From Bathymodiolus brooksi (Eukaryota > Mollusca > Bivalvia > Mytilida > Modiolidae): a stretch of 64,000 bases of DNA. The DNA lies in assembly GCA_963680875.1 (NCBI GenBank), contig OY804588.1:93242233-93306232 (forward strand), in the 5' to 3' direction. Both the position numbers and the translations under genes were made by a program. The notes below the pieces were generated by a model. The model saw only the letters and a program-made list of their open reading frames with translations. It made no database searches and was not told the DNA's origin. Below are positions 1 through 64,000 of this stretch, piece after piece (the first letter of the stretch is position 1; the number at the start of each line of letters is the position of its first letter).

Positions 1-2341
1 CCAAACTTGTCAGAAATGTTCACTGGATGGTCCTTTACCAGATTTGTGTTTTTGGTGCTGATTTGAAATCCAACATGGCTGCCAGGGTCCATAATGTGTT
101 CTCATACGCTGAAATTTTAAAAATCTTCTTGTCAGAAACCACTAGGTCAATTGAATTGTGACTTTGCAGGAATGATCATTGGGTGGTCCTGTACTAAACT
201 TGTGAATCGTTTGCCGATCGGAAATTCAAGATGGCCGCCATGACTCGACTTAGTTTAACATAGGACCCTATGGGAATTTCACATTTTCATCTTTTTTTCT
301 GAAACCACAAAACAGATTTGAACCAAACTTGGCAGAAATGTTCATTGGATGGTCATATACAAGATTTTTGTTTTTGGCGCTGATCGGAAATCCAACATGG
401 CTGCCAGGGCCCATAATGCGTTCTGATTGGTCGAAATTTTAAAAATCTTCTTGTTAGAAACCACTAAGCCAATTGAATTGTGACTTTGCAGGAATGATCA
501 TTGGGTGGTCCTGTACTAAACTTGTGAATCGTTTGCCGATCGGAAATTCAAGATGGCCGCCATGACTCGACTTAGTTTAACATAGGACCCTATGGGAATT
601 TCACATTTTCATCTTTTTTTCTGAAACCACAAAACAGATTTGAATCAAACTTGGCAGAAATGTTCATTGGATGGTCATATACAAGATTCTTTTTTTTGGC
701 GCTGATCGGAAATCCAACATGACTGCCAGGGCCCATAATGTGTTCTCATTGGTTGAAATTTTAAAAATCTTCTTGTTAGAAACCACTAAGCCAATTGAAT
801 TGTGACTTTGCAGGAATGATCATTGGGTGGTCCTGTACTAAACTTGTGAATCGTTTGCCGATCGGAAATTCAAGATGGCCACCATGACTCGACTTAGTTT
901 AACATTGGACCCTATGGGAATTTCACATTTTCATCTTTTTTTCTGAAACCACGAAACAGATTTGAATCAAACTTGGCAGAAATGTTCATTGGATGGTCAT
1001 ATACAAGAATTTTGTTTTTGGTGCTGATCGGAAATCCAACATGGCTGCCAGGGCCCATAATGTGTTCTGATTGGTTGAAATTTAAAAAATCTTCTTGTTA
1101 GAAACCACTAAGCCAATTGAATTGTGACTTTGCAGGAATGATCATTGGGTGATCCTGTACTAAACTTGTGAATCGTTTGCCAATCGGAAATTCAAGATGG
1201 CCACCATGACTCGACTTAGTTTAACATTGGACCCTATGGGAATTTCACATTTTCATCTTTTTTTCTGAAACCACAAAACAGATTTGAACCATACTTGGCA
1301 GAAATGTTCATTGGATGGTCATATACAAGATTTGTGTTTTTGGTGCTGATCGGAAATCCAACATGGCTGCCAGGGCCTATAATGTGTTCTGATTGGTCGA
1401 AATTTAAAAAATCTTCTTGTTAGAAACCACTAAGCCAATTGAATTGTGGCTTTGCAGGAATGATCATTGGGTGGTCCTGTACTAAACTTGTGAATCGTTT
1501 GCTGATCGGAAATTCAAGATGGCCGCCATGACTCGACTTAATTTTAACATAGGACCCTATGGAAAAAATGTTTAAAAGTCTTCTCCTCTGAAACCAGTAA
1601 GTCAGTTTAAAGCAAACATGGGATGAATGGTCCTTAGGTGGTCAACTTTCAAAATTATGTCCTGTGACCCCGACCTCCATCCAAGATGGCAACCATCAGC
1701 GAACATAGTTTTAACATAGGACCCTATGGGAAATATATTTAAAAATCTTCTTCTCTGAAACCAGTAAGCCAATTTAAAGCAAACATGGCATGGATGGTTC
1801 TTAAGTGGTCAATTTTCAAAATTGTGTCCAGTGACCCTGAACTCAATCCAAGATGGCCACCTTCAGCAGACATACTGTAGTTTTAACATAGGACCCTATG
1901 GGAAAAAATGTTTTAAAATCTTCTCCTCTGAAACTAGTAAGCCAATATAGCAAACATGTCATCGATGGTCCTTAGGTGGTCAACTTCCAAAATTGTGTTC
2001 AGTGATCCCGATCTCGGTTCAAAATGGCCGCCGTCAGCAGACATAGTTTTAACATAGGACCCTATGGGAAAATTGTTTAAAAGTCTTCTCTTCTGAAACC
2101 AGTCAGCCAATTTAAAGCAAACATGGCATGGATGGTCCTTGGGTAGTATACTTTCAAAATTGTGTCCGGTGACCACGACCTCCATCCAAGATGGCTGCCA
2201 TGAGCAGACATAGTTTTAACATAGAACCCTTTGGCAGTATGGGATTTGAATAGTAACTTAGATGTATTCAGCATGCAGACATTCTTAAGAGGACTTATTT
2301 ATGTCAGGTGAGCGATACAGGCTCACCTGAGCCTCTAGTTT
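1..2341 (+). repeat. HINE/pearl-like repeat element, left end outside window
   Basis: Tandem units of about 160-170 bp, each carrying a 'gatggtc' block, a 'caagatggc' block and a 'taggaccctatggga' block. The tail at about 2305-2341 has the sequence CAGGTGAGCGATACAGG followed by a 7-bp-stem hairpin (2319-2334) and a T-rich end. Nearly the same unit order recurs at 12236-15007, so this is a second copy of one family. The head lies left of the window. Short frames inside it are not genes. Confidence 0.8.
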
Positions 2342-4168
2342 AATTTTTGATACTTTTCGTCTTATATTTCAAAAACTATTTCGAGATAGATGTTAAGTTT
2401 AAATTGCAAAAATGTGCAGCATATCAAGATCTACCTACCCTGCAATTTTGAAGTAAATCCCATTACCCATTTTGGAGTTATTGCCCTTTTAGGCCATGTG
2501 AGCTATTGCCATCACTTTTCGTCGGTCCGTCAACATTTCACATTTTAATCTTCTCCTCAGAAACCACTGGGCCAATTGCAACCAAACTTTGGTGGACTGG
2601 TCCTTGGATGGCCCCCTTCCAAAATTGTGTCTGGTGATCCCGAATTCCAACCAAGATGGCCACCAAGCTAAAAATAGAAAAAAGGGGGATGAAGTTTTAA
2701 TTGTCCATTGCTGCTTTAGTATAAGTCAAAATGAGCTCAAATTTTAACTGCAGCTAACGTGGCAAGGAGTAGTTTAACATATGTTCGGGGTTTTTTGTGT
2801 GAAATTTTTCTTTCAGCCGATTTATACCGATTATGCAAATTAGGCATATTTTGATAAAAGATCACATTTAAATCTTCTCCTCTGAAACCGCTGAACCAAA
2901 TTAAACTAAACCTGGCAAGGATGGTTCCTGGGTTGATCCCTTTCAAAATTATGTCTGATAGCCATGCCCTCCATCCAAGATGGCTGCCATTACTAAAAAT
3001 AGAAATTTCTTCAAATGGCCAAAACTGCTTTATTATAAGCCAGAATGTGTCCAAATTTGAACTGTATAAGCATAATGATGAGCTTTTTAACATATATTAT
3101 GGGATTTTTTATGAACTTTGAACTTTTGCAAATTAGGCATAAATAAGCAAAAAATCATTTAAAAATCTTCTTGTTAGAAACCACTTGGCCAATTTCAACC
3201 AAACTTTGTCTGAATGATCCTTAGGTGTTCCCCTTTCAAAATTGTGTCCATCAGTGCCGTCCTGTATCCAAGATGGCCACCATTACTAAAAATAGAAATT
3301 TCTTCAAATGGCCAAAACTGCTCTATTTTAAGCCAGAATGTGCCCAAATTTGAACTGTATAAGCATAATGATGAGCTTTTTAACATATATTATGGGATTT
3401 TTTTATGAACTTTGAACTTTTGCCGATTTTGACCGATTATGCAAATTAGAAAAAAGGGGGGATGAAATTTAAAAAAAAATCTTCTCCTCTGAAACTACTG
3501 AGCCAATCTCAACCAAACTTTGCTGAAATGATCCTTGGGTGGTTCTCTTCCAAAATTGTTTCCGGCATTTCAGAACACTGACCAAGATGGCCACCACAGC
3601 CAAACTTAATTTGACATAGGACCCTATGGGAAATTCCCATAAAAATCTTCTTGTCTTGAAACCATTTGCTCAATAAGAACAAAATTTTGATGAAATAGTC
3701 ATTGGATGGTTCTCTTCCAAAATTGGGTCCGGCGGTTCGGCCCTTCGACCAAGATGGCCCCCACAGCCGAACTTAGCTTAACATAGGACCCTATGGGAAA
3801 TTCACATAAAAATCTTCTTGTCTGGAACCAGTTGCTCAATTGGAACCAAACTTTGATAAAATAGTCATTGGATGGTCCTCTTCCAAAATTGTGTCTGATG
3901 GTCCTGCCCTCTGACCAAGATGGCTGCACAGCTGTACTTAGTTTAACATAGGACCCTATGGGAAATTCACATAAAAACCATCTTGTCTGGAACCAGTAGC
4001 TCAATTAGAACCAAACTTTGATGGAATAGTCATTGGATGGTCCTCTTCCAAAATTGTGTCCGGCAGTCACGCTCTCCCACCAAGATGGCTGCCACAGTGC
4101 AGTTGCGTTTTTATTGAAAGCAGCTTTGATCCAGGTGAGCGATTACAGGCTCCTGGGAGCCTCTTGTT
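2342..4168 (+). repeat. HINE/pearl-like element, related to 21025-23414
   Basis: This starts inside the internal repeat without a proper head, has a truncated second head near 2494 (GGCCATGTGAGCTATTGCC), then runs through diverged ~165-bp units to a tail with hairpin AGGCTCCTGGGAGCCT at 4147-4162. Unit order matches 21560-23414 almost base for base. It abuts the first exon-bearing duplication unit at about 4169. Confidence 0.75.
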
Positions 4169-4285
4169 ATTTTTGCCTGCTTTAAATTTCTATAATATAC
4201 AAAAATATAATTTTTGTTTGTTAATGAATTGATATGGAAAATAAACAATGTATATAAATAACATATTATATTTTCCTATTTTTAG

Positions 4286-4318
4286 CTCTGCACCATTTGC
4301 TGGTGAAATAGCTAGAAG
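4286..4318 (+). CDS. 33-nt mini-exon, repeat unit 1
   Basis: The acceptor is TTTTCCTATTTTTAG and the donor is GTAATC. The exon encodes [10 protein letters not shown] and contributes AG to the next codon (Ser). It is identical in sequence to the exon at 4892. Confidence 0.75.
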
Positions 4319-7300
4319 GTAATCATAATAGTTACAGAAAAAATTATTAGAATTGTGAAAAATAATTTATTAAAATAGATGAGTTCCAAACAATATTAGA
4401 ATAAAATGGAAAAAGCACCAAAAAAATACCACACTTTTAGAACAGTACAAAAATCTAGAAGAAAAACCGTATAAAGAGGCAAAATTGATATCCCTAACTC
4501 ACAAATACATGACTGGTCGGTCACTTTTCTGGCTTGATACAGTCACTTCAGTAAAGTGGCAGGGTCAAACCTCCCTCTTAGTGAAATGATAAGGTCATAC
4601 AAGTACTTTCCACATTTGAGTAAAATGCCAATCCTCACATAAAGCCTTTTATTTTTTTACATCAATGAAAATGAAAATTCAGTAGGAAGTACCAACACAC
4701 TACAAAAAGTCTAATGGAAATTTAGCATTAATTGTTAATTATATAATTAACTAAATACAATTAATTTTATTTTTATTTTTGCCTGCTTTAAATTTCTATA
4801 ATATACAAAAATATAATTTTTGTTTTTTAATGAATTGATATGAAAAATAAACAATGTATTTAAATAACATATTATATTTTCCTATTTTTAGCTCTGCACC
4901 ATTTGCTGGTGAAATAGCTAGAAGGTAATCATAATAGTTACAGAAAAAATTAATAAATTATTAGAATTGTGAAAAATAATTTATTAAAATGATAAGGTCA
5001 TACAAGTACTTTGCACATTGGAGTGAAATGCCAACCCTAACATATAAGCCATGTTTTTTGTTGGTTTTTTTTGTGAGACATCGATGAAAGTGAAACGTCA
5101 TTGGGAAATATGAACACACCATAAAAAGTTAAATGGAAATTTAGCATTAATTGTTAATTAACTAAATACAATTAATTTTATTTATTTTTTTGCCTGCTTT
5201 AAATTTCTATAATATTAAATGTATATATTTATACCCCCCACTGGTTTCACCATGTCCGTCTGTCCGTCCGTCTGGAGATAAATCCTATGTTGTACGATAA
5301 CTTGAGTTGTGTTTCTTAGAATCTTTTAAAATTTTATCAGCTGTTTACTGGTGAAGAGAGGAGGATCCCTTTCTTTTTTTGCCGATTTTCACTTTTGCCG
5401 TTCCAGAGTTATTGGACTTGATATGACGGAAAATAGGATTTTTACCCTATGTCATATGATAACTTGAGTAGTATTTCTCAGAATGTTTTGAAATTTTATC
5501 AGCAGCTTACCGGTAAAGAGAGGAGGATCCCTTTCATTTTTGACGATTTTCACTTTTACCGTTCCAGAGTTATTGGACTTGATTTGACGGAAAATAGGAT
5601 TTTTACCCTTTGTCGTATGATAACTTGAGTAGTGTTTCTCAGAATGTTTTGAAATTTTATCAGCAGCTTACCGGTGAAGAGACGAGGATCCCTTTCATTT
5701 TTGCCATTCCAGAGTTATTGAACTTGATATGACGGAAAATAGGATTTTTACCCTATGTCGTATGATAACTTGAGTAGTGTTTCTCAGAATGTTTTGAAAT
5801 TATACCCCCCACAACAAAGTTGTAGGGGGGTATACTGGTTTCACCATGTCCGTCCGTCCGTCCGTCTGTAGACAAATCCTATGTCGTACGATAACTTGAG
5901 TTGTGTTTCTTAGAATCTTTTAAAATTTTATCAGCTGTTTACTGGTGAAGAGAGGAGGATCCCTTTCATTTTTGACGATTTTCAATTTTGCCGTTCCAGA
6001 GTTATTGGACTTGATATGAAGGAAAATAGGATTTTTACTTTATGTCATATGATAACTTGAGTAGTGTTTCTCATAATGTTTTGAAATTTTATCAGCAGCT
6101 TACCGGTGAAGAGACGTGGATCCCTTTCATTTTTGACGATTTTCACTTTTGCCGTTCCAGAGTTATTGGACTTGATATGACGGAAAATATGATTTGTACC
6201 CTTTGTCGTATGATAACTTGAGTAGTGTTTCTCAGAATGTTTTGAAATTTTATCAGCAGCTTACCGGTGAAGAGACGAGGATCCCTTTCATTTTTGACGA
6301 TTTTTACTTTTGCCGTTCCAGAATTATTGAACTTGATATGACGGAAAATAGAATTTTTACCCTATGTCGTATGATAACTTGAGTAGTGTTTCTCAGAATG
6401 TTTTGAAATTTTATCAGCAGCTTACCGGTGAAGAGAGGTGGATCCCTTTCATTTTTGACGATTTACACTTTTCCGTTCCAGAGTTATTGGACTTGATATG
6501 ACGGAAAATAGGATTTTTACCCTTTGTCGTATGATAACTTGAGTAGTGTTTCTCAGAATGTTTTGAAATTTTATCAGCAGCTTACAGGTGAAGAGAGGAT
6601 GGTCCCTTTCAGTTTTGGTCAGAACAATCAGTAATGTTTTGGTTATGGAAATAGGTTGGACAGATGTGGGGAGTGGGGGGTATATCTTATTGAGCTGTTC
6701 TCACAGTAATACTAGTTTTGTTTGTTATGAATTGTTATAAAAAATAAACATATATAAACAACATATATATTTTCCTATTTTTAGCGCTGCACCCTATGCT
6801 GGTGATTTAGCTAAAAGGTAATGATGATATTTAATATGTAGAAAATTTTAAAATACAGAATCTTTAAAAATAAGATATTGAAATGGATTACTTCCAACTT
6901 TTAAGAACAAATATTGAGAGATATTTTTTTTAATGCAGTGTTTCAGTAGATTTTTGTTTTACATACACTGATTTATTTTTTATTTATTTTTTTTATTAGT
7001 TCACCTGGAACAAAGGTCCAGGTGAACTATTGCCATCACTTGGCGTCCGTCGTCTGTCGTCTGTAAACTTTTCACATTTCAAGCTTCTTCTCCGAAACCA
7101 CTGGGCCGATTGGAACCAAACTTAGCAGGAATGTTCCTTGGATGGTCCTCTACAAAGTTTTTCGTTCCAGTCGGATATTCAATATGGCTGCCAGGGCCAA
7201 TAATATGCTCTGATTGGCTGAAATTTCAAAGATCTTCTTCTCTGAAACTAATGAACTGACTGAACCCAAACTGTAAATGAATGATCATTGGAAGGTCCTC

Positions 7301-10300
7301 TACAAAGTTTCAGTTTTTTATGCCGATCGGAAATCCAAGATGGCCGCCATCGCAGGACATACATTAACATTGGACCCTATGGGAAAATGTTCAAATGCCT
7401 TCTTCTCAGAAACTACAAATATGATTAAAGCCAAACTGTACACAAATGTTCATTGGATGGTCCTCTACAAACTTTACGTTTTTTGTTCCGGTATGAAATT
7501 CAAAATGGCGGCTACGGCAGGACTTAGTTTAACATTGGACCCTATGGGAAAAATGTTTCAAAACGCTTCTTCTCTGAAACCACTAGGACAGTTGAAACCA
7601 AACTGCCCAGGAATGATCATTGGAAGGTCCTCTACAAAGTTTCTGTTTTTTATGCCGATCGGAAATCCAAGATGGCCGCCACCGCAGGACATAGATTAAC
7701 ATTGGACCCTATGGGAAAATATTCAAATGTATTCTTCTCAGAAACTACAAATATGATTAAAGCCAAACTGTACACAAATGTTCATTGGATGGTCCTCTAC
7801 AAACTTTACGTTTTTTGTTCCGGTATGAAATTCAAAATGGCGGCTACGGCAGGACTTAGTTTAACATTGGACCCTATGGGGAAAATGTTTCAAAACGCTT
7901 CTTCTGAAAGCACTAGGACAGTTGAAACCAAACTGCCCAGGAATGATCATTGGAAGGTCCTCTACAAATTTTATGTTTTTTATGCCAATCGGAAATCCAA
8001 GATGGCCACCACCGAAATACATAGAATAACATTGGACCCTATGGGAAAATGTTCAAATGCCTTCTTCTCAGAAACTACAAATATTATTAAAGCCAAACTG
8101 TACATGAATGTTCATTGGATGGTCCTCTACAAACTTTACGTTTTTTGTTCCGGTATGAAATTCAAAATGGCGGCTACGACAGGACTTTGTTTAACATTGG
8201 ACTCTATGGGGAAAATGTTTCAAAACGCTTCTTCTCTGAAACCACTAGGACAGTTGAAACCAAACTGCCCAGGAATGATCATTGGAAGGTCCTCTACAAA
8301 TTTTTTGTTTTTTATGCCGATCGGAAATCCAAGATGGCCGCCACCGCAATACATAGATTAACATTGGACCCTATGGGAAAATGTTCAAATGCCTTCTTCT
8401 CAGAAACTACAAATATTATTAAAGTCAAACTGTACATGAATGTTCATTGGATGGTCCTCTACAAACTTTACGTTTTTTGTTCCGATATGAAATTCAAAAT
8501 GGCGGCTACGACAGGACTTTGTTTAACATTGGACTCTATGGGGAAAATGTTTCAAAACGCTTCTTCTCTGAAACCACTAGGACAGTTGAAACCAAACTGC
8601 CCAGGAATGATCATTGGAAGGTCCTCTACAAATTTTATGTTTTTTATGCCGATCGGAAATCCAAGATGGCCGCCACCACAGGACATAGATTAACATTGGA
8701 CCCTATGGGAAAATGTTCAAATGCCTTCTTCTCAGAAACTACAAATATTATTAAAGCCAAACTGTACATGAATGTTCATTGGATGGTCCTCTACAAACTT
8801 TACGTTTTTTGTTCCGGTATGAAATTCAAAATGGCGGCTACGGCAGGACTTAGTTTAACATTGGACCCTATGGGAAAAATGTTTCAAAACGCTTCTTCTC
8901 TGAAACCACTTGGACAATTGAAACCAAACTTCCCAGGAATAATTATTGGAAGGCCCTCTACAAAATTTTTGTTTTTTATGTCGATCGGAAATCCAAGATG
9001 GTCGCCACCGCAATACATAGATTAACATTGGACCCTATGGGGAAATGTTCAAATGCCTTCTTCTCAGAAACTACAAATATGATTAAAGCCAAACTGTACA
9101 TGAATGTTCATTGGATGGTCCTCTACAAACTTTACGTTTTTTGTTCCGATATGAAATTCAAAATGGCGGCTACGGCAGGACTTAGTTTAACATTGGACCC
9201 TATGGGGAAAATGTTTCAAAACGCTTCTTCTCTGAAACCACTAGGACAATTGAAACCAAACTGCCCAGGAATGATCATTGGAAGGTTCTCTACAAATTTT
9301 ATGTTTTTTATGCCGATCGGAAATCCAAGATGGCCGCCACCGCAATACATAGATTAACATTGGACCCTATGGGAAAATGTTCAAATGCCTTCTTCTCAGA
9401 AACTACAAATATTATTAAAGCCAAACTGTACATGAATGTTCATTGGATGGTCCTCTACAAACTTTACATTTTTTGTTCCGATATGAAATTCAAAATGGCG
9501 GCTACGGCAGGACTTAGTTTAACATTGGACCCTATGGGGAAAATGTTTCAAAACGCTTCTTCTCTGAAACCACTAGGACAGTTGAAACCAAACTGCCCAG
9601 GAATGATCATTGGAAGGTCCTCTACAATTTTTTTGTTTTTTATGCCGATCGGAAATCCAAGATGGCTGCCACCACAGGTCATAGTATTAACACAGGACCA
9701 TATCGGGAAAATACAGAAATATCTTCTTCTCGGAAGCTATTGCACTGATTGAACCTAAACTGTGCATCAATCTTTGGAAGGTCCTTTACAAACTTTGTGT
9801 TTTTTATGTTGATCGTAATTCCAAGATGACTACCACTGCAGGACATAGTTTTTACATAGGACCAATTGGTTTTTTTTATAACCAGGTGAACGATACAGGC
9901 TCTTGAGAGCCTCTGGTTTTGTATATATGAAAATTAAAAATAGAAAATAAATTGATAGTAGAAAGCCTGAACTCAATATAAAAAGAAAAAAAAATGCATC
10001 TGTTGCAATTCAGCTATTAAAAAAATTGTGCAAATTTAAATACATGTAGAAGTACATTAAATTTCTGGATTTTTAAAAAATTTTTTTTTGGCTAAATTTC
10101 CAAATCGCTATGTATATTATATATGTTCATAAATTACTATTTAAAATAAACAACATATATATTTTCATATTTTTAGCGCTGCACCATATGCTGCAGATGC
10201 TGCAAAAAGGTACGAAATTATTGCATATTGACAAGAAATTTTAATTTGATTTAATTTCTTGGATGTTAAATTTGAAAGATAATAAGTTTGATAATTTGAT

Positions 10301-13300
10301 TGAATACATAATTGTTTTTCATGTTGTAAACAACCCTTTCATTACCATTATTTTCCTGTTGTAAACAACCCTTTCTAATCAAATATTATTTTCATGTTGT
10401 AAACAACTCTTTCTAATCAAATATTATTTTCATGTTGTAAACAACCCTTTCATTACTGTTTAATCAAATCAAACATTGTAAACAATATTAATGCCTTTCA
10501 TTAAAATATCATTAAAAAAATCAAATATCAGGAAAGTCTTTACATTTCTGTTGAATAGTATGGATGTCATTTGTTCTAAAAATGGGTTTTTAATTTCAAT
10601 GAAAATTTTTTTGGGGTTTTAGCAAAAATTAAGTGAAAAATGATGCATTTGATATTATTATTGTTATTGTCTATAAATAATCATATTTCAATCTTGTCTG
10701 AAACCACTTGATCAAATTGTACCAAACTTGGTTCCTTCTCACTCAAAATCTTATAATCTCATCTTAGAAACCATTGTAGACTATCAATGAATGGTCTTTT
10801 GTTAAGTTTGTTCCTATAAGGAAGACTATAACTTTTCCCATTTTAAGAATTTTGTATATATTTCAAATCCAAGATTGCCACCTCCATGGGAGAAAAGTGT
10901 AACATAGGTGTCAAAAAAATCTAAAACAATTGACCTGTTTGAATCCACATTTGTCACTAATGATCGTAATAAGCGGATTAATGATTTTGTTTGCGATGAC
11001 AATTTAAGATCCAATATGGCCACCATCATGAAAAAATATTATGCAGAAATTAATATCATTTGTCACTTCCATACTTATTATACATTGTATCTAGTCCTGC
11101 CATTATAACCTTCCTTTAAATCAAAATATTGACAACCATTCTCTTGCATGATTCTGTAAAAAAAATATGAGGTCAAATATTTTTATTTAGATAGGAATGA
11201 AATTGAGTATGATTGAAGGTGTTATTATTGATTGTAATATTTCTAACATTTACAGTGCAGCACCATACATTATACAGGGAATGGCACAAGGGTACGTCTT
11301 ATATATTGTTTTACCTATTGTCAGTTTTAACAGTATACTGGCATATATTATATATATACAGAGATTTAGCCAGGATTTTGATGAATAAACAAGAATATAA
11401 TGAGCTTAATCTTATAATCAGTTACGTTGCCTTATTGGTTAGTAGTGGAGATTGAAAACCTCCTAGGATGGGAACATACTCTGCAAATTAACAACCAACT
11501 GATAAAACATAACATTGCCACTATTTTGATCTCAATACCACACAAATTGTAATACCCCCCCCCCCCTTTTTGAAATATTACTGTGCTTTGGTCTAATACC
11601 ACACAAATTGTAAATACCCCCTCCCCCACCCTTTTTGAAATGTTACTGTGCTTTGGTCTAATACCACAACAATTGTAATAACTCATATTTGTGTAGTCTT
11701 CAGCAGAAAAAAAAATTCTACCAGTGGGAATGGTCCAACTTCTATCTAGATTCTTTGTATAGAACACACTTCAAAAACTGAAGCAAGTTGTAAAATAAAT
11801 AATTATTTCTCAGACCTTGCAACAATTGGAATAAAAATACTGTAGTTATTTTTTTTAATTGCAGACACGTGTCTGTTTGTAAATAGTTCTATAAATAGAA
11901 TGCAATTGTTACCCGGATGCTGATCAATATATAAAAAAAAACTTATATGCGTCCTCGTGCAGTGCATTTCAGCGAATTGAATGCCCATCCTTTGCATATA
12001 AATGAAATATAAAATATGAGAACTAAGATTTCATTTCACAGAAATGAGAATAAATACATCAAAAGTTCGTTTGGTTAAAAGTAGCTTCGGTGGATTGCAA
12101 ACTCCTGTTGATCGCGCCATTTTTTAGCTCACCTGGCCATAGGCCATGTGAGCTTTTGTCATGGGTAAGCGTCCGTCCGTCCGTTAGCTTTTCACATTTA
12201 AATCTTTTTCTCTGAAACCGCTGAACAGAAATCAGCCAAACTTGCCAGAAATGTTCACTGGATGGTCCTTTACCAGATTTGTGTTTTTGGTGCTGATTTG
12301 AAATCCAACATGGCTGCCAGGGTCCATAATGTGTTCTCATAGGCTGAAATTTTAAAAATCTTCTTGTCAGAAACCACTAAGTCAATTGAATTGTGACTTT
12401 GCAGGAATGATCATTGGGTGGTCCTGTACTAAACTTGTGAATCGTTTGCCGATCGGAAATTCAAGATGGCCGCCATGACTCGACTTAGTTTAACATAGGA
12501 CCCTATGGGAATTTCACATTTTCATCTTTTTAGCTCACCTGGCCATAGGCCATGTGAGCTTTTGTCATGGGTAAGCGTCCGTCGTCCGTCCGTCCGTTAG
12601 CTTTTCACATTTAAATCTTCTTCTCTGAAACCGCTGAACAGAAATCAGCCAAACTTGCCAGAAATGTTCACTGGATGGTCCTCTACCAGATTTGTGTTTT
12701 TGGTGCTGATTTGAAATCCAACATGGCTGCCAGGGTCCATAATGTGTTCTCATTGGCTGAAATTTTAAAAATCTTCTTGTCAGAAACCACTAAGTCAATT
12801 GAATTGTGACTTTGCAGGAATGAACATTGGGTGGTCCTGTACTAAAATTGTGAATCGTTTGCCGATCGGAAATTCAAGATGGCCACCATGACTCGACTTA
12901 GTTTAACATTGGACCCTATGGGAATTTCACATTTTCATCTTTTTTTCTGAAACCACAAAACAGATTTGAACCAAACTTGGCAGAAATGTTCATTGGATGG
13001 TCATATACAAGATTTTTGTTTTTGGCGCTGATCGGAAATCCAACATGGCTGCCAGGGCCCATAATGTGTTCTGATTGGTTGAAATTTTAAAAATCTTCTT
13101 GTTAGAAACCACTAAGCCAATTGAATTGTGACTTTGCAGGAATGATCATTGGGTGGTCCTGTAATAAACTTGTGAATCGTTTGCCGATCGGAAATTCAAG
13201 ATGGCCGCCATGACTCGACTTAGTTTAACATAGGACCCTATGGGAATTTCACATTTTCATCTTTTTTTCTGAAACCACAAAACAGATTTGAATCAAACTT

Positions 13301-16300
13301 GGCAGAAATGTTCATTGGATGGTCATATACAAGATTTATGTTTTTGGCGCTGATCGGAAATCCAACATGGCTGCCAGGGCCCAAAATGTGTTCTGATTGG
13401 TTGAAATTTTAAAAATCTTCTTGTTAGAAACCACTAAGCCAATTGAATTGTGACTTTGCAGGAATGATCATTGGGTGGTCCTGTACTAAACTTGTGAATC
13501 GTTTGCCGATCGGAAATTCAAGATGGCCGCCATGACTCGACTTAGTTTAACATTGAACCCTATGGGAATTTCACATTTTCATCTTTTTTTCTGAAACCAC
13601 AAAACAGATTTGAATCAAACTTGGCAGAAATGTTCATTGGATGGTCATATACAAGATTTTTGTTTTTGGCGATGATCGGAAATCCAACATGGCTGCCAGG
13701 GCCCATAATGTGTTCTGATTGGTCGAAATTTAAAAAATCTTCTTGTTAGAAACCACTAAGCCAATTGAATTGTGACTTTGCAGGAATGATCATTGGGTGG
13801 TCCTGTACTAAACTTGTGAATCGTTTGCTGATCGGAAATTCAAGATGGCCACCATGACTCGACTTAATTTTAACATTGGACCCTATGGAAAAAATGTTTA
13901 AAAGTCTTCTCCTCTGAAACCAGTAAGTCAGTTTAAAGCAAACATGGGATGAATGGTCCTTAGGTGGTCAACTTTCAAAATTATGTCCTGTGACCCCGAC
14001 CTCCATCCAAGATGGCAACCATCAGCGAACATAGTTTTAACATAGGACCCTATGGGAAATATATTTAAAAATCTTCTTCTCTGAAACCAGTAAGCCAATT
14101 TAAAGCAAACATGGCATGGATGGTCCTTAAGTGGTCAATTTTCAAAATTGTGTCCAGTGACCCTGACCTCCATCCAAGATGGCCACCTTCAGCAGACATA
14201 CTGTAGTTTTAACATAGGGCCCTATGGGAAAAAATGTTTTAAAATCTTCTCCTCTGAAACTAGTAAGCCAATATAGCAAACATGTCATCGATGGTCTTTA
14301 GGTGGTCAACTTCCAAAATTGTGTTCAGTGATCCCGATCTCGATTCAAAATGGCTGCCATCAGCAGACATAGTTTTAACATAGGACCCTATGGGAAATAT
14401 ATTTAAAAATCTTCTTCTCTGAAACCAGTAAGCCAATTTAAAGCAAACATGGCATGGATGGTCCTTAAGTGGTCAATTTTCAAAATTGTGTCCAGTGACC
14501 CTGACCTCCATCCAAGATGGCCACCTTCAGCAGACATACTGTAGTTTTAACATAGGGCCCTATGGGAAAAAATGTTTTAAAATCTTCTCCTCTGAAACTA
14601 GTAAGCCAATATAGCAAACATGTCATCGATGGTCTTTAGGTGGTCAACTTCCAAAATTGTGTTCAGTGATCCCGATCTCGATTCAAAATGGCTGCCATCA
14701 GCAGACATAGTTTTAACATAGGACCCTATGGGAAAATTGTTTAAAAGTCTTCTCTTCTGAAACCAGTCAGCCAATTTAAAGCAAACATGGCATGGATGGT
14801 CCTTGGGTAGTATACTTTCAAAATTGTGTCCGGTGACCACGACCTCCATCCAAGATGGCTGCCATGAGCAGACATAGTTTTAACATAGAACCCTATGGCA
14901 GTATGGGATTTGAATAGTAACTTAGATGTATTCAGCATGCAGACATTCTTAAGAGGACTTATTTATGTCAGGTGAGCGATGCAGGCTCACCTGAGCCTCT
15001 AGTTTTTATTTTAGTTTCTTCAAAGGACGTGTATACACATCCTTGGTTTCTTTAATCAAAGTTATGACTTTTCGAGAAAATCACTTTCAAAATACTTAAT
15101 GGATACGATAGATTTCAATAAACATGATGTCGACATTTTCATAGATTTGGCAAAAATAGTTCGTTATGGCAGACATTGAGACGAATCGTGCAACGAATGA
15201 GGATTACATTAATTATATATTTTAACGGCAACTTTCCCTATGCAATATTGCGCCCATATGACGATTACAAAAATATGTCCACTTTAAATACATACTGTGG
15301 CATTTTGAGTACATGTCATAACTATAAAAAAATTATTATCGTTGATTGAATTCTTTGTCCAGGTCAGGTGAGATCAAAGATTACGCAATCAAAACAAAAA
15401 TTATATAATCCGTCAGCGAGGTATAGTCGCAATAAAGTCTGTTAGTGACTTACGGCATGTCATTTGTTTTTTTCTTGGTACTCCGGTTACCTCCCCTGAT
15501 AAAATAGCTGTTATTTTATAACAGAAATATGGTTGAAAGTAGCATTAAACGTCCATAAACACAAAACACACAAACAATATTTCGAAAAAAAGCAAAAATA
15601 TTATATATACATTGAAATCTGTCTAAACTGATCCTCCTCGGGACCAACTTTTGTATTCAAAGTAGACATTGGGACTTTTATTTAAAGCAGTTTATGCTGG
15701 ACTCCATTTTATTCAGGGTTCGGTTTATACAGGTTTCACAGTACATGTAAATAAAATATAATAAAGTTCTATTGAGAAAGGTCACAAGACTGAAGCATTG
15801 TTATATTAATAGATTCCAATTTTTTTTTAATATAAGAGGCTTGGTATATACATGTATACACATATTTATTATGATTGTCTTAGGGTGGTAACTTTAAGGT
15901 AAGCAGAACTATATTTTGACATAACATACTTTTAATTGCCAAATGGGGTGCTAATAATGTCTCATTTCTTTTAATCATTCTATCATTGTATTAAAACATG
16001 ATTTTTAAAGTGATCCTTAACAAGGACCCCTGGGATCAGGTAATAATTATCAATGAGCTTATGATGTTAAAACCATATATATCATTTACCCAGTATATTT
16101 TGAAGTATAGTGTTCAGAATTTAAGAAGACACTTTTATGCATATATATTTTCTTTAATCTTAAAAAAATTATTTGTTTATGAACTTGATTTAAATTAATT
16201 GTGTATTAGAGAATTATTCTATTGTTGACATTATGATATGTAAATGAATTTTCGTTTGTTTATTTTTCTCCATCTTAATAAATAAAAAATGCAGTTGTAT

Positions 16301-19300
16301 TTCAAATCAGAGTATTGCCTTTAAATATATATGAAATAACCCCAAAAAAAACATAATATTTGAAAAATCAACCGTCACGATATTTCTGAAATATTGTTGA
16401 AAGTGGCGTTAAAACACCATCAATCTATCAATCTAATCTGAAAAATCAGCAAGAATGTTATTACATGTATCTGTGGAAAATTTGATTTGTTTACAGAACA
16501 AAATCGTATTTATCAAATCAATATGGAGCACAGCGTGGGTATGTTAATTAAATACTATATTTGAGTTTTCTAAGGTACATTTGTATTTCATGGACTAACT
16601 ATGTTGAAATTCTTATCAAACAGACATGTTTAATATACAATTGAGAAGAACAAAAATTTGATTGATATAGTTCTTAACACATTTTGTATGTGTGTGTCTA
16701 TAAGCACAATCAGATTTTACATCAATTACAGGAAAAGAGATGATATTTACATGTGGTTATAAGGAACAATTAATACAATACGTTCTTCTTGTAGTTGAAT
16801 CATCTTTTTGATGAAATTAATTTATTAAATTTGTTCACAATACGATATAGCTGAAATTACTGCTTAAAGTTGGCATAAAACACCAATCAGTAATCTTTTG
16901 AAGTGAAAAAGATGCAATGATGAATTTAGTCCATGAAATACAGTAATTTTGTTTCAAATTAAAAGTTGAATGAGAATTCAGGTTTCATTAACAACCTTTG
17001 CAGACATCAATAAAGTGGTAAAGGGAAAAAAACTGGCATAGATTAAAATTATTATATTCCCTTTGATAAATGGCTTATGCTTTTTAAATTTACCTTTTAT
17101 TAATTTATATTTTACCATGCTTTACCTGGCAGGGTTGTAAAATGCATGAATTTGTTGAATTTTAATATTCGTCATTCAATTTAATTTGAAATTTGTGAAT
17201 TGTGAAATGCCATATATAACATAGTTCTTTGATTTTCATTCCAAAAATGTTAGCTGCGGAACCGTAGATCTTATGATCTTTTTTTATGTGACCATATGGT
17301 TACATATATATGGTCACAAAAAAAAACATAAGAACTACAGTTTCGTAACTACAAAAATGAGAAGTGTATGCAAAGCAAATTTATTGGCTATGATAAAAAA
17401 AGAATTTGATTTTTTTTGCAATATGCTGCTATTTTGGACTATTGTTTAATTCAAGGAGAACTTAGAGGAATGGAAATCAAAGACTTGTTAATTTATATAT
17501 ATATATATGGCATTTTAATTATACTAATCAGCTAATGTTGACAGCCAGAGTTCTAAGTCTTTGTCTTACAGATATCTATTGTTATGCCCCCGCGACTATT
17601 GGTCGGGGGGGGGGGGGCATATTGTTTTACCCCTGTCCGTTCGTCACACTTAGTATGCATAGTTTATCCGGCTAACTCCTCCTACAGTTTTTGAGCTACA
17701 GCTTTAATATTGTGTAGGATGTTTATACACATAATGGAGGTGTGCATGTCCACAGGATTTTGATTTTCTTCAAATATTCTCAAAATGACAGGTAGTTGGA
17801 CTTGGTCATTTTTTTCGTACTAGCTGCATAAAGGGAACATGGTTTGTCCGGCTAACTCCTCCTACAGTTTTAGAGCTACAGCTTTAATATGTTGCAGGAT
17901 GTTTATACACATAATGGAGGTGTGCATGTCCACAGGATTTTGATTTTCATCAAATATTCTCAAAATGACAGGTAGTTGGACTTAGTCATTTTGTTGGTCC
18001 GTCCAGATATAGATACATTATTTGTCCGGCTATCTCCTTCTACAGTTTTGGAGCTACAGCTTTAATATTTTGTAGGATGTTTATACACATAATGGAGGTA
18101 TGCATGTCCACAGGATTTTGATGGTCAGGCGGGGGCATCATTTGTGTCTTACAGACACACTTCATTTTTTAAAAATCACTCCTAACAAAACAACTTTGTC
18201 CATAATTATCAAGTGTGGGGGCATACTTCTTTTCTAGTTATCTCTCTAGACTTGTAATGCTAGTTACTATACTACTGTTTATATAGTTAAACAGTCATTT
18301 TTTGTTTGAGCCACATTCTCTGTACATGTACTAACTATAATCAAGAGACATCACAATATCTTGTACTGTGTCTTTTGTTCTGTAGCTTTCATTTCTTGAG
18401 TGTGCTTAAGATGTAAGATAAACAAACTTGTCCATTTTCTAGGTTATTTTGCTAGAAAAATAAAATACAATTATATTAAGGATATTGATTTAACTAAATT
18501 TCCGTTACCAGTAGTTATTGCCGATTTGCATTTGAAAATTTGTTAGAATTCATAAGTAAAATTTATAAAGTTATATATTCAGTTATATTTTTAACAAAAA
18601 TTTTAATTATCCCCTCGCCAACGAAGTTGTGAAGGGATATAGTAACGCTACCTTCCGTCCTTCCGTACCTCCGTCACATCCTTGTGAACACTCTAGGATC
18701 AACATCCTTCAATGGATTTTGACCAAACTTGGTACATATTTAGTCCTTAAGAGAATCTGGAACCCTATTGATTTTCAAGGTCATAGGTCAAGGTCACCAG
18801 ATCAAATTTTTACCACATAACATCCTTGTGAACACTCTAAAATCAACATCCTTCAATGGATTTTGACTAAACTTGGTACATATTTAGTCCTTAGAAGAGT
18901 CTGGAACCCTATTATTTTCAAGGTCAAAGGTCAAGGTCACTGGGTAAATTTGTTACCATGTAACATCCTTGTGAACACTCTAGAATCAACATCCTTCAAT
19001 GGATTTTGACCAAACTTGGTACATACATAGTCCTTATGAGAGTCTGGAACTCTATTGATTTTCAAGGTCAAAGGTCAAGGGGTCAAAATTTTTACAGCAT
19101 AACATCCTGTGAACACTCTAGAATCAAGATCCTTCAATGGATTTTGACCAAACTTGGTACATACTTAGACCTTAAGAGAATCTGGAACCCTATTGATTTT
19201 CAAGGTTCAAAGGTCAAGGTCACAGGGTCTAATTTTTAGGCGAGGGGATACGCCAAGCTTTGCATTGCCCTTGTTTTCAAAGAAAATAAATCAGGTAAAA

Positions 19301-20490
19301 AATTTAAAACAGATTAAATTTCCTTTAAATTGTTATGAATTATAGAGAATTTGTAGTTTTTTTAATTGAACTTATTCATAATATTAACAAATTTATTTTT
19401 TCTTTCTGGATACACAGTCTTTTTTTCTGTATTTTTCTTGCTTGTGTGTGTGTGTTGCATTTCTTTTCACATATTTTCTCTTTTGGTTGTGTATATATAT
19501 ATATTTTGTTCAACAATATTTGTCTTAAATAGGAAATCTTAGAATTTTGTGTTTTTTTAATTGTGTTTTTATTGCTTAATAATAAAAACTACTTTTATTA
19601 TTTTGTTTGTTTGTTTACATTATAATCAATGTTATATCATTTATATAAAGCATCTTGTTTTAAGGAAGAATGTTTTTTTAACAAATAATTAATGTGTTGC
19701 ATCTTTCATTCTGTCATGCCATCACTGTCCGATTTTTATTTCACAGCATTTTATCTGAAATAAGGAAAAAATTTAATAAAAAAAATAGATCTGTATTTGT
19801 ATTTATAAATACTTATTGTGCAACAAAGGGGGTGGGGACAATATTATATGTTTATTTTATGATGAATATAATTCAACCTCCATTTATAATGAAGGGAGGT
19901 ATTAGTGATTAAAGTGGTCAAATGGATCATTTGTTTAACCTTTCAAAAACGGGTTTTAGATTCACACCCAGCTGCGACCTGTGTTGGTGTATACCATATG
20001 TTAAAGAATGTTTACCTCATAATTATTCCGAGGGGCTGTCGCAGTTGTGATCGTATGGTAGTTGGATTTACAACTACCTGTACAATCAGTGCCTATCATC
20101 ACTAAAGTTGTGAGTTTGAACCCTATTCATGACAAGTTGTAATCGATGCAACATTATGTGATAAAATTTGTCAGTGACTTGTGACCGGTTGGTGGGTACT
20201 CTGGTTTCCTCCACCAATAAAACTGACTGCCACTATATAGCTGAAATATTGTTGAAAGTGGCATTAAACACTGTCAACTAACCAACCAACCATACTTATT
20301 CCGTCTCCAGGTTATAGCTGAAAATTTGTTGAAACTGGTCATAAGCAAATTTTAATAATAAAAAATAAACTTCTTTTTGCTAATATATTATGATTATTAT
20401 TTTTACAGACGTCCAGGATCAGCTGGCCCTGCAAGTGTACCGAGAATTCCCGACAGACCATCTATACCATCGAGACCAAATCTATTATAG
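4286..20490 (+). CDS. 3' part of an unidentified multi-exon gene with repeated mini-exons
   Basis: Exons read 4286-4318, 4892-4924, 6785-6817, 10177-10209, 11256-11291, 16497-16538 and 20409-20490, all on the plus strand, each preceded by a pyrimidine-rich AG and followed by GT. All internal exons are multiples of 3 and all begin one base short of a full codon, so they join in one frame. The product repeats an 11-residue unit ([10 protein letters not shown] twice, [20 protein letters not shown], then [11 protein letters not shown], with Ser or Gly at the junctions). After that come [13 protein letters not shown] and a Pro/Arg-rich end with PSIPSR (PxxPxR, SH3-ligand-like) and PASVPR (PxxxPR), finishing in IPSRPNLL and a TAG stop. 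5' exons are outside the window. I do not recognise the family. Any exon could be alternative. The joint phase and repeat conservation argue strongly for a real gene. Confidence 0.75.
4892..4924 (+). CDS. 33-nt mini-exon, repeat unit 2
   Basis: This is a tandem duplicate of the 4286 exon, together with more than 100 bp of each flanking intron. Sequence and splice sites are unchanged, so the duplication is recent or the exon is conserved. Confidence 0.75.
5230..6718 (+). repeat. Poly-C palindrome repeat element (family B), copy 1
   Basis: The first head is at 5230 (TATACCCCCC, with the second palindrome arm deleted) and a complete second head is at 5801 (TATACCCCCC...GGGGGGTATA). Units of about 161 bp contain GATAACTTGAGTAGTGTTTC and GGTGAAGAGA. 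The tail GGGGGGTATATC is followed by hairpin TGAGCTGTTCTCA (6691-6703) and ACTAGTTTT. The element interrupts the intron of the mini-exon gene. Confidence 0.8.
6785..6817 (+). CDS. 33-nt mini-exon, repeat unit 3
   Basis: It encodes [10 protein letters not shown] in the same phase. Its upstream intron copy is split by the repeat element at 5230-6718. The branch/acceptor region resembles units 1 and 2 (TTTTCCTATTTTTAG). Confidence 0.75.
6998..9920 (+). repeat. HINE/pearl-like element with 332-bp array (family A), copy 1
   Basis: The head palindrome is at 6998-7028 (AGTTCACCTGG...CCAGGTGAACT), followed by GTCGTCTG-rich DNA. About seven 332-bp units follow, each made of two ~166-bp halves (one with AAAATGGCGGCTACGG, one with CCAAGATGGCCGCC). 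The tail has CCAGGTGAACGATACAGG and hairpin AGGCTCTTGAGAGCCT (9897-9912). Open frames of 119-229 codons here arise from the repeat and shift frame each unit, because 332 is not a multiple of 3. Confidence 0.85.
10177..10209 (+). CDS. 33-nt mini-exon, repeat unit 4
   Basis: It encodes [10 protein letters not shown] in the same phase, with acceptor TTTTCATATTTTTAG and donor GTACGA. It is separated from unit 3 by the large array at 6998-9920. Confidence 0.75.
10210..11255 (+). other. Intron between mini-exons 4 and 5
   Basis: It contains four units of a ~50-bp repeat with TGTTGTAAACAACCCTTTC (about 10313-10470) and an old, degraded family-A-like fragment at about 10675-11035 (TCTGAAACCACTTGATC, AATATGGCCACCATCATG). 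No coding sequence was recognised. Confidence 0.6.
11256..11291 (+). CDS. 36-nt mini-exon, degenerate repeat unit 5
   Basis: It encodes [11 protein letters not shown] and ends GG, giving Gly with the next exon. It is one codon longer than the other units. The acceptor is TTTCTAACATTTACAG and the donor GTACGT. Confidence 0.7.
11292..12126 (+). other. Intron segment with ~80-bp tandem repeat
   Basis: At about 11520-11690 a unit containing AATACCACACAAATTGTAA, a C-tract and TTACTGTGCTTTGGTC repeats two to three times. The rest is AT-rich sequence with no recognisable feature. Confidence 0.55.
12126..15007 (+). repeat. HINE/pearl-like element, copy closely related to 1-2341
   Basis: The first head at 12126 and second head at 12532 both read AGCTCACCTGGCC...GGCCATGTGAGCT, followed by (CCGTC)n. 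There is one shared tail with hairpin AGGCTCACCTGAGCCT near 14982-14998. The units match those at 1-2341. The second head sits exactly in a T-run of the first element's repeat unit (CATCTTTTT). Confidence 0.85.
15008..15883 (+). other. Intron with decayed SINE and MITE
   Basis: 15385-15575 resembles the SINE core found elsewhere in the window (GAAATATGGTTGAAAGTAGC). 15612-15745 is a diverged copy of the CAGTGAAACCTGTC mariner-type MITE in inverse orientation (GTTTATACAGGTTTCACAG). No coding sequence was seen. Confidence 0.5.
15884..15898 (+). CDS. Candidate 15-nt cassette micro-exon
   Basis: GGTGGTAACTTTAAG lies between TGATTGTCTTAG and GTAAGC. It is a multiple of 3, compatible with the phase of the neighbouring exons (11291 to 16497), and would add G-V-V-T-L with an Arg junction. 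The evidence is only splice-site quality and phase. Confidence 0.25.
15899..17582 (+). other. Intron sequence around the 42-nt exon, with a hairpin MITE-like repeat
   Basis: A SINE tail is present at about 16377-16430 (GAAATATTGTTGAAAGTGG), as is a decayed one near 16855. At 17240-17359 an imperfect inverted repeat has arms with GACCATAT/ATATGGTC and CTTATG/CATAAG, resembling a small MITE. The rest is AT-rich and featureless. Confidence 0.45.
16497..16538 (+). CDS. 42-nt exon
   Basis: It encodes [13 protein letters not shown] in the same phase, with acceptor TTTGTTTACAG and donor GTATGT. It has no 11-mer similarity and marks the end of the repeat domain. Confidence 0.65.
17583..18170 (+). 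repeat. ATGCCCCCGC palindrome repeat element (family D)
   Basis: The head pairs TATGCCCCCGCGAC with a G-tract arm ending GGGGCATA. About three ~175-bp units contain CTCCTCCTACAGTTTT and CATAATGGAGGTGTGCATG. The tail GGCGGGGGCATCATTT is followed by hairpin GTGTCTTACAGACAC and a T-run. A further GTGGGGGCATAC at 18216 may be a remnant of another copy. Confidence 0.75.
18608..19277 (+). repeat. TATCCCCTCGCC palindrome repeat element (family C), copy 1
   Basis: The head is TATCCCCTCGCC with an imperfect return arm AAGGGATATAG, then CCGTCC-rich DNA. Four ~165-bp units carry ATGGATTTTGACCAAACTTG and TTTTCAAGGTCAAAGGTCAA. The tail is GGCGAGGGGATACGCC and CCCTTGTTTT. Copies are at 45909 and 63526. 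Confidence 0.8.
19278..20034 (+). other. Intron, no recognisable feature
   Basis: AT-rich, T-run-rich DNA upstream of the SINE and the terminal exon. I see no conserved coding or RNA signature. Confidence 0.4.
20035..20285 (+). repeat. tRNA-derived SINE with conserved 3' core
   Basis: A B-box-like GAGTTTGAACCCT lies in the head. The 3' core has CTCCACCAATAAAACTGAC, TATAGCTGAAATATTGTTG and AAAGTGGCATTAAACAC, then CAACC repeats. The same element occurs at 27105-27320, 30495-30745 and 50665-50790, with fragments elsewhere. It may belong to the MetaSINE type known from bivalves, but I could not compare. Confidence 0.7.
20409..20490 (+). CDS. Terminal coding exon, Pro/Arg-rich tail
   Basis: The acceptor is TTATTATTTTTACAG. 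Read in the incoming phase the exon gives 26 residues and a TAG at 20488-20490. It contains [12 protein letters not shown] and [11 protein letters not shown]. Two SH3-ligand-like patterns are visible, but that function is inferred. Confidence 0.65.
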
Positions 20491-21024
20491 TGATCATCAT
20501 AGATACATGAGTACAGACATGTCACGTCATTCTATTGTGGACATCTGGACATCTCCCAGTGGTGTTCAATCATTAATAGACTCATATCAATAACTTATGA
20601 CACCTGCTGCCATGGTGCCCAGTCATTTTAAATCTCCTCCAAAAAAAAATCATATGACCTTGACCTTTGTCGTAAGATTTTAAATGATTTTTTTTTTGGT
20701 CTTCTTTGTGATTAAAAATGAAAATCAGTAGTGTCACATTTTTCTTAAAAAAATAATTTTCAGAATTGTCTGATAATAAAAAAAAAATGAAAAAAAAATG
20801 AAACAATAGAAACTTTGATATGTCTTTTGACCCAAAATAAATAGTAGACATGAAAAAATAAAGGTATGATATTTATATTGTTTTTATTCAAGGTAATGTT
20901 ACAATCTATTGTCATTTTTAAAATTTTTCGACTATTTTCATTTTTAGGGGATTTCTTACTTTTTCAATTATCTGATTTTCTACTATTAAAAAATGTTGAA
21001 ATTTCGGGGTAAATCCTAATTATT
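20491..21024 (+). other. Probable 3' UTR of the mini-exon gene
   Basis: Noncoding, A/T-rich sequence after the TAG at 20490. AATAAA-type poly(A) signals occur around 20833 and 20856, so the transcript may end near 20880. The real end cannot be placed without RNA data. Confidence 0.4.
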
Positions 21025-23414
21025 AGTTCACCTGACCTGAACTATTGCCAATCGCTTGGCGTCCGTCGTCGTCGTACGTCGTAAACTTTTTCAAAAATCT
21101 TCTCCTCTGAAAGTACTAGACCAATGGAAACCAAACTTGGTCAGAATCATCACTAGGGTGTCTAGTTTCAAAATTGTGTCCGATGATGCCGTGCACCAAC
21201 CAACATGGCCACTGTTGCTAAAAATAGAACATATGGTAAAATTGCAGGTTTTGGGTAATAACTCAAAAACCGTTAATAATATCAAAAGTCTAACATTGGG
21301 TAAAAATGATCAGCACAGCAAGATCTACCTACCCTGCAATTTTTAAGTAAATCTGATTACCCATCTTGGAGTTATTGCCCTTTTTTCATCAAATTTGTAA
21401 AATTTTGATACTTTTCATCTTATATTTCAAAAACTATAAGAGATAAAGGTTAAGTTTAAATTTTAAATTGCAAAAATGTGCAGCATGTCAAGATCTACCC
21501 ACCCTGCAATTTGGAAGTAAATCCCATTACCCGTTTTGGAGTTATTTCCCTTTTTTCATCAAATTTTCAAACTTTTAATACTTTTCGTCCTTTATTTCAA
21601 AAACCATAAGAGACAGATGGTAAGTTGAAACTGCTAACATGTGCAGCATGTCAAGATCTACCTACCCTGCAATTTTGAAGTAAATCCCATTACCCATTTT
21701 GGAGTTATTGCCCTTCTAAGCTCACCTGGTCTTTAGGCCATGTAAAGCTATTGCCATCACTTTTCGTCCGTCCGTCAACATTTCACATTTTAATCTTCTC
21801 CTCAGAAACCACTGGGCCAATTGCAACCAAACTTTGGTGGAATGGTCCTTGGATGGCCCCCTTCCAAAAATGTGTCCGGTGATCCCGACTTCCAACCAAG
21901 ATGGCCACCAAGCTAAAAATAGAAAAAAGGGGGGATGAAATTTTAATTGTCCATTGCTGCTCTAGTATAAGTCAAAATGAGCTCAAATTTTAACTGCAGC
22001 TACATGACAAGGAGTAGTTTAACATATGTTCGGGGTTTTTGTGTGGAATTTTCTTTCATCCGATTTATACCGATTATGCAAATTAGGCATATTTTGATAA
22101 AAGATCCCATTTAAATCTTCTCCTCTGAAATCACTGAACCAAATTAAACCAAACCTGGCAGGGATGGTCCCTGGGTCGGTCCCTTTCAAAATTATGTCCA
22201 ATAGCCATGCCCTCCATCCAACATGGCCGCTGTTACAAAAAATAGAAATTTCTTCAAATGTCCAAAACTGCTTTATTTTAAGCCAGAATGTGTCCAAATT
22301 TGAACTGTATAAGCATAATGATGAGCTTTTTAACATATATTATAGGATTTTTAATGAACTTTTTGACCGATTATGCAAATTAGGCATAAATAAGCAAAAA
22401 ATCATTTAAAAATCTTCTTGTTAGAAACCACTTGGCCAATTTCAACCAACCTTTGTCTGAATGATCCTTAGGTGGTCCCCTTTCAAAATTGTGTCCGTCA
22501 GCACCGTCCTGTATCCAAGATGGCCACCATTACTAAAAATAGAAATTTCTTCAAATGGCCAAAACTGCTCTTTTTTAAGCCAGAATGTGCCCAAATTTGA
22601 ACTGTATAAGCATAATGATGAGCTTTTTAACATATATTACAGGATTTTTTAAGAACTTTGAACTTTTGCCGATTTTGACCGATTATGCAAATTAGAAAAA
22701 AGGGGGGATGAAATTTAAAAAAAATCTTCTCCTCTGAAACTACTGAGCCAATATCAACCAAACTTTACTGAAATGATCCTTGGGTGGTCCCCTTCCAAAA
22801 ATATGTCTGGCATTTCAGACCTTTGACCAAGATGGCCGCCACAGCCGAACTAAATTTAACATAGGACCCTATGGGAAATTCCCATAAAAATCTTCTTGTC
22901 TGAAACCATTTGCTCAATAAGAACAAAATTTTGATGAAATAGTCATTGGATGGTTCTCTTCCAAAAATGTGTCCGGCGGTTCGGCCCTTTGACCAAGATG
23001 GCCCCCACAGCTGAACTTAGCTTAACATAGGACCCTATGGGAAATTCACATAAAAATCTTCTTGTCTGGAACCAGTTGCTCAATAAGAACAAAATTTTGA
23101 TGAAATAGTCATTGGATGGTTCTCTTCCAAAAATGTGTCCGGCGGTTCGGCCCTTTGACCAAGATGGCCCCCACAGCTGTACTTAGTTTAACATAGGACC
23201 CTATGGGAAATTCACATAAAAACCATTTTGTCTGGAACCAGTAGCTCAATTAGAACCAAACTTTGATGGAATAGTCATTGGATGGTCCTCTTCCAAAATT
23301 GTGTCCGGCAGTCGCGCTCTCCCACCAAGATGGCCGCCACAGGGCAGTTGCGTTGTTATTGAAAGCAGCTTTGATCCAGGTGAGCGATTACAGGCTCCTG
23401 GGAGCCTCTTGTTT
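21025..23414 (+). repeat. HINE/pearl-like element with two heads (family A-related)
   Basis: Heads are at 21025 (AGTTCACCTGACCTGAACT) and at about 21719 (AGCTCACCTGG), and there is a single tail with hairpin AGGCTCCTGGGAGCCT at 23392-23407. Units alternate GAAATTTCTTCAAATGG and CCTATGGGAAATTCACATAA types. It is homologous to 2342-4168. Confidence 0.8.
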
Positions 23415-25356
23415 ACATATGTCGTCACTTTTGTGGTATTGGGCAGAAAGGATTCTTCTTTTTTATTGTCATCAAAAATTTAGTTGTTATCGTACAAGCA
23501 AATTTGTCCTTTTTTTTTTTTATTATAGTAACTGTGATATGAACAATGACATTTTGTCTCATACTTTACTTACATCCATGTCCTTTCATTTTAAATTATA
23601 TTTGTGAAGATTTTTTTTTCAACTATCTTTCATGGCAATTTTGATAGACATTATCACTAGTATCACAGCGAGTCCTAACTCTGAAACTAGTGGTAATATT
23701 ATGTATGTCGAGAACTTCAAAACTGAAGTTATTGTTTTTATCAGTAATGTCATAATGTGTTTGACGTCACACTGACTGATAATGTGTTTGACGTCACACT
23801 GACTGATAATGTGTTTGACGTCACAATGACTGATGTTTGACGTCACACTGACTGATAATTTTTAGTATCAGAGAATCAGTTAGTTGTTACTGACAATATC
23901 ATTCAGTGAGATCAAAAGAAATTTTTTTTAAATTACATACAAATATAGATATTATATATATAATATGTCATTACCATTAGTTAAGGAGTATATTATTTAT
24001 TAAGAATTCGCAAATAGATGTCATTTTTTTATTTATAGCCAGATGTCATTGTTAATTAATTTATAGCCAATCAGCAGCTGATTTTAATTGTCATTTAATC
24101 CAACAGGTTGAAATTGCTAAAAATAGAAGCATTATCCATTTCTATATATAGTAGCAGTCTGCAAATTTATTCACTGTTTTTATATAAAATACGTTAAGAA
24201 CAATATTTTGTTTTGAACGACAGCATTAACATAGCTATTTTTAATGTATTTAATAACATTACATTGGAGGAGATCGTTTCCATGGCAACTCATAAATCAT
24301 AGGTATCATTGTTAGATAGAGATATATACAAAATGTGATAGCATTGTTTTTGTATAATTTACAGAATTCCATTTTTGGGAGAAAATACTAGATATGCAAT
24401 ACATTTACTCATATGAAATACTATTCTTGTACACATTTAAAAACAACTTAAAAAAAAATTAAAGCTATCTTGTTAATTTAGATATATTTTATTGTCTAAA
24501 TAATGACAAATGGACCAGACACAAATTTTTTAAATAAATCCTGTTTACTGAATATGTATAGGTTTCAGAGGAAGCAATGTTTCTATGATTTTCAAATATC
24601 TTGAAACGTTAGTGAAAAGGAAAAGTGGTTTTAGTTTATTGATGTCAGTATTTGTACTAAAATATTTGAGAAGACATTTGTATATTGTTAGGGAACACTA
24701 AACATCTACATTGTTATTGTATATTATTAAGAAATATGATAAGTAAATTAAAGTTTCAGGGTTAATATGTTTTAATTTGCATATAAAAATTATTTGTAAA
24801 TATGGCCGCTGTAAAAATTGAAATAAATTGAAAAATACTGCATCAATTTATTTCACGTTTAATATACAAAATGTAGATCATTATAAAGTGTATAACAAGT
24901 AATGAACACTAGCCTATGTTGTTTTGTAAAGAATAAAATAAAAAATTGTGCAGTTACTGTTAGTATGCCTTTATTTCCTGTACAAGGATAGTATGAAACA
25001 TATGAACTTGAAATAGTAGATATAGATAGAATATATGATAGAAAATAAATTTGTATAATGTCATATTGTTATTTATTTTGTTAACGAACGACCTTTTCGT
25101 TAATATATGCCAATTCCTGATTTCCCTGGGTCCATAGTGGCCTACATGATTAATTTTAATATTTACTTTTTATCTAATTTTAACACTGCTAGATGTATTT
25201 ATGTCATCTATAATATATATATACTAGTATATAGCATATATAATCACATGTTATAGTTTCTTCTTCAAGGTAATTTTTTTTTATTTCATAATTTTCAGGG
25301 ATATTTTGTTATTTACTCTACAACATGGCATTACAAAGTTGGGTTTTTTTTTCTTC
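23415..25356 (+). other. AT-rich intergenic DNA
   Basis: Apart from the CRE array at 23762-23845, no gene, RNA or transposon end was recognised. Several AATAAA motifs lie near 24820-24935, which could be distal poly(A) sites of the upstream gene. Confidence 0.4.
23757..23862 (+). promoter_or_regulatory. Tandem array of CRE palindromes
   Basis: The perfect CREB/ATF site TGACGTCA occurs at 23762, 23789, 23816 and 23838, in a 27-bp unit (GTGTTTGACGTCACACTGAC core). A single degenerate relative is at 63365. It could be a regulatory cluster or a minisatellite whose unit happens to be a CRE. Confidence 0.5.
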
Positions 25357-26084
25357 AGCTCAGCTGGCCAAAGGCCATGTTAGCCTTTGTCATCACTTGG
25401 TGTCTGTCGTCTGTCCTCTGTTAACTTTTTCACATTTTAATCTTCAAACATTTCAAAATATTTGATTTCCAACTTTGGTCAATTCTAGATGAGTCTCAGT
25501 GTCACTTATGGAAGATTTGTTGCACATTTATCTGTAAGGAAGTTCTTTTTATTATCATTGATAGTGTTTCTGGGGCCAAGTGAAGGGGAAGACATATGTT
25601 TTAGTTCAATAAAACAACAAGTCCTCTTGTATTAGGAATGAAATGCAGATTTGGTCTGGTACAAACGAAAACCAAATGTTCAGAGCACTGGGGTTCGAAG
25701 ATTGACATAGACTTCAATGCAAAAAATGTATTTTAAAAAATAGCATGAGACACGATTGTAATATAAAAGTTTGCATGTAATAAGGTCCCATGCCATCATG
25801 GTCTATAATTTCTGAGCCCTTGTGGTCCAAAGTTTTAAATGGACTGCAATTAGAAAAAAAATCAAAAAAATCTTTTAAAGAACCAGGATTGTAACAGAAA
25901 TGTACTTTAGTGAATCAACATTGTGATGATATGGAGATTCAATTGTGAACCAATAAAATGACCCAAGTTATATTGGGTTCTTGTCCTGAAAGATCAGAAT
26001 TTAACATATGCTAAAGTATGTAGTAGCTCAATATATCTTTTCTACCAGGTGAGCGACTCAGGCCCGTTGTGAGCCTCTTGATTT
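25357..26084 (+). repeat. Diverged HINE/pearl-like element
   Basis: The head is AGCTCAGCTGGCC...GGCCATGTTAGCC and the tail is CCAGGTGAGCGACTCAGG with GAGCCTCTTGATTTT. The internal unit is heavily decayed, indicating an old insertion. Confidence 0.65.
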
Positions 26085-26377
26085 TATAACTTGTAAATTA
26101 TTGTAAAAAGTAATGTAGTTATTTATGTTATTTTTATTTCTACAGTATACAAATGATAAGATTTTTTTAGTGAAAACCATAAAATTCTTGGCTTGTATCA
26201 TAATGTTAACAAAATATGAAAGGTCTATATTCATGCATTAAATTCATCAAATCATTTTTTTTTTTAATTGAGAAAATTTTAAGAGAAAATGAAAGAGAAA
26301 CAGTAGATAAATTATAATGACAAACTCATAATTGTTATTAATCAATTAATTGACAACAAATTGTATTAATGATACAG

Positions 26378-26615
26378 TTTGTTTCAAACCAAAACAGAAT
26401 ATACAAGATACAATTTGATTGGTTTAAAATCAAAACAGAATGTACAAGATAGCATTTGATTGGTCTAAAATTTAAAGCCAAAACATAATATACAAAATAG
26501 AATTTGATTGGTCTAAAATTTTAAACCAAAGCAGAATATACAGGATAGCATTTGATTGGTCTAAAATTTAAAAACCAAAACAGAATATACAACATAGAAT
26601 TTGATTGGTTTAAAA
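26378..26615 (+). repeat. ~58-bp tandem repeat
   Basis: Four to five units each contain AAACAGAATATACAA, TAGCATTTGATTGGTCTAAA or close variants. Confidence 0.7.
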
Positions 26616-26748
26616 TGTGCAATGTTGTAAAATAAGATGTAAAAAACTTTGTGATATATAATTGTCATTGATATTAGAACCAGTAAATACAATATAAAAG
26701 TGTTTTCTTATTGTTTTTAGAACCACAGAGTGTCATGGCAATAATTTA

Positions 26749-26979
26749 CAGTACAGTCACAGACATAGCCTGATAAATCACTGTGATAGACATACCACTC
26801 TTCTTAGTGATACTGATATATTTTTTGGTCTGTTTAATCTATTAACTTACTTTCTTGTGCATTTTGGGTGATAAAAGAAACACTCTAAATACAAAAGAAA
26901 TTTTGAAGATATATTAAACACTAAGATGAGTGATATGTCTATCACAGTGATTTATCATGGTATGTCTCTGACTGTACTG
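26749..26979. mobile_element. Tc1/mariner-type MITE with TA target duplication
   Basis: Arms of more than 50 bp (26749-26800 and 26928-26979) are inverted copies, starting CAGTACAGTC and ending GACTGTACTG, flanked by TA at 26747-26748 and 26980-26981. The host sequence around it (GCAATAATTTA...CCTAAATAAAGATC) is present without the insert at about 27340-27375, which gives the empty site. There is no coding capacity. Confidence 0.85.
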
Positions 26980-27104
26980 TAGCCCTAAATAAAGATCTTG
27001 CAGTGAACCCTGAATAAACCAGAATCCTGTATAAACCAAACTGAATAAAGTTCTAATGTAGGAAATCTTTGTTAATTTAACCTGTAAAAAGCGAACACCT
27101 CTAT

Positions 27105-27320
27105 ACCTATGCAATTAGTGCCTATCACCACTAACGTTATGAATTTTGAACCTCGCTGTGGTGAGGTGTTCTTGATACAACATTATGTGATAAAGTTGTC
27201 AGTGACTTGTGACAGGTCAGTGGTTTCTCTGTGTACTCTGGTTTCCTCCACCAATAAGACTGACTGCCATGGTATAACTGAAATATTGTTGAAAGTGGTG
27301 TTAAACACCACAAACCAACC
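27105..27320 (+). repeat. SINE copy
   Basis: It has the same 3' core as 20035-20285 (CTCCACCAATAAGACTGAC, GAAATATTGTTGAAAGTGG). The head is decayed. Confidence 0.65.
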
Positions 27321-27374
27321 TAGAATTTAGTGCAAGTGTCATGGCAATAATTTAATCCTAAATAAAGATCTTGC

Positions 27375-27553
27375 AGTGAAACTTGTCTAAGTGGAACCTT
27401 GAATAAAAGGGAATCCTGTATAAACCAAACTTTGAATAAAGTCCTACTGTAGGAAATGTTTGTTAATATCGCCTGTATAAACAGAACACCTTGATCTATA
27501 TTCCAAACACAAAAACGGGCCCCTAGGTGGCTCAGTGTAGGCATTTTTCACTG
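27375..27553. mobile_element. MITE of the CAGTGAAACCTGTC family, diverged
   Basis: It starts CAGTGAAACTTGTC and ends TTTTCACTG. The body matches the intact copy at 62813-62970. A partial copy lies at 26995-27082. Confidence 0.55.
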
Positions 27554-27721
27554 TATGTTATAGAGTGGGTAATTGTTGTTTAACACCAACTCAGATATTT
27601 TTCAGCTATATCATGGGGAGAACAATTTAATTTCAGTGAAATGATGATGTCCGCTTTGTACTAGACCAACAGGCTTAAGTAGTATATGGGCACAGCTCAA
27701 GTCATATTTGAGGTGGTGCTA

Positions 27722-28085
27722 CTGGAAGTCACGTGACCGGAAGTGATGTTAGTCACGTAACCGGAAGTGACGTCAGTCACATGCCCTGTCCGGAAGTATG
27801 TTCTGCGCATGCGCAACCGGAAGTTGCGCCATATCCGCCCTAGTGGGGCCTTTTGACCGGAAGTGACAAAGTCACGTGACCGTAAGAGGCCCTGACCGGA
27901 AGTATGTTCTGCTCTTCCCCGGCTTTTTCCCGCATTTTTTTTTCTCTTAGTAGTAGTAACATGGCTACCGGATGTGACGGAAGGTCACTTGACCCCCTTC
28001 AGGGTTCTCTTGGTGTGCACATGTGCAACCGGAAGTTGTGCAACATCCGTAGTGACCGAAGGTCAAGTGACCCCTTTGGAAGTGT
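27722..28085. promoter_or_regulatory. Promoter-like cluster of ETS, NRF1, E-box and CRE motifs
   Basis: Within about 310 bp there are roughly eight GGAAGT sites, most as CCGGAAGT (near 27724, 27739, 27763, 27792, 27819, 27859, 27898, 28031). The NRF1 palindrome GCGCATGCGC lies at 27806, E-boxes CACGTG at 27730 and 27873, and TGACGTCA at 27768. A YY1-like AACATGGCTACC follows at 27959. GC content is visibly higher than in surrounding DNA. No exon was identified beside it, so it is an orphan promoter candidate. Confidence 0.45.
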
Positions 28086-28182
28086 TCTCTATGACGTCCG
28101 TGTCCTATAACCATAGGAAACCCAGCGTCCTATATTTAGCATGGTTACTGGAACTAGTCCTGGTTATCTGCCCCCTTTTATT

Positions 28183-29318
28183 AGCTCACCTGACCCTCTG
28201 AGCGTCCGTTGTCCGTCCGTTAATTTTTCACATTTTAATCAACTCCTCTGAAGCCACTGGGCCAATTTCAACCAAACTTTGGTGGAATGGTCTTTGGATG
28301 GCCCCCTTCCAAAATTGTGTCCGGTGATCCTGACTTCCAACCAAGATGGGCGCCAAGCTAAAAATAGAAAAAAGGGGGGATGAAATTTTGATTGTTCATT
28401 GCTGCTTTAGTATAAGTCAAAATGAGCTCAAATTTTAACTGCAGCTACATGGCAAGGAGTAGTTTAACATATATTCTGGGTTTTTCTGTGAAATTTTTCT
28501 TTCAGCCGATATATACCGATTATGCAAATTAGGCATATTTTGATAAAAGATCACATTTAAATCTTCTCCTCTGAAACCGCTGAACCAAATTAAACCAAAC
28601 CTGGCAGGGATGGTCCCTGGGTGGGTCCCTTTCAAAATTGTGTCCGACAGCCCCGCCCTCCATTCAAGATGGCTGCTGTTACAAAAAATAGAAATTTCTT
28701 CAATTGTCCATTGCTGCTTTATTATAAATCAAAATGAGCTCAAATTTTAACTGCAGCTACATGACAATGAGTAGATTAACATATATTCTGGATTTTTCTG
28801 TGAATTTTTTCTTTCAACCGATTTATACTGATTATACAAATTAGACATATTTTGATAAAAGATCACATTTAAATCTTCTCCTCTGAAACCGCTGAACCAA
28901 ATTAAACCAAACCTGGCAGGGATGGTCCCTGGGTGGGTCCCTTTCAAAATTGTGTCCGACAGCCCCGCCCTCCATTCAAGATGGCTGCTGTTACTAAAAA
29001 TAGAAATTTCTTCAATTGTCCATTGCTGCTTTAGTGTAAGTCAAAATGAGCTCAAATTTTAACTGCAGCTACATGGCAAGGAGTAGTTTAACATATATTC
29101 TGGGTTTTTCTGTGAGATTTTTTCAGCCAGTTTATTCCGTTTAGGAATATTATGAGATAAAAATCACATCAAAATCTTTTGCTCAGAAATTTGAGTTGAA
29201 ATGATCTTTGGGCGGCCCACTTTCAAAATTATGTGTAACACCCCCATTTTCTATCAACTTTAGATGTCAAATTGAAAACCAGGTGAGCGATTACAGGCTC
29301 CTGGGAGCCTCTAGTTTT
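28183..29318 (+). repeat. HINE/pearl-like element
   Basis: The head is AGCTCACCTGACC with GTCCGTCCG. Three ~310-bp units contain GCTACATGGCAAGGAGTAG and CCCTGGGTGGGTCCC. The tail has CCAGGTGAGCGATTACAGG and a hairpin identical to that at 4147 and 23392. Confidence 0.8.
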
Positions 29319-29335
29319 CATATAGTGTCTATATA

Positions 29336-29513
29336 CAGGGGCGGATCCAGGATTTTAAGTTAGGGGGGGCGCACTTAAAAAAATTGCGCCGAGCGGAGGG
29401 GGGCCCGAAAATTTTTGGGGTATTTCGTGTAAAAAATCACGATTTCACACCAAAAAACAAATTTTTTCCAATTTTAGGGGGGGCACCCCCCCCCCCCCCC
29501 CCTGGATCCCCTG
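29336..29513. mobile_element. TIR element CAGGGGCGGATCCAGG, copy 1
   Basis: The ends are CAGGGGCGGATCCAGGATT and CTGGATCCCCTG. The inside holds CGCCGAGCGGAGGGG, GGGGTATTTCGTG and long G and C tracts. It is non-coding; other copies are at 34462 and 36891. Confidence 0.7.
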
Positions 29514-29849
29514 ATATATAGCCTACGAAATTGTGATTACCCGTGGGTACTTGATTGGAGACCCCTCATAACAAGTTGTTGATCATTAGGGGCTACTGGA
29601 GGGGGGTGTATTTGGTGCATTATATATACCAGTTGACTCCAGAATCACCATGCACTGCAGAAGAGGTTGTACCTCAATTATACATGTAGGTCCTATCAAT
29701 ATACCAAGGGATTCATATGTGTGTCTGATCACCCCTTTTGTATCTTACAATTTTTCTGTGCTTCAACTTATAGCACATAAATTAAGGAATACAAATGGAT
29801 ATTTGTACATGTACCATACATATGAGCTGGGAATTCATAAACATCTTAC
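29514..29849 (-). other. DNA downstream of adiponectin-receptor exon 2
   Basis: This would be the next intron on the minus strand. I searched it for transmembrane coding sequence and saw none. Confidence 0.4.
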
Positions 29850-30135
29850 CTAACAAATGTGTCCATATGTTGCCAGTCTCTGTATGTATTCTAAATATAG
29901 ATTTAAAACATTCTCTAAATGAATTTGTTGGCATCCAATGTCCCTTGTGTAAAAAGCTATTATCTTGTAGCCAGTCAGGGAGATGATGGTGATGGACTAC
30001 CCGCCACCCTGCCTCCCACACTCGTTTCACGAACTCTTCTGCCTGCTCAGCAGCCCTACATGGTCCTGGCAGAAAGTCTAAACAAGAAGTTTTCTTTTCT
30101 ATCTCATTATCATCAGATCCTATTGATACGGTTTT
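29850..30135 (-). CDS. AdipoR: Adiponectin receptor-like exon 2
   Basis: 286 nt, read from 30135 down to 29850. The acceptor on the minus strand is ATTAAATAG and the in-frame TAG just upstream confirms that the exon begins at 30135. It ends with one base of a Gly codon, which matches the conserved THLLG. Confidence 0.85.
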
Positions 30136-31527
30136 CTATTTAATGACGAAGACTAAATATAGATACATTTTATAGATACATTTAATGACAAAGACTAAAT
30201 ATAGATACATTTTATAGATACATTTAATGATAAAGACTAAATATAGATACATTTAATGACAAAGACTAAATATAGATACATTTTATAGATACATTTAATG
30301 ACAAAGACTAAATATAGATACATTTAATGACAAAGACTAAATATAGATACATTTTATAGATACATTTAATGACAAAGACTAAATATAGATACATTTTATA
30401 GATACATTTAATGACAAAGACTAAATATAGATACATTTTACATTGGACAAGATATTTTAACATATTGGTAGACAATACAATATCTGCTTGTAATAAGGGA
30501 TCATCGTGGTCGTGATCGTATGGTACTTGGATTTACAACTACCTGTGCAATCAGTGCCTATCACCACTAAAGTTGTGAGTTCAAACCCTGTTCATAACAA
30601 GGTGTACTCGATAAAACATTATGATTATGTGATAAAGTTTGTCAGTGACTTGCGACAGGTCAGTGTTTTTCTCCGGTTTCCTCCACCAATAAAACTGACC
30701 ACCACGATATAACTGAAATATTGTTGAAAGTGGTGTTCCCCTAACCCCCCCCCCCCCCCCCCTATATAAACCGTTTACATTGTATACATGTACGTGTATT
30801 TATTTATCATTTCTCACACAACAAATGCAAGTATCTGAGATTAGGATATGAGGCACAGAGAAGCTTATTTCTTCTTGGTGTAATTTTTTTACCGCCATAC
30901 ATTATGAACATGTTCTTTGTATCAATAATTATGTCATGACTTATTCTTGCCCTGAATTTAGCTGAAATACTGCTAGCTGAACGTTGAGCAAAAATCAATC
31001 AATCAATCAATCAATCAATACCAGTAATCAACTTTGTGATATAAACAAGAAAGTAAACTTTAGTAGTTAACTTTATGTAAAGGACTTCAACAGCAATGAA
31101 ATTTTCCTCAGATTTAAAATATATATATTTTACTTTTACAAGACACATTTTAGATGAACTAAAAGATCTGGAAAAAAAACGAAAATGTAAAGGTACATGA
31201 AATTGGCTCATACTAAATTTCAACACAACATTACTTTAATTTTAAATAAAATGTTAACTGTTATTTTTTTCTTAAATCTTACTTCCTGTTTCATTCTACA
31301 TCGTATATAATAAACATTTTTTTTTTTTTTTTCATCAATACTCCTACCTTCTTTCGTTTAATAACCTTTCCGTTCTCTGATCTTTGTGCAGGCTCTTTGA
31401 TATGTGAGTTATTAAAACTAAGATCTTCAGAAATGTCAGATTCGTCGGCTAAGTCAATATCAGGTGTTGACAGAGGCTGAGAAACAATAGGAGATGGTTC
31501 TACCACTGCTGTATCTATGGAAGCCAT
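29850..31527 (-). CDS. AdipoR: Adiponectin receptor-like protein (PAQR family), exons 1-2 of a partial gene
   Basis: The minus-strand gene starts with ATG at 31527. Exon 1 (31527-31348, 60 codons, donor AAG|GTAGGA) and exon 2 (30135-29850, donor TTAG|GTAAGA) join in phase 0 to give 155 residues of cytosolic N-terminus. Exon 2 has the family's diagnostic pre-membrane block: [25 protein letters not shown], then [19 protein letters not shown]. In animals these receptors are seven-helix ceramidase-like membrane proteins that bind zinc and signal to lipid metabolism. The membrane core with its zinc ligands is not in the recognised exons. The usual GHRPPM is GHWMPT here, suggesting a divergent paralogue. 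It is either a gene whose 3' exons lie far downstream (lower coordinates or beyond the window) or a truncated duplicate. Confidence 0.8.
30136..30445 (-). repeat. Minisatellite at the exon 2 acceptor
   Basis: Units of 41 bp and a shortened 28-bp variant (TTTAATGACAAAGACTAAAT, AGATACATTTTATAGATAC) repeat about eight to nine times and run directly into the splice acceptor of the receptor exon. Confidence 0.8.
30495..31018 (+). repeat. SINE copy plus a second SINE-like remnant
   Basis: 30495-30745 is a full-looking copy of the SINE at 20035 (GAGTTCAAACCCT, GATATAACTGAAATATTG), ending in a C-tract. 30780-31018 is a different remnant ending in GAATTTAGCTGAAATACTGC and a (CAAT)n tail. Both lie in the receptor intron. 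Confidence 0.6.
31348..31527 (-). CDS. AdipoR: Adiponectin receptor-like exon 1
   Basis: It starts [15 protein letters not shown], is acidic in the middle ([13 protein letters not shown]) and basic at the end (KVIKRKK). It ends in phase 0 before GTAGGA. The N-terminus of this family is poorly conserved, so assignment rests on phase and position. Confidence 0.65.
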
Positions 31528-32042
31528 AATGTTTCACTTTATAAATATGTTTTTCCAATTCTGAAATACATGTACATCAAAAATCAATAATTGTTATATT
31601 AATATTAAAATTAATAATTCTTATATTGCATATATATTAGCAAGAATATCATTTTACAAATCAATATAAAAAAAATGCATTCACTTGTTGTTAAATGACT
31701 TTATTGTAAATGTTGTGCAGGATATCTGTTCAAGTATTTTATGAAAGACCTGGGCCCGTATGCATAAAACATCTTAACTTAAGTATTCCTTAAACTAAGA
31801 TTCCACTAAGGAATCCCTTAGTTAAGTGATCATATTAAGTAAGTATGCACATAACTACTTAAGTTTGGACTTATCTGAACTCTTCTCCATTTACCGTTTA
31901 ATATTATATTTACTCATCCTGGGTAATTTCGCTTTAATTTTTCAATAGATAGATAATGCATGCTTTTATTACTTTGTGCGGGTAAACATTCAAGGTCGGG
32001 TGTGTTTGAATGTTACTATTCGTGACTGTTGAAAATAAAAAA
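31528..32042. other. 5' flank of the receptor gene and a Harbinger-like terminus
   Basis: 31528-31750 is the immediate upstream DNA of the receptor ATG, AT-rich with no clear TATA box. At 31752 GGGCCCGTATGCATAAAAC begins a repeat with inner palindromes (GGAATCC...), possibly the left terminus of the transposon whose Myb-like gene follows. Confidence 0.4.
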
Positions 32043-32631
32043 ATGTCTAAAGGACCGACCATCTAACTTGAAAGGGGGGGGGGGGGGGGGGTTATGGTTT
32101 TTTGTTTCGTTCAGAATTTTTTTTTCGGACAACACCAGAGTTAGAATGTTTATTTTTTTTGTCGCGCAAAGCGCGAAATTTTTTTCCAGAATTCAACATT
32201 AGGTTATATGACAAAAACTCTGAATCAAATTATTTTTTTTCCCCTCCACCAAAATCATAATATTTTTTTCAGCAACATTGGGAATCAGAATATTTTTTTA
32301 GAAAAAAAACCATAACCCCCCCCCCCCCCCCCCCCCCCTTCAAGTTCAATGGTCGTTCCCTAAACGGAAGCCAAATTGGACAGATAGAGAAAAAGTTGTA
32401 TTGTTGGAGGAGTACGCGAAGAGAAAAGTTATTTTGAAAGCAAAGTTTTCCTCGTCGATAACTTCTGGGGGCAAAAATAGGGCATGGCAGGAAATTGCAA
32501 ACATAGTAAATGCCGGGAATTTCGTAAAAAGAGACATTAAAGAAATACAAAAAAATGGGACAATATATGTGCTACCGCAAAAAACTGAGGTTTCTTTACA
32601 TCGTCGGAGCCAAAGACAAACAAGTAATTGA
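32043..32631 (+). pseudogene. Myb/SANT-like (NAIF1/Harbinger-associated) DNA-binding protein, interrupted
   Basis: ATG at 32043 encodes M-S-K, is interrupted by a 308-bp inserted element, and resumes at 32365 with RKPNWTDREKVVLLEEYAKR and then the FSSSITSGGKNRAWQEIAN block with conserved tryptophans. A run of seven A's near 32550 shifts the frame, and the expected KKWDNICATAK continuation reads in the +1 frame, so the gene is doubly broken. Myb-like proteins of this kind help PIF/Harbinger transposases bind DNA. The neighbouring repeat terminus at 31752 is consistent with a transposon origin. No transposase was seen here. Confidence 0.6.
32052..32359. mobile_element. TIR element with G/C tracts inserted in the Myb-like gene
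   Basis: The ends GGACCGACCAT and ATGGTCGTTCC are inverted copies, followed inwards by a ~18-G tract and, on the other side, a ~24-C tract, then GGTTATGGTTTTTT and its complement. The flanking direct repeat CTAAA (32047-32051 and 32360-32364) looks like a 5-bp target duplication. Confidence 0.7.
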
Positions 32632-33104
32632 TAACTTATACATTAAAACACATTTATAATTGTAGAATCGCCCAAAACGGAACAATAGTTTTTCGACACT
32701 GGAATTCATAATTCACAAGCTTCCTTTAAGGTGAGGCAATTACAGAGGCTTATTTAGAGGGGGTAGAAATATCCCGTATCCCCTGAAGTTTTGACACAAA
32801 TATTCCGTATCCCTGTAATTAAAAGCATAAAATAATATAAGATATCCCTAAAATTAAATTTGAATACCCCATATCCCCCGTGATTGATTATTTACACAAA
32901 TATCCAATATCCCATTAATTAAAAGGGCCAATAACCAGTATCTCCATTTCATGTTGCCAAACGAAAGTTGTATGTTTTATTACCCCCTCCCCCCTTTTAC
33001 ATATATGCGTAGTAAGAAGGGGTAAACATATGACATAAATATATGGTTTCAACAACGAATATTGACATTTTTGACGCAATAAATCAAGTAACAAAATAAT
33101 AACA

Positions 33105-33800
33105 GTACGAAAGACCGACCCTCCGTGGATGAATGGTGCTATCCGCAGAGCCATTAGGAAACGGAACCGGCTTCAAAGACAAGCGAAAAAATCAAATCTT
33201 CCAGTTCATTGGGCAAGCTTCAGAAAATTCCGGAACAAAACTACTAACATAATTCCTAGACAAAAAGAAATTTATTTTATTTTATTTTATTTATAGACAA
33301 ATTGAAATCGCGTCAAAACCAGTGCAAGAGACTGGTGGAAATCCGCGTCACAACTTGTTGGGCGAAACTCAAACAATGTTGTCATCCCCCCTCTAAATTG
33401 TTCAAATAATATTGCTTACAATGATGTAGAAAAGGCCGAAGCTTTTAATACCTTTTTTTCGTCTCAATCAAATATTGATGATACTGACAAATCAGTACCA
33501 GCTGACGATACACCGCCACCGAGATGTCTGGATCGTATTGTTCTTCGGCAACATGAAGTTTAAGATGTACTGAGACTTCTAAATACTAACAAGGCATCGG
33601 GCCCAGATGCTATTCATGCCAAACTGCTAAAAGTGGCATACGATATTATTTCTAAACCTTTATGTGCTATTTTTAACAATAGTCTGATAACTAAACATTT
33701 TCCAAATAAATGGAAACTGGCAAACGTCACCCCTGTACACAAAAAGAGGATAAAAACATACTTGGAAATTATCGACCTATTTCTTTGCTCCCTATAAAGA
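33105..33800 (+). pseudogene. Non-LTR retrotransposon fragment (pre-RT linker and RT start)
   Basis: The decayed frame reads WMNGAIRRAIRKRNRLQ and VHWASFRKFRNKTTN. Further on come VEKAEAFNTFFSSQS, NTNKASGPDAIHAKLLK and GNYRPISLL, which match the linker and first motifs of jockey/CR1-like reverse transcriptases. Stops and a frameshift near 33755 break it. It ends before the catalytic motif. Confidence 0.7.
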
Positions 33801-34461
33801 AATTGACCGACAAAAAGTTTTAATTTGTTTTACAATTTAACAAACAAAAATAAAATAAAATAAAACAGAATTGAAAAATGCACCTCAAGATGTCAGTCAC
33901 ATTAAAAGATAAGTTCTTTCTTATAAGTTGGGCACACTTTTTATCATTATTACTTTACTTTAAATCGTATAGTAATAATTTCAAAAAGCGTATATTATAA
34001 TTTATATATTTACTTTTTAATTTCATACAAAATATTAATTTGATTACCCCTTTTTTCTTATGCTTGAAAAGCAACAAAAAAAAAAAAAAAAAGTGCATGC
34101 AAGTAGGATCTATACTGATTTTGTATGGGGAAAATAATGGTAATTAAAAAATAAAAAAAAATTCATACCGGGTAATTTATTTGTTGTCATTATATCATTA
34201 TCATCAAATCACTTCACAGCAGGTGTTATCATTGAATTTCAAGCCGAAATAAAAGTATATTGTGGAACCTGTACTAGAGAAACCATACATTAGCGTATCG
34301 ATAAACCCCGAGAACATAATATTTTTACACTTTACTAATGGCGAACACACTCGGAAGTCGATAATGGCCGCGCCCATGTTTTTAAGAATAAAAAGGTCTA
34401 TTCCTAGTAAAGTTTTAAAAAAATGTATTTACAAACATATTTTTGATTTTATCAGGGACTT
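33801..34461. other. AT-rich intergenic DNA
   Basis: Poly-A and AT-rich sequence with no gene recognised. Confidence 0.35.
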
Positions 34462-34741
34462 CAGGGGCGGATCCAGGATTTCAAGTTAGGGGGGGCGCAC
34501 TTAAAAAAATTGCGCCGAGCGGAGGGAGGCGCGAAAATTTTTGGGGTATTCCGTGTGAAAAATCACGATTTTACGCCACAAAATCATATTTTTCCAATTT
34601 TAGGGGGGGGGGGGGGGGGCGCGCGAAATTTTTGGGGTATTTCATGTGAAAAATCACGATTTTACGCAAAAAAAATCATATTTTTTCCAATTTTAGGGGG
34701 GCGCGCGCCGGGTGCGCCCCCCCCCCCTGAATCCGCCCCTG
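34462..34741. mobile_element. TIR element CAGGGGCGGATCCAGG, copy 2
   Basis: The ends are CAGGGGCGGATCCAGGATT and TGAATCCGCCCCTG. The inner block (GGGGTATT...GTGAAAAATCACGATT) is duplicated. Confidence 0.7.
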
Positions 34742-34754
34742 ATATAGGCTGTGT

Positions 34755-35207
34755 AGTACTTTGCTAGTACATTTGAAAATTTCCATCTGCAAACATTTTT
34801 TTTTTATATTTTTACACTTTTAATGTTTAGAAAAACAAATGCTAAGAGTACATTTGAAAATTTCCACCTTCAACATGTTTTTTTTATATTTTTATACTTT
34901 TAATGTTTAGAAAAACAAATTAACAAAAATAAAATCGATAAATCGATTTGTAATTACTTGCGGTTAGTTTTTTGTTGTTGTATGTATTGTGAGGATCTAT
35001 TTTAATTATACCAGATTTGAAATACTTGTATTGTGACATGAATTATTTATTTAACCCTTACAGTACATGTCCAAAAAGTCTTATTTTTCCAAAGAGCCTA
35101 TTTTTATGCTTTTCAAACCACCCCCTTCGAGTGCCAACGTCCTATTTATAAACTTTGTGTAAAACCCCATTCATCGATGACGTCACAGTAAACATGCCGT
35201 TCTATGT
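34755..35207. other. Tandem duplication and unannotated DNA
   Basis: Two ~80-bp copies at 34765-34920 contain ACATTTGAAAATTTCCA and TTTTAATGTTTAGAAAAAC. The remainder has no recognisable feature up to a CRE site at 35178. Confidence 0.5.
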
Positions 35208-35258
35208 CAATCGTAACTACTCGGCCAAGTAGCGAGAATGGCCGAGTAGTTACGATTG
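35208..35258. repeat. Perfect 19-bp inverted repeat between CRE sites
   Basis: The arms CAATCGTAACTACTCGGCC (35208-35226) and its complement (35240-35258) are separated by 13 bp. TGACGTCA sites lie at 35178, 35283 and 35331. Two ~65-bp copies of TTCTACCTTTATTCCATTGG follow at 35355-35475. Confidence 0.7.
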
Positions 35259-35676
35259 GTTCTATGTCCAACTACTTAGTCGTGACGTCATATCATTGGA
35301 ATGTGAGCAACGTTGAATGGCAAAATAACGTGACGTCATGCACGAATTGTTCCTACCTTATTTCTACCTTTATTCCATTGGATGTCGATAATGTTGGGCA
35401 CAGTTTGGTTTTTTATTTACCTTAGTTCTACCTTTATTCCATTGGATGTCGATAATTTTGGGGACAGTTTTTATTTATTTTTATTTGTCACTGGAAAAAA
35501 ACTATTTCTAGGTGTCAAGAGGATAAAAACGTCACTCAAGAAACAAAGCAGAAACTGATAAATCATACACATGTACATTCTCGTATGAAATATAAGACAC
35601 TATGTATGTAATGTGTCATTCAAAGATACACACACAAAAAACCAAGTATAAATGCATAAGTTTTGTTCTTTGGTTA

Positions 35677-35758
35677 TAAGTCGTGGCCGAGTGGTTAAGC
35701 CGTTAGACTAGAAATATATTGGGGTTTCCTCGCACAGGTTCGAATCCTGTCAACGATT
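35677..35758 (+). pseudogene. tRNA-Ser(AGA) pseudogene
   Basis: TGGCCGAGTGGTTAAGCCG (A box), CTAGAAA anticodon loop (AGA), the long variable arm TTGGGGTTTCCTCGCACA and GGTTCGAATCC (B box) follow the Ser isoacceptor layout. The acceptor arms and the anticodon stem have mismatches, so it is probably dead. A second 3'-half fragment with TTCGAATCCTGTCGACG lies at 35881-35920. Confidence 0.7.
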
Positions 35759-35920
35759 CCAAAATTTTTTTTTGGTACCGGTGATTTATTTTTGATACTG
35801 TCTACTTTGGATGATGTATCTGCAATAGTGTGTAATTGTTAAAAAAAAAGAGGTGTACTTGTAGAATGTTATAATCTTAAAAATCTATTGGGGTATCCCC
35901 CTTCGAATCCTGTCGACGTC

Positions 35921-36267
35921 TCAAAATGTTTGGTAGTACAAGTGAAAACAAAGAAAAACATTCGATCTTCTATGTTTGCTTAAATTGTAGGTGTGATCAT
36001 ATTTTAGACTTGTTCATTCTGACCATTCTGACCATTTTTCCCCCCAGAAAAAAAAATCGTTTAGCGTAAATTCACTGACGGGAAACCCAAAACTACTTGG
36101 ACTTTTGCTACACAAATGGCTTAATATTGGACTTTTGCTACACAAATGGATTAATATCCTATCAAATTGTCATTCCACATTGAAACGAGAGAAACAAATG
36201 TAGCCGCCCACATAGGGAGTCGAACCGTTGACCCTGAGATTACCACCAGTATCTACAACACCAAACC
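35921..36267. other. Unannotated DNA with a 31-bp direct repeat
   Basis: TTGGACTTTTGCTACACAAA occurs twice near 36100-36150. No gene was recognised. Confidence 0.4.
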
Positions 36268-36510
36268 ATGACCCCTGCAGACTTCAAGGGTGTGACGTTG
36301 GATTATTTGGTGGTCCTGGAGCAGTTGTTCAACTTGAACGTGTATGTCTACGACTTACAAGAAACTGAAGCTGGTCCCAGAAGAAGACTGATATTACCCG
36401 TACAGAGCTACCTACGTCATAGAAGTGATGTTACAGCCTACAGACAAGAGACGATCCGAGAAGTTGGAGTGGACCAGTCATCACGTACTACTCAGCGTGT
36501 CTACATGTAA
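36268..36510 (+). pseudogene. Unidentified coding fragment
   Basis: The 80-codon frame has protein-like composition: DFKGVTLDYLVVLEQLFNLN, VYVYDLQE, RRRLILPVQSYL. The pattern TLxxLxxLExxFxLNVxVY resembles segments seen near polymerase domains of large self-synthesising DNA transposons, but this is an impression, not a match. It has no partner exon and no splice evidence. Confidence 0.3.
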
Positions 36511-36890
36511 CCAGAACAGAAACAGAACAGACCCTGCACCTCAACAAGAAATTTGGGTAAAATTTGAAGAAAGATTCTTACTGATTTTCCAAGTGAAGAA
36601 TAATCTGATTTGTATGAACAAAACTCTATATGGTTCTGGAGAGAAAACATGGCAAAAAGTGTGTTCTGTGTGGAACAAGAAATCCCAGCTGTTTCTAAGC
36701 ACCTTTATTGGTGATTTTAACTTTGGCATGTTTAACTGGGAAAATGCAAATAAGATACTGTGTTTATAATGAGAAAGTAAGCTTGTTTAATTTATAAAAA
36801 CACAGAAACTAGACACTATATCAACAAAAATTCCATACGGTCAATAGTAAGAAAATACTGAGTGTCCGCTATTTTTTAAAAGTAGCATTG

Positions 36891-37153
36891 CCGGGAGGGG
36901 GGCGCACCCGCCCCCCCCCCCCCCCCTAAAATTGGAAAAAATATGATTTTTTGGCGTAAAATCGTGATTTTTCACACGAAATACCCCAAAAAATTTTGCG
37001 CCTCCCTCCGCCATTGGAAAAAATACGATTTTTTGGCGTAAAATCGTGATTTTTCACACGAAATACCCCAAAAATTTTCGCGCCTCCCTCCGCTCGGCGC
37101 ATTATTTTAAGTGTCCCCCCCCCCCCTAACTTTAAATCCTGGATCCGCCCCTG
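36891..37153. mobile_element. TIR element CAGGGGCGGATCCAGG, copy 3 (inverse)
   Basis: It is the reverse orientation of 34462, with right end GGATCCGCCCCTG and a damaged left end. The 5-bp direct repeat CATTG abuts both sides (36886-36890, 37154-37158). Confidence 0.65.
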
Positions 37154-37879
37154 CATTGTATTCTCTTTATCCGAACAATCGGGCATTTAATAACTGAAGG
37201 CAGGAATCCTCTGGAATTTATCTCAATTTCCGTGAAAAATTTGAATTTTATTTTTCTAAATTAAAATTAACCTGTTTTGTTACATGTATAATGTTGAAAT
37301 TCAAAATCGATGTCTGGTTAAGTGTCAACAAGGCTCAGTGTGAGATTTTAATTAAAATATTTAACTTCTGTTGGTAGATATCGAGAGAGCCTGTGTAGAA
37401 TCCCGAGGATTTTGCTAGGCTTCACCTCAAAATATTTTCTTCATATCAGACATGCTCAATTTCATAGTGTGCTGTCACTCCGGATTCGAGAATACGTGTA
37501 TTTTTTTTTTCTAGCACTAAAGCTTATTTCGATCCCTTCTAAAATATATGGTACTCTTTTCCGAAAGTACTCATAAATTGGTGACGTAGTACTCGTCAAT
37601 AAAGGGTTTGTCTGGCTGGTGAAAATATCCGTACATTCTTTGAATAGTTCTTTCATTTTGCAGCTGAAACCAAGGTAAAGCAATGTTTGACGAATGAAAT
37701 TAAAATCCAATGACATCGCAAGGATCGCAAGATACTTGAAATACGATGCAAAATACCAGAGGTCCATTAGTTTCAAGTGTGGCCTACACAATGTGCAAAG
37801 GGTGCCACCACCACTACACATGGTACCCTGCACAGTCGAGATGTTGCGCTGCTTGCAAAGGGTTTTTAGTAGGGATGGT
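37154..37879. other. Unannotated DNA
   Basis: A 123-codon frame on the minus strand (37462-37833) has an ordinary amino-acid mix but no family I recognise. It is left uncalled. Confidence 0.3.
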
Positions 37880-39590
37880 AATAATAAATAAATAAATAAG
37901 CTTTATTTAGAGTCGGCATGGTTAAAACAACATACAACATAAGCTCTGTTGAGCTTTTAACCGACATACATAGACACAGAATAAATAACAAATAACAAGC
38001 ATGCAACATACAGCTAAAATACAAGACTAAGTAAGCACTACATGTAAAATACTAACAGTTACAAGATAAGCAAAAAAGCAGATTAAAAGCTGATGTTATA
38101 AGCTAAGCATACCAAGAGCTAATGTAGCAAACTATGAACAACTAAAAGCTGATATTATGAGCAAAGCATAACATTTTTATAAGCACAATAAATAAAAACT
38201 GGATATGACCTAGATGGTAGAAAATTTAAACAAATTTAAAAGTCAGCACAAACTGAACATTTACATACATTTCCATTCCAAGATTTTAAAATATTCTTAA
38301 ACTGATTAAAATTGGAAATTTTTCTAAAATCGTCAGGTAGGTCATTCCATAAAACAGCTGCTGCATATTTAAAACTATTCTTACCGTAGGTAGATGTTTG
38401 CACCCTAGGTATATCTATAATATTGGAATATCTAAAATTATATTTACAATCTTTAAAAACAACTAAATCATGTAAACAAGATGGTGAAAGTTTGTTTAAA
38501 ATCTTAAAACATTCAATAGCCATGGTACGCATTCTTCTAACTTTCAGAGATGGAACTTTAGCTTTTTCTAATAACTCATCATATGTGCTCTCATAGTCCT
38601 CGTATATAAATCGCAAAGCCCTCGCCTGGATTTTTTCTAATTTAGAGGTACATGTATTACTTTTATTGCAAAAATGCCACACCAAAGGACAAAAATTAAA
38701 ATTAGACAAAATGAAAGTATAAAAAATTGTTAATTTATTTAATTTTGAAAGAAAACAACCAATGCGCTTTAAAACATTCAACTGTTGAGAAGCTTTACGA
38801 CATATATTTTTAATATGATAATTGAAATTAAGTTGGTAATCAATATCTATTCCTAGTAATTTTACCACTTCATCACAAGTAATTTCAGCTGAATCTATTT
38901 TAAATACTGGTGTCTTGGCATATGTCTTATTGCCAACTGTAATGGCTTGAAACTTATCTGGATAACCTGCATACAATTGAATTTGAACCAGTCTATCAAT
39001 ACTGAGCTTTCTTTTTCAAGTATATCAATTAATTTCTCATAATTATCATTTACATAAGACAAGGTATTATCATCAGCATAATTATACAATGTACCATATT
39101 CAATAAAATAAAAGATGTCGTTAATAAAAATATTAAATAACAAGGGTCCAAGTATAGAGCCTTGAGGTACCCCTTTTTGTATATCAGCCCAACTGCTGAG
39201 ATCTCCCTGAAGTTTGATTTGTTGTTTACGACCAGTTAAATAATTTCTAAGTAATTCCACAGATTTTGGAGATAGGCCGTATGCAGACAGCTTACAAAGG
39301 AGAATGTCATGTGGCAGACAGTCAAAATCCTTCGAAAGATCCATAAGAATTGCTGCCACATACTGATTTTTATCTAGAGCTGTTTTCCAATCTTCAAGGA
39401 GTCTCAGCAAAGTTGTCTGACAACCATGACCCTTTCTAAAAGTGCATAAAAAAGTATGAAAAATATTTCAAATAAATCAGTTAGTTGGTCAGATAAAACC
39501 ATTTCATAAACTTTAGAAATTGTGGGTAAGATGCTAACTGGCCGGTAGTTCTTTTTGTCTAAAGGGTCATTTTTTTTATGTAGTGGTAAC
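37880..39590 (-). pseudogene. Non-LTR retrotransposon copy 1, 5'-truncated, broken RT
   Basis: On the minus strand the frame from 39410 reads LMDLSKDFDCLPHDILLCKL, then QKGVPQGSILGPLLFNIFIN and the catalytic YADD (in LYNYADDNTL). It then shifts frame near 38970 and continues as a thumb/C-terminal region (VVKLLGIDIDYQLNF, FNFCPLVWHFCNKS, IQARALRFIYEDYE, AAAVLWNDLPDDFR) to a stop at 38236. Degraded RT motif sequence (NYRPVSILP) extends upstream to about 39590. The 3' tail ends in a (TTTA)n-like repeat at 37880-37910. This is a jockey/CR1-like element; the endonuclease is missing. Confidence 0.8.
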
Positions 39591-40615
39591 TGAATTTTGT
39601 GCTGAATGATGAGCAGAATTTATTGAAATCAGATGTTATCTATAGCATTTCTGAAGTGAAATGCAATTTATTTGAACAAGATATCTGCTACATTGATGAA
39701 GTTATGACTATTTAATCACCTGTACCCCAAAACGTTTTTCCACATTTGTATCAAGAAAAATGTCAATTCCACAAATTAAATGGAAAAAATAATATCAAAA
39801 AATCTAAATATCCATATTTTTTCATGCATATAGTCTTGATACATTGCTTGAGCATTAGGGCAACTTTTTAGCAAGAAATCTTCACAAAAATTCCACTTGT
39901 ATTAGTTATATACATTTTTTAAATAAAAAATAAATGTACATTGTAAGACAACAATCTGATTGGTCGATTTCTAAAAATCTTCTACTCTGAAACTGCTTTG
40001 CCAAATGAACCGAAACTTGGTAGGAAGCATCTATGGATGGTCCTCTATAAAGATTACTAATTTTATCCCGATCCGACCGTTAACAAACATGGCCACCACA
40101 GACAATTCTTGTTTCTGATTGGTTGATTTCTGAAAAATCTTCTCTTCTGAAACCGCTTTGCTAAATGAACCGGAACATGGTAGGAAGCATCTATGGAAGG
40201 TCCTCTATTAAGATTGCTCATTTCGTCCCGATCCGTTGACAAACATGGCCACCACAGGCGATTCTTGTTTCTGATTGACTGATTTTTAAAATTATTCTCC
40301 TCTGAAACAGTTTTGCCAAATCAATGAACCGAAACTTGGTAGGAAGCATCTATGGAAGGTCCTCTATTAAGGTTGCTCATTTCGTCCCGATCCGTTAACA
40401 AACATGGCCACCACAGATAATTCTTGTTTCTGATTGGTTGATTTCTAAAAAATCTTCTCCTCTGAAACCGCATTGCTAAATGAACCGAAACATGGTAGGA
40501 AGCATCTATGAAAGGTCCTCTATTAAGATTGCTCATTTCGTCCCGATCCGTTAACAAACATGGCCGCCACAGACAATTCTTGTTTCTGATTGGTTGATTT
40601 CTAAGTTACTTCTTA
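39591..40615 (+). repeat. Tandem ~160-bp units without heads or tails
   Basis: From about 39945 four units contain TTCTGATTGGTTGATTTC, TCTGAAACCGCTTTGC, GGTAGGAAGCATCTATGGA and AACAAACATGGCCACCAC. They are related in layout to family A, but both terminal structures are absent. 39591-39944 is AT-rich and featureless. Confidence 0.65.
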
Positions 40616-40671
40616 TGGTTCGAGATTTATTGTGTAAAATGAAAAGAACCTATCCAAATTAATTGTATTAT

Positions 40672-41595
40672 TATACCCCCCGCAACGAAGTTGTAGGGGG
40701 GTATACTGGTTTCACCATGTCCGTCCGTCCGTCTGTAGACAAATCCTATGTCGTACGATAACTTGAGTTGTGTTTCTTAGAATCTTTTAAAATTTTATCA
40801 GCTGTTTACTGGTGAAGAGAGGATGATCCCTTTCTTTTTTGACGATTTTCACTTTTGCCATTCCAAAGTTATTGGACTTGATATGACGGAAAATAGGATT
40901 TTTACCCTATGTCATATGATAACTTGAGTAGTGTTTCTCAGAATGTTTTGAAATTTTATCAGCAGCTTACGGGTGAAGAGAGGAGGATCCCTTTCATTTT
41001 TGACGATTTTCACTTTTGCCGTTCCAGAGTTATTGGATTTGATATGAAGGAAAATAGGATTTGTACCCTATGTTGTATGATAACTTGAGTAGTGTTTCTC
41101 AGAATGTTTTGAAATTTTATCAGCAGCTTACCGGTGAAGAGAGGAGGATCCCTTTCATTTTTGACGATTTTCACTTTTGCCGTTCCAGAGTTATTGGATT
41201 TGATATGAAGGAAAATAGGATTTGTACCCTATGTTGTATGATAACTTGAGTAGTGTTTCTCAGAATGTTTTGAAATTTTATCAGCAGCTTACCGGTGAAG
41301 AGAGGAGGATCCCTTTCATTTTTGACGATTTTCACTTTTGCTGTTCCAGAGTTATCGGACTTGATATGACGGAAAATAGGATTTTTACCCTATGTCGTAT
41401 GATAACTTGAGTAGTGTTTCTCAGAATGTTTTGAAATTTTATCAGCAGCTTACCGGTGAAGAGAGCAGGGTCCTTTTCATTATTGGTCGGAACAATCAGT
41501 AATGTTTTGGTTATGGAAATACATGTAGGTTGGACAAATGTGGGGAGTGGGGGGGGTATATCTTAGTGAGCTGTGCTCACAGTAATACTAGTTTT
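40672..41595 (+). repeat. Poly-C palindrome repeat element (family B), copy 2
   Basis: The head TATACCCCCCGCAACGAAG returns as GTTGTAGGGGGGTATA. Four ~161-bp units follow. The tail is GGGGGGTATATC, then hairpin GTGAGCTGTGCTCAC and ACTAGTTTT. It is the best intact example of the family. Confidence 0.85.
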
Positions 41596-42028
41596 AAAAT
41601 GGTAGAAAATTTTATATCTCAGTTTAGCACAGTAAACTACAACTATAACTATAAATAGAATGTTGGCTCGCTTTGAGCTATTCAACGATCAATCGTTTAA
41701 TCAGAATAACAGGCAAGACTTAAATGCAGTCACTTCTGCTATTCTTTAAACCCTGATGTCTTGTTTTAGCTCAGTTCAGCTCAATATACCTATTTAATCT
41801 TTCTTATCTTTCAACATTCACTTCCCAAATGGCACAAAACGAATGCAACGATCCGCGGCATTTTGACCGCCTTATATACTCTAAAGTCTATTCGGGATCC
41901 TCTAATTAATCGATCACTTCTATATAAAAACCCGAGGATTCTACAAGGGGATTTCCAACTTTATAAATACAACATTGACGTAATGGAAAAATAGCACTTT
42001 CAGTAAAGTGTTCATTTCATTTCACTAC
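41596..42028. other. Unannotated DNA
   Basis: No coding, RNA or repeat signature was recognised. Confidence 0.35.
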
Positions 42029-42362
42029 ACGACATATATAAATATTACATAAAAACAAATACAATACATTTACATATAGACACAAGTAGCACATACATGT
42101 TCATAAATATCAAGCATGCACAATTAAATTGCAAAGCAGGTAATACATAATGCAATGAAACATAAAAACACAGCAAAGCAAAGCACAAAATAAAGCATAC
42201 AAATAAAATGATAATGCAAAGCAAAAAAAAAATAAAAAGCAGAACAATGAAAGTTTTGGTATACCTCCCCTCACAATAAACTAAGAATTTTGACATGCTA
42301 TGCATGTATAGGATTTACCATTCCAAAAAGAAATAAGATTTTTAAATTCATTGAAATTAGAT
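42029..42362 (-). pseudogene. 5'-truncated 3' end of the copy-2-type retrotransposon
   Basis: It matches 44262-44535 (3' UTR and last codons, TTTACCATTCCAAAAAGAAA). It stops abruptly at about 42360, where the tail of the next element begins. It preserves the site GCACATACATGTTCATAAA without the hAT-like insertion. Confidence 0.7.
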
Positions 42363-42390
42363 CCATACAGACACAAGTAGCACATACATG

Positions 42391-44261
42391 GGGTCATACT
42401 AAAAAGTGCCCGGAGCAGCCCGGGTATTGGAATATTGTTTAAATCGAATTTTTGTCGAAATTATAATATATAATTGTTTTAAATAAAGTGTTGTATAAAA
42501 TCTGTATGAGTATTGGATAATTAGCAAATAAATTACCGACACGTGCCTCGGTTATGACATTACACGCATGCATGCAAATGCATGAAAAAAATAATACATT
42601 TTAAACAAAAACCCTGTTTACTGTTCATAGTTGGCTTCCATTATGTTATAATGGAAGAGCCCTCACGCCACGTCAAGGCCATGAACAATGTGAGGGTGGG
42701 CCCCCCTCCCAAAGGGATTTTAAATGAAAATTTTTACATATTTAATCACTAAACAACCATTCATTTTTAAAGCCCCCCTTTATAATTTCGTTTTAAGTTA
42801 AATTTTCCCAAAATATATACAGAAATTTACAGAAAGCAACTCTTAGTCCGCGAAAACAAATTATTTATATTTTATCAAAAGTTAAACTACTAAGATATCC
42901 TGTACAAGGCACGGGCATATCGTCGTAGTCAGCGAAAACAAATTATTTATATTTTATCAAAAGTTAAACTACTAAGATATCCTGCACAAGGCACGGGCAT
43001 ATCGTCGTAGTCCGCGAAAACAAATTATTTATATTTTATCAAAAGTTATAAACTACTAAGGTATCCTGCACAAGGCACGGGCATATTGTCGTAGTCTGCG
43101 AAAAAATTTATTTATATTTTATCAAAAGTTAAACTACTAAGATATCCTGCACATGGCACGGGCATATCGTCATAGACCGCGAAAAAAATTTGTGGTTACT
43201 GTAATACAGCTAGCATACAATCGTCAATGAGCGTGAAACAAACAAAAATATATACAATAACTGCTATATAAAAAAAATTAGAAATACACACTAAACGGCT
43301 ATGACCGGTGAAAAGACACGCCAAAGCTGATGTTAGTCAAAATCTTTTTGTATACGACTTTAATAAAAATAAATAATAAATAAAATAAAACTTACAATGA
43401 TTCTGTATTCTGTGAAGACTGCTGATGTGTGTTGACTGAAATGAAACCAGATCTTTTCGACCTAACGTTATAAAGCCATGGTAATCAAAAGAAGCCATGT
43501 GAGCAATTCTTTGAAAATACGTAGATTTACCGAAAATATGTTTGTAAAACAAAAATGTGCTTACATAAGAAAAAGTTAGATAAACAGTAAATTTCTCAGA
43601 CCTTTTAAATAATTGATCACAGACGCCTACCGCAAGATAATTAAATGATCAAACGTAGAATAATTACCTAATTAGAATTGTTAAGTGTGGCAATTGTAAA
43701 AGTTTTATTGCTGATTATCTACATGCGCGTGTCGTCGTTAATTCAATTACTAATAATCACCAGAAATGGATGATAGGTTAAAACAAGACCAACATATACA
43801 GGAATAAGAAAAATATGGAAAAATAACAAGAAATATATTTTGATATATATTTTATATATTTAAAACACGTGTAATATTTTTTTTTATTTGTGTTAGAGTA
43901 ACGGGCGGCAATGTTTGACCGGATGGCTTGTACGATAAATAAGATTAAGAACATAATTTTGAAATAATTTATTTAAAAATAAGAAAAATATATAAAAATA
44001 TATTACTGTAAGATATATATCTTAAATAAAAACAAAACACGAGTAATATTTGTTCAAGTTGTGTTGGAGTCCCGGGCGGAAATGTTTGGTTGCAAATGGC
44101 TTGTACAATATATAAAATTAACAACATAATTTTAAAATAACACTTTATTTGAAACAGTTACATATTATAATTTCGACAAAAATTTGATTTAAACAATATT
44201 CCAATACGACGAGCGTTATTTCCAGTACCCGGGCTGTCCCGGGCGCTTTTTAGTATGACTG
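42391..44261. mobile_element. hAT-like non-autonomous DNA transposon
   Basis: The ends GTCATACTAAAAAG...GCCCGG and CCGGGCGCTTTTTAGTATGAC are inverted, and the homology extends about 80 bp (GGAATATTGTTTAAATCGAA and complement). The 8-bp duplication CATACATG flanks it (42383-42390 and 44262-44269). The empty site is visible at 42092-42099. Inside are four ~88-bp tandem units (about 42840-43190; TATCCTGCACAAGGCACGGG) and no transposase. Confidence 0.85.
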
Positions 44262-45908
44262 CATACATGTGCATAACTATCAAGCATGCACAATTAAATT
44301 GTAAAGCAGGTAATACATAATGCAATGAAACATAAAAACACAGCAAAGCAAAGCACAAAATAAAGCACACAAATAAAATGATAATGCAAAGCAAAAATAA
44401 TAAAAAGCAGAACACTGAAAGTTTTGATATACCGCCCCGTCACAAATAACTAAGAATTTTGACATGCTAATTGCTATGCATGTACAGGATTTACCATTCC
44501 AAAAAGAAATCAGATTTTTAAATTCATTGAAATTAGAACAGTTTCTATAATTGTCTGAAAGTGAATTCCATAAGACCGGGGCAGCATACCTAAATGAACT
44601 CTTACCTGTGGAATCTGTAATAGATTTGTATATCACAAATTATATTTATGGTCTTGTTTTTGAACTAAATTAGATAATACAGGTGGTGCTAGACCATTTA
44701 AAATTTTGAATGTTTCCAGTGCCATTGTTCTTATTCTCCTGATATGCTGTGTTGGCATTTTTGCTTTAATCAGTAAGTTTTCATAAGATGCCTCATAATC
44801 CTGGTAAACAAAACGTAGAGCTCTTTCCTGTATCTTTTCAATTTTCTTCGTATTAGTTTCTGAGCAAAAATGCCAAGACAGGGGGCAAAAATTAAAATTT
44901 GATAGTACAAAAGTTTGAAAAATAGTAAGCCGGTTCAATTTGCTAAGATTTTTACCTATTCGCTTTAATATATTTAACTGTTGAACTGCTTTCTTACAAA
45001 TATTTCTAATATGAAATCAATATCAACACCCAAGAGTTTAACTACCTCATCACATGATATATTTGCAGTTCCAATCTGAAAAATGAGTGATTTATCAAAA
45101 GACTTTTTACCAACTGCAATCGCTTGGAATTTTTCTGGATTTGCTTGCATGCAATTAAAATGAAACCAATTTATGAGTATATTACTTTCTTGTTGCAAAA
45201 CATTTACTACCTCGTCAAAATTTGGAGAATGAAAAGAAAGGGTGTTGTCGTCTGCATAGTTGTATAAATCACAATGTTTTATAAAATAAAATATATCATT
45301 TATGAATACATTAAAAAGCATCGGTCCGAGAATTGATCCCTGCGGAACACCTTTCTGTATATTTGCCCATGTGCTTACAATATTCCCTATTTTAATTTGT
45401 TGTTTTCTGTTAGATAAATAAGATAGCAGGAGTTTTGTAGCATTATCTGACAATCCATACGCTGACAATTTACATATTAAAATATCATGTGGCAAACAGT
45501 CGAATGCCTTCGACAAATCCATTAAAATTGCTACTATATACTCATTACAATCTAAAGCCTGCTTCCAATCTTCTAAAAGTCTTAAAAGAGAGTAGTTTGA
45601 CAGCCATGTTCTTTTCTAAACGCACATAAAAAATGGTCAAAAATATTATCAAAAAAATCTGACAATTGAACAGATAAAACTTTTTCAAAATTTTTTGAAG
45701 GTATAGGTAATATGCTGACAGGCCTATAATTACTTTTTAAAAAAGGATCATTCTTTTTGAATATGGGTGTAACCTGTGCTTCCTTTAGTCTATTTGGGAA
45801 GATACCTGAGTCTATTGACATGTTTATTATTTTTGTGATTGGTGATAAGAGTGATATTTTACCAAGTTTCATCAATTTGACAGATTTTATCAACACATGT
45901 TGCTTTTT

Positions 45909-46432
45909 TATCCCCTCGCCAACGAAGTTGGGTGGGGATATAGTAACGCTACCGTCCGTCCGTCACAATCCTTGTGAACACTCTAGGATCAACATCCTTC
46001 AATGGATTTTGACCAAACTTGGTACATATTTAGTCCTTAAGAAAATCTGGAACCCTATTGATTTTCAAGGTCAAAGGTCAAGGTCACAGGGTCAAATTTT
46101 TACCGCATAGCATCCTTGTGAACACTCTAGAATCAAGATCCTTCAATGGATTTTGACCAAACTTGGTACATACGTAGTCCTTAGGAGAGTCTGGAACTCT
46201 ATTGATTTTCAAGGTCATAGGTCAAAGGTTAATGTCATCGGGTCAAATTTTTACTGCGTAACATCCTTGTGAACACTAGAATCAACATCCTTCAATGGAT
46301 TTTGACCAAACTTGGTACATGCTTAGACCTTAAGAGAATCTGGAACCCTATTGATTTTCAAGGTCAAAGGTCAAGGTCACAGGGTCTGATTTTTAGGCGA
46401 GGGGATACAGCACGCTTTGCATTGCCCTTGTT
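45909..46432 (+). repeat. TATCCCCTCGCC element (family C), copy 2, inside the retrotransposon
   Basis: Three units lie between head TATCCCCTCGCCAACGAAG and tail GGCGAGGGGATACAGC...CCCTTGTT. It sits in a T-run of the retrotransposon linker/RT junction. Confidence 0.8.
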
Positions 46433-47205
46433 AACATTAAATTTATCAATGACTTTAGATACAAATGTTTCATTAATTGATTTGAATTCAAAACTATTTT
46501 TTACAAAATTTTTATCTTCAATTTTTTGCAAGCTGGGATGGTCATTTTTATTGAAAGTATAATCTTTGCCGATGTCCTGGGCTACATTTACGAAAAATTT
46601 GTTAAAAACTTCATCTACATTTTTAGTTACAATTTTATCATTATCTTGTAAGATAATTTTAGATTGAGTTCCACAAGATTTTTTGGAGAAATAGGGTTTC
46701 ATGGTTTTCCAGAACTAAGTTTGTTTACAGCCACCGGTGCATCTTTCTTGGAAATAATTATTTTCAGATTTTCTTTTTAACTTATTTACTAAATTTCTTC
46801 TTAATCTGTACTGTTCCCAGTTTTTAGAACTTTTGTCTTTTAAGAATTTGGAATAATACATTTTCTTGTTATATATTGCTTTACGTAATTCTCTATTCAT
46901 GTATGGCAACTGATTATTTTTCCTATACATTTCTTTTGTTGGAACATGTTTATCAAAAATAGTATTTATATCTGATTCAAACGTTTCATATATTTCATTC
47001 ACAACAATATCATTTGTACTTGTATTTGATTGTACCTGTATATTTACCTTAGACAGATCTTCATTTAAAGCCATTACATCCAGATTTTTAAAGCTTCTGT
47101 ATTTAATCTTTTGTTTTTCATTTGCTGGTGTTATATTATTGATGACAGTACTGATCATGTTGTGACAATCACTTATACCAGTTGTAAAGTTTAAAGTTTT
47201 AAAAC

Positions 47206-48018
47206 ATATTTGTTAATATTATCGTCACAGTATGTGTTTTCGTGGTATCCATTTTATTTTGATTTCCACAGCGCACGCATTATTTTTGACGTGTCTTCTG
47301 GTTACTATTTATGGAACATAAACAATACGAAAGCTGACATCTGTAAAAAATGATAAAGTTTACTTTTAAAGACGTAAGTACCAAAAAGTATGGTTCAGTA
47401 GGTAGTACTGAACCATACTTTTTGTAATGCCAAAAATGTACTTCATTTATAAAGTAGCTGGAAAAAAATCCAGAAGGGCTATATAAAATTTAACTATGTC
47501 GTCTGCCTCTCAGACACCTGCTCTTCCTGTCATGTAACTATCATGGGGTCACTGATCGTATTTGTAAACAAAAGAGCCGACTGAAATGTGCCTGTTTCTT
47601 ATATAAAATACATGTCACTTTGCAGTGCATTGTGGTTTCAGCACTAATAAAAACATCAAAAGTAAACACAATTTTGAAAGTGGTCATTTTCAAACATTCT
47701 GTTATTTTATTTAGATGTAGTATGATTTGGTAGATGGCCAGAACCATGAAATTTTAAAACCAGCCATTTCCGGATTTTATATTCGTTTCCATCCCGTATA
47801 TCGGCCTTGTTTTTATTTGCTACGGAAACAGATACCGCCATTTTACTGACAACAAAAGTTGCCAGGTAATCGAGAGTATATTAAAATACAAGAATGGCTT
47901 TAAAAACAATCTTATGCACAAAGAAATATTTAACTAGCCATTCTTTGAAAATTCCAATCGTCATATGAATGGAGGGTTAACACTGTTAATCGCTATATCT
48001 GAAAACCGATAACACGAT
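47206..48018. mobile_element. Inserted segment with a perfect hairpin
   Basis: It separates two parts of the endonuclease that should be adjacent (LLDV at about 48018 and the SDCHN block at about 47190). A perfect 19-bp inverted repeat CAAAAAGTATGGTTCAGTA lies at 47382-47400 with its complement at 47406-47424. No terminal repeats were recognised, so the boundaries are approximate. Confidence 0.45.
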
Positions 48019-48990
48019 GGTACATCCAAAAGTGAATTCTTGCAATTTTTCATGAAACATGTAGGTTCTTTTATTAGATTACAAAGATCAAATAGTTCCA
48101 TTAAATCAAAAAGAGTTTCCCCTTTATTTTTACATAAAAGATCATAGTTCAAATCTCCCATCAATAAATAATGATCATATTGTGTAATACATTTGTCAAT
48201 AGTGATTGTTAACTGTTCACTTCTTATCTGACATGCTAGGTGGTCTGTATACACATAAGATGGACCATTTGGTTTTATTCAAAGTTACCTCATATATGAT
48301 ATTTTCTAAGTTTTTACATTCAAGATCGTGTCTCCTCCTAGCTGCCAGCTGGTATGTCTGTCCTAATGAATGCTGCCAAACCTCCTTCATGTGGCATGTA
48401 TATTCCTATCGTGTCTTTCAAGTTTGTAGCCTGATACCTCAAAAATGCTGTTTCTAAAAGAGGAATTTATTTTAGTTTCAGAAATAAATAGCAGATCTAC
48501 AGTTTTCTCATTAAGAAGTTCTTCAATTTCAACAAATTTAAATTTCATGCTGTTTATATTCAAATGAGCTACTATGAATTTTCTAGGATGTTTTTTCTTT
48601 ACATCTTTTAATTCTTCAAAAACTGATTGCTGATTTGTTTCATCAATGTTTATGCTCAACTCAATGTTGGTGTCATTCTCCTGTTCAAAAAAGGAGTCCA
48701 TGAAATGGAATGAGTTGCAATTTTTGCATAGCCATGCATCACTGGTTTTACTAAGTGAGCTATATTCAGAAGGCGATATACTCGCACATTTTATATGCCA
48801 CCAATAATTGCAGCCTTCGCAAAGTACTGCACGGTGAGTTTTAGCTACCGGTTTATAACATTCACCACATGGGTATTTAGGTGGATCAGGATTCAAGGCT
48901 ATGTCCCCACTAATAATAAGTACTGTTATCATTCTGTGATGATTATGTTTCAGGTCTATAGGGATACACATGTAGCTAGATGTTATGCTT

Positions 48991-50396
48991 TATATGATAG
49001 AATAGCATAGCATACTTGTCAAGATTTAGATCAGAAGATAGCCACAATTCATACTTGCTATTTGGAGTCACTGGATGGATCATAAAGTTTGATGTGACAT
49101 GTTGTTTATTTGTTTGTGATTCATCTATGCTATTTACATTCACTGTTATCTGTTCTGCTTTGATGTTGCAGACATACTGATAATACAGTTAATAAAGTTG
49201 AAATCAACCTCTGGATGTTCATTTTGACACAGCTGATTTTTGTTTACATACGAAAATGGAAGTTGTTATGGCGATGCACTGTAGTGGCAAGTAATGTTTA
49301 TCGACCACAAAAGTTATCGTTTTCTTCAAATTTCTTCAGAATTTCAATGTTTTTGAAGTGCTTTTACCCACACTGATCACTCAAACTGTGATAAATTATC
49401 AAAATATTGTATATGCAATCCAAAAAGTAGTAGAACACAAATATTTTTAAGATCCAAGAAAGGTGCAGCCAGTTCGTTGGGCATGCTTCAAAAGTAGTAG
49501 GTCAAATTGATAGGGCCATTAGGGGGCGCTACAATGTAAACATGAAACACTATTGTTCGAAACGTGATCCACAGATAAAAAGGGCACTTGTGTTTACGAA
49601 AAAGATATCCACGTTAGTCATAAAGGGCAGGGCACTGCTACAAATAGAGAAAAAGGGCAGGGCGTCACTCGGACAAGGGAGGGGGGGGGGGGGCACTTCA
49701 CCCTGTAAAAACGGGCCAGCGAGAATACTGGTAATATAGAGCGTAATTGTCTCTAAAAAAAAGTTGTCATATTTTGATCGCTTCGATTCTGCTTCTTTTT
49801 CCACTTCAACTTCAACATGGCCAGAGAATGGTTATTATGCAAGGTTTAACTATTCATAATTATGAAAATGTCATGGAAATGTTTGGAAAACAATGTATTC
49901 TTAAAAAAAACCCATAACAAATACCCACCTGCTGTCATTTCAATATTGACGAATCACGAACATTTCTTGACATTTCATGGCATATCAAACAGGATTACCT
50001 GCCCTTACCTTTTCCATCCCTATTTTTAGTAATTAAAAGCCCAGTGAGAACGGTCTCGTCACTCGTGTAGATATTTCGCTCCGATACAAATAAACAAATA
50101 CAAATGCAAAAAGTTTTATTTTGAGTGTGGCATATATAAGCAATAAACACAAGCTCTAATGAACTTTTTACTGACGTTAGATATTTATTTTTTAGGTCCG
50201 TCCCTAGGCCTAGTATAGGCATCTACATCTATGTTGTTGAATTGCAAAGGGTCTAAGACCCATCACACAAGTATTTAAAGTTCAGTCTTCCAATATGGTG
50301 ATAATATTCATGTGCAGTTTAAAATGAGTGTTTCTTGCATGTTTACGTTTACTCTGTCAAATATGATGTGATCATGAGGCTCCACAACATCTATAT
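48991..50396. other. Unannotated DNA
   Basis: A G-tract flanked by GGGCAGGGC copies lies at 49620-49710. No gene family, RNA or terminal repeat was recognised. Confidence 0.35.
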
Positions 50397-50790
50397 TCAA
50401 CAGCAAGCTATTCCAGTCCTTGATTGTCTAAGGAAAGAAGCTGTATTTATAAGTGTTACTTGATGTTTGTACATTTCTGTATTTCTGTGGATGATGTTGC
50501 CTAGGGCTAGTTGCCCTGTTTTGTTGTTGTACATATCTATATGTATATAATCTGAGGGTAAATCTGGGATATTTATCGCTATCTGATGATGAAAAGCTTT
50601 GTGAAACAAGCATAGCCTTTTAATTTTTCGTCTGGCTTCCAATGATAAAGTTGACCAGTTGCTTGCCCATGGTCGGTGGTTCTCTCCAGGTACTCCGGCT
50701 TCTTCCACCACTAAAACTGGTCACCATGATATAGCTGAAATATTGCTGAAGGTGACATTAAACACCAAAGATCAATCAATCAACCAATGA
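50397..50790 (-). pseudogene. Retrotransposon RT C-terminal fragment plus SINE tail
   Basis: On the minus strand, WSTLSLEARRKIKRLCLFHK, AFHHQIAINIP and a frameshifted RTGIACC-like end correspond to the C-terminal domain of non-LTR reverse transcriptases. Immediately upstream (50665-50790, plus strand) is a SINE 3' core (TATAGCTGAAATATTGCTG) with a (CAAT)n tail. Confidence 0.55.
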
Positions 50791-50918
50791 TGGTAATTTT
50801 AAATCATTAGGTATATTGGCAACTGATCCAGCTCTCAACTGTACTGATGTTTAATGAAACATGCTGATCTTCTTACCATGATTTTCCTGGTATGGATCCC
50901 AAACACTACTTACTTATT

Positions 50919-53900
50919 AGTTCACCTGGACCAAAGGTCCAGGTGAACTATTGCCATCACTTGGCGTCCGTCGTCTGTCGTCTGTCGTCTGTCGTCTGTA
51001 AACTTTTCACATTTCAAGCTTCTTCTCCGAAACCACTTGGCCGATTGGAACCGAACTTAGCAGGAATGTTCCTTGGATGGTCCTCTACAAAGTTACTGTT
51101 TTTCGTTCCAGTCGGATATTCAATATGGCTGCCAGGGCCAATAATATGCTCTGATTGGCTGAAATTTCAAAGATCTTCTTCTCCCAAAGTAATGAACTGA
51201 CTGAACCCAAACTGTAAAGGAATGATCATTGGAATGTCCTTTACCAAGTTACTGTTTTTTATGCCGATCGGAAATCCAAGATGGCCGCCATCGCAGGACA
51301 TAGATTAACATTGGACCCTATGGGAAAATGTTCAAATGCCTTCTTCTCAGAAACTACAAATATGATTAAAGCCAAACTGTACATGAATGTTCATTGGATG
51401 GTCCTCTACAATCTTAAGGTTTTTTGTTCCGATATGAAATTCAAAATGGCGGCTACGGCAGGACTTAGTTTAACATTGGACCCTATGGGGAAAATGTTTC
51501 AAAATGCTTCTTCTCTGAAACCACTTGGACAGTTGAAACCAAACTGCCCAGGAATGATCATTGGAAGGTCCTCTACAAATTTTCTGTTTTTTATGCTGGT
51601 CGGAAATCCAAGATGGCCGCCACCGCAGGACATAGATTAACATTGGACCCTATGGGAAAATGTTCAAATGCCTTCTTCTCAGAAACTACAAATATTATTA
51701 AAGCCAAACTGTACATGAATGTTCATTGGATGGTCCTCTACAATCTTAAGGTTTTTTGTTCCGATATGAAATTCAAAATGGCGGCTACGGCAGGACTTAG
51801 TTTAACATTGGACCCTATGGGAAAAATGTTTCAAAATGCTTCTTCTCTGAAACCACTTGAACAGTTGAAACCAAACTGCCCAGGAATGATCATTGGAAGG
51901 TCCTCTACAAATTTTCTGTTTTTTATGCCGGTCGGAAATCCAAGATGGCCGCCACCGCAGGACATAGATTAACATTGGACCCTATGGGAAAATGTTCAAA
52001 TGCCTTCTTCTCAGAAACTACAAATATTATTAAAGCCAAACTGTACATGAATGTTCATTGGATGGTCCTCTACAATCTTTAGGTTTTTTGTTCCGATATG
52101 AAATTCAAAATGGCGGCTACGGCAGGACTTAGTTTAACATTGGACCCTATGGGAAAAATGTTTCAAAATGCTTCTTCTCTGAAACCACTTGGATAGTTGA
52201 AACCAAACTGCCCAGGAATGATCATTGGAAGGTCCTCTACAAATTTTATGTTTTTTATGCCGGTCGGAAATCCAAGATGGCCGCCACCGCAGGACATAGA
52301 TTAACATTGGACCCTATGGGAAAATATTCAAATGCCTTCTACTCAGAAACTACAAATATGATTAAAGCCAAACTGTACATGAATGTTCATTAGATGGTCC
52401 TCTACAAACTTTACGTTTTTTGTTCCGGTATGAAATTCAAAATGGCGGCTACGGCAGGACTTAGTTTAACATTGAACCCTATGGGAAAAATGTTTCAAAA
52501 CGCTTCTTCTCTGAAACCACTTGGATAATTGAAACCAAACTGCCTAGGAATGATCATTGGAAGGTCCTCTAGAAATTTTATGTTTTTTATGCCGATCGGA
52601 AATCCAAGATGGCCGCCACCGCAATACATAGATTAACATTGGACCCTATGGGAAAATGTTCAAATGCCTTCTTCTCAGAAACTACAAATATGATTAAAGC
52701 CAAACTGTTCATTGGATGGTCCTCTACAATCTTAAGGTTTTTTGTTCCGATATGAAATTCAAAATGGCGGCTACGGCAGAACTTAGTTTAACATTGGACC
52801 CTATGGGAAAAATGTTTCAAAATGCTTCTTCTCTGAAACCACTTGGACAGTTGAAACCAAACTGCCCAGGAATGATCATTGGAAGGTCCTCTACAAATTT
52901 TCCGTTTTTTATGCCGGTCAGAAATCCAAGATGGCCGCCACCGCAGGACATAGATTAACATTGGACCCTATGGGAAAATATTCAAATGCCTTCTACTCAG
53001 AAACTACAAATATGATTAAAGCCAAACTGTACATGAATGTTCATTAGATGGTCCTCTACAAACTTTACGTTTTTTGTTCTGGTATGAAATTCAAAATGGC
53101 GGCTACGGCAGGACTTAGTTTAACATTGGACCCTATGGGAAAAATGTTTCAAAATGCTTCTTCTCTGAAACCACTTGGACAGTTGAAACCAAACTGCCCA
53201 GGAATGATCATTGGAAGGTCCTCTACAAATTTAAGGTTTTTTATGCCGGTCGGAAATCCAAGATGGCCACCACCGCAGGACATAGATTAACATTGGACCC
53301 TATGGGAAAATATTCAAATGCCTTCTACTCAGAAACTACAAATATGATTAAAGCCAAACTGTACATGAATGTTCATTAGATGGTCCTCTACAAACTTTAC
53401 GTTTTTTGTTCTGGTATGAAATTCAAAATGGCGGCTACGGCAGGACTTAGTTTAACATTGGACCCTATAGGAAAAATGTTTCAAAACGCTTCTTCTCTGA
53501 AACCACTTGGATAATTGAAACCAAACTGCCTAGGAATGATCATTGGAAGGTCCTCTACAAATTTTATGTTTTTTATGCCAATCGGAAATCCAAGATGGCC
53601 ACCACCGCAATGCATAGATTAACATTGGACCCTATGGGAAAATGTTCAAATGCCTTCTTCTCAGAAACTACAAATATGATTAAAGCCAAACTGTACATGA
53701 ATGTTCATTGGATGGTCCTCTACAATCTTAAGATTTTTTGTTCCGATATGAAATTCAAAATGGCGGCTACGGCAGGACTTAGTTTAACATTGGACCCTAT
53801 GGGAAAAATGTTTCAAAATGCTTCTTCTCTGAAACCACTTGGACAGTTGAAACCAAACTGCCCAGGAATGATCATTGGAAGGTCCTCTACAAATTTTCTG

Positions 53901-56900
53901 TTTTTTATGCCGGTCGGAAATCCAAGATGGCCGCCACCACAGGACAGATTAACATTGGACCCTATGGGAAAATATTCAAATGCCTTCTACTCAGAAACTA
54001 CAAATATGATTAAAGCCAAACTGTACATGAATGTTCATTAGATGGTCCTCTACAAACTTTACGTTTTTTGTTCAGGTATGAAATTCAAAATGGCGGCTAC
54101 GGCAGGACTTAGTTTAACATTGGACCCTATGGGAAAAATGTTTCAAAACGCTTCTTCTCTGAAACCACTTGGATAATTGAAACCAAACTGCCCAGGAATG
54201 ATCATTGGAAGGTCCTCTACAAATTTTATGTTTTTTATGCCGATCGGAAATCCAAGATGGCCACCACCGCAATACATAGATTAACATTGGACCCTATGGG
54301 AAAATGTTCAAATGCCTTCTACTCAGAAACTACAAATATGATTAAAGCCAAACTGTACATGAATGTTCATTAGATGGTCCTCTACAAATTTTACGTTTTT
54401 TGTTCTGGTATGAAATTCAAAATGGCGGCTACGGCAGGACTTAGTTTAACATTGGACCCTATGGGGAAAATGTTTCAAAATGCTTCTTCTCTGAAACCAC
54501 TTGGACAGTTGAAACTAAACTGCCCAGGAATGATCATTGGAAGGTCCTCTACAAAGTTTCTGTTTTTTTATGCCGATCGGAAATTCAAGATGGCCACCAC
54601 CGCAGGACATAGATTAACATTGGACCCTATGGGAAAATGTTCAAATGCCTTCTTCTCAGAAACTACAAATATGATTAAAGCCAAACTGTACATGAAAGTT
54701 CATTGGATGATTCTCTACAAACAATACGTTTTTTGTTCCGATATGAAATTCAAAATGGCGGCTACGGCAGGACTTAGTTTAACATTGGACCCTATGGGAA
54801 AAATGTTTCAAAACGCTTCTTCTCTGAAACCACTTGGACAGTTGAAACCAAACTGCCCAGGAATGATCATTGGAAGGTCCTCTACAAAGTTTCTGTTTTT
54901 TATGCCGGTCGGAAATCCAAGATGGCCACCACCGCAGGACATAGATTAACATTGGACCCTATGGGAAAATGTTCAAATGCCTTCTTCTCAGAAACTACAA
55001 ATATGATTAAAGCCAAACTGTACATGAATGTTCATTGGATGGTCCTCTACAAACTTTGCGTTTTTTGTTCCGATATAAAATTCAAAATGGCGGCTATGGC
55101 AGGACTTAGTTTAACATTGGACCCTATGGGAAAAATGTTTCAAAACGCTTCTTCTCTGAAACCACTTGGATAATTGAAACCAAACTGCCCAGGAATGATC
55201 ATTGGAAGGTCCTCTACAAGGTGTGTGTTTTTTATGCCGATCGGAAATCCAAGATGGCCACCACCGCAGGACATAGATTAACATTGGACCCTATGGGAAA
55301 ATGTTCAAATGCCTTCTTCTCAGAAACTACAAATATGATTAAAGCCAAACTGTACAAGAATGTTCATTGGATGGTCCTCTACAAACTTTACGTTTTTTGT
55401 TCCGAAATGAAATTCAAAATGGCGGCTACGGCAGGACTTAGTTTAACATTGGACCCTATGGGAAAAATGTTTCAAAATGCTTCTTCTCTGAAACCACTTG
55501 GACAGTTGAAACCAAACTGCCCAGGAATGATCATTGGAAGGTCCTCTACAAAGTGTCTGTTTTTTATGCCGGTTGGAAATCCAAGATGGCCACCACCGCA
55601 GGACATAGATTAACATTGGACCCTATGGGAAAATGTTCAAATGCCTTCTTCTCAGAAACTACAAATATGATTAAAGCCAAACTGTACATGAATGTTCATT
55701 GGATGGTCCTCTACAAACTTTGCGTTTTTTGTTCCGATATAAAATTCAAAATGGCGGCTACGGCAGGACTTAGTTTAACATTGGACCCTATGGGAAAAAT
55801 GTTTCAAAACGCTTCTTCTCTGAAACCACTTGGATAATTGAAACCAAACTGCCCAGGAATGATCATTGGAAGGTCCTCTACAAGGTGTGTGTTTTTTATG
55901 CCGATCGGAAATCCAAGATGGCCACCACCGCAGGACATAGATTAACATTGGACCCTATGGGAAAATGTTCAAATGCCTTCTTCTCAGAAACTACAAATAT
56001 GATTAAAGCCAAACTGTACAAGAATATTCATTGGATGGTCCTCTACAAACTTTACGTTTTTTGTTCCGATATGAAATTCAAAATGGCGGCTACGGCAGGA
56101 CTTAGTTTAACATTGGACCCTATGGGGGAAATGTTTGAAAACGCTTCTTCTCTGAAACCACTAGAACAGTTGAAACCAAACTGCCCAGGAATGATCATTG
56201 GAAGGTCCTCTACAAATTTTATGTTTTTTATGCCGATCGGAAATCCAAGACGGCCACCACCACAATACATAGATTAACATTGGACCCTATGGGAAAATGT
56301 TCAAATGCCTTCTTCTCAGAAACTACAAATATTATTAAAGCCAAACTGTACATGAATGTTCATTGGATGGTCCTCTACAAACGTTAGGTTTTTTGTTCCG
56401 ATATGAAATTCAAAATGGCGGCTACGGCAGGGCTTAGTTTAACATTGGACCCTATGGGAAAAATGTTTCAAAACCCTTCTTCTCTGAAACCACTTGGACA
56501 ATTGAATCCAAACTGCCCAGGAATGATCATTGGAAGGTCCTCTACAAAGTTTCTGTTTTTTTATGCCGATCGAAAATTCAAGATGGCCACCACCGCAGGA
56601 CATAGATTAACATTGGACCCTATGGGAAAATGTTCAAATGCCTTCTTCTCAGAAACTACAAATATGATTAAAGCCAAACTGTCCATATGTGTGTACATTG
56701 GATGGCCCTCTACAAACTTTACGTTTTTTGTTCCGATATGAAATTCAAAATGGCGGCTACGGCAGGACTTAGTTTAACATTGGACCCTATGGGGAAAATG
56801 TTTCAAAACGCTTCTTCTCTGAAACCACTTGGATAATTGAAACCAAACTGCCCAGGAATGATCACTGGAAGGTCCTCTACAAGGTGTGTGTTTTTTATGC

Positions 56901-57488
56901 CGATCGGAAATCCAAGATGGCCACCACCGCAGGACATAGATTAACATTGGACCCTATGGGAAAATGTTCAAATGCCTTCTTCTCAGAAACTACAAATATG
57001 ATTAAAGCCAAACTGTACATGAATGTTCATTGAATGGTCCTCTACAAAATATATACGTTTTTTATTCTGATATGAAATTCAAAATGGCGGCTACGGCAGG
57101 ACTTAGTTTAACATTGGACCCTATGGGAAAAATGTTTCAAAATGCTTCTTCTCTGAAACCACTTGGACAGTTGAAACCAAACTGCCCAGGAATAATCATT
57201 GGAAGTTTCTGTTTTTTATGCCGATCGGAAATCCAAGATGGCTGCCACCACAGGTCATAGTATTAACACAGAACCATATGGGGAAAATACAGAAATATAT
57301 TCTTCTCTGAAGCTATTGCACTGATTGAACCTAAACTGTGCATCAATCATTGGAAGGTCCTTTACAAACTTTGTGTTTTTTATGTTGATCGTAATTCCAA
57401 GATGACGCAGGACATAGTTTTTACATAGGACCAATTGGTTTTTTTTATTACCAGGTGAACGATACAGGCTCTTGAGAGCCTCTGGTTC
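50919..57488 (+). repeat. HINE/pearl-like element with ~18 units of 332 bp (family A), copy 2
   Basis: The head is a perfect palindrome AGTTCACCTGGACC/GGTCCAGGTGAACT (50919-50949), then a GTCTGTC stretch. About 18 tandem 332-bp units follow (51281 to ~57240), each a dimer of ~166-bp halves with CCAAGATGGCCGCC or AAAATGGCGGCTACGG. The tail is CCAGGTGAACGATACAGG with a hairpin like copy 1. Neighbouring units share private variants (for example ATTAGATGGTCC), indicating local amplification. Open frames of 80-191 codons here are repeat artefacts. Confidence 0.85.
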
Positions 57489-57765
57489 AACATTAGGTCT
57501 TACTATCCCTTTGCTCTTTTCTTTATTTCCTCTGGTAATTTGCTGATATTTCTCCTACATGTATGTAAGTCTAGTGATTTATTCGCTTTGGCAACTATGT
57601 TGTCGATATGTGTATCCCATTTCAGGCATTTGAGCGTGTTTGTAAATTGAACTCCTAAAGATAGATTTTGGTCTACATTTTCCAAAATTTGGCTGTGTAT
57701 GGTGTAGTTGTGGTGTTTAATGCCACTTTCAACAATATTTCAGTTATATCGACACGGTTATTTTC
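57489..57765 (-). pseudogene. Small retrotransposon RT fragment and SINE tail
   Basis: The minus-strand frame 57685-57503 reads LGVQFTNTLKC, WDTHIDNIVAKANKSL and RRNISKLPEEIKKRA, as in RT thumb regions. 57695-57765 is a SINE 3' core in inverse orientation (GCCACTTTCAACAATATTTC). Confidence 0.5.
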
Positions 57766-58311
57766 CTAATTACATAATGTTATATATTCATAACTAAGAG
57801 TCATAATACACAAAATATGTCTTTAATTTATCTCCAACACTTCATACAGTACTTCAATGACAGTATTTATATAAATTGATCTTGCAACCAAAAGAATTTT
57901 CAAGTTTCATTGTTTAACTGGAAAAGTTCTGTGATTTCACCCTAGTTGCGGAAGCGTGACTTTTAGCTATGGATTCCCCCCGATTATAAATTTGATTATA
58001 GATTTTCGGTATTCTGACTCCAACATAGGTCTGGCTTTTGTGGTAGTATAAACTCATATGTCAAGTTCGTAGATTAAGTAAATGAATATTATTTGGTTGA
58101 TTAAATATTTCACAAGACTTCACATGTCATGATCTGTTTTTCATAATTTGAGGTGAGAGTTGATTGTTCACTTTGTATTAAAAAGTGTGTACAGGTCTCT
58201 CCTACACATTATAAGTGTCTCCCCATTGCACAATTACCGTATAAACATATCATAAGTTAAGGAATAATTTTTATCTGATCTATAATTAGAATTTTTTCAA
58301 TTTATTATTAG
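57766..58311 (+). promoter_or_regulatory. 5' flank of RO60
   Basis: AT-rich DNA directly upstream of the first recognised coding exon. The sequence TTTTTTCAATTTATTATTAG just before the ATG looks like a splice acceptor, so the transcript probably has a 5' UTR exon further upstream. No core promoter was identified. Confidence 0.4.
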
Positions 58312-58834
58312 ATGGCTTCAGTAGTGGGTGAAGATAAAGATCTGAAAAGATGTCGTAGGTTGTTAAACTATTACACGGAAGGCAGCGTATACAAAATTCT
58401 TGGACGTACTTATAGCAAAGAACATATAGAATGTCTAGTTCATATGCTTGAAGAGAAACGAGGGAAAGAAATTTTAGCCGAAGTGGAAAAATATAATGAA
58501 GATTGTAGTCCAAGTCAAAAAGATATGCTACTGTTCACAGTTGTACTTTGTATGAAGTCTAAAGACAATGAATTAAAACAGCATGCAAACAAGACCTTTT
58601 TACTATTATGTAAAACTGCAAGGGACCTTTTTACATTCTTAGAATTTCACAAGAAACTGTCTAGTGAAACATGTAACCGTGGTTATGGACGTTCATTAAA
58701 GCGCACCTTAACGGAATGGTACAACAGACAGGATCCGATGGAACTAGCTGTTTTAACGATGAAGGAATTCTCACATGGAGGATGGACACATAAAGATGTT
58801 ATATCTTTAGCTCATATCAAGGGAAAATCAGAAG
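58312..58834 (+). CDS. RO60: RO60 exon 1 (first recognised coding exon)
   Basis: ATG at 58312; the donor GAAG|GTAAAA at 58835 splits a Gly codon. Reading through the donor gives only 18 more codons before a stop. Confidence 0.9.
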
Positions 58835-61800
58835 GTAAAAATTACACTTGTCTCCTCTACAGTGTGGAATTGTTAAGACAATGTCCATAGTTATAGAACT
58901 ACATGTACACATACACTTTAAGGTAAAAATTACATGTGAATTAGTTCTCAAAATGAAAATACAACAATATAGCTGAAATAATGTTGAAAATGGCATTAAG
59001 CGCCATAACGCAGCTTTATGCTAATCTTAACCCATCATGAAGTAAGGCAGGGGAGTTAACAAGTGTTTAAAAAAAAATTACGGGAAACATTAGTACATTA
59101 AATTACATTAGTAATTCTGATCACCATGTAAGACAGGGGAGATAATACCCCTTTCCTCCTCGATAAGTATGATACACATGTAGCTAGCAATTGCTAAAAG
59201 TGATGATACAGTATAAATACCAATGTCCTAGTTATTGACCTAACTGGATAAATTTGATTTCTTTTTTCAGGAACATCTATTATTTTCAAATACATTATGA
59301 AAGGTATGGAAGAACTGAAAAAATCTGAAGGTCAAACTGAGAACGTTCAAAAAGTTGTCGACTACCTCAAAACAATACACACAGTTAGACATTCATCAGA
59401 TGAACATCAAGTAGCCAGACTCGTTGAACAGTATAGTCTAGGAAAGCAACATGTGGCGACCAGTTTACTTAACTCTAAAGAGGTAAGTATTTTTTTTTGG
59501 TAGTCCATTGTTGTGTATATGAAAAAATAATGTACAATCAATTTCATGTGAATCAGGCTTTATTAAAACATAAAATTGTGAAATGATAAAACGGAAAATT
59601 AAGTTATCACATTGTTGGAACAGTTCTAAAATTCAATAAAAAAAAACTTATAGAAAGAGAGACAAAATTGATACCCCTAACATGCATATATACATGACCG
59701 TGTACATGACCATGACTAAGTTCATATTAAGCTCTTCTACCAGGAATAACATCAAAATGTGAATTAATCAAATGAAAAACTAAATTGCCACATTGTCAGA
59801 ACAGTTCCAAAATTCAATTGAAAAATTGTAGAAAGAGGCAAATTTGATACCTCTAACACACATATACATGACCATGAATTTTATTTTATAAGATTGATTA
59901 AATTAAAGCTTTGTTGTACCTGTAGGTATGGGGAGCTTTGATATCAGAGATGGCAGTGGCAGAAATACTACGGAACTTTAACAAATTGGCCAGTATTGGT
60001 TTCCTAGACTCAACATATGAAAACAGTAAAAAGGTCATAGAAATGTTACGGAATGAAGAAGTTCTACAAAAATCCAAGTAAGTAGAAAAAAATATTGTTT
60101 TATAAATTGAGATGATCTACTGTAGATTTTAGCATTATAGAAATTATCTTTTTAACATTACAATTTTACCATGTTAATTCAAACTCTGACAGATTAGTAA
60201 TTTCCTTGGACAATTTCAAGTAAAAAATGTTTTGCCTCTAGGGTCGTTAAGCTTTTCAGCTCCAATGGTATTTTGGATTTCTCAAATACCTGGATATTGC
60301 AACGTAAAGACAATGATGTAATAATAATAATAATAAGATATAGAATCATTGGCTTATCTCCCTTTACTAAGACATAATATAATATCAGGGCTCACCACAC
60401 TTGCCAAAAATAGGGAGACCCTGTGTTAGCAGTAGACATTTTTTTTATTAGCCACTGTGGCTAATGGGTACTAATTTCTTTTAGCCACACTCAATTTCAG
60501 TTAGCCACACTAAATACAAACAAAGAGCATAAAACAGTTGAAAGTTCAAAACTTTATTATTTAATTAACTAACAATAATAATTGATAAACAACAAACTTT
60601 GAACATTAGATAAACAGAACATTCAATATTCGTATGATTTTGTTGTTTTTTTTGCTGTGTGGGGCCATTGGCGTTACCAAAAAATGATAAAATAGATCCT
60701 TGGTGCTTGGCTGTATCGGGTCCGTTCGCCCTAACTACACATTCGCCCTGATTATTAAAAATGATATCTGGTCTTTATAAACCAACAAATAAACAACCCA
60801 TCGGACCATGTTGCACAACAGAATTAAAACATTACAGCTTTTATTACTATGCAACTTTGTTTTGTAACTTGAACATTATGTTAATAGTTTGTTTAAACTA
60901 TCTTTGTTATATTTATTACTTTTTTAATACTTTAATAAAGTATAATGGACTACAGACTCTTGATTCACTCATCTTTACCTGATTTACTAATTCTAAGGAC
61001 ACATACATTTTCTACAGACTCTGGATTCACTCATCTTTACCTGCTTCATTCATTCCAAGGACTAAAACATTTAACTTTGTTCATTATAGAAACATACACT
61101 TTAGCATACCAATTATTTTTAATATCCTACATTTTCTAGACTCTGTGGATTCACTAATCATTACCTGATTCACTTATTCCAAGGACTGAAATGTTTAACT
61201 TTGCCCATTATCGAAACATACAGTCTGTGGACATATACATGTATAAGTATTTGTCACTTTCGTTAAAATACAGTATATAGCAAATTTGACGACAAAAAAC
61301 AAAAATTGTCTTTAAATCATAAGAAAATAAAGGAAATCTAACGGAAAATCATGCTAAAATAAACAAAAATCTTTAATATTTCTGCTTATTCTGGTGCAAA
61401 AATTATCAAAACCCGTTTAGAAATGACTTCAAAATAAAAATTTTGGAACAATGTGGTTATACGCTCCCGAATTTCGGGAGCGTTAATGGTAGAAGTATGA
61501 ATATGTACTACTATGGCACTTCAAAATTTTCAACAATATGGCTGCCAAACCGGAAATAAATTAAAAGAAAAATCATGTGACCTAAACCGGAACCTTAGTC
61601 GAAATAAAAATGAAACAATGTTCGGTAGCGGATACGAAAACTGTCCAGAGTTTGAGTTTTAGGTGGTGTTATTTTTAAGCTTGATATGTTGTAAACAGGA
61701 AGAAAAATTACTGTTCTTCGGGAGCGTTTCAGGTTGCACCTGCCTCATATTATGAAATATATAGCGTAAATTTGAGTGACGAATACCTATGTTCATTGAC

Positions 61801-63305
61801 TGTACACTTAATAGCATGCCGCATATTTAAAATTTCTCAATTTAATACGCTCCCGAAGTTCGCGAGCGTTAATGGTAGAAGTATGAATATGTACTATTAT
61901 GGCACTTCAAAATCTTCAACAATATGGCTGCCAAACCGGAAATAAATTAAAAGAAAAATCACGTGACCTAAACCGGAACTCTAGTCGAAATAAAAATGAA
62001 ACAATGTTCAGTAGCGGATACGAAAACTGTCCAGAGTTTGGAGGTGGTGTTATTTTTAAGCTTGATATTTTGTAAACAGGAAGAAAAATTACTGTTCTTC
62101 GGGAGCGTTTCAGGTTGCACCTGCCTCATATTATCTATAAGCAATCAAATATCACTTATTTTTCTATTATTTTTAATACCCTACATAATTATAATTATCA
62201 GGGCGAACGGATCCAGGGCGAACAGGAATTAGGGCGAACGGATTCGCGCTTGGCCATGCTTAACCTTCTCGTCAAATAATTTACTGGTTTTAGTTTCAAG
62301 CATAGACAGAAGGACAGACAGAATAAAGCATAATTTAGGTAACTAAATTCGAAACTATTTCCGGAATGGGACCCGGATAATGTTATTTCAACTGAAAAAA
62401 CTACCGGGAATAATCAATTTGACCCGCTTTTTAAAATAATTTTGGATATTATACATCGATCAAATCATTGTCTATAACGCGTTTTATTCGAAGTTGACTT
62501 TCTACATAATAAAATATCGTTGTCAGATGCATGCTCTAAAAGTTTTTTGTTCGCCAGTGTGGCTACTGCTACACAAATTATCCTCGCCACACTACCGTTA
62601 TATTCGCAAAATGAGATGTGGCGATCGTCTACCGCTAACACAGAGACCTGACTTCCCTAAGAGAACATGAGAGAGAAGTGAAGGCATGACAGAGAGTCTT
62701 CCAATAGCTTCAACAAATTCAACCTTCTTTATTCTTCTCATTCTTATGTATTTTCAAATGGATTTCAGTTGCTTTAAATTTGTCAATCAACTTTACCATG
62801 ATGTGAATATTACAGTGAAACCTGTCTAAACCGAACCCTGAATAAACCAAAATCCTGCATAAACCCAACTTTAAATAAAGCCCTAATGTAGGGAATCTTT
62901 GTTAATTTAACCTGTCTATTCCGAACACAACATTGGTCTGAAGGAGTTTCGGTTTAGACAGGTTTCACTGTATTTGCAAGAAAGGAGCGACTTCCAAAAA
63001 GAAACTGGGCCACTTTAATTTCTCTTTTGAGTCCAAAGAAGGCAAATTTCGCCCACTTTATCTTGTTTGGTGAGCCCATGATCGACAATGATAATTAGAC
63101 ACCTTGGCTTAACTCCCTTTACTAAGTTGAGCTTTTAGATATATATAAGGCACTAATAGTTTCTATTGTCTTTTTCAGTGTACACCCTATAGATGTGTTA
63201 ATAGCTCTGTCCCTCTATGAACATGGGAAGGGAGGGAAAATAATGTGGACCAGAAATGAAGCTGTGTCGGAAGCCCTTAATTTTGCTCTGGAGTCGACAA
63301 TTAAG
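58312..63305 (+). CDS. RO60: 60-kDa Ro ribonucleoprotein (TROVE domain), exons 1-4, 3' end outside window
   Basis: Four exons join in frame to 338 codons: 58312-58834 (ends phase 1), 59271-59482, 59926-60077 (ends phase 2) and 63179-63305. All have GT-AG borders. The protein starts MASVVGEDKDLKRCRRLLNY and shows TROVE/Ro60 blocks: LFTFLEFHKKLS, HGGWTHKDVISLAHIKGKSE, VWGALISEMAVAEILRNFNK and HPIDVLIALSLYEHGKGGK. Ro60 is a ring of HEAT-like repeats that binds Y RNAs on its outside and the 3' ends of misfolded small RNAs in its hole, acting in RNA quality control. The VWA-like domain that closes the ring is expected downstream of 63305 and is not in the window. The ATG sits directly after an apparent acceptor; compared with vertebrate Ro60 the N-terminus is shorter, so an upstream coding exon is possible. 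No internal stop or frameshift was seen. Confidence 0.92.
59271..59482 (+). CDS. RO60: RO60 exon 2
   Basis: Acceptor TTTCTTTTTTCAG and donor AAAGAG|GTAAGT. It encodes TSIIFKYIMKGMEELKK through LLNSKE and ends on a codon boundary. Confidence 0.9.
59926..60077 (+). CDS. RO60: RO60 exon 3
   Basis: Acceptor TTGTTGTACCTGTAG and donor TCCAA|GTAAGT. It encodes VWGALISEMA through NEEVLQKS and ends with two bases of an Asn codon. Confidence 0.9.
61459..61752 (+). repeat. Short palindrome-headed element (family G), copy 1
   Basis: The head is ACGCTCCCGAATTTCGGGAGCG, where two 9-10 bp arms meet. The body has AAACCGGAAATAAATTAAA. The tail TTCGGGAGCGTTT precedes hairpin CAGGTTGCACCTG and CCTCATATTAT. 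Confidence 0.65.
61843..62132 (+). repeat. Short palindrome-headed element (family G), copy 2
   Basis: About 95% like copy 1 by eye, with head ACGCTCCCGAAGTTCGCGAGCG and the same tail and hairpin. The pair is separated by about 90 bp. Confidence 0.65.
62813..62970. mobile_element. Tc1/mariner-type MITE with TA duplication
   Basis: The ends CAGTGAAACCTGTCTAAACC and GGTTTAGACAGGTTTCACTG are perfect inverted copies over 20 bp or more. TA flanks both sides (62811-62812, 62971-62972). It lies in RO60 intron 3. Confidence 0.85.
63179..63305 (+). CDS. RO60: RO60 exon 4
   Basis: Acceptor TTGTCTTTTTCAG and donor ATTAAG|GTTTGA. It encodes VHPIDVLIALSLYEHGKG through FALESTIK and ends on a codon boundary. 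Confidence 0.88.
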
Positions 63306-63525
63306 GTTTGAAATCGAGATGAATAGCTAACATTTAATATAATGAAGATCAGAAATGTATTTTTGACATCACACTGACTGATAATCAACAGTATCAGAGT
63401 CAGTCCATTTATACTGAAAAATATCTCTCAATGAATAATATTTCTCAAAAATAGCACTAAACAACAAACAATAATAATTTTATTTTTATCCAGATTTCAT
63501 CATGTTAGCTTATATTCAATATTTT
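63306..63525 (+). other. RO60 intron 4 start
   Basis: It contains one degenerate unit of the CRE repeat (TGACATCACACTGACTGAT at 63365). No further exon was seen. Confidence 0.5.
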
Positions 63526-63928
63526 TATCCCCTCTCCAACGAAGTTGCGAAGGGATATAGTAACGCTACTGTCCGTCCTTCCATCATTCCGTCCTTCCGT
63601 CCGTCCATCACATCCTTGTGAACACTCTAGGATCAACATCCTTCAATGGATTTTTACCAAACTTGATACATACTTAGTCCTTAGGAGAATCTGGAACCCT
63701 ATTGATTTTCCAGGTCAAAGGTCAATGTCACCGGGTCAAATTTTTACTGCGTAACATCCTTGTGAACACTCTAGAATCAACATTCTTCAATGGATTTTGA
63801 TCAAACTTGGTACATACTTAGACCTTAAGAGAATCTGGAAACCTATTGATTTTCAAGGTCAAAGGTCAAGGTCACAGGGTCAAATTTTTAGGCGAGGGGA
63901 TACGCCATGCTTTGCGTTGCCCTTGTTA
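63526..63928 (+). repeat. TATCCCCTCGCC element (family C), copy 3
   Basis: The head is TATCCCCTCTCCAACGAAG, two to three units follow, and the tail is GGCGAGGGGATACGCC with CCCTTGTTATTTTTT. It lies in the fourth RO60 intron. Confidence 0.8.
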
Positions 63929-64000
63929 TTTTTTATATCGTTGAATATTATGAGCAACATTTCATTTCAAACTTCAATGTAATGATAATACATGTTTGTA

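Follow-up and report, generated by a model that had tools for sequence, protein, structure and literature searches.

Dynamin severs vesicles from membranes and is one of the best-conserved membrane machines in animals; how SH3 motif spacing governs its recruitment is an open question. Endophilin binding by dynamin-1 changes with splicing of the tail of its proline-rich domain (PRD) next to the PSRPNR site (PMC11329700), and several SH3 domains must bind the dynamin PRD simultaneously (PMC6773865). The locus described here is a mussel-specific variant of this known phenomenon, PRD alternative splicing, and literature searches found no paper on a micro-exon array in a mussel dynamin. It was analysed in a 64,000-nt stretch of DNA (the window; negative positions lie upstream of it) and in the sequence preceding it.

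Judged from its sequence, the gene is a dynamin, and not the unrecognised gene of the initial annotation, which had correctly placed it among molluscs. Reading 160 kb upstream of the window in the same assembly revealed a classical dynamin, whose exons are ordered on one strand from -129330 to -39782 and are followed by a PRD exon at -27035..-26868. The assembled protein contains all four domains in the expected order, each passing its Pfam cut-off (Dynamin_M, 2.4e-101; Dynamin_N, 1.5e-38; GED, 2.5e-23; PH, 1.5e-09), while the upstream sequence read did not show dynamin exon 1, which lies further upstream, or the short linker exon that follows the stalk. The GTPase-stalk part (444 residues) is 98.4% identical to P0001, a record from a close relative, 93.5% identical to Mytilus P0002, and 81-83% identical to scallop, oyster, clam and sea-hare records; by similarity the source is a mussel, more precisely a mytilid. 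A PDB search with P0001 returned dynamin-1 as the top match. The ordered exons, the Pfam domains and the matching Mytilus dynamin records rule out a new gene family.

The micro-exon array is located in the 47-kb intron that separates the last two PRD exons found, and comprises at least 12 symmetric phase-2 micro-exons of 18-42 nt each, 396 nt in total, six of which lie inside the window (Table 1). The array is larger than first noted, as six additional micro-exons are found upstream of the window, between -12914 and -965. Seven repeat units are present; the exon at 4286 has three identical counterparts, namely the tandem copy at 4892 and those at -4991..-4959 and -2993..-2961. The five consecutive exons of the initial annotation (33/33/33/33/36 nt) encode 11-residue units and were confirmed in position, AG/GT borders and shared phase 2, and when spliced to the micro-exon at 16497 and the terminal exon they remain open until TAG. 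The frame of the terminal exon fits the upstream PRD exon either directly or via all micro-exons, and the reading frame is open in the skip-all message as well as in the one that includes every micro-exon. Since both boundaries of every micro-exon lie in one phase, the array can be skipped or partly included in frame, and the in-frame gain or loss that had been proposed for single cassettes holds for every micro-exon. The C-terminal PRD contains, by sequence, SH3-type motifs, including PPPPLPNRPGPGGSTVPSRPAPTIPNRPAPT, which are predicted to bind; one cluster (PLPNRP, VPSRP, TIPNRP) precedes the insert and a second one follows it. A pattern search of the intron for a 15-nt exon encoding the VIPLR piece of P0001 did not find one, and Rfam at gathering thresholds gave 0 matches across the whole window.

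Table 1. Positions of the micro-exons and the terminal coding exon inside the window.
Feature	Position	Strand	Length	Phase	Evidence and relatives
Micro-exon	4286..4318	+	33 nt	2-2	AG/GT borders and frame
Micro-exon	4892..4924	+	33 nt	2-2	Tandem duplicate of the 4286 cassette, offset by 606 bases
Micro-exon	6785..6817	+	33 nt	2-2	Identical peptide in P0001 and P0013
Micro-exon	10177..10209	+	33 nt	2-2	Identical peptide in P0001 and P0013; Mytilus counterpart present
Micro-exon	11256..11291	+	36 nt	2-2	Second copy at -1000..-965; AAPFIAQGIAQG in Mytilus P0002
Micro-exon	16497..16538	+	42 nt	2-2	Top-scoring candidate of the intron; 13/14 residues identical to Mytilus P0002
Dynamin terminal coding exon	20409..20490	+			22/26 residues identical to Mytilus P0002

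The micro-exons exceed what is expected by chance. With splice-site matrices built from the constitutive dynamin exons only, 16 candidates in the 47-kb intron scored 12 or more on the plus strand versus 4 on the minus strand, and the former include all 12 proposed micro-exons, which had already been chosen by homology and by eye before scoring. Among the other candidates, the one at -11481..-11461 (score 17.4) was dropped since it lies within a repeat judged by eye to be of mobile type, those at 17756 and 17936 were dropped as lying inside a tandem array (17658-18122), and the one at 15839 was left out of the adopted set without a separate test. The four identical-copy exons and the 30-nt exon have 5' splice sites scoring 4.0, versus 5.8 for the weakest constitutive site, which fits optional exons and also poor ones.

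Relatives provide the include and skip variants. Mytilus galloprovincialis dynamin-1-like isoforms X1-X12 and the other Mytilus records (P0002-P0012 and P0014-P0043; 41 database protein records in all) share the gene, the junction and the peptide order, and in these and in P0001/P0013 the micro-exon peptides appear in matching order with matching breaks. A non-genic repeat was rejected, since relatives carry the same exon peptides. Relative to Mytilus P0002, 5/6, 9/12, 7/10 (6785), 9/10 (10177), 9/12 (11256) and 13/14 (16497) residues are kept, and 6/10 to 7/10 in the -5593 and 4286 types. With the P0001 insert as a lone query, 32 proteins were retrieved, each of them a Mytilus record or one of the two 'ena' records. 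The 11-mers are all present in 30 of the 41 Mytilus records and all absent in 11, and one or two are never seen; since all 41 are all-or-none, the earlier suggestion that 11-mers are spliced one at a time is unsupported. The flanking micro-exons vary separately from the 11-mer block: the 16497-type unit is present in 0, 1 or 2 copies, and 17 kinds of record can be told apart: four records skip everything, four include FNQSGR only, and the rest make up 15 further kinds. Upstream variation notwithstanding, 39/41 records end in PSRPNLL, and two (P0031, P0035) have another end, short of that exon. The number of units is 7 here, 4 in the close relative and 3 in Mytilus, which supports the length evolution suggested earlier; compared with the three Mytilus 11-mers, this locus also carries the 36-nt exon twice, and some Mytilus records have the TKSY unit doubled.

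Taken together, the locus is probably the 3' end of a dynamin gene in which the micro-exon array forms an optional PRD insert that would set SH3 spacing and valence, be spliced mainly as a block and evolve in cassette copy number. Uniform phase 2 would allow the splicing machinery to skip the whole array or to include parts of it without losing the frame, and an insert of 0 to 132 residues would thereby be placed between the two SH3-type motif clusters, so that dynamin tails could differ widely in length. Include and skip variants are shown in the protein records of relatives, and inclusion or skipping in this species is inferred. The insert most likely acts as a splice-set spacer between the two SH3-binding clusters, and may set spacing and valence for partners such as amphiphysin, endophilin and the like. 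Splicing would act chiefly on the block as a whole, and local duplication has probably altered how many 11-mer cassettes each species has.

A broader and less likely reading is that the last PRD intron works in mussels as a cassette factory, in which repeated duplication of an intron-exon unit builds a block-spliced 11-residue amphipathic repeat of evolvable length, adding a membrane-active or a partner-spacing module to a fission protein that is otherwise fixed. In a rival to the spacer reading, the 11-mer block would be an amphipathic helix that binds lipid and is switched by splicing, built on 11-residue repeats like those of exchangeable apolipoproteins, and would provide a second membrane contact besides the PH domain. 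In PDB the 132-aa insert matches apolipoprotein A-IV best (E = 0.0031; 0.068 for the 98-aa piece), while controls gave best E values of 0.1, 0.59 and 0.25 (two column-permuted, one shuffled), but no individual stretch of this match is significant. The helical moment exceeds that of shuffles (p < 0.03) in 6/9 units from the window, Mytilus and P0001, which are mutually near relatives, but two of the other three are not unusual (p = 0.13 and 0.17), one lies below the shuffles (p = 0.90), and the array as a whole gives p = 0.083 against column permutations. Furthermore, proline recurs in each 11-mer, and AlphaFold2 places residues 745-938 of P0001 below pLDDT 50, with short helices (852-877) at that confidence only; the mean over the whole model is 51.3, too low for the model to be of use. 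Pfam gave no result for the C-terminal 98 residues and a best E of 0.94 for the 132-aa insert, and a protein search with the 98 residues, in which only proteins of similar length were considered, returned 83 candidates, none with E <= 1. A lipid-binding helix is possible, but its support is weak and we consider it unlikely.

The 4286 and 4892 cassettes align over 4164-4393 and 4770-5005 (221 identities, 7 mismatches, 10 gap positions), the 4892 and 6785 cassettes over 4810-4991 and 6708-6885 (145, 28 and 14), and the 6785 and 10177 cassettes over 6754-6851 and 10146-10244 (80, 17 and 3). The initial annotation placed each of the five exons on a duplicated intron-exon cassette, which is true of four, whereas the fifth, at 11256, has only the exon motif in common with them. 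A separate observation is that this exon has its own cassette duplicate upstream of the window (-1000..-965), inside a 1.6-kb block in which -1335..296 and 10921..12531 are 98.3% identical. The region is also rich in tandem repeats and dispersed repeated sequence. This block could mean that the copy gain is an assembly artefact, with two haplotypes of different array length set in tandem, and 98.3% identity is inside the heterozygosity range of mussels. However, the upstream half lacks copies of the 6785 and 10177 exons, the halves differ in structure, both belong to one 96-Mb contig, and a genome-wide look for the 11256 cassette gave two long copies, both of them here (40 of 301 candidates scored), which makes an artefact improbable. 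Less plausible still is a neutral origin, in which the micro-exons would be duplicated pseudo-exons seldom if ever used in splicing and open only through youth: the four identical-type copies are recent duplicates with weak 5' splice sites and no selection signal beyond recent duplication (none of the 6 variable sites falls within the exon, p = 0.37), amid surroundings full of repeats, but the micro-exon peptides recur in Mytilus and P0001/P0013 with order and breaks kept and residues conserved relative to P0002.

Other bivalves carry simpler inserts. A short insert is found at the equivalent dynamin junction in 13 of the 16 other bivalve species tabulated, 5 of these 13 being recorded both with and without it, and was found in 0/10 gastropods and 0/1 octopus. 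As in mussels, these inserts are in frame at a common junction (KYDV..QKG and WNVG..MRN in oysters, TKPSFRG in scallops, 13 residues in clams and Dreissena), but there are one or two of them, of different sequence and without 11-mer repeats; they are possible starting material for the array. In the mussel locus, tandem duplication of micro-exon cassettes seems clearly to have driven the evolution of protein length, and a natural series with 0, 3, 4 or 7 units between motif clusters would make the effect of spacing directly testable.

Among known systems, dynamin-2 likewise shows short in-frame variation, with optional exons 12b (used in muscle) and 13b and the mutually exclusive 10a/10b, but these are single exons without repeats, and 12b adds 10 residues between the PH domain and the stalk (PMC9652393). 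Schistosome micro-exon genes also have many tiny symmetric exons whose usage varies without frame shift, but their coding region consists mostly of micro-exons and their products occur in secretions and glands (PMC4350168), while the mussel array forms a minor and optional part of a conserved GTPase. By the definition given in that paper the locus is not such a gene, with 396 nt of micro-exons against the 903 or more codons of the protein; it resembles one in symmetric variable use, the symmetry being seen here and the in-frame include/skip use indicated by the Mytilus records. Dynamin-1 xA/xB is comparable in that splicing of the PRD tail next to PSRPN affects which partners bind, but it offers a choice of two tails, 20 and 7 residues long (PMC11329700). 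The alternative end after PSRPN that defines such tail splicing is not the pattern in Mytilus, where 39/41 records share the PSRPNLL end, and the variation instead lies in an internal array of symmetric micro-exons.

The array lies in a dynamin gene. Reading frames in the 160 kb retrieved upstream of the window from the 2.0-Gb assembly are dynamin-like, and a tblastn search with a human dynamin-1 probe placed dynamin exons in order on the plus strand from -129330 to -39782, negative coordinates lying upstream. The window itself corresponds to C17:93242233-93306232, an offset of 93242232 from the coordinates used here. The protein assembled without the array exceeds the Pfam cut-offs for Dynamin_N, Dynamin_M, PH and GED, and with the ordered exons this refutes the description of the gene as unrecognised in the initial annotation; exon 1 and a short post-stalk linker exon were not located in the 160 kb. 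The last two exons found of the proline-rich domain (PRD) can be joined directly (-26868 to 20409), which reads PPIPA-RPGSAGP, and the intron between them spans 47,276 bases and holds at least 12 micro-exons.

Exons and other features of the dynamin locus and the window
Feature	Position	Strand	Remarks
Stalk exon, version 1	-112913..-112846		
Stalk exon, version 2	about -112790..-112712		acceptor approximate
PH exon, version 1	-72727..-72621		107 nt
PH exon, version 2	-70985..-70873		113 nt
PH exon, version 3	-70578..-70469		110 nt
Last-but-one PRD exon found	-27035..-26868	+	ends in phase 2
Micro-exon	-12914..-12897	+	18 nt, YNQSGR
Micro-exon	-6126..-6091	+	36 nt, ASIFLAQQTAKG
Micro-exon	-5593..-5564	+	30 nt, SAPYGDIAR
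Micro-exon	-4991..-4959	+	33 nt, same 11-mer as 4286
Micro-exon	-2993..-2961	+	33 nt, same 11-mer as 4286
Micro-exon	-1000..-965	+	36 nt, second copy of 11256 type
Micro-exon	4286-4318	+	33 nt
Micro-exon	4892-4924	+	33 nt
Micro-exon	6785-6817	+	33 nt
Micro-exon	10177-10209	+	33 nt
Micro-exon	11256-11291	+	36 nt
Micro-exon	16497-16538	+	42 nt
Following PRD exon	20409-20490	+	continues -27035..-26868 in frame
Large minisatellites in or near dynamin	-9791..-7151, -25129..-13904, -54013..-43409, -154159..-131068		
Tandem arrays	1-1562, 7234-9712, 12603-13888, 51202-57288		322- or 332-bp units, up to 18 copies
Presumed adiponectin receptor-like frames	29785-30135, 31294-31533	-	HlyIII (Pfam) in the first at E = 0.0012, short of the cut-off
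Broken frames, presumably LINE-type retrotransposons	38236-39410, 44280-48989	-	
Frame with TROVE (Ro60-type) domain	58312-58887	+	E = 6.8e-06

The five mini-exons first noticed in the window hold up as real exons, with an AG acceptor and a GT donor at every border and a single common phase (split codon of two bases left, one right), and together with the exons at 16497 and 20409 they were translated as one peptide. All 12 micro-exons are phase 2 on either side; their joint inclusion adds 396 nt (132 residues) in an open frame, and the frame is likewise open when all are omitted. In a control that used splice matrices from constitutive exons only, both strands of the intron were scanned for exons between 9 and 75 nt long with an open phase-2 frame, yielding 16 candidates scoring at least 12 on the plus strand versus 4 on the minus strand; the 12 micro-exons, chosen before the scoring, were all among the 16. 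The four identical 11-mer exons and the exon of 30 nt have weak 5' splice sites, which score 4.0, compared with 5.8 for the lowest-scoring constitutive site.

Alignment of the 4286 and 4892 cassettes gave 221 identities, 7 mismatches and 10 gap positions, on which they are a recent tandem copy. The proposal that every exon sits on a duplicated cassette stands for exons 1-4, where homology extends past the exon, but not for exon 5 (11256), which shares the exon motif alone. The 31 intronic bases preceding exons 6785 and 10177 (6754-6784, 10146-10176) differ at one site and the adjoining 33-nt exons at seven (alignment, counted by eye), which could reflect gene conversion or a splicing signal common to both exons. 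Among the matches listed, -1335..296 is a 98% copy of 10921..12531, so that the 11256 exon region is duplicated in the upstream half of the array, which also holds 94-97% copies of the 4286/4892 cassettes. Genome-wide, with 40 of 301 candidates scored, two long matches to the 11256 region were obtained, and the dynamin locus contains both; the other 39 in the list are fragments 30-75 bases long, including the end of the second copy. Copy number may be inflated by two alleles placed in tandem in the assembly. The four identical 11-mer exons bear no sign of selection (of 6 variable sites, 0 lie inside the exon, p = 0.37), and therefore the newest copies in the B. brooksi genome may be neutral.

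A protein search with the C-terminal 291 residues returned 854 matches at E <= 0.01, and the top 43 of the best 120 used comprised 41 Mytilus records and the 'ena' records P0001 and P0013, which are probably cDNA-like because their whole frames (938 and 915 residues) fit contigs of 3,128 and 3,198 bases. Over 444 residues of GTPase domain and stalk, identity to the host is 98.4% for P0001, 93.5% for Mytilus P0002 and 81-83% for four other molluscs. The 43 records, which are database entries and not reads (some represent clusters of up to 21 members), vary in the stretch that follows PPIPA. Gain or loss of single 11-mers by splicing, as had been suggested, is not the Mytilus pattern: all three 11-mers occur in 30 of 41 records, none in 11, and one or two in none. 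FNQSGR, ASIYLAQQATKG and a 14-residue unit (0, 1 or 2 copies) vary separately among these records, everything is skipped in 4 of the 41, and two (P0031, P0035) stop behind the third 11-mer and lack the terminal exon. Four 11-mers are present in each of P0001 and P0013, which differ from one another in the TKSF unit. The P0001 insert alone retrieved 32 proteins at E <= 0.01 (1507 candidates), all from Mytilus or P0001/P0013. These isoforms are already present in sequence databases as dynamins; the array was not found as the subject of any paper title or abstract opening among the best matches of a search with most subscription journals outside its scope.

The same junction was tabulated in 47 records of named non-Mytilus molluscs, also from the best 120 of 854 matches, and 13 of the 16 bivalve species have an insert there. 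Two inserts, KYDV..DRKTAQKG and WNVGQAVGSAYMRN, occur in oysters, where Crassostrea virginica records contain both of them, one or the other, or neither. Scallops have TKPSFRG or a similar sequence, and Ruditapes, Mercenaria, Mya and Dreissena a different 13-residue insert; records with and without the insert occur in 5 of the 13 species (Ostrea edulis, C. virginica, Ylistrum, Dreissena and Mercenaria). No insert was seen in 90%-clustered records from Pinctada, Sinanodonta, Solemya, 10 genera of gastropods and a single octopus, and these absences are soft because such clustering hides isoforms. Most likely, to judge from these sequences, an optional micro-exon site is old in bivalves and was expanded in mussels by cassette duplication. 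P0055, outside the tabulated count, has a longer, different insert at the dynamin junction (..QAEQAMIGHAFSVASNPQTLAYGKQLMSSAAANSSIRR..).

The minisatellites have units of 33, 46, 48 and 53 bp in 80 to 437 copies; the 33-bp unit matches the 11-mer exon in length, but its sequence is by eye dissimilar to the exons. The 322/332-bp arrays look like one repeat family. One LINE-like broken frame (minus strand) contains a PHD finger, and another had no match in Pfam.

At the sequence level, symmetric cassettes, their in-frame skipping or inclusion on paper and variant records in Mytilus are established. The insert would set the distance between an upstream motif cluster (PLPNRP, VPSRP, TIPNRP) and a terminal one, a 13-residue stretch. 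In dynamin-1, according to PMC11329700, the amphiphysin site is the PSRPNR motif and endophilin binding is tuned by the spliced tail neighbouring it, and PMC6773865 indicates that simultaneous engagement of adjacent motifs by several SH3 domains is required; PRD motif spacing should therefore matter. As an alternative, an amphipathic helix may be formed by the 11-mers: apolipoprotein A-IV heads the PDB matches (E = 0.0031, against 0.1, 0.59 and 0.25 for controls), but no individual stretch of that match is significant, the helical moment test of the array gave p = 0.083, and AlphaFold2 yielded no confident structure in the insert region (model poor overall).

The three versions of the PH-domain exon each run from phase 0 to 2, which makes them mutually exclusive by reading frame, and Mytilus P0002, P0003 and P0004 contain one version apiece. 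This three-way choice in the membrane-binding domain of dynamin may outweigh the micro-exon array in importance. The stalk exon exists in two versions, which we take to occupy the position of the vertebrate dynamin 10a/10b pair.
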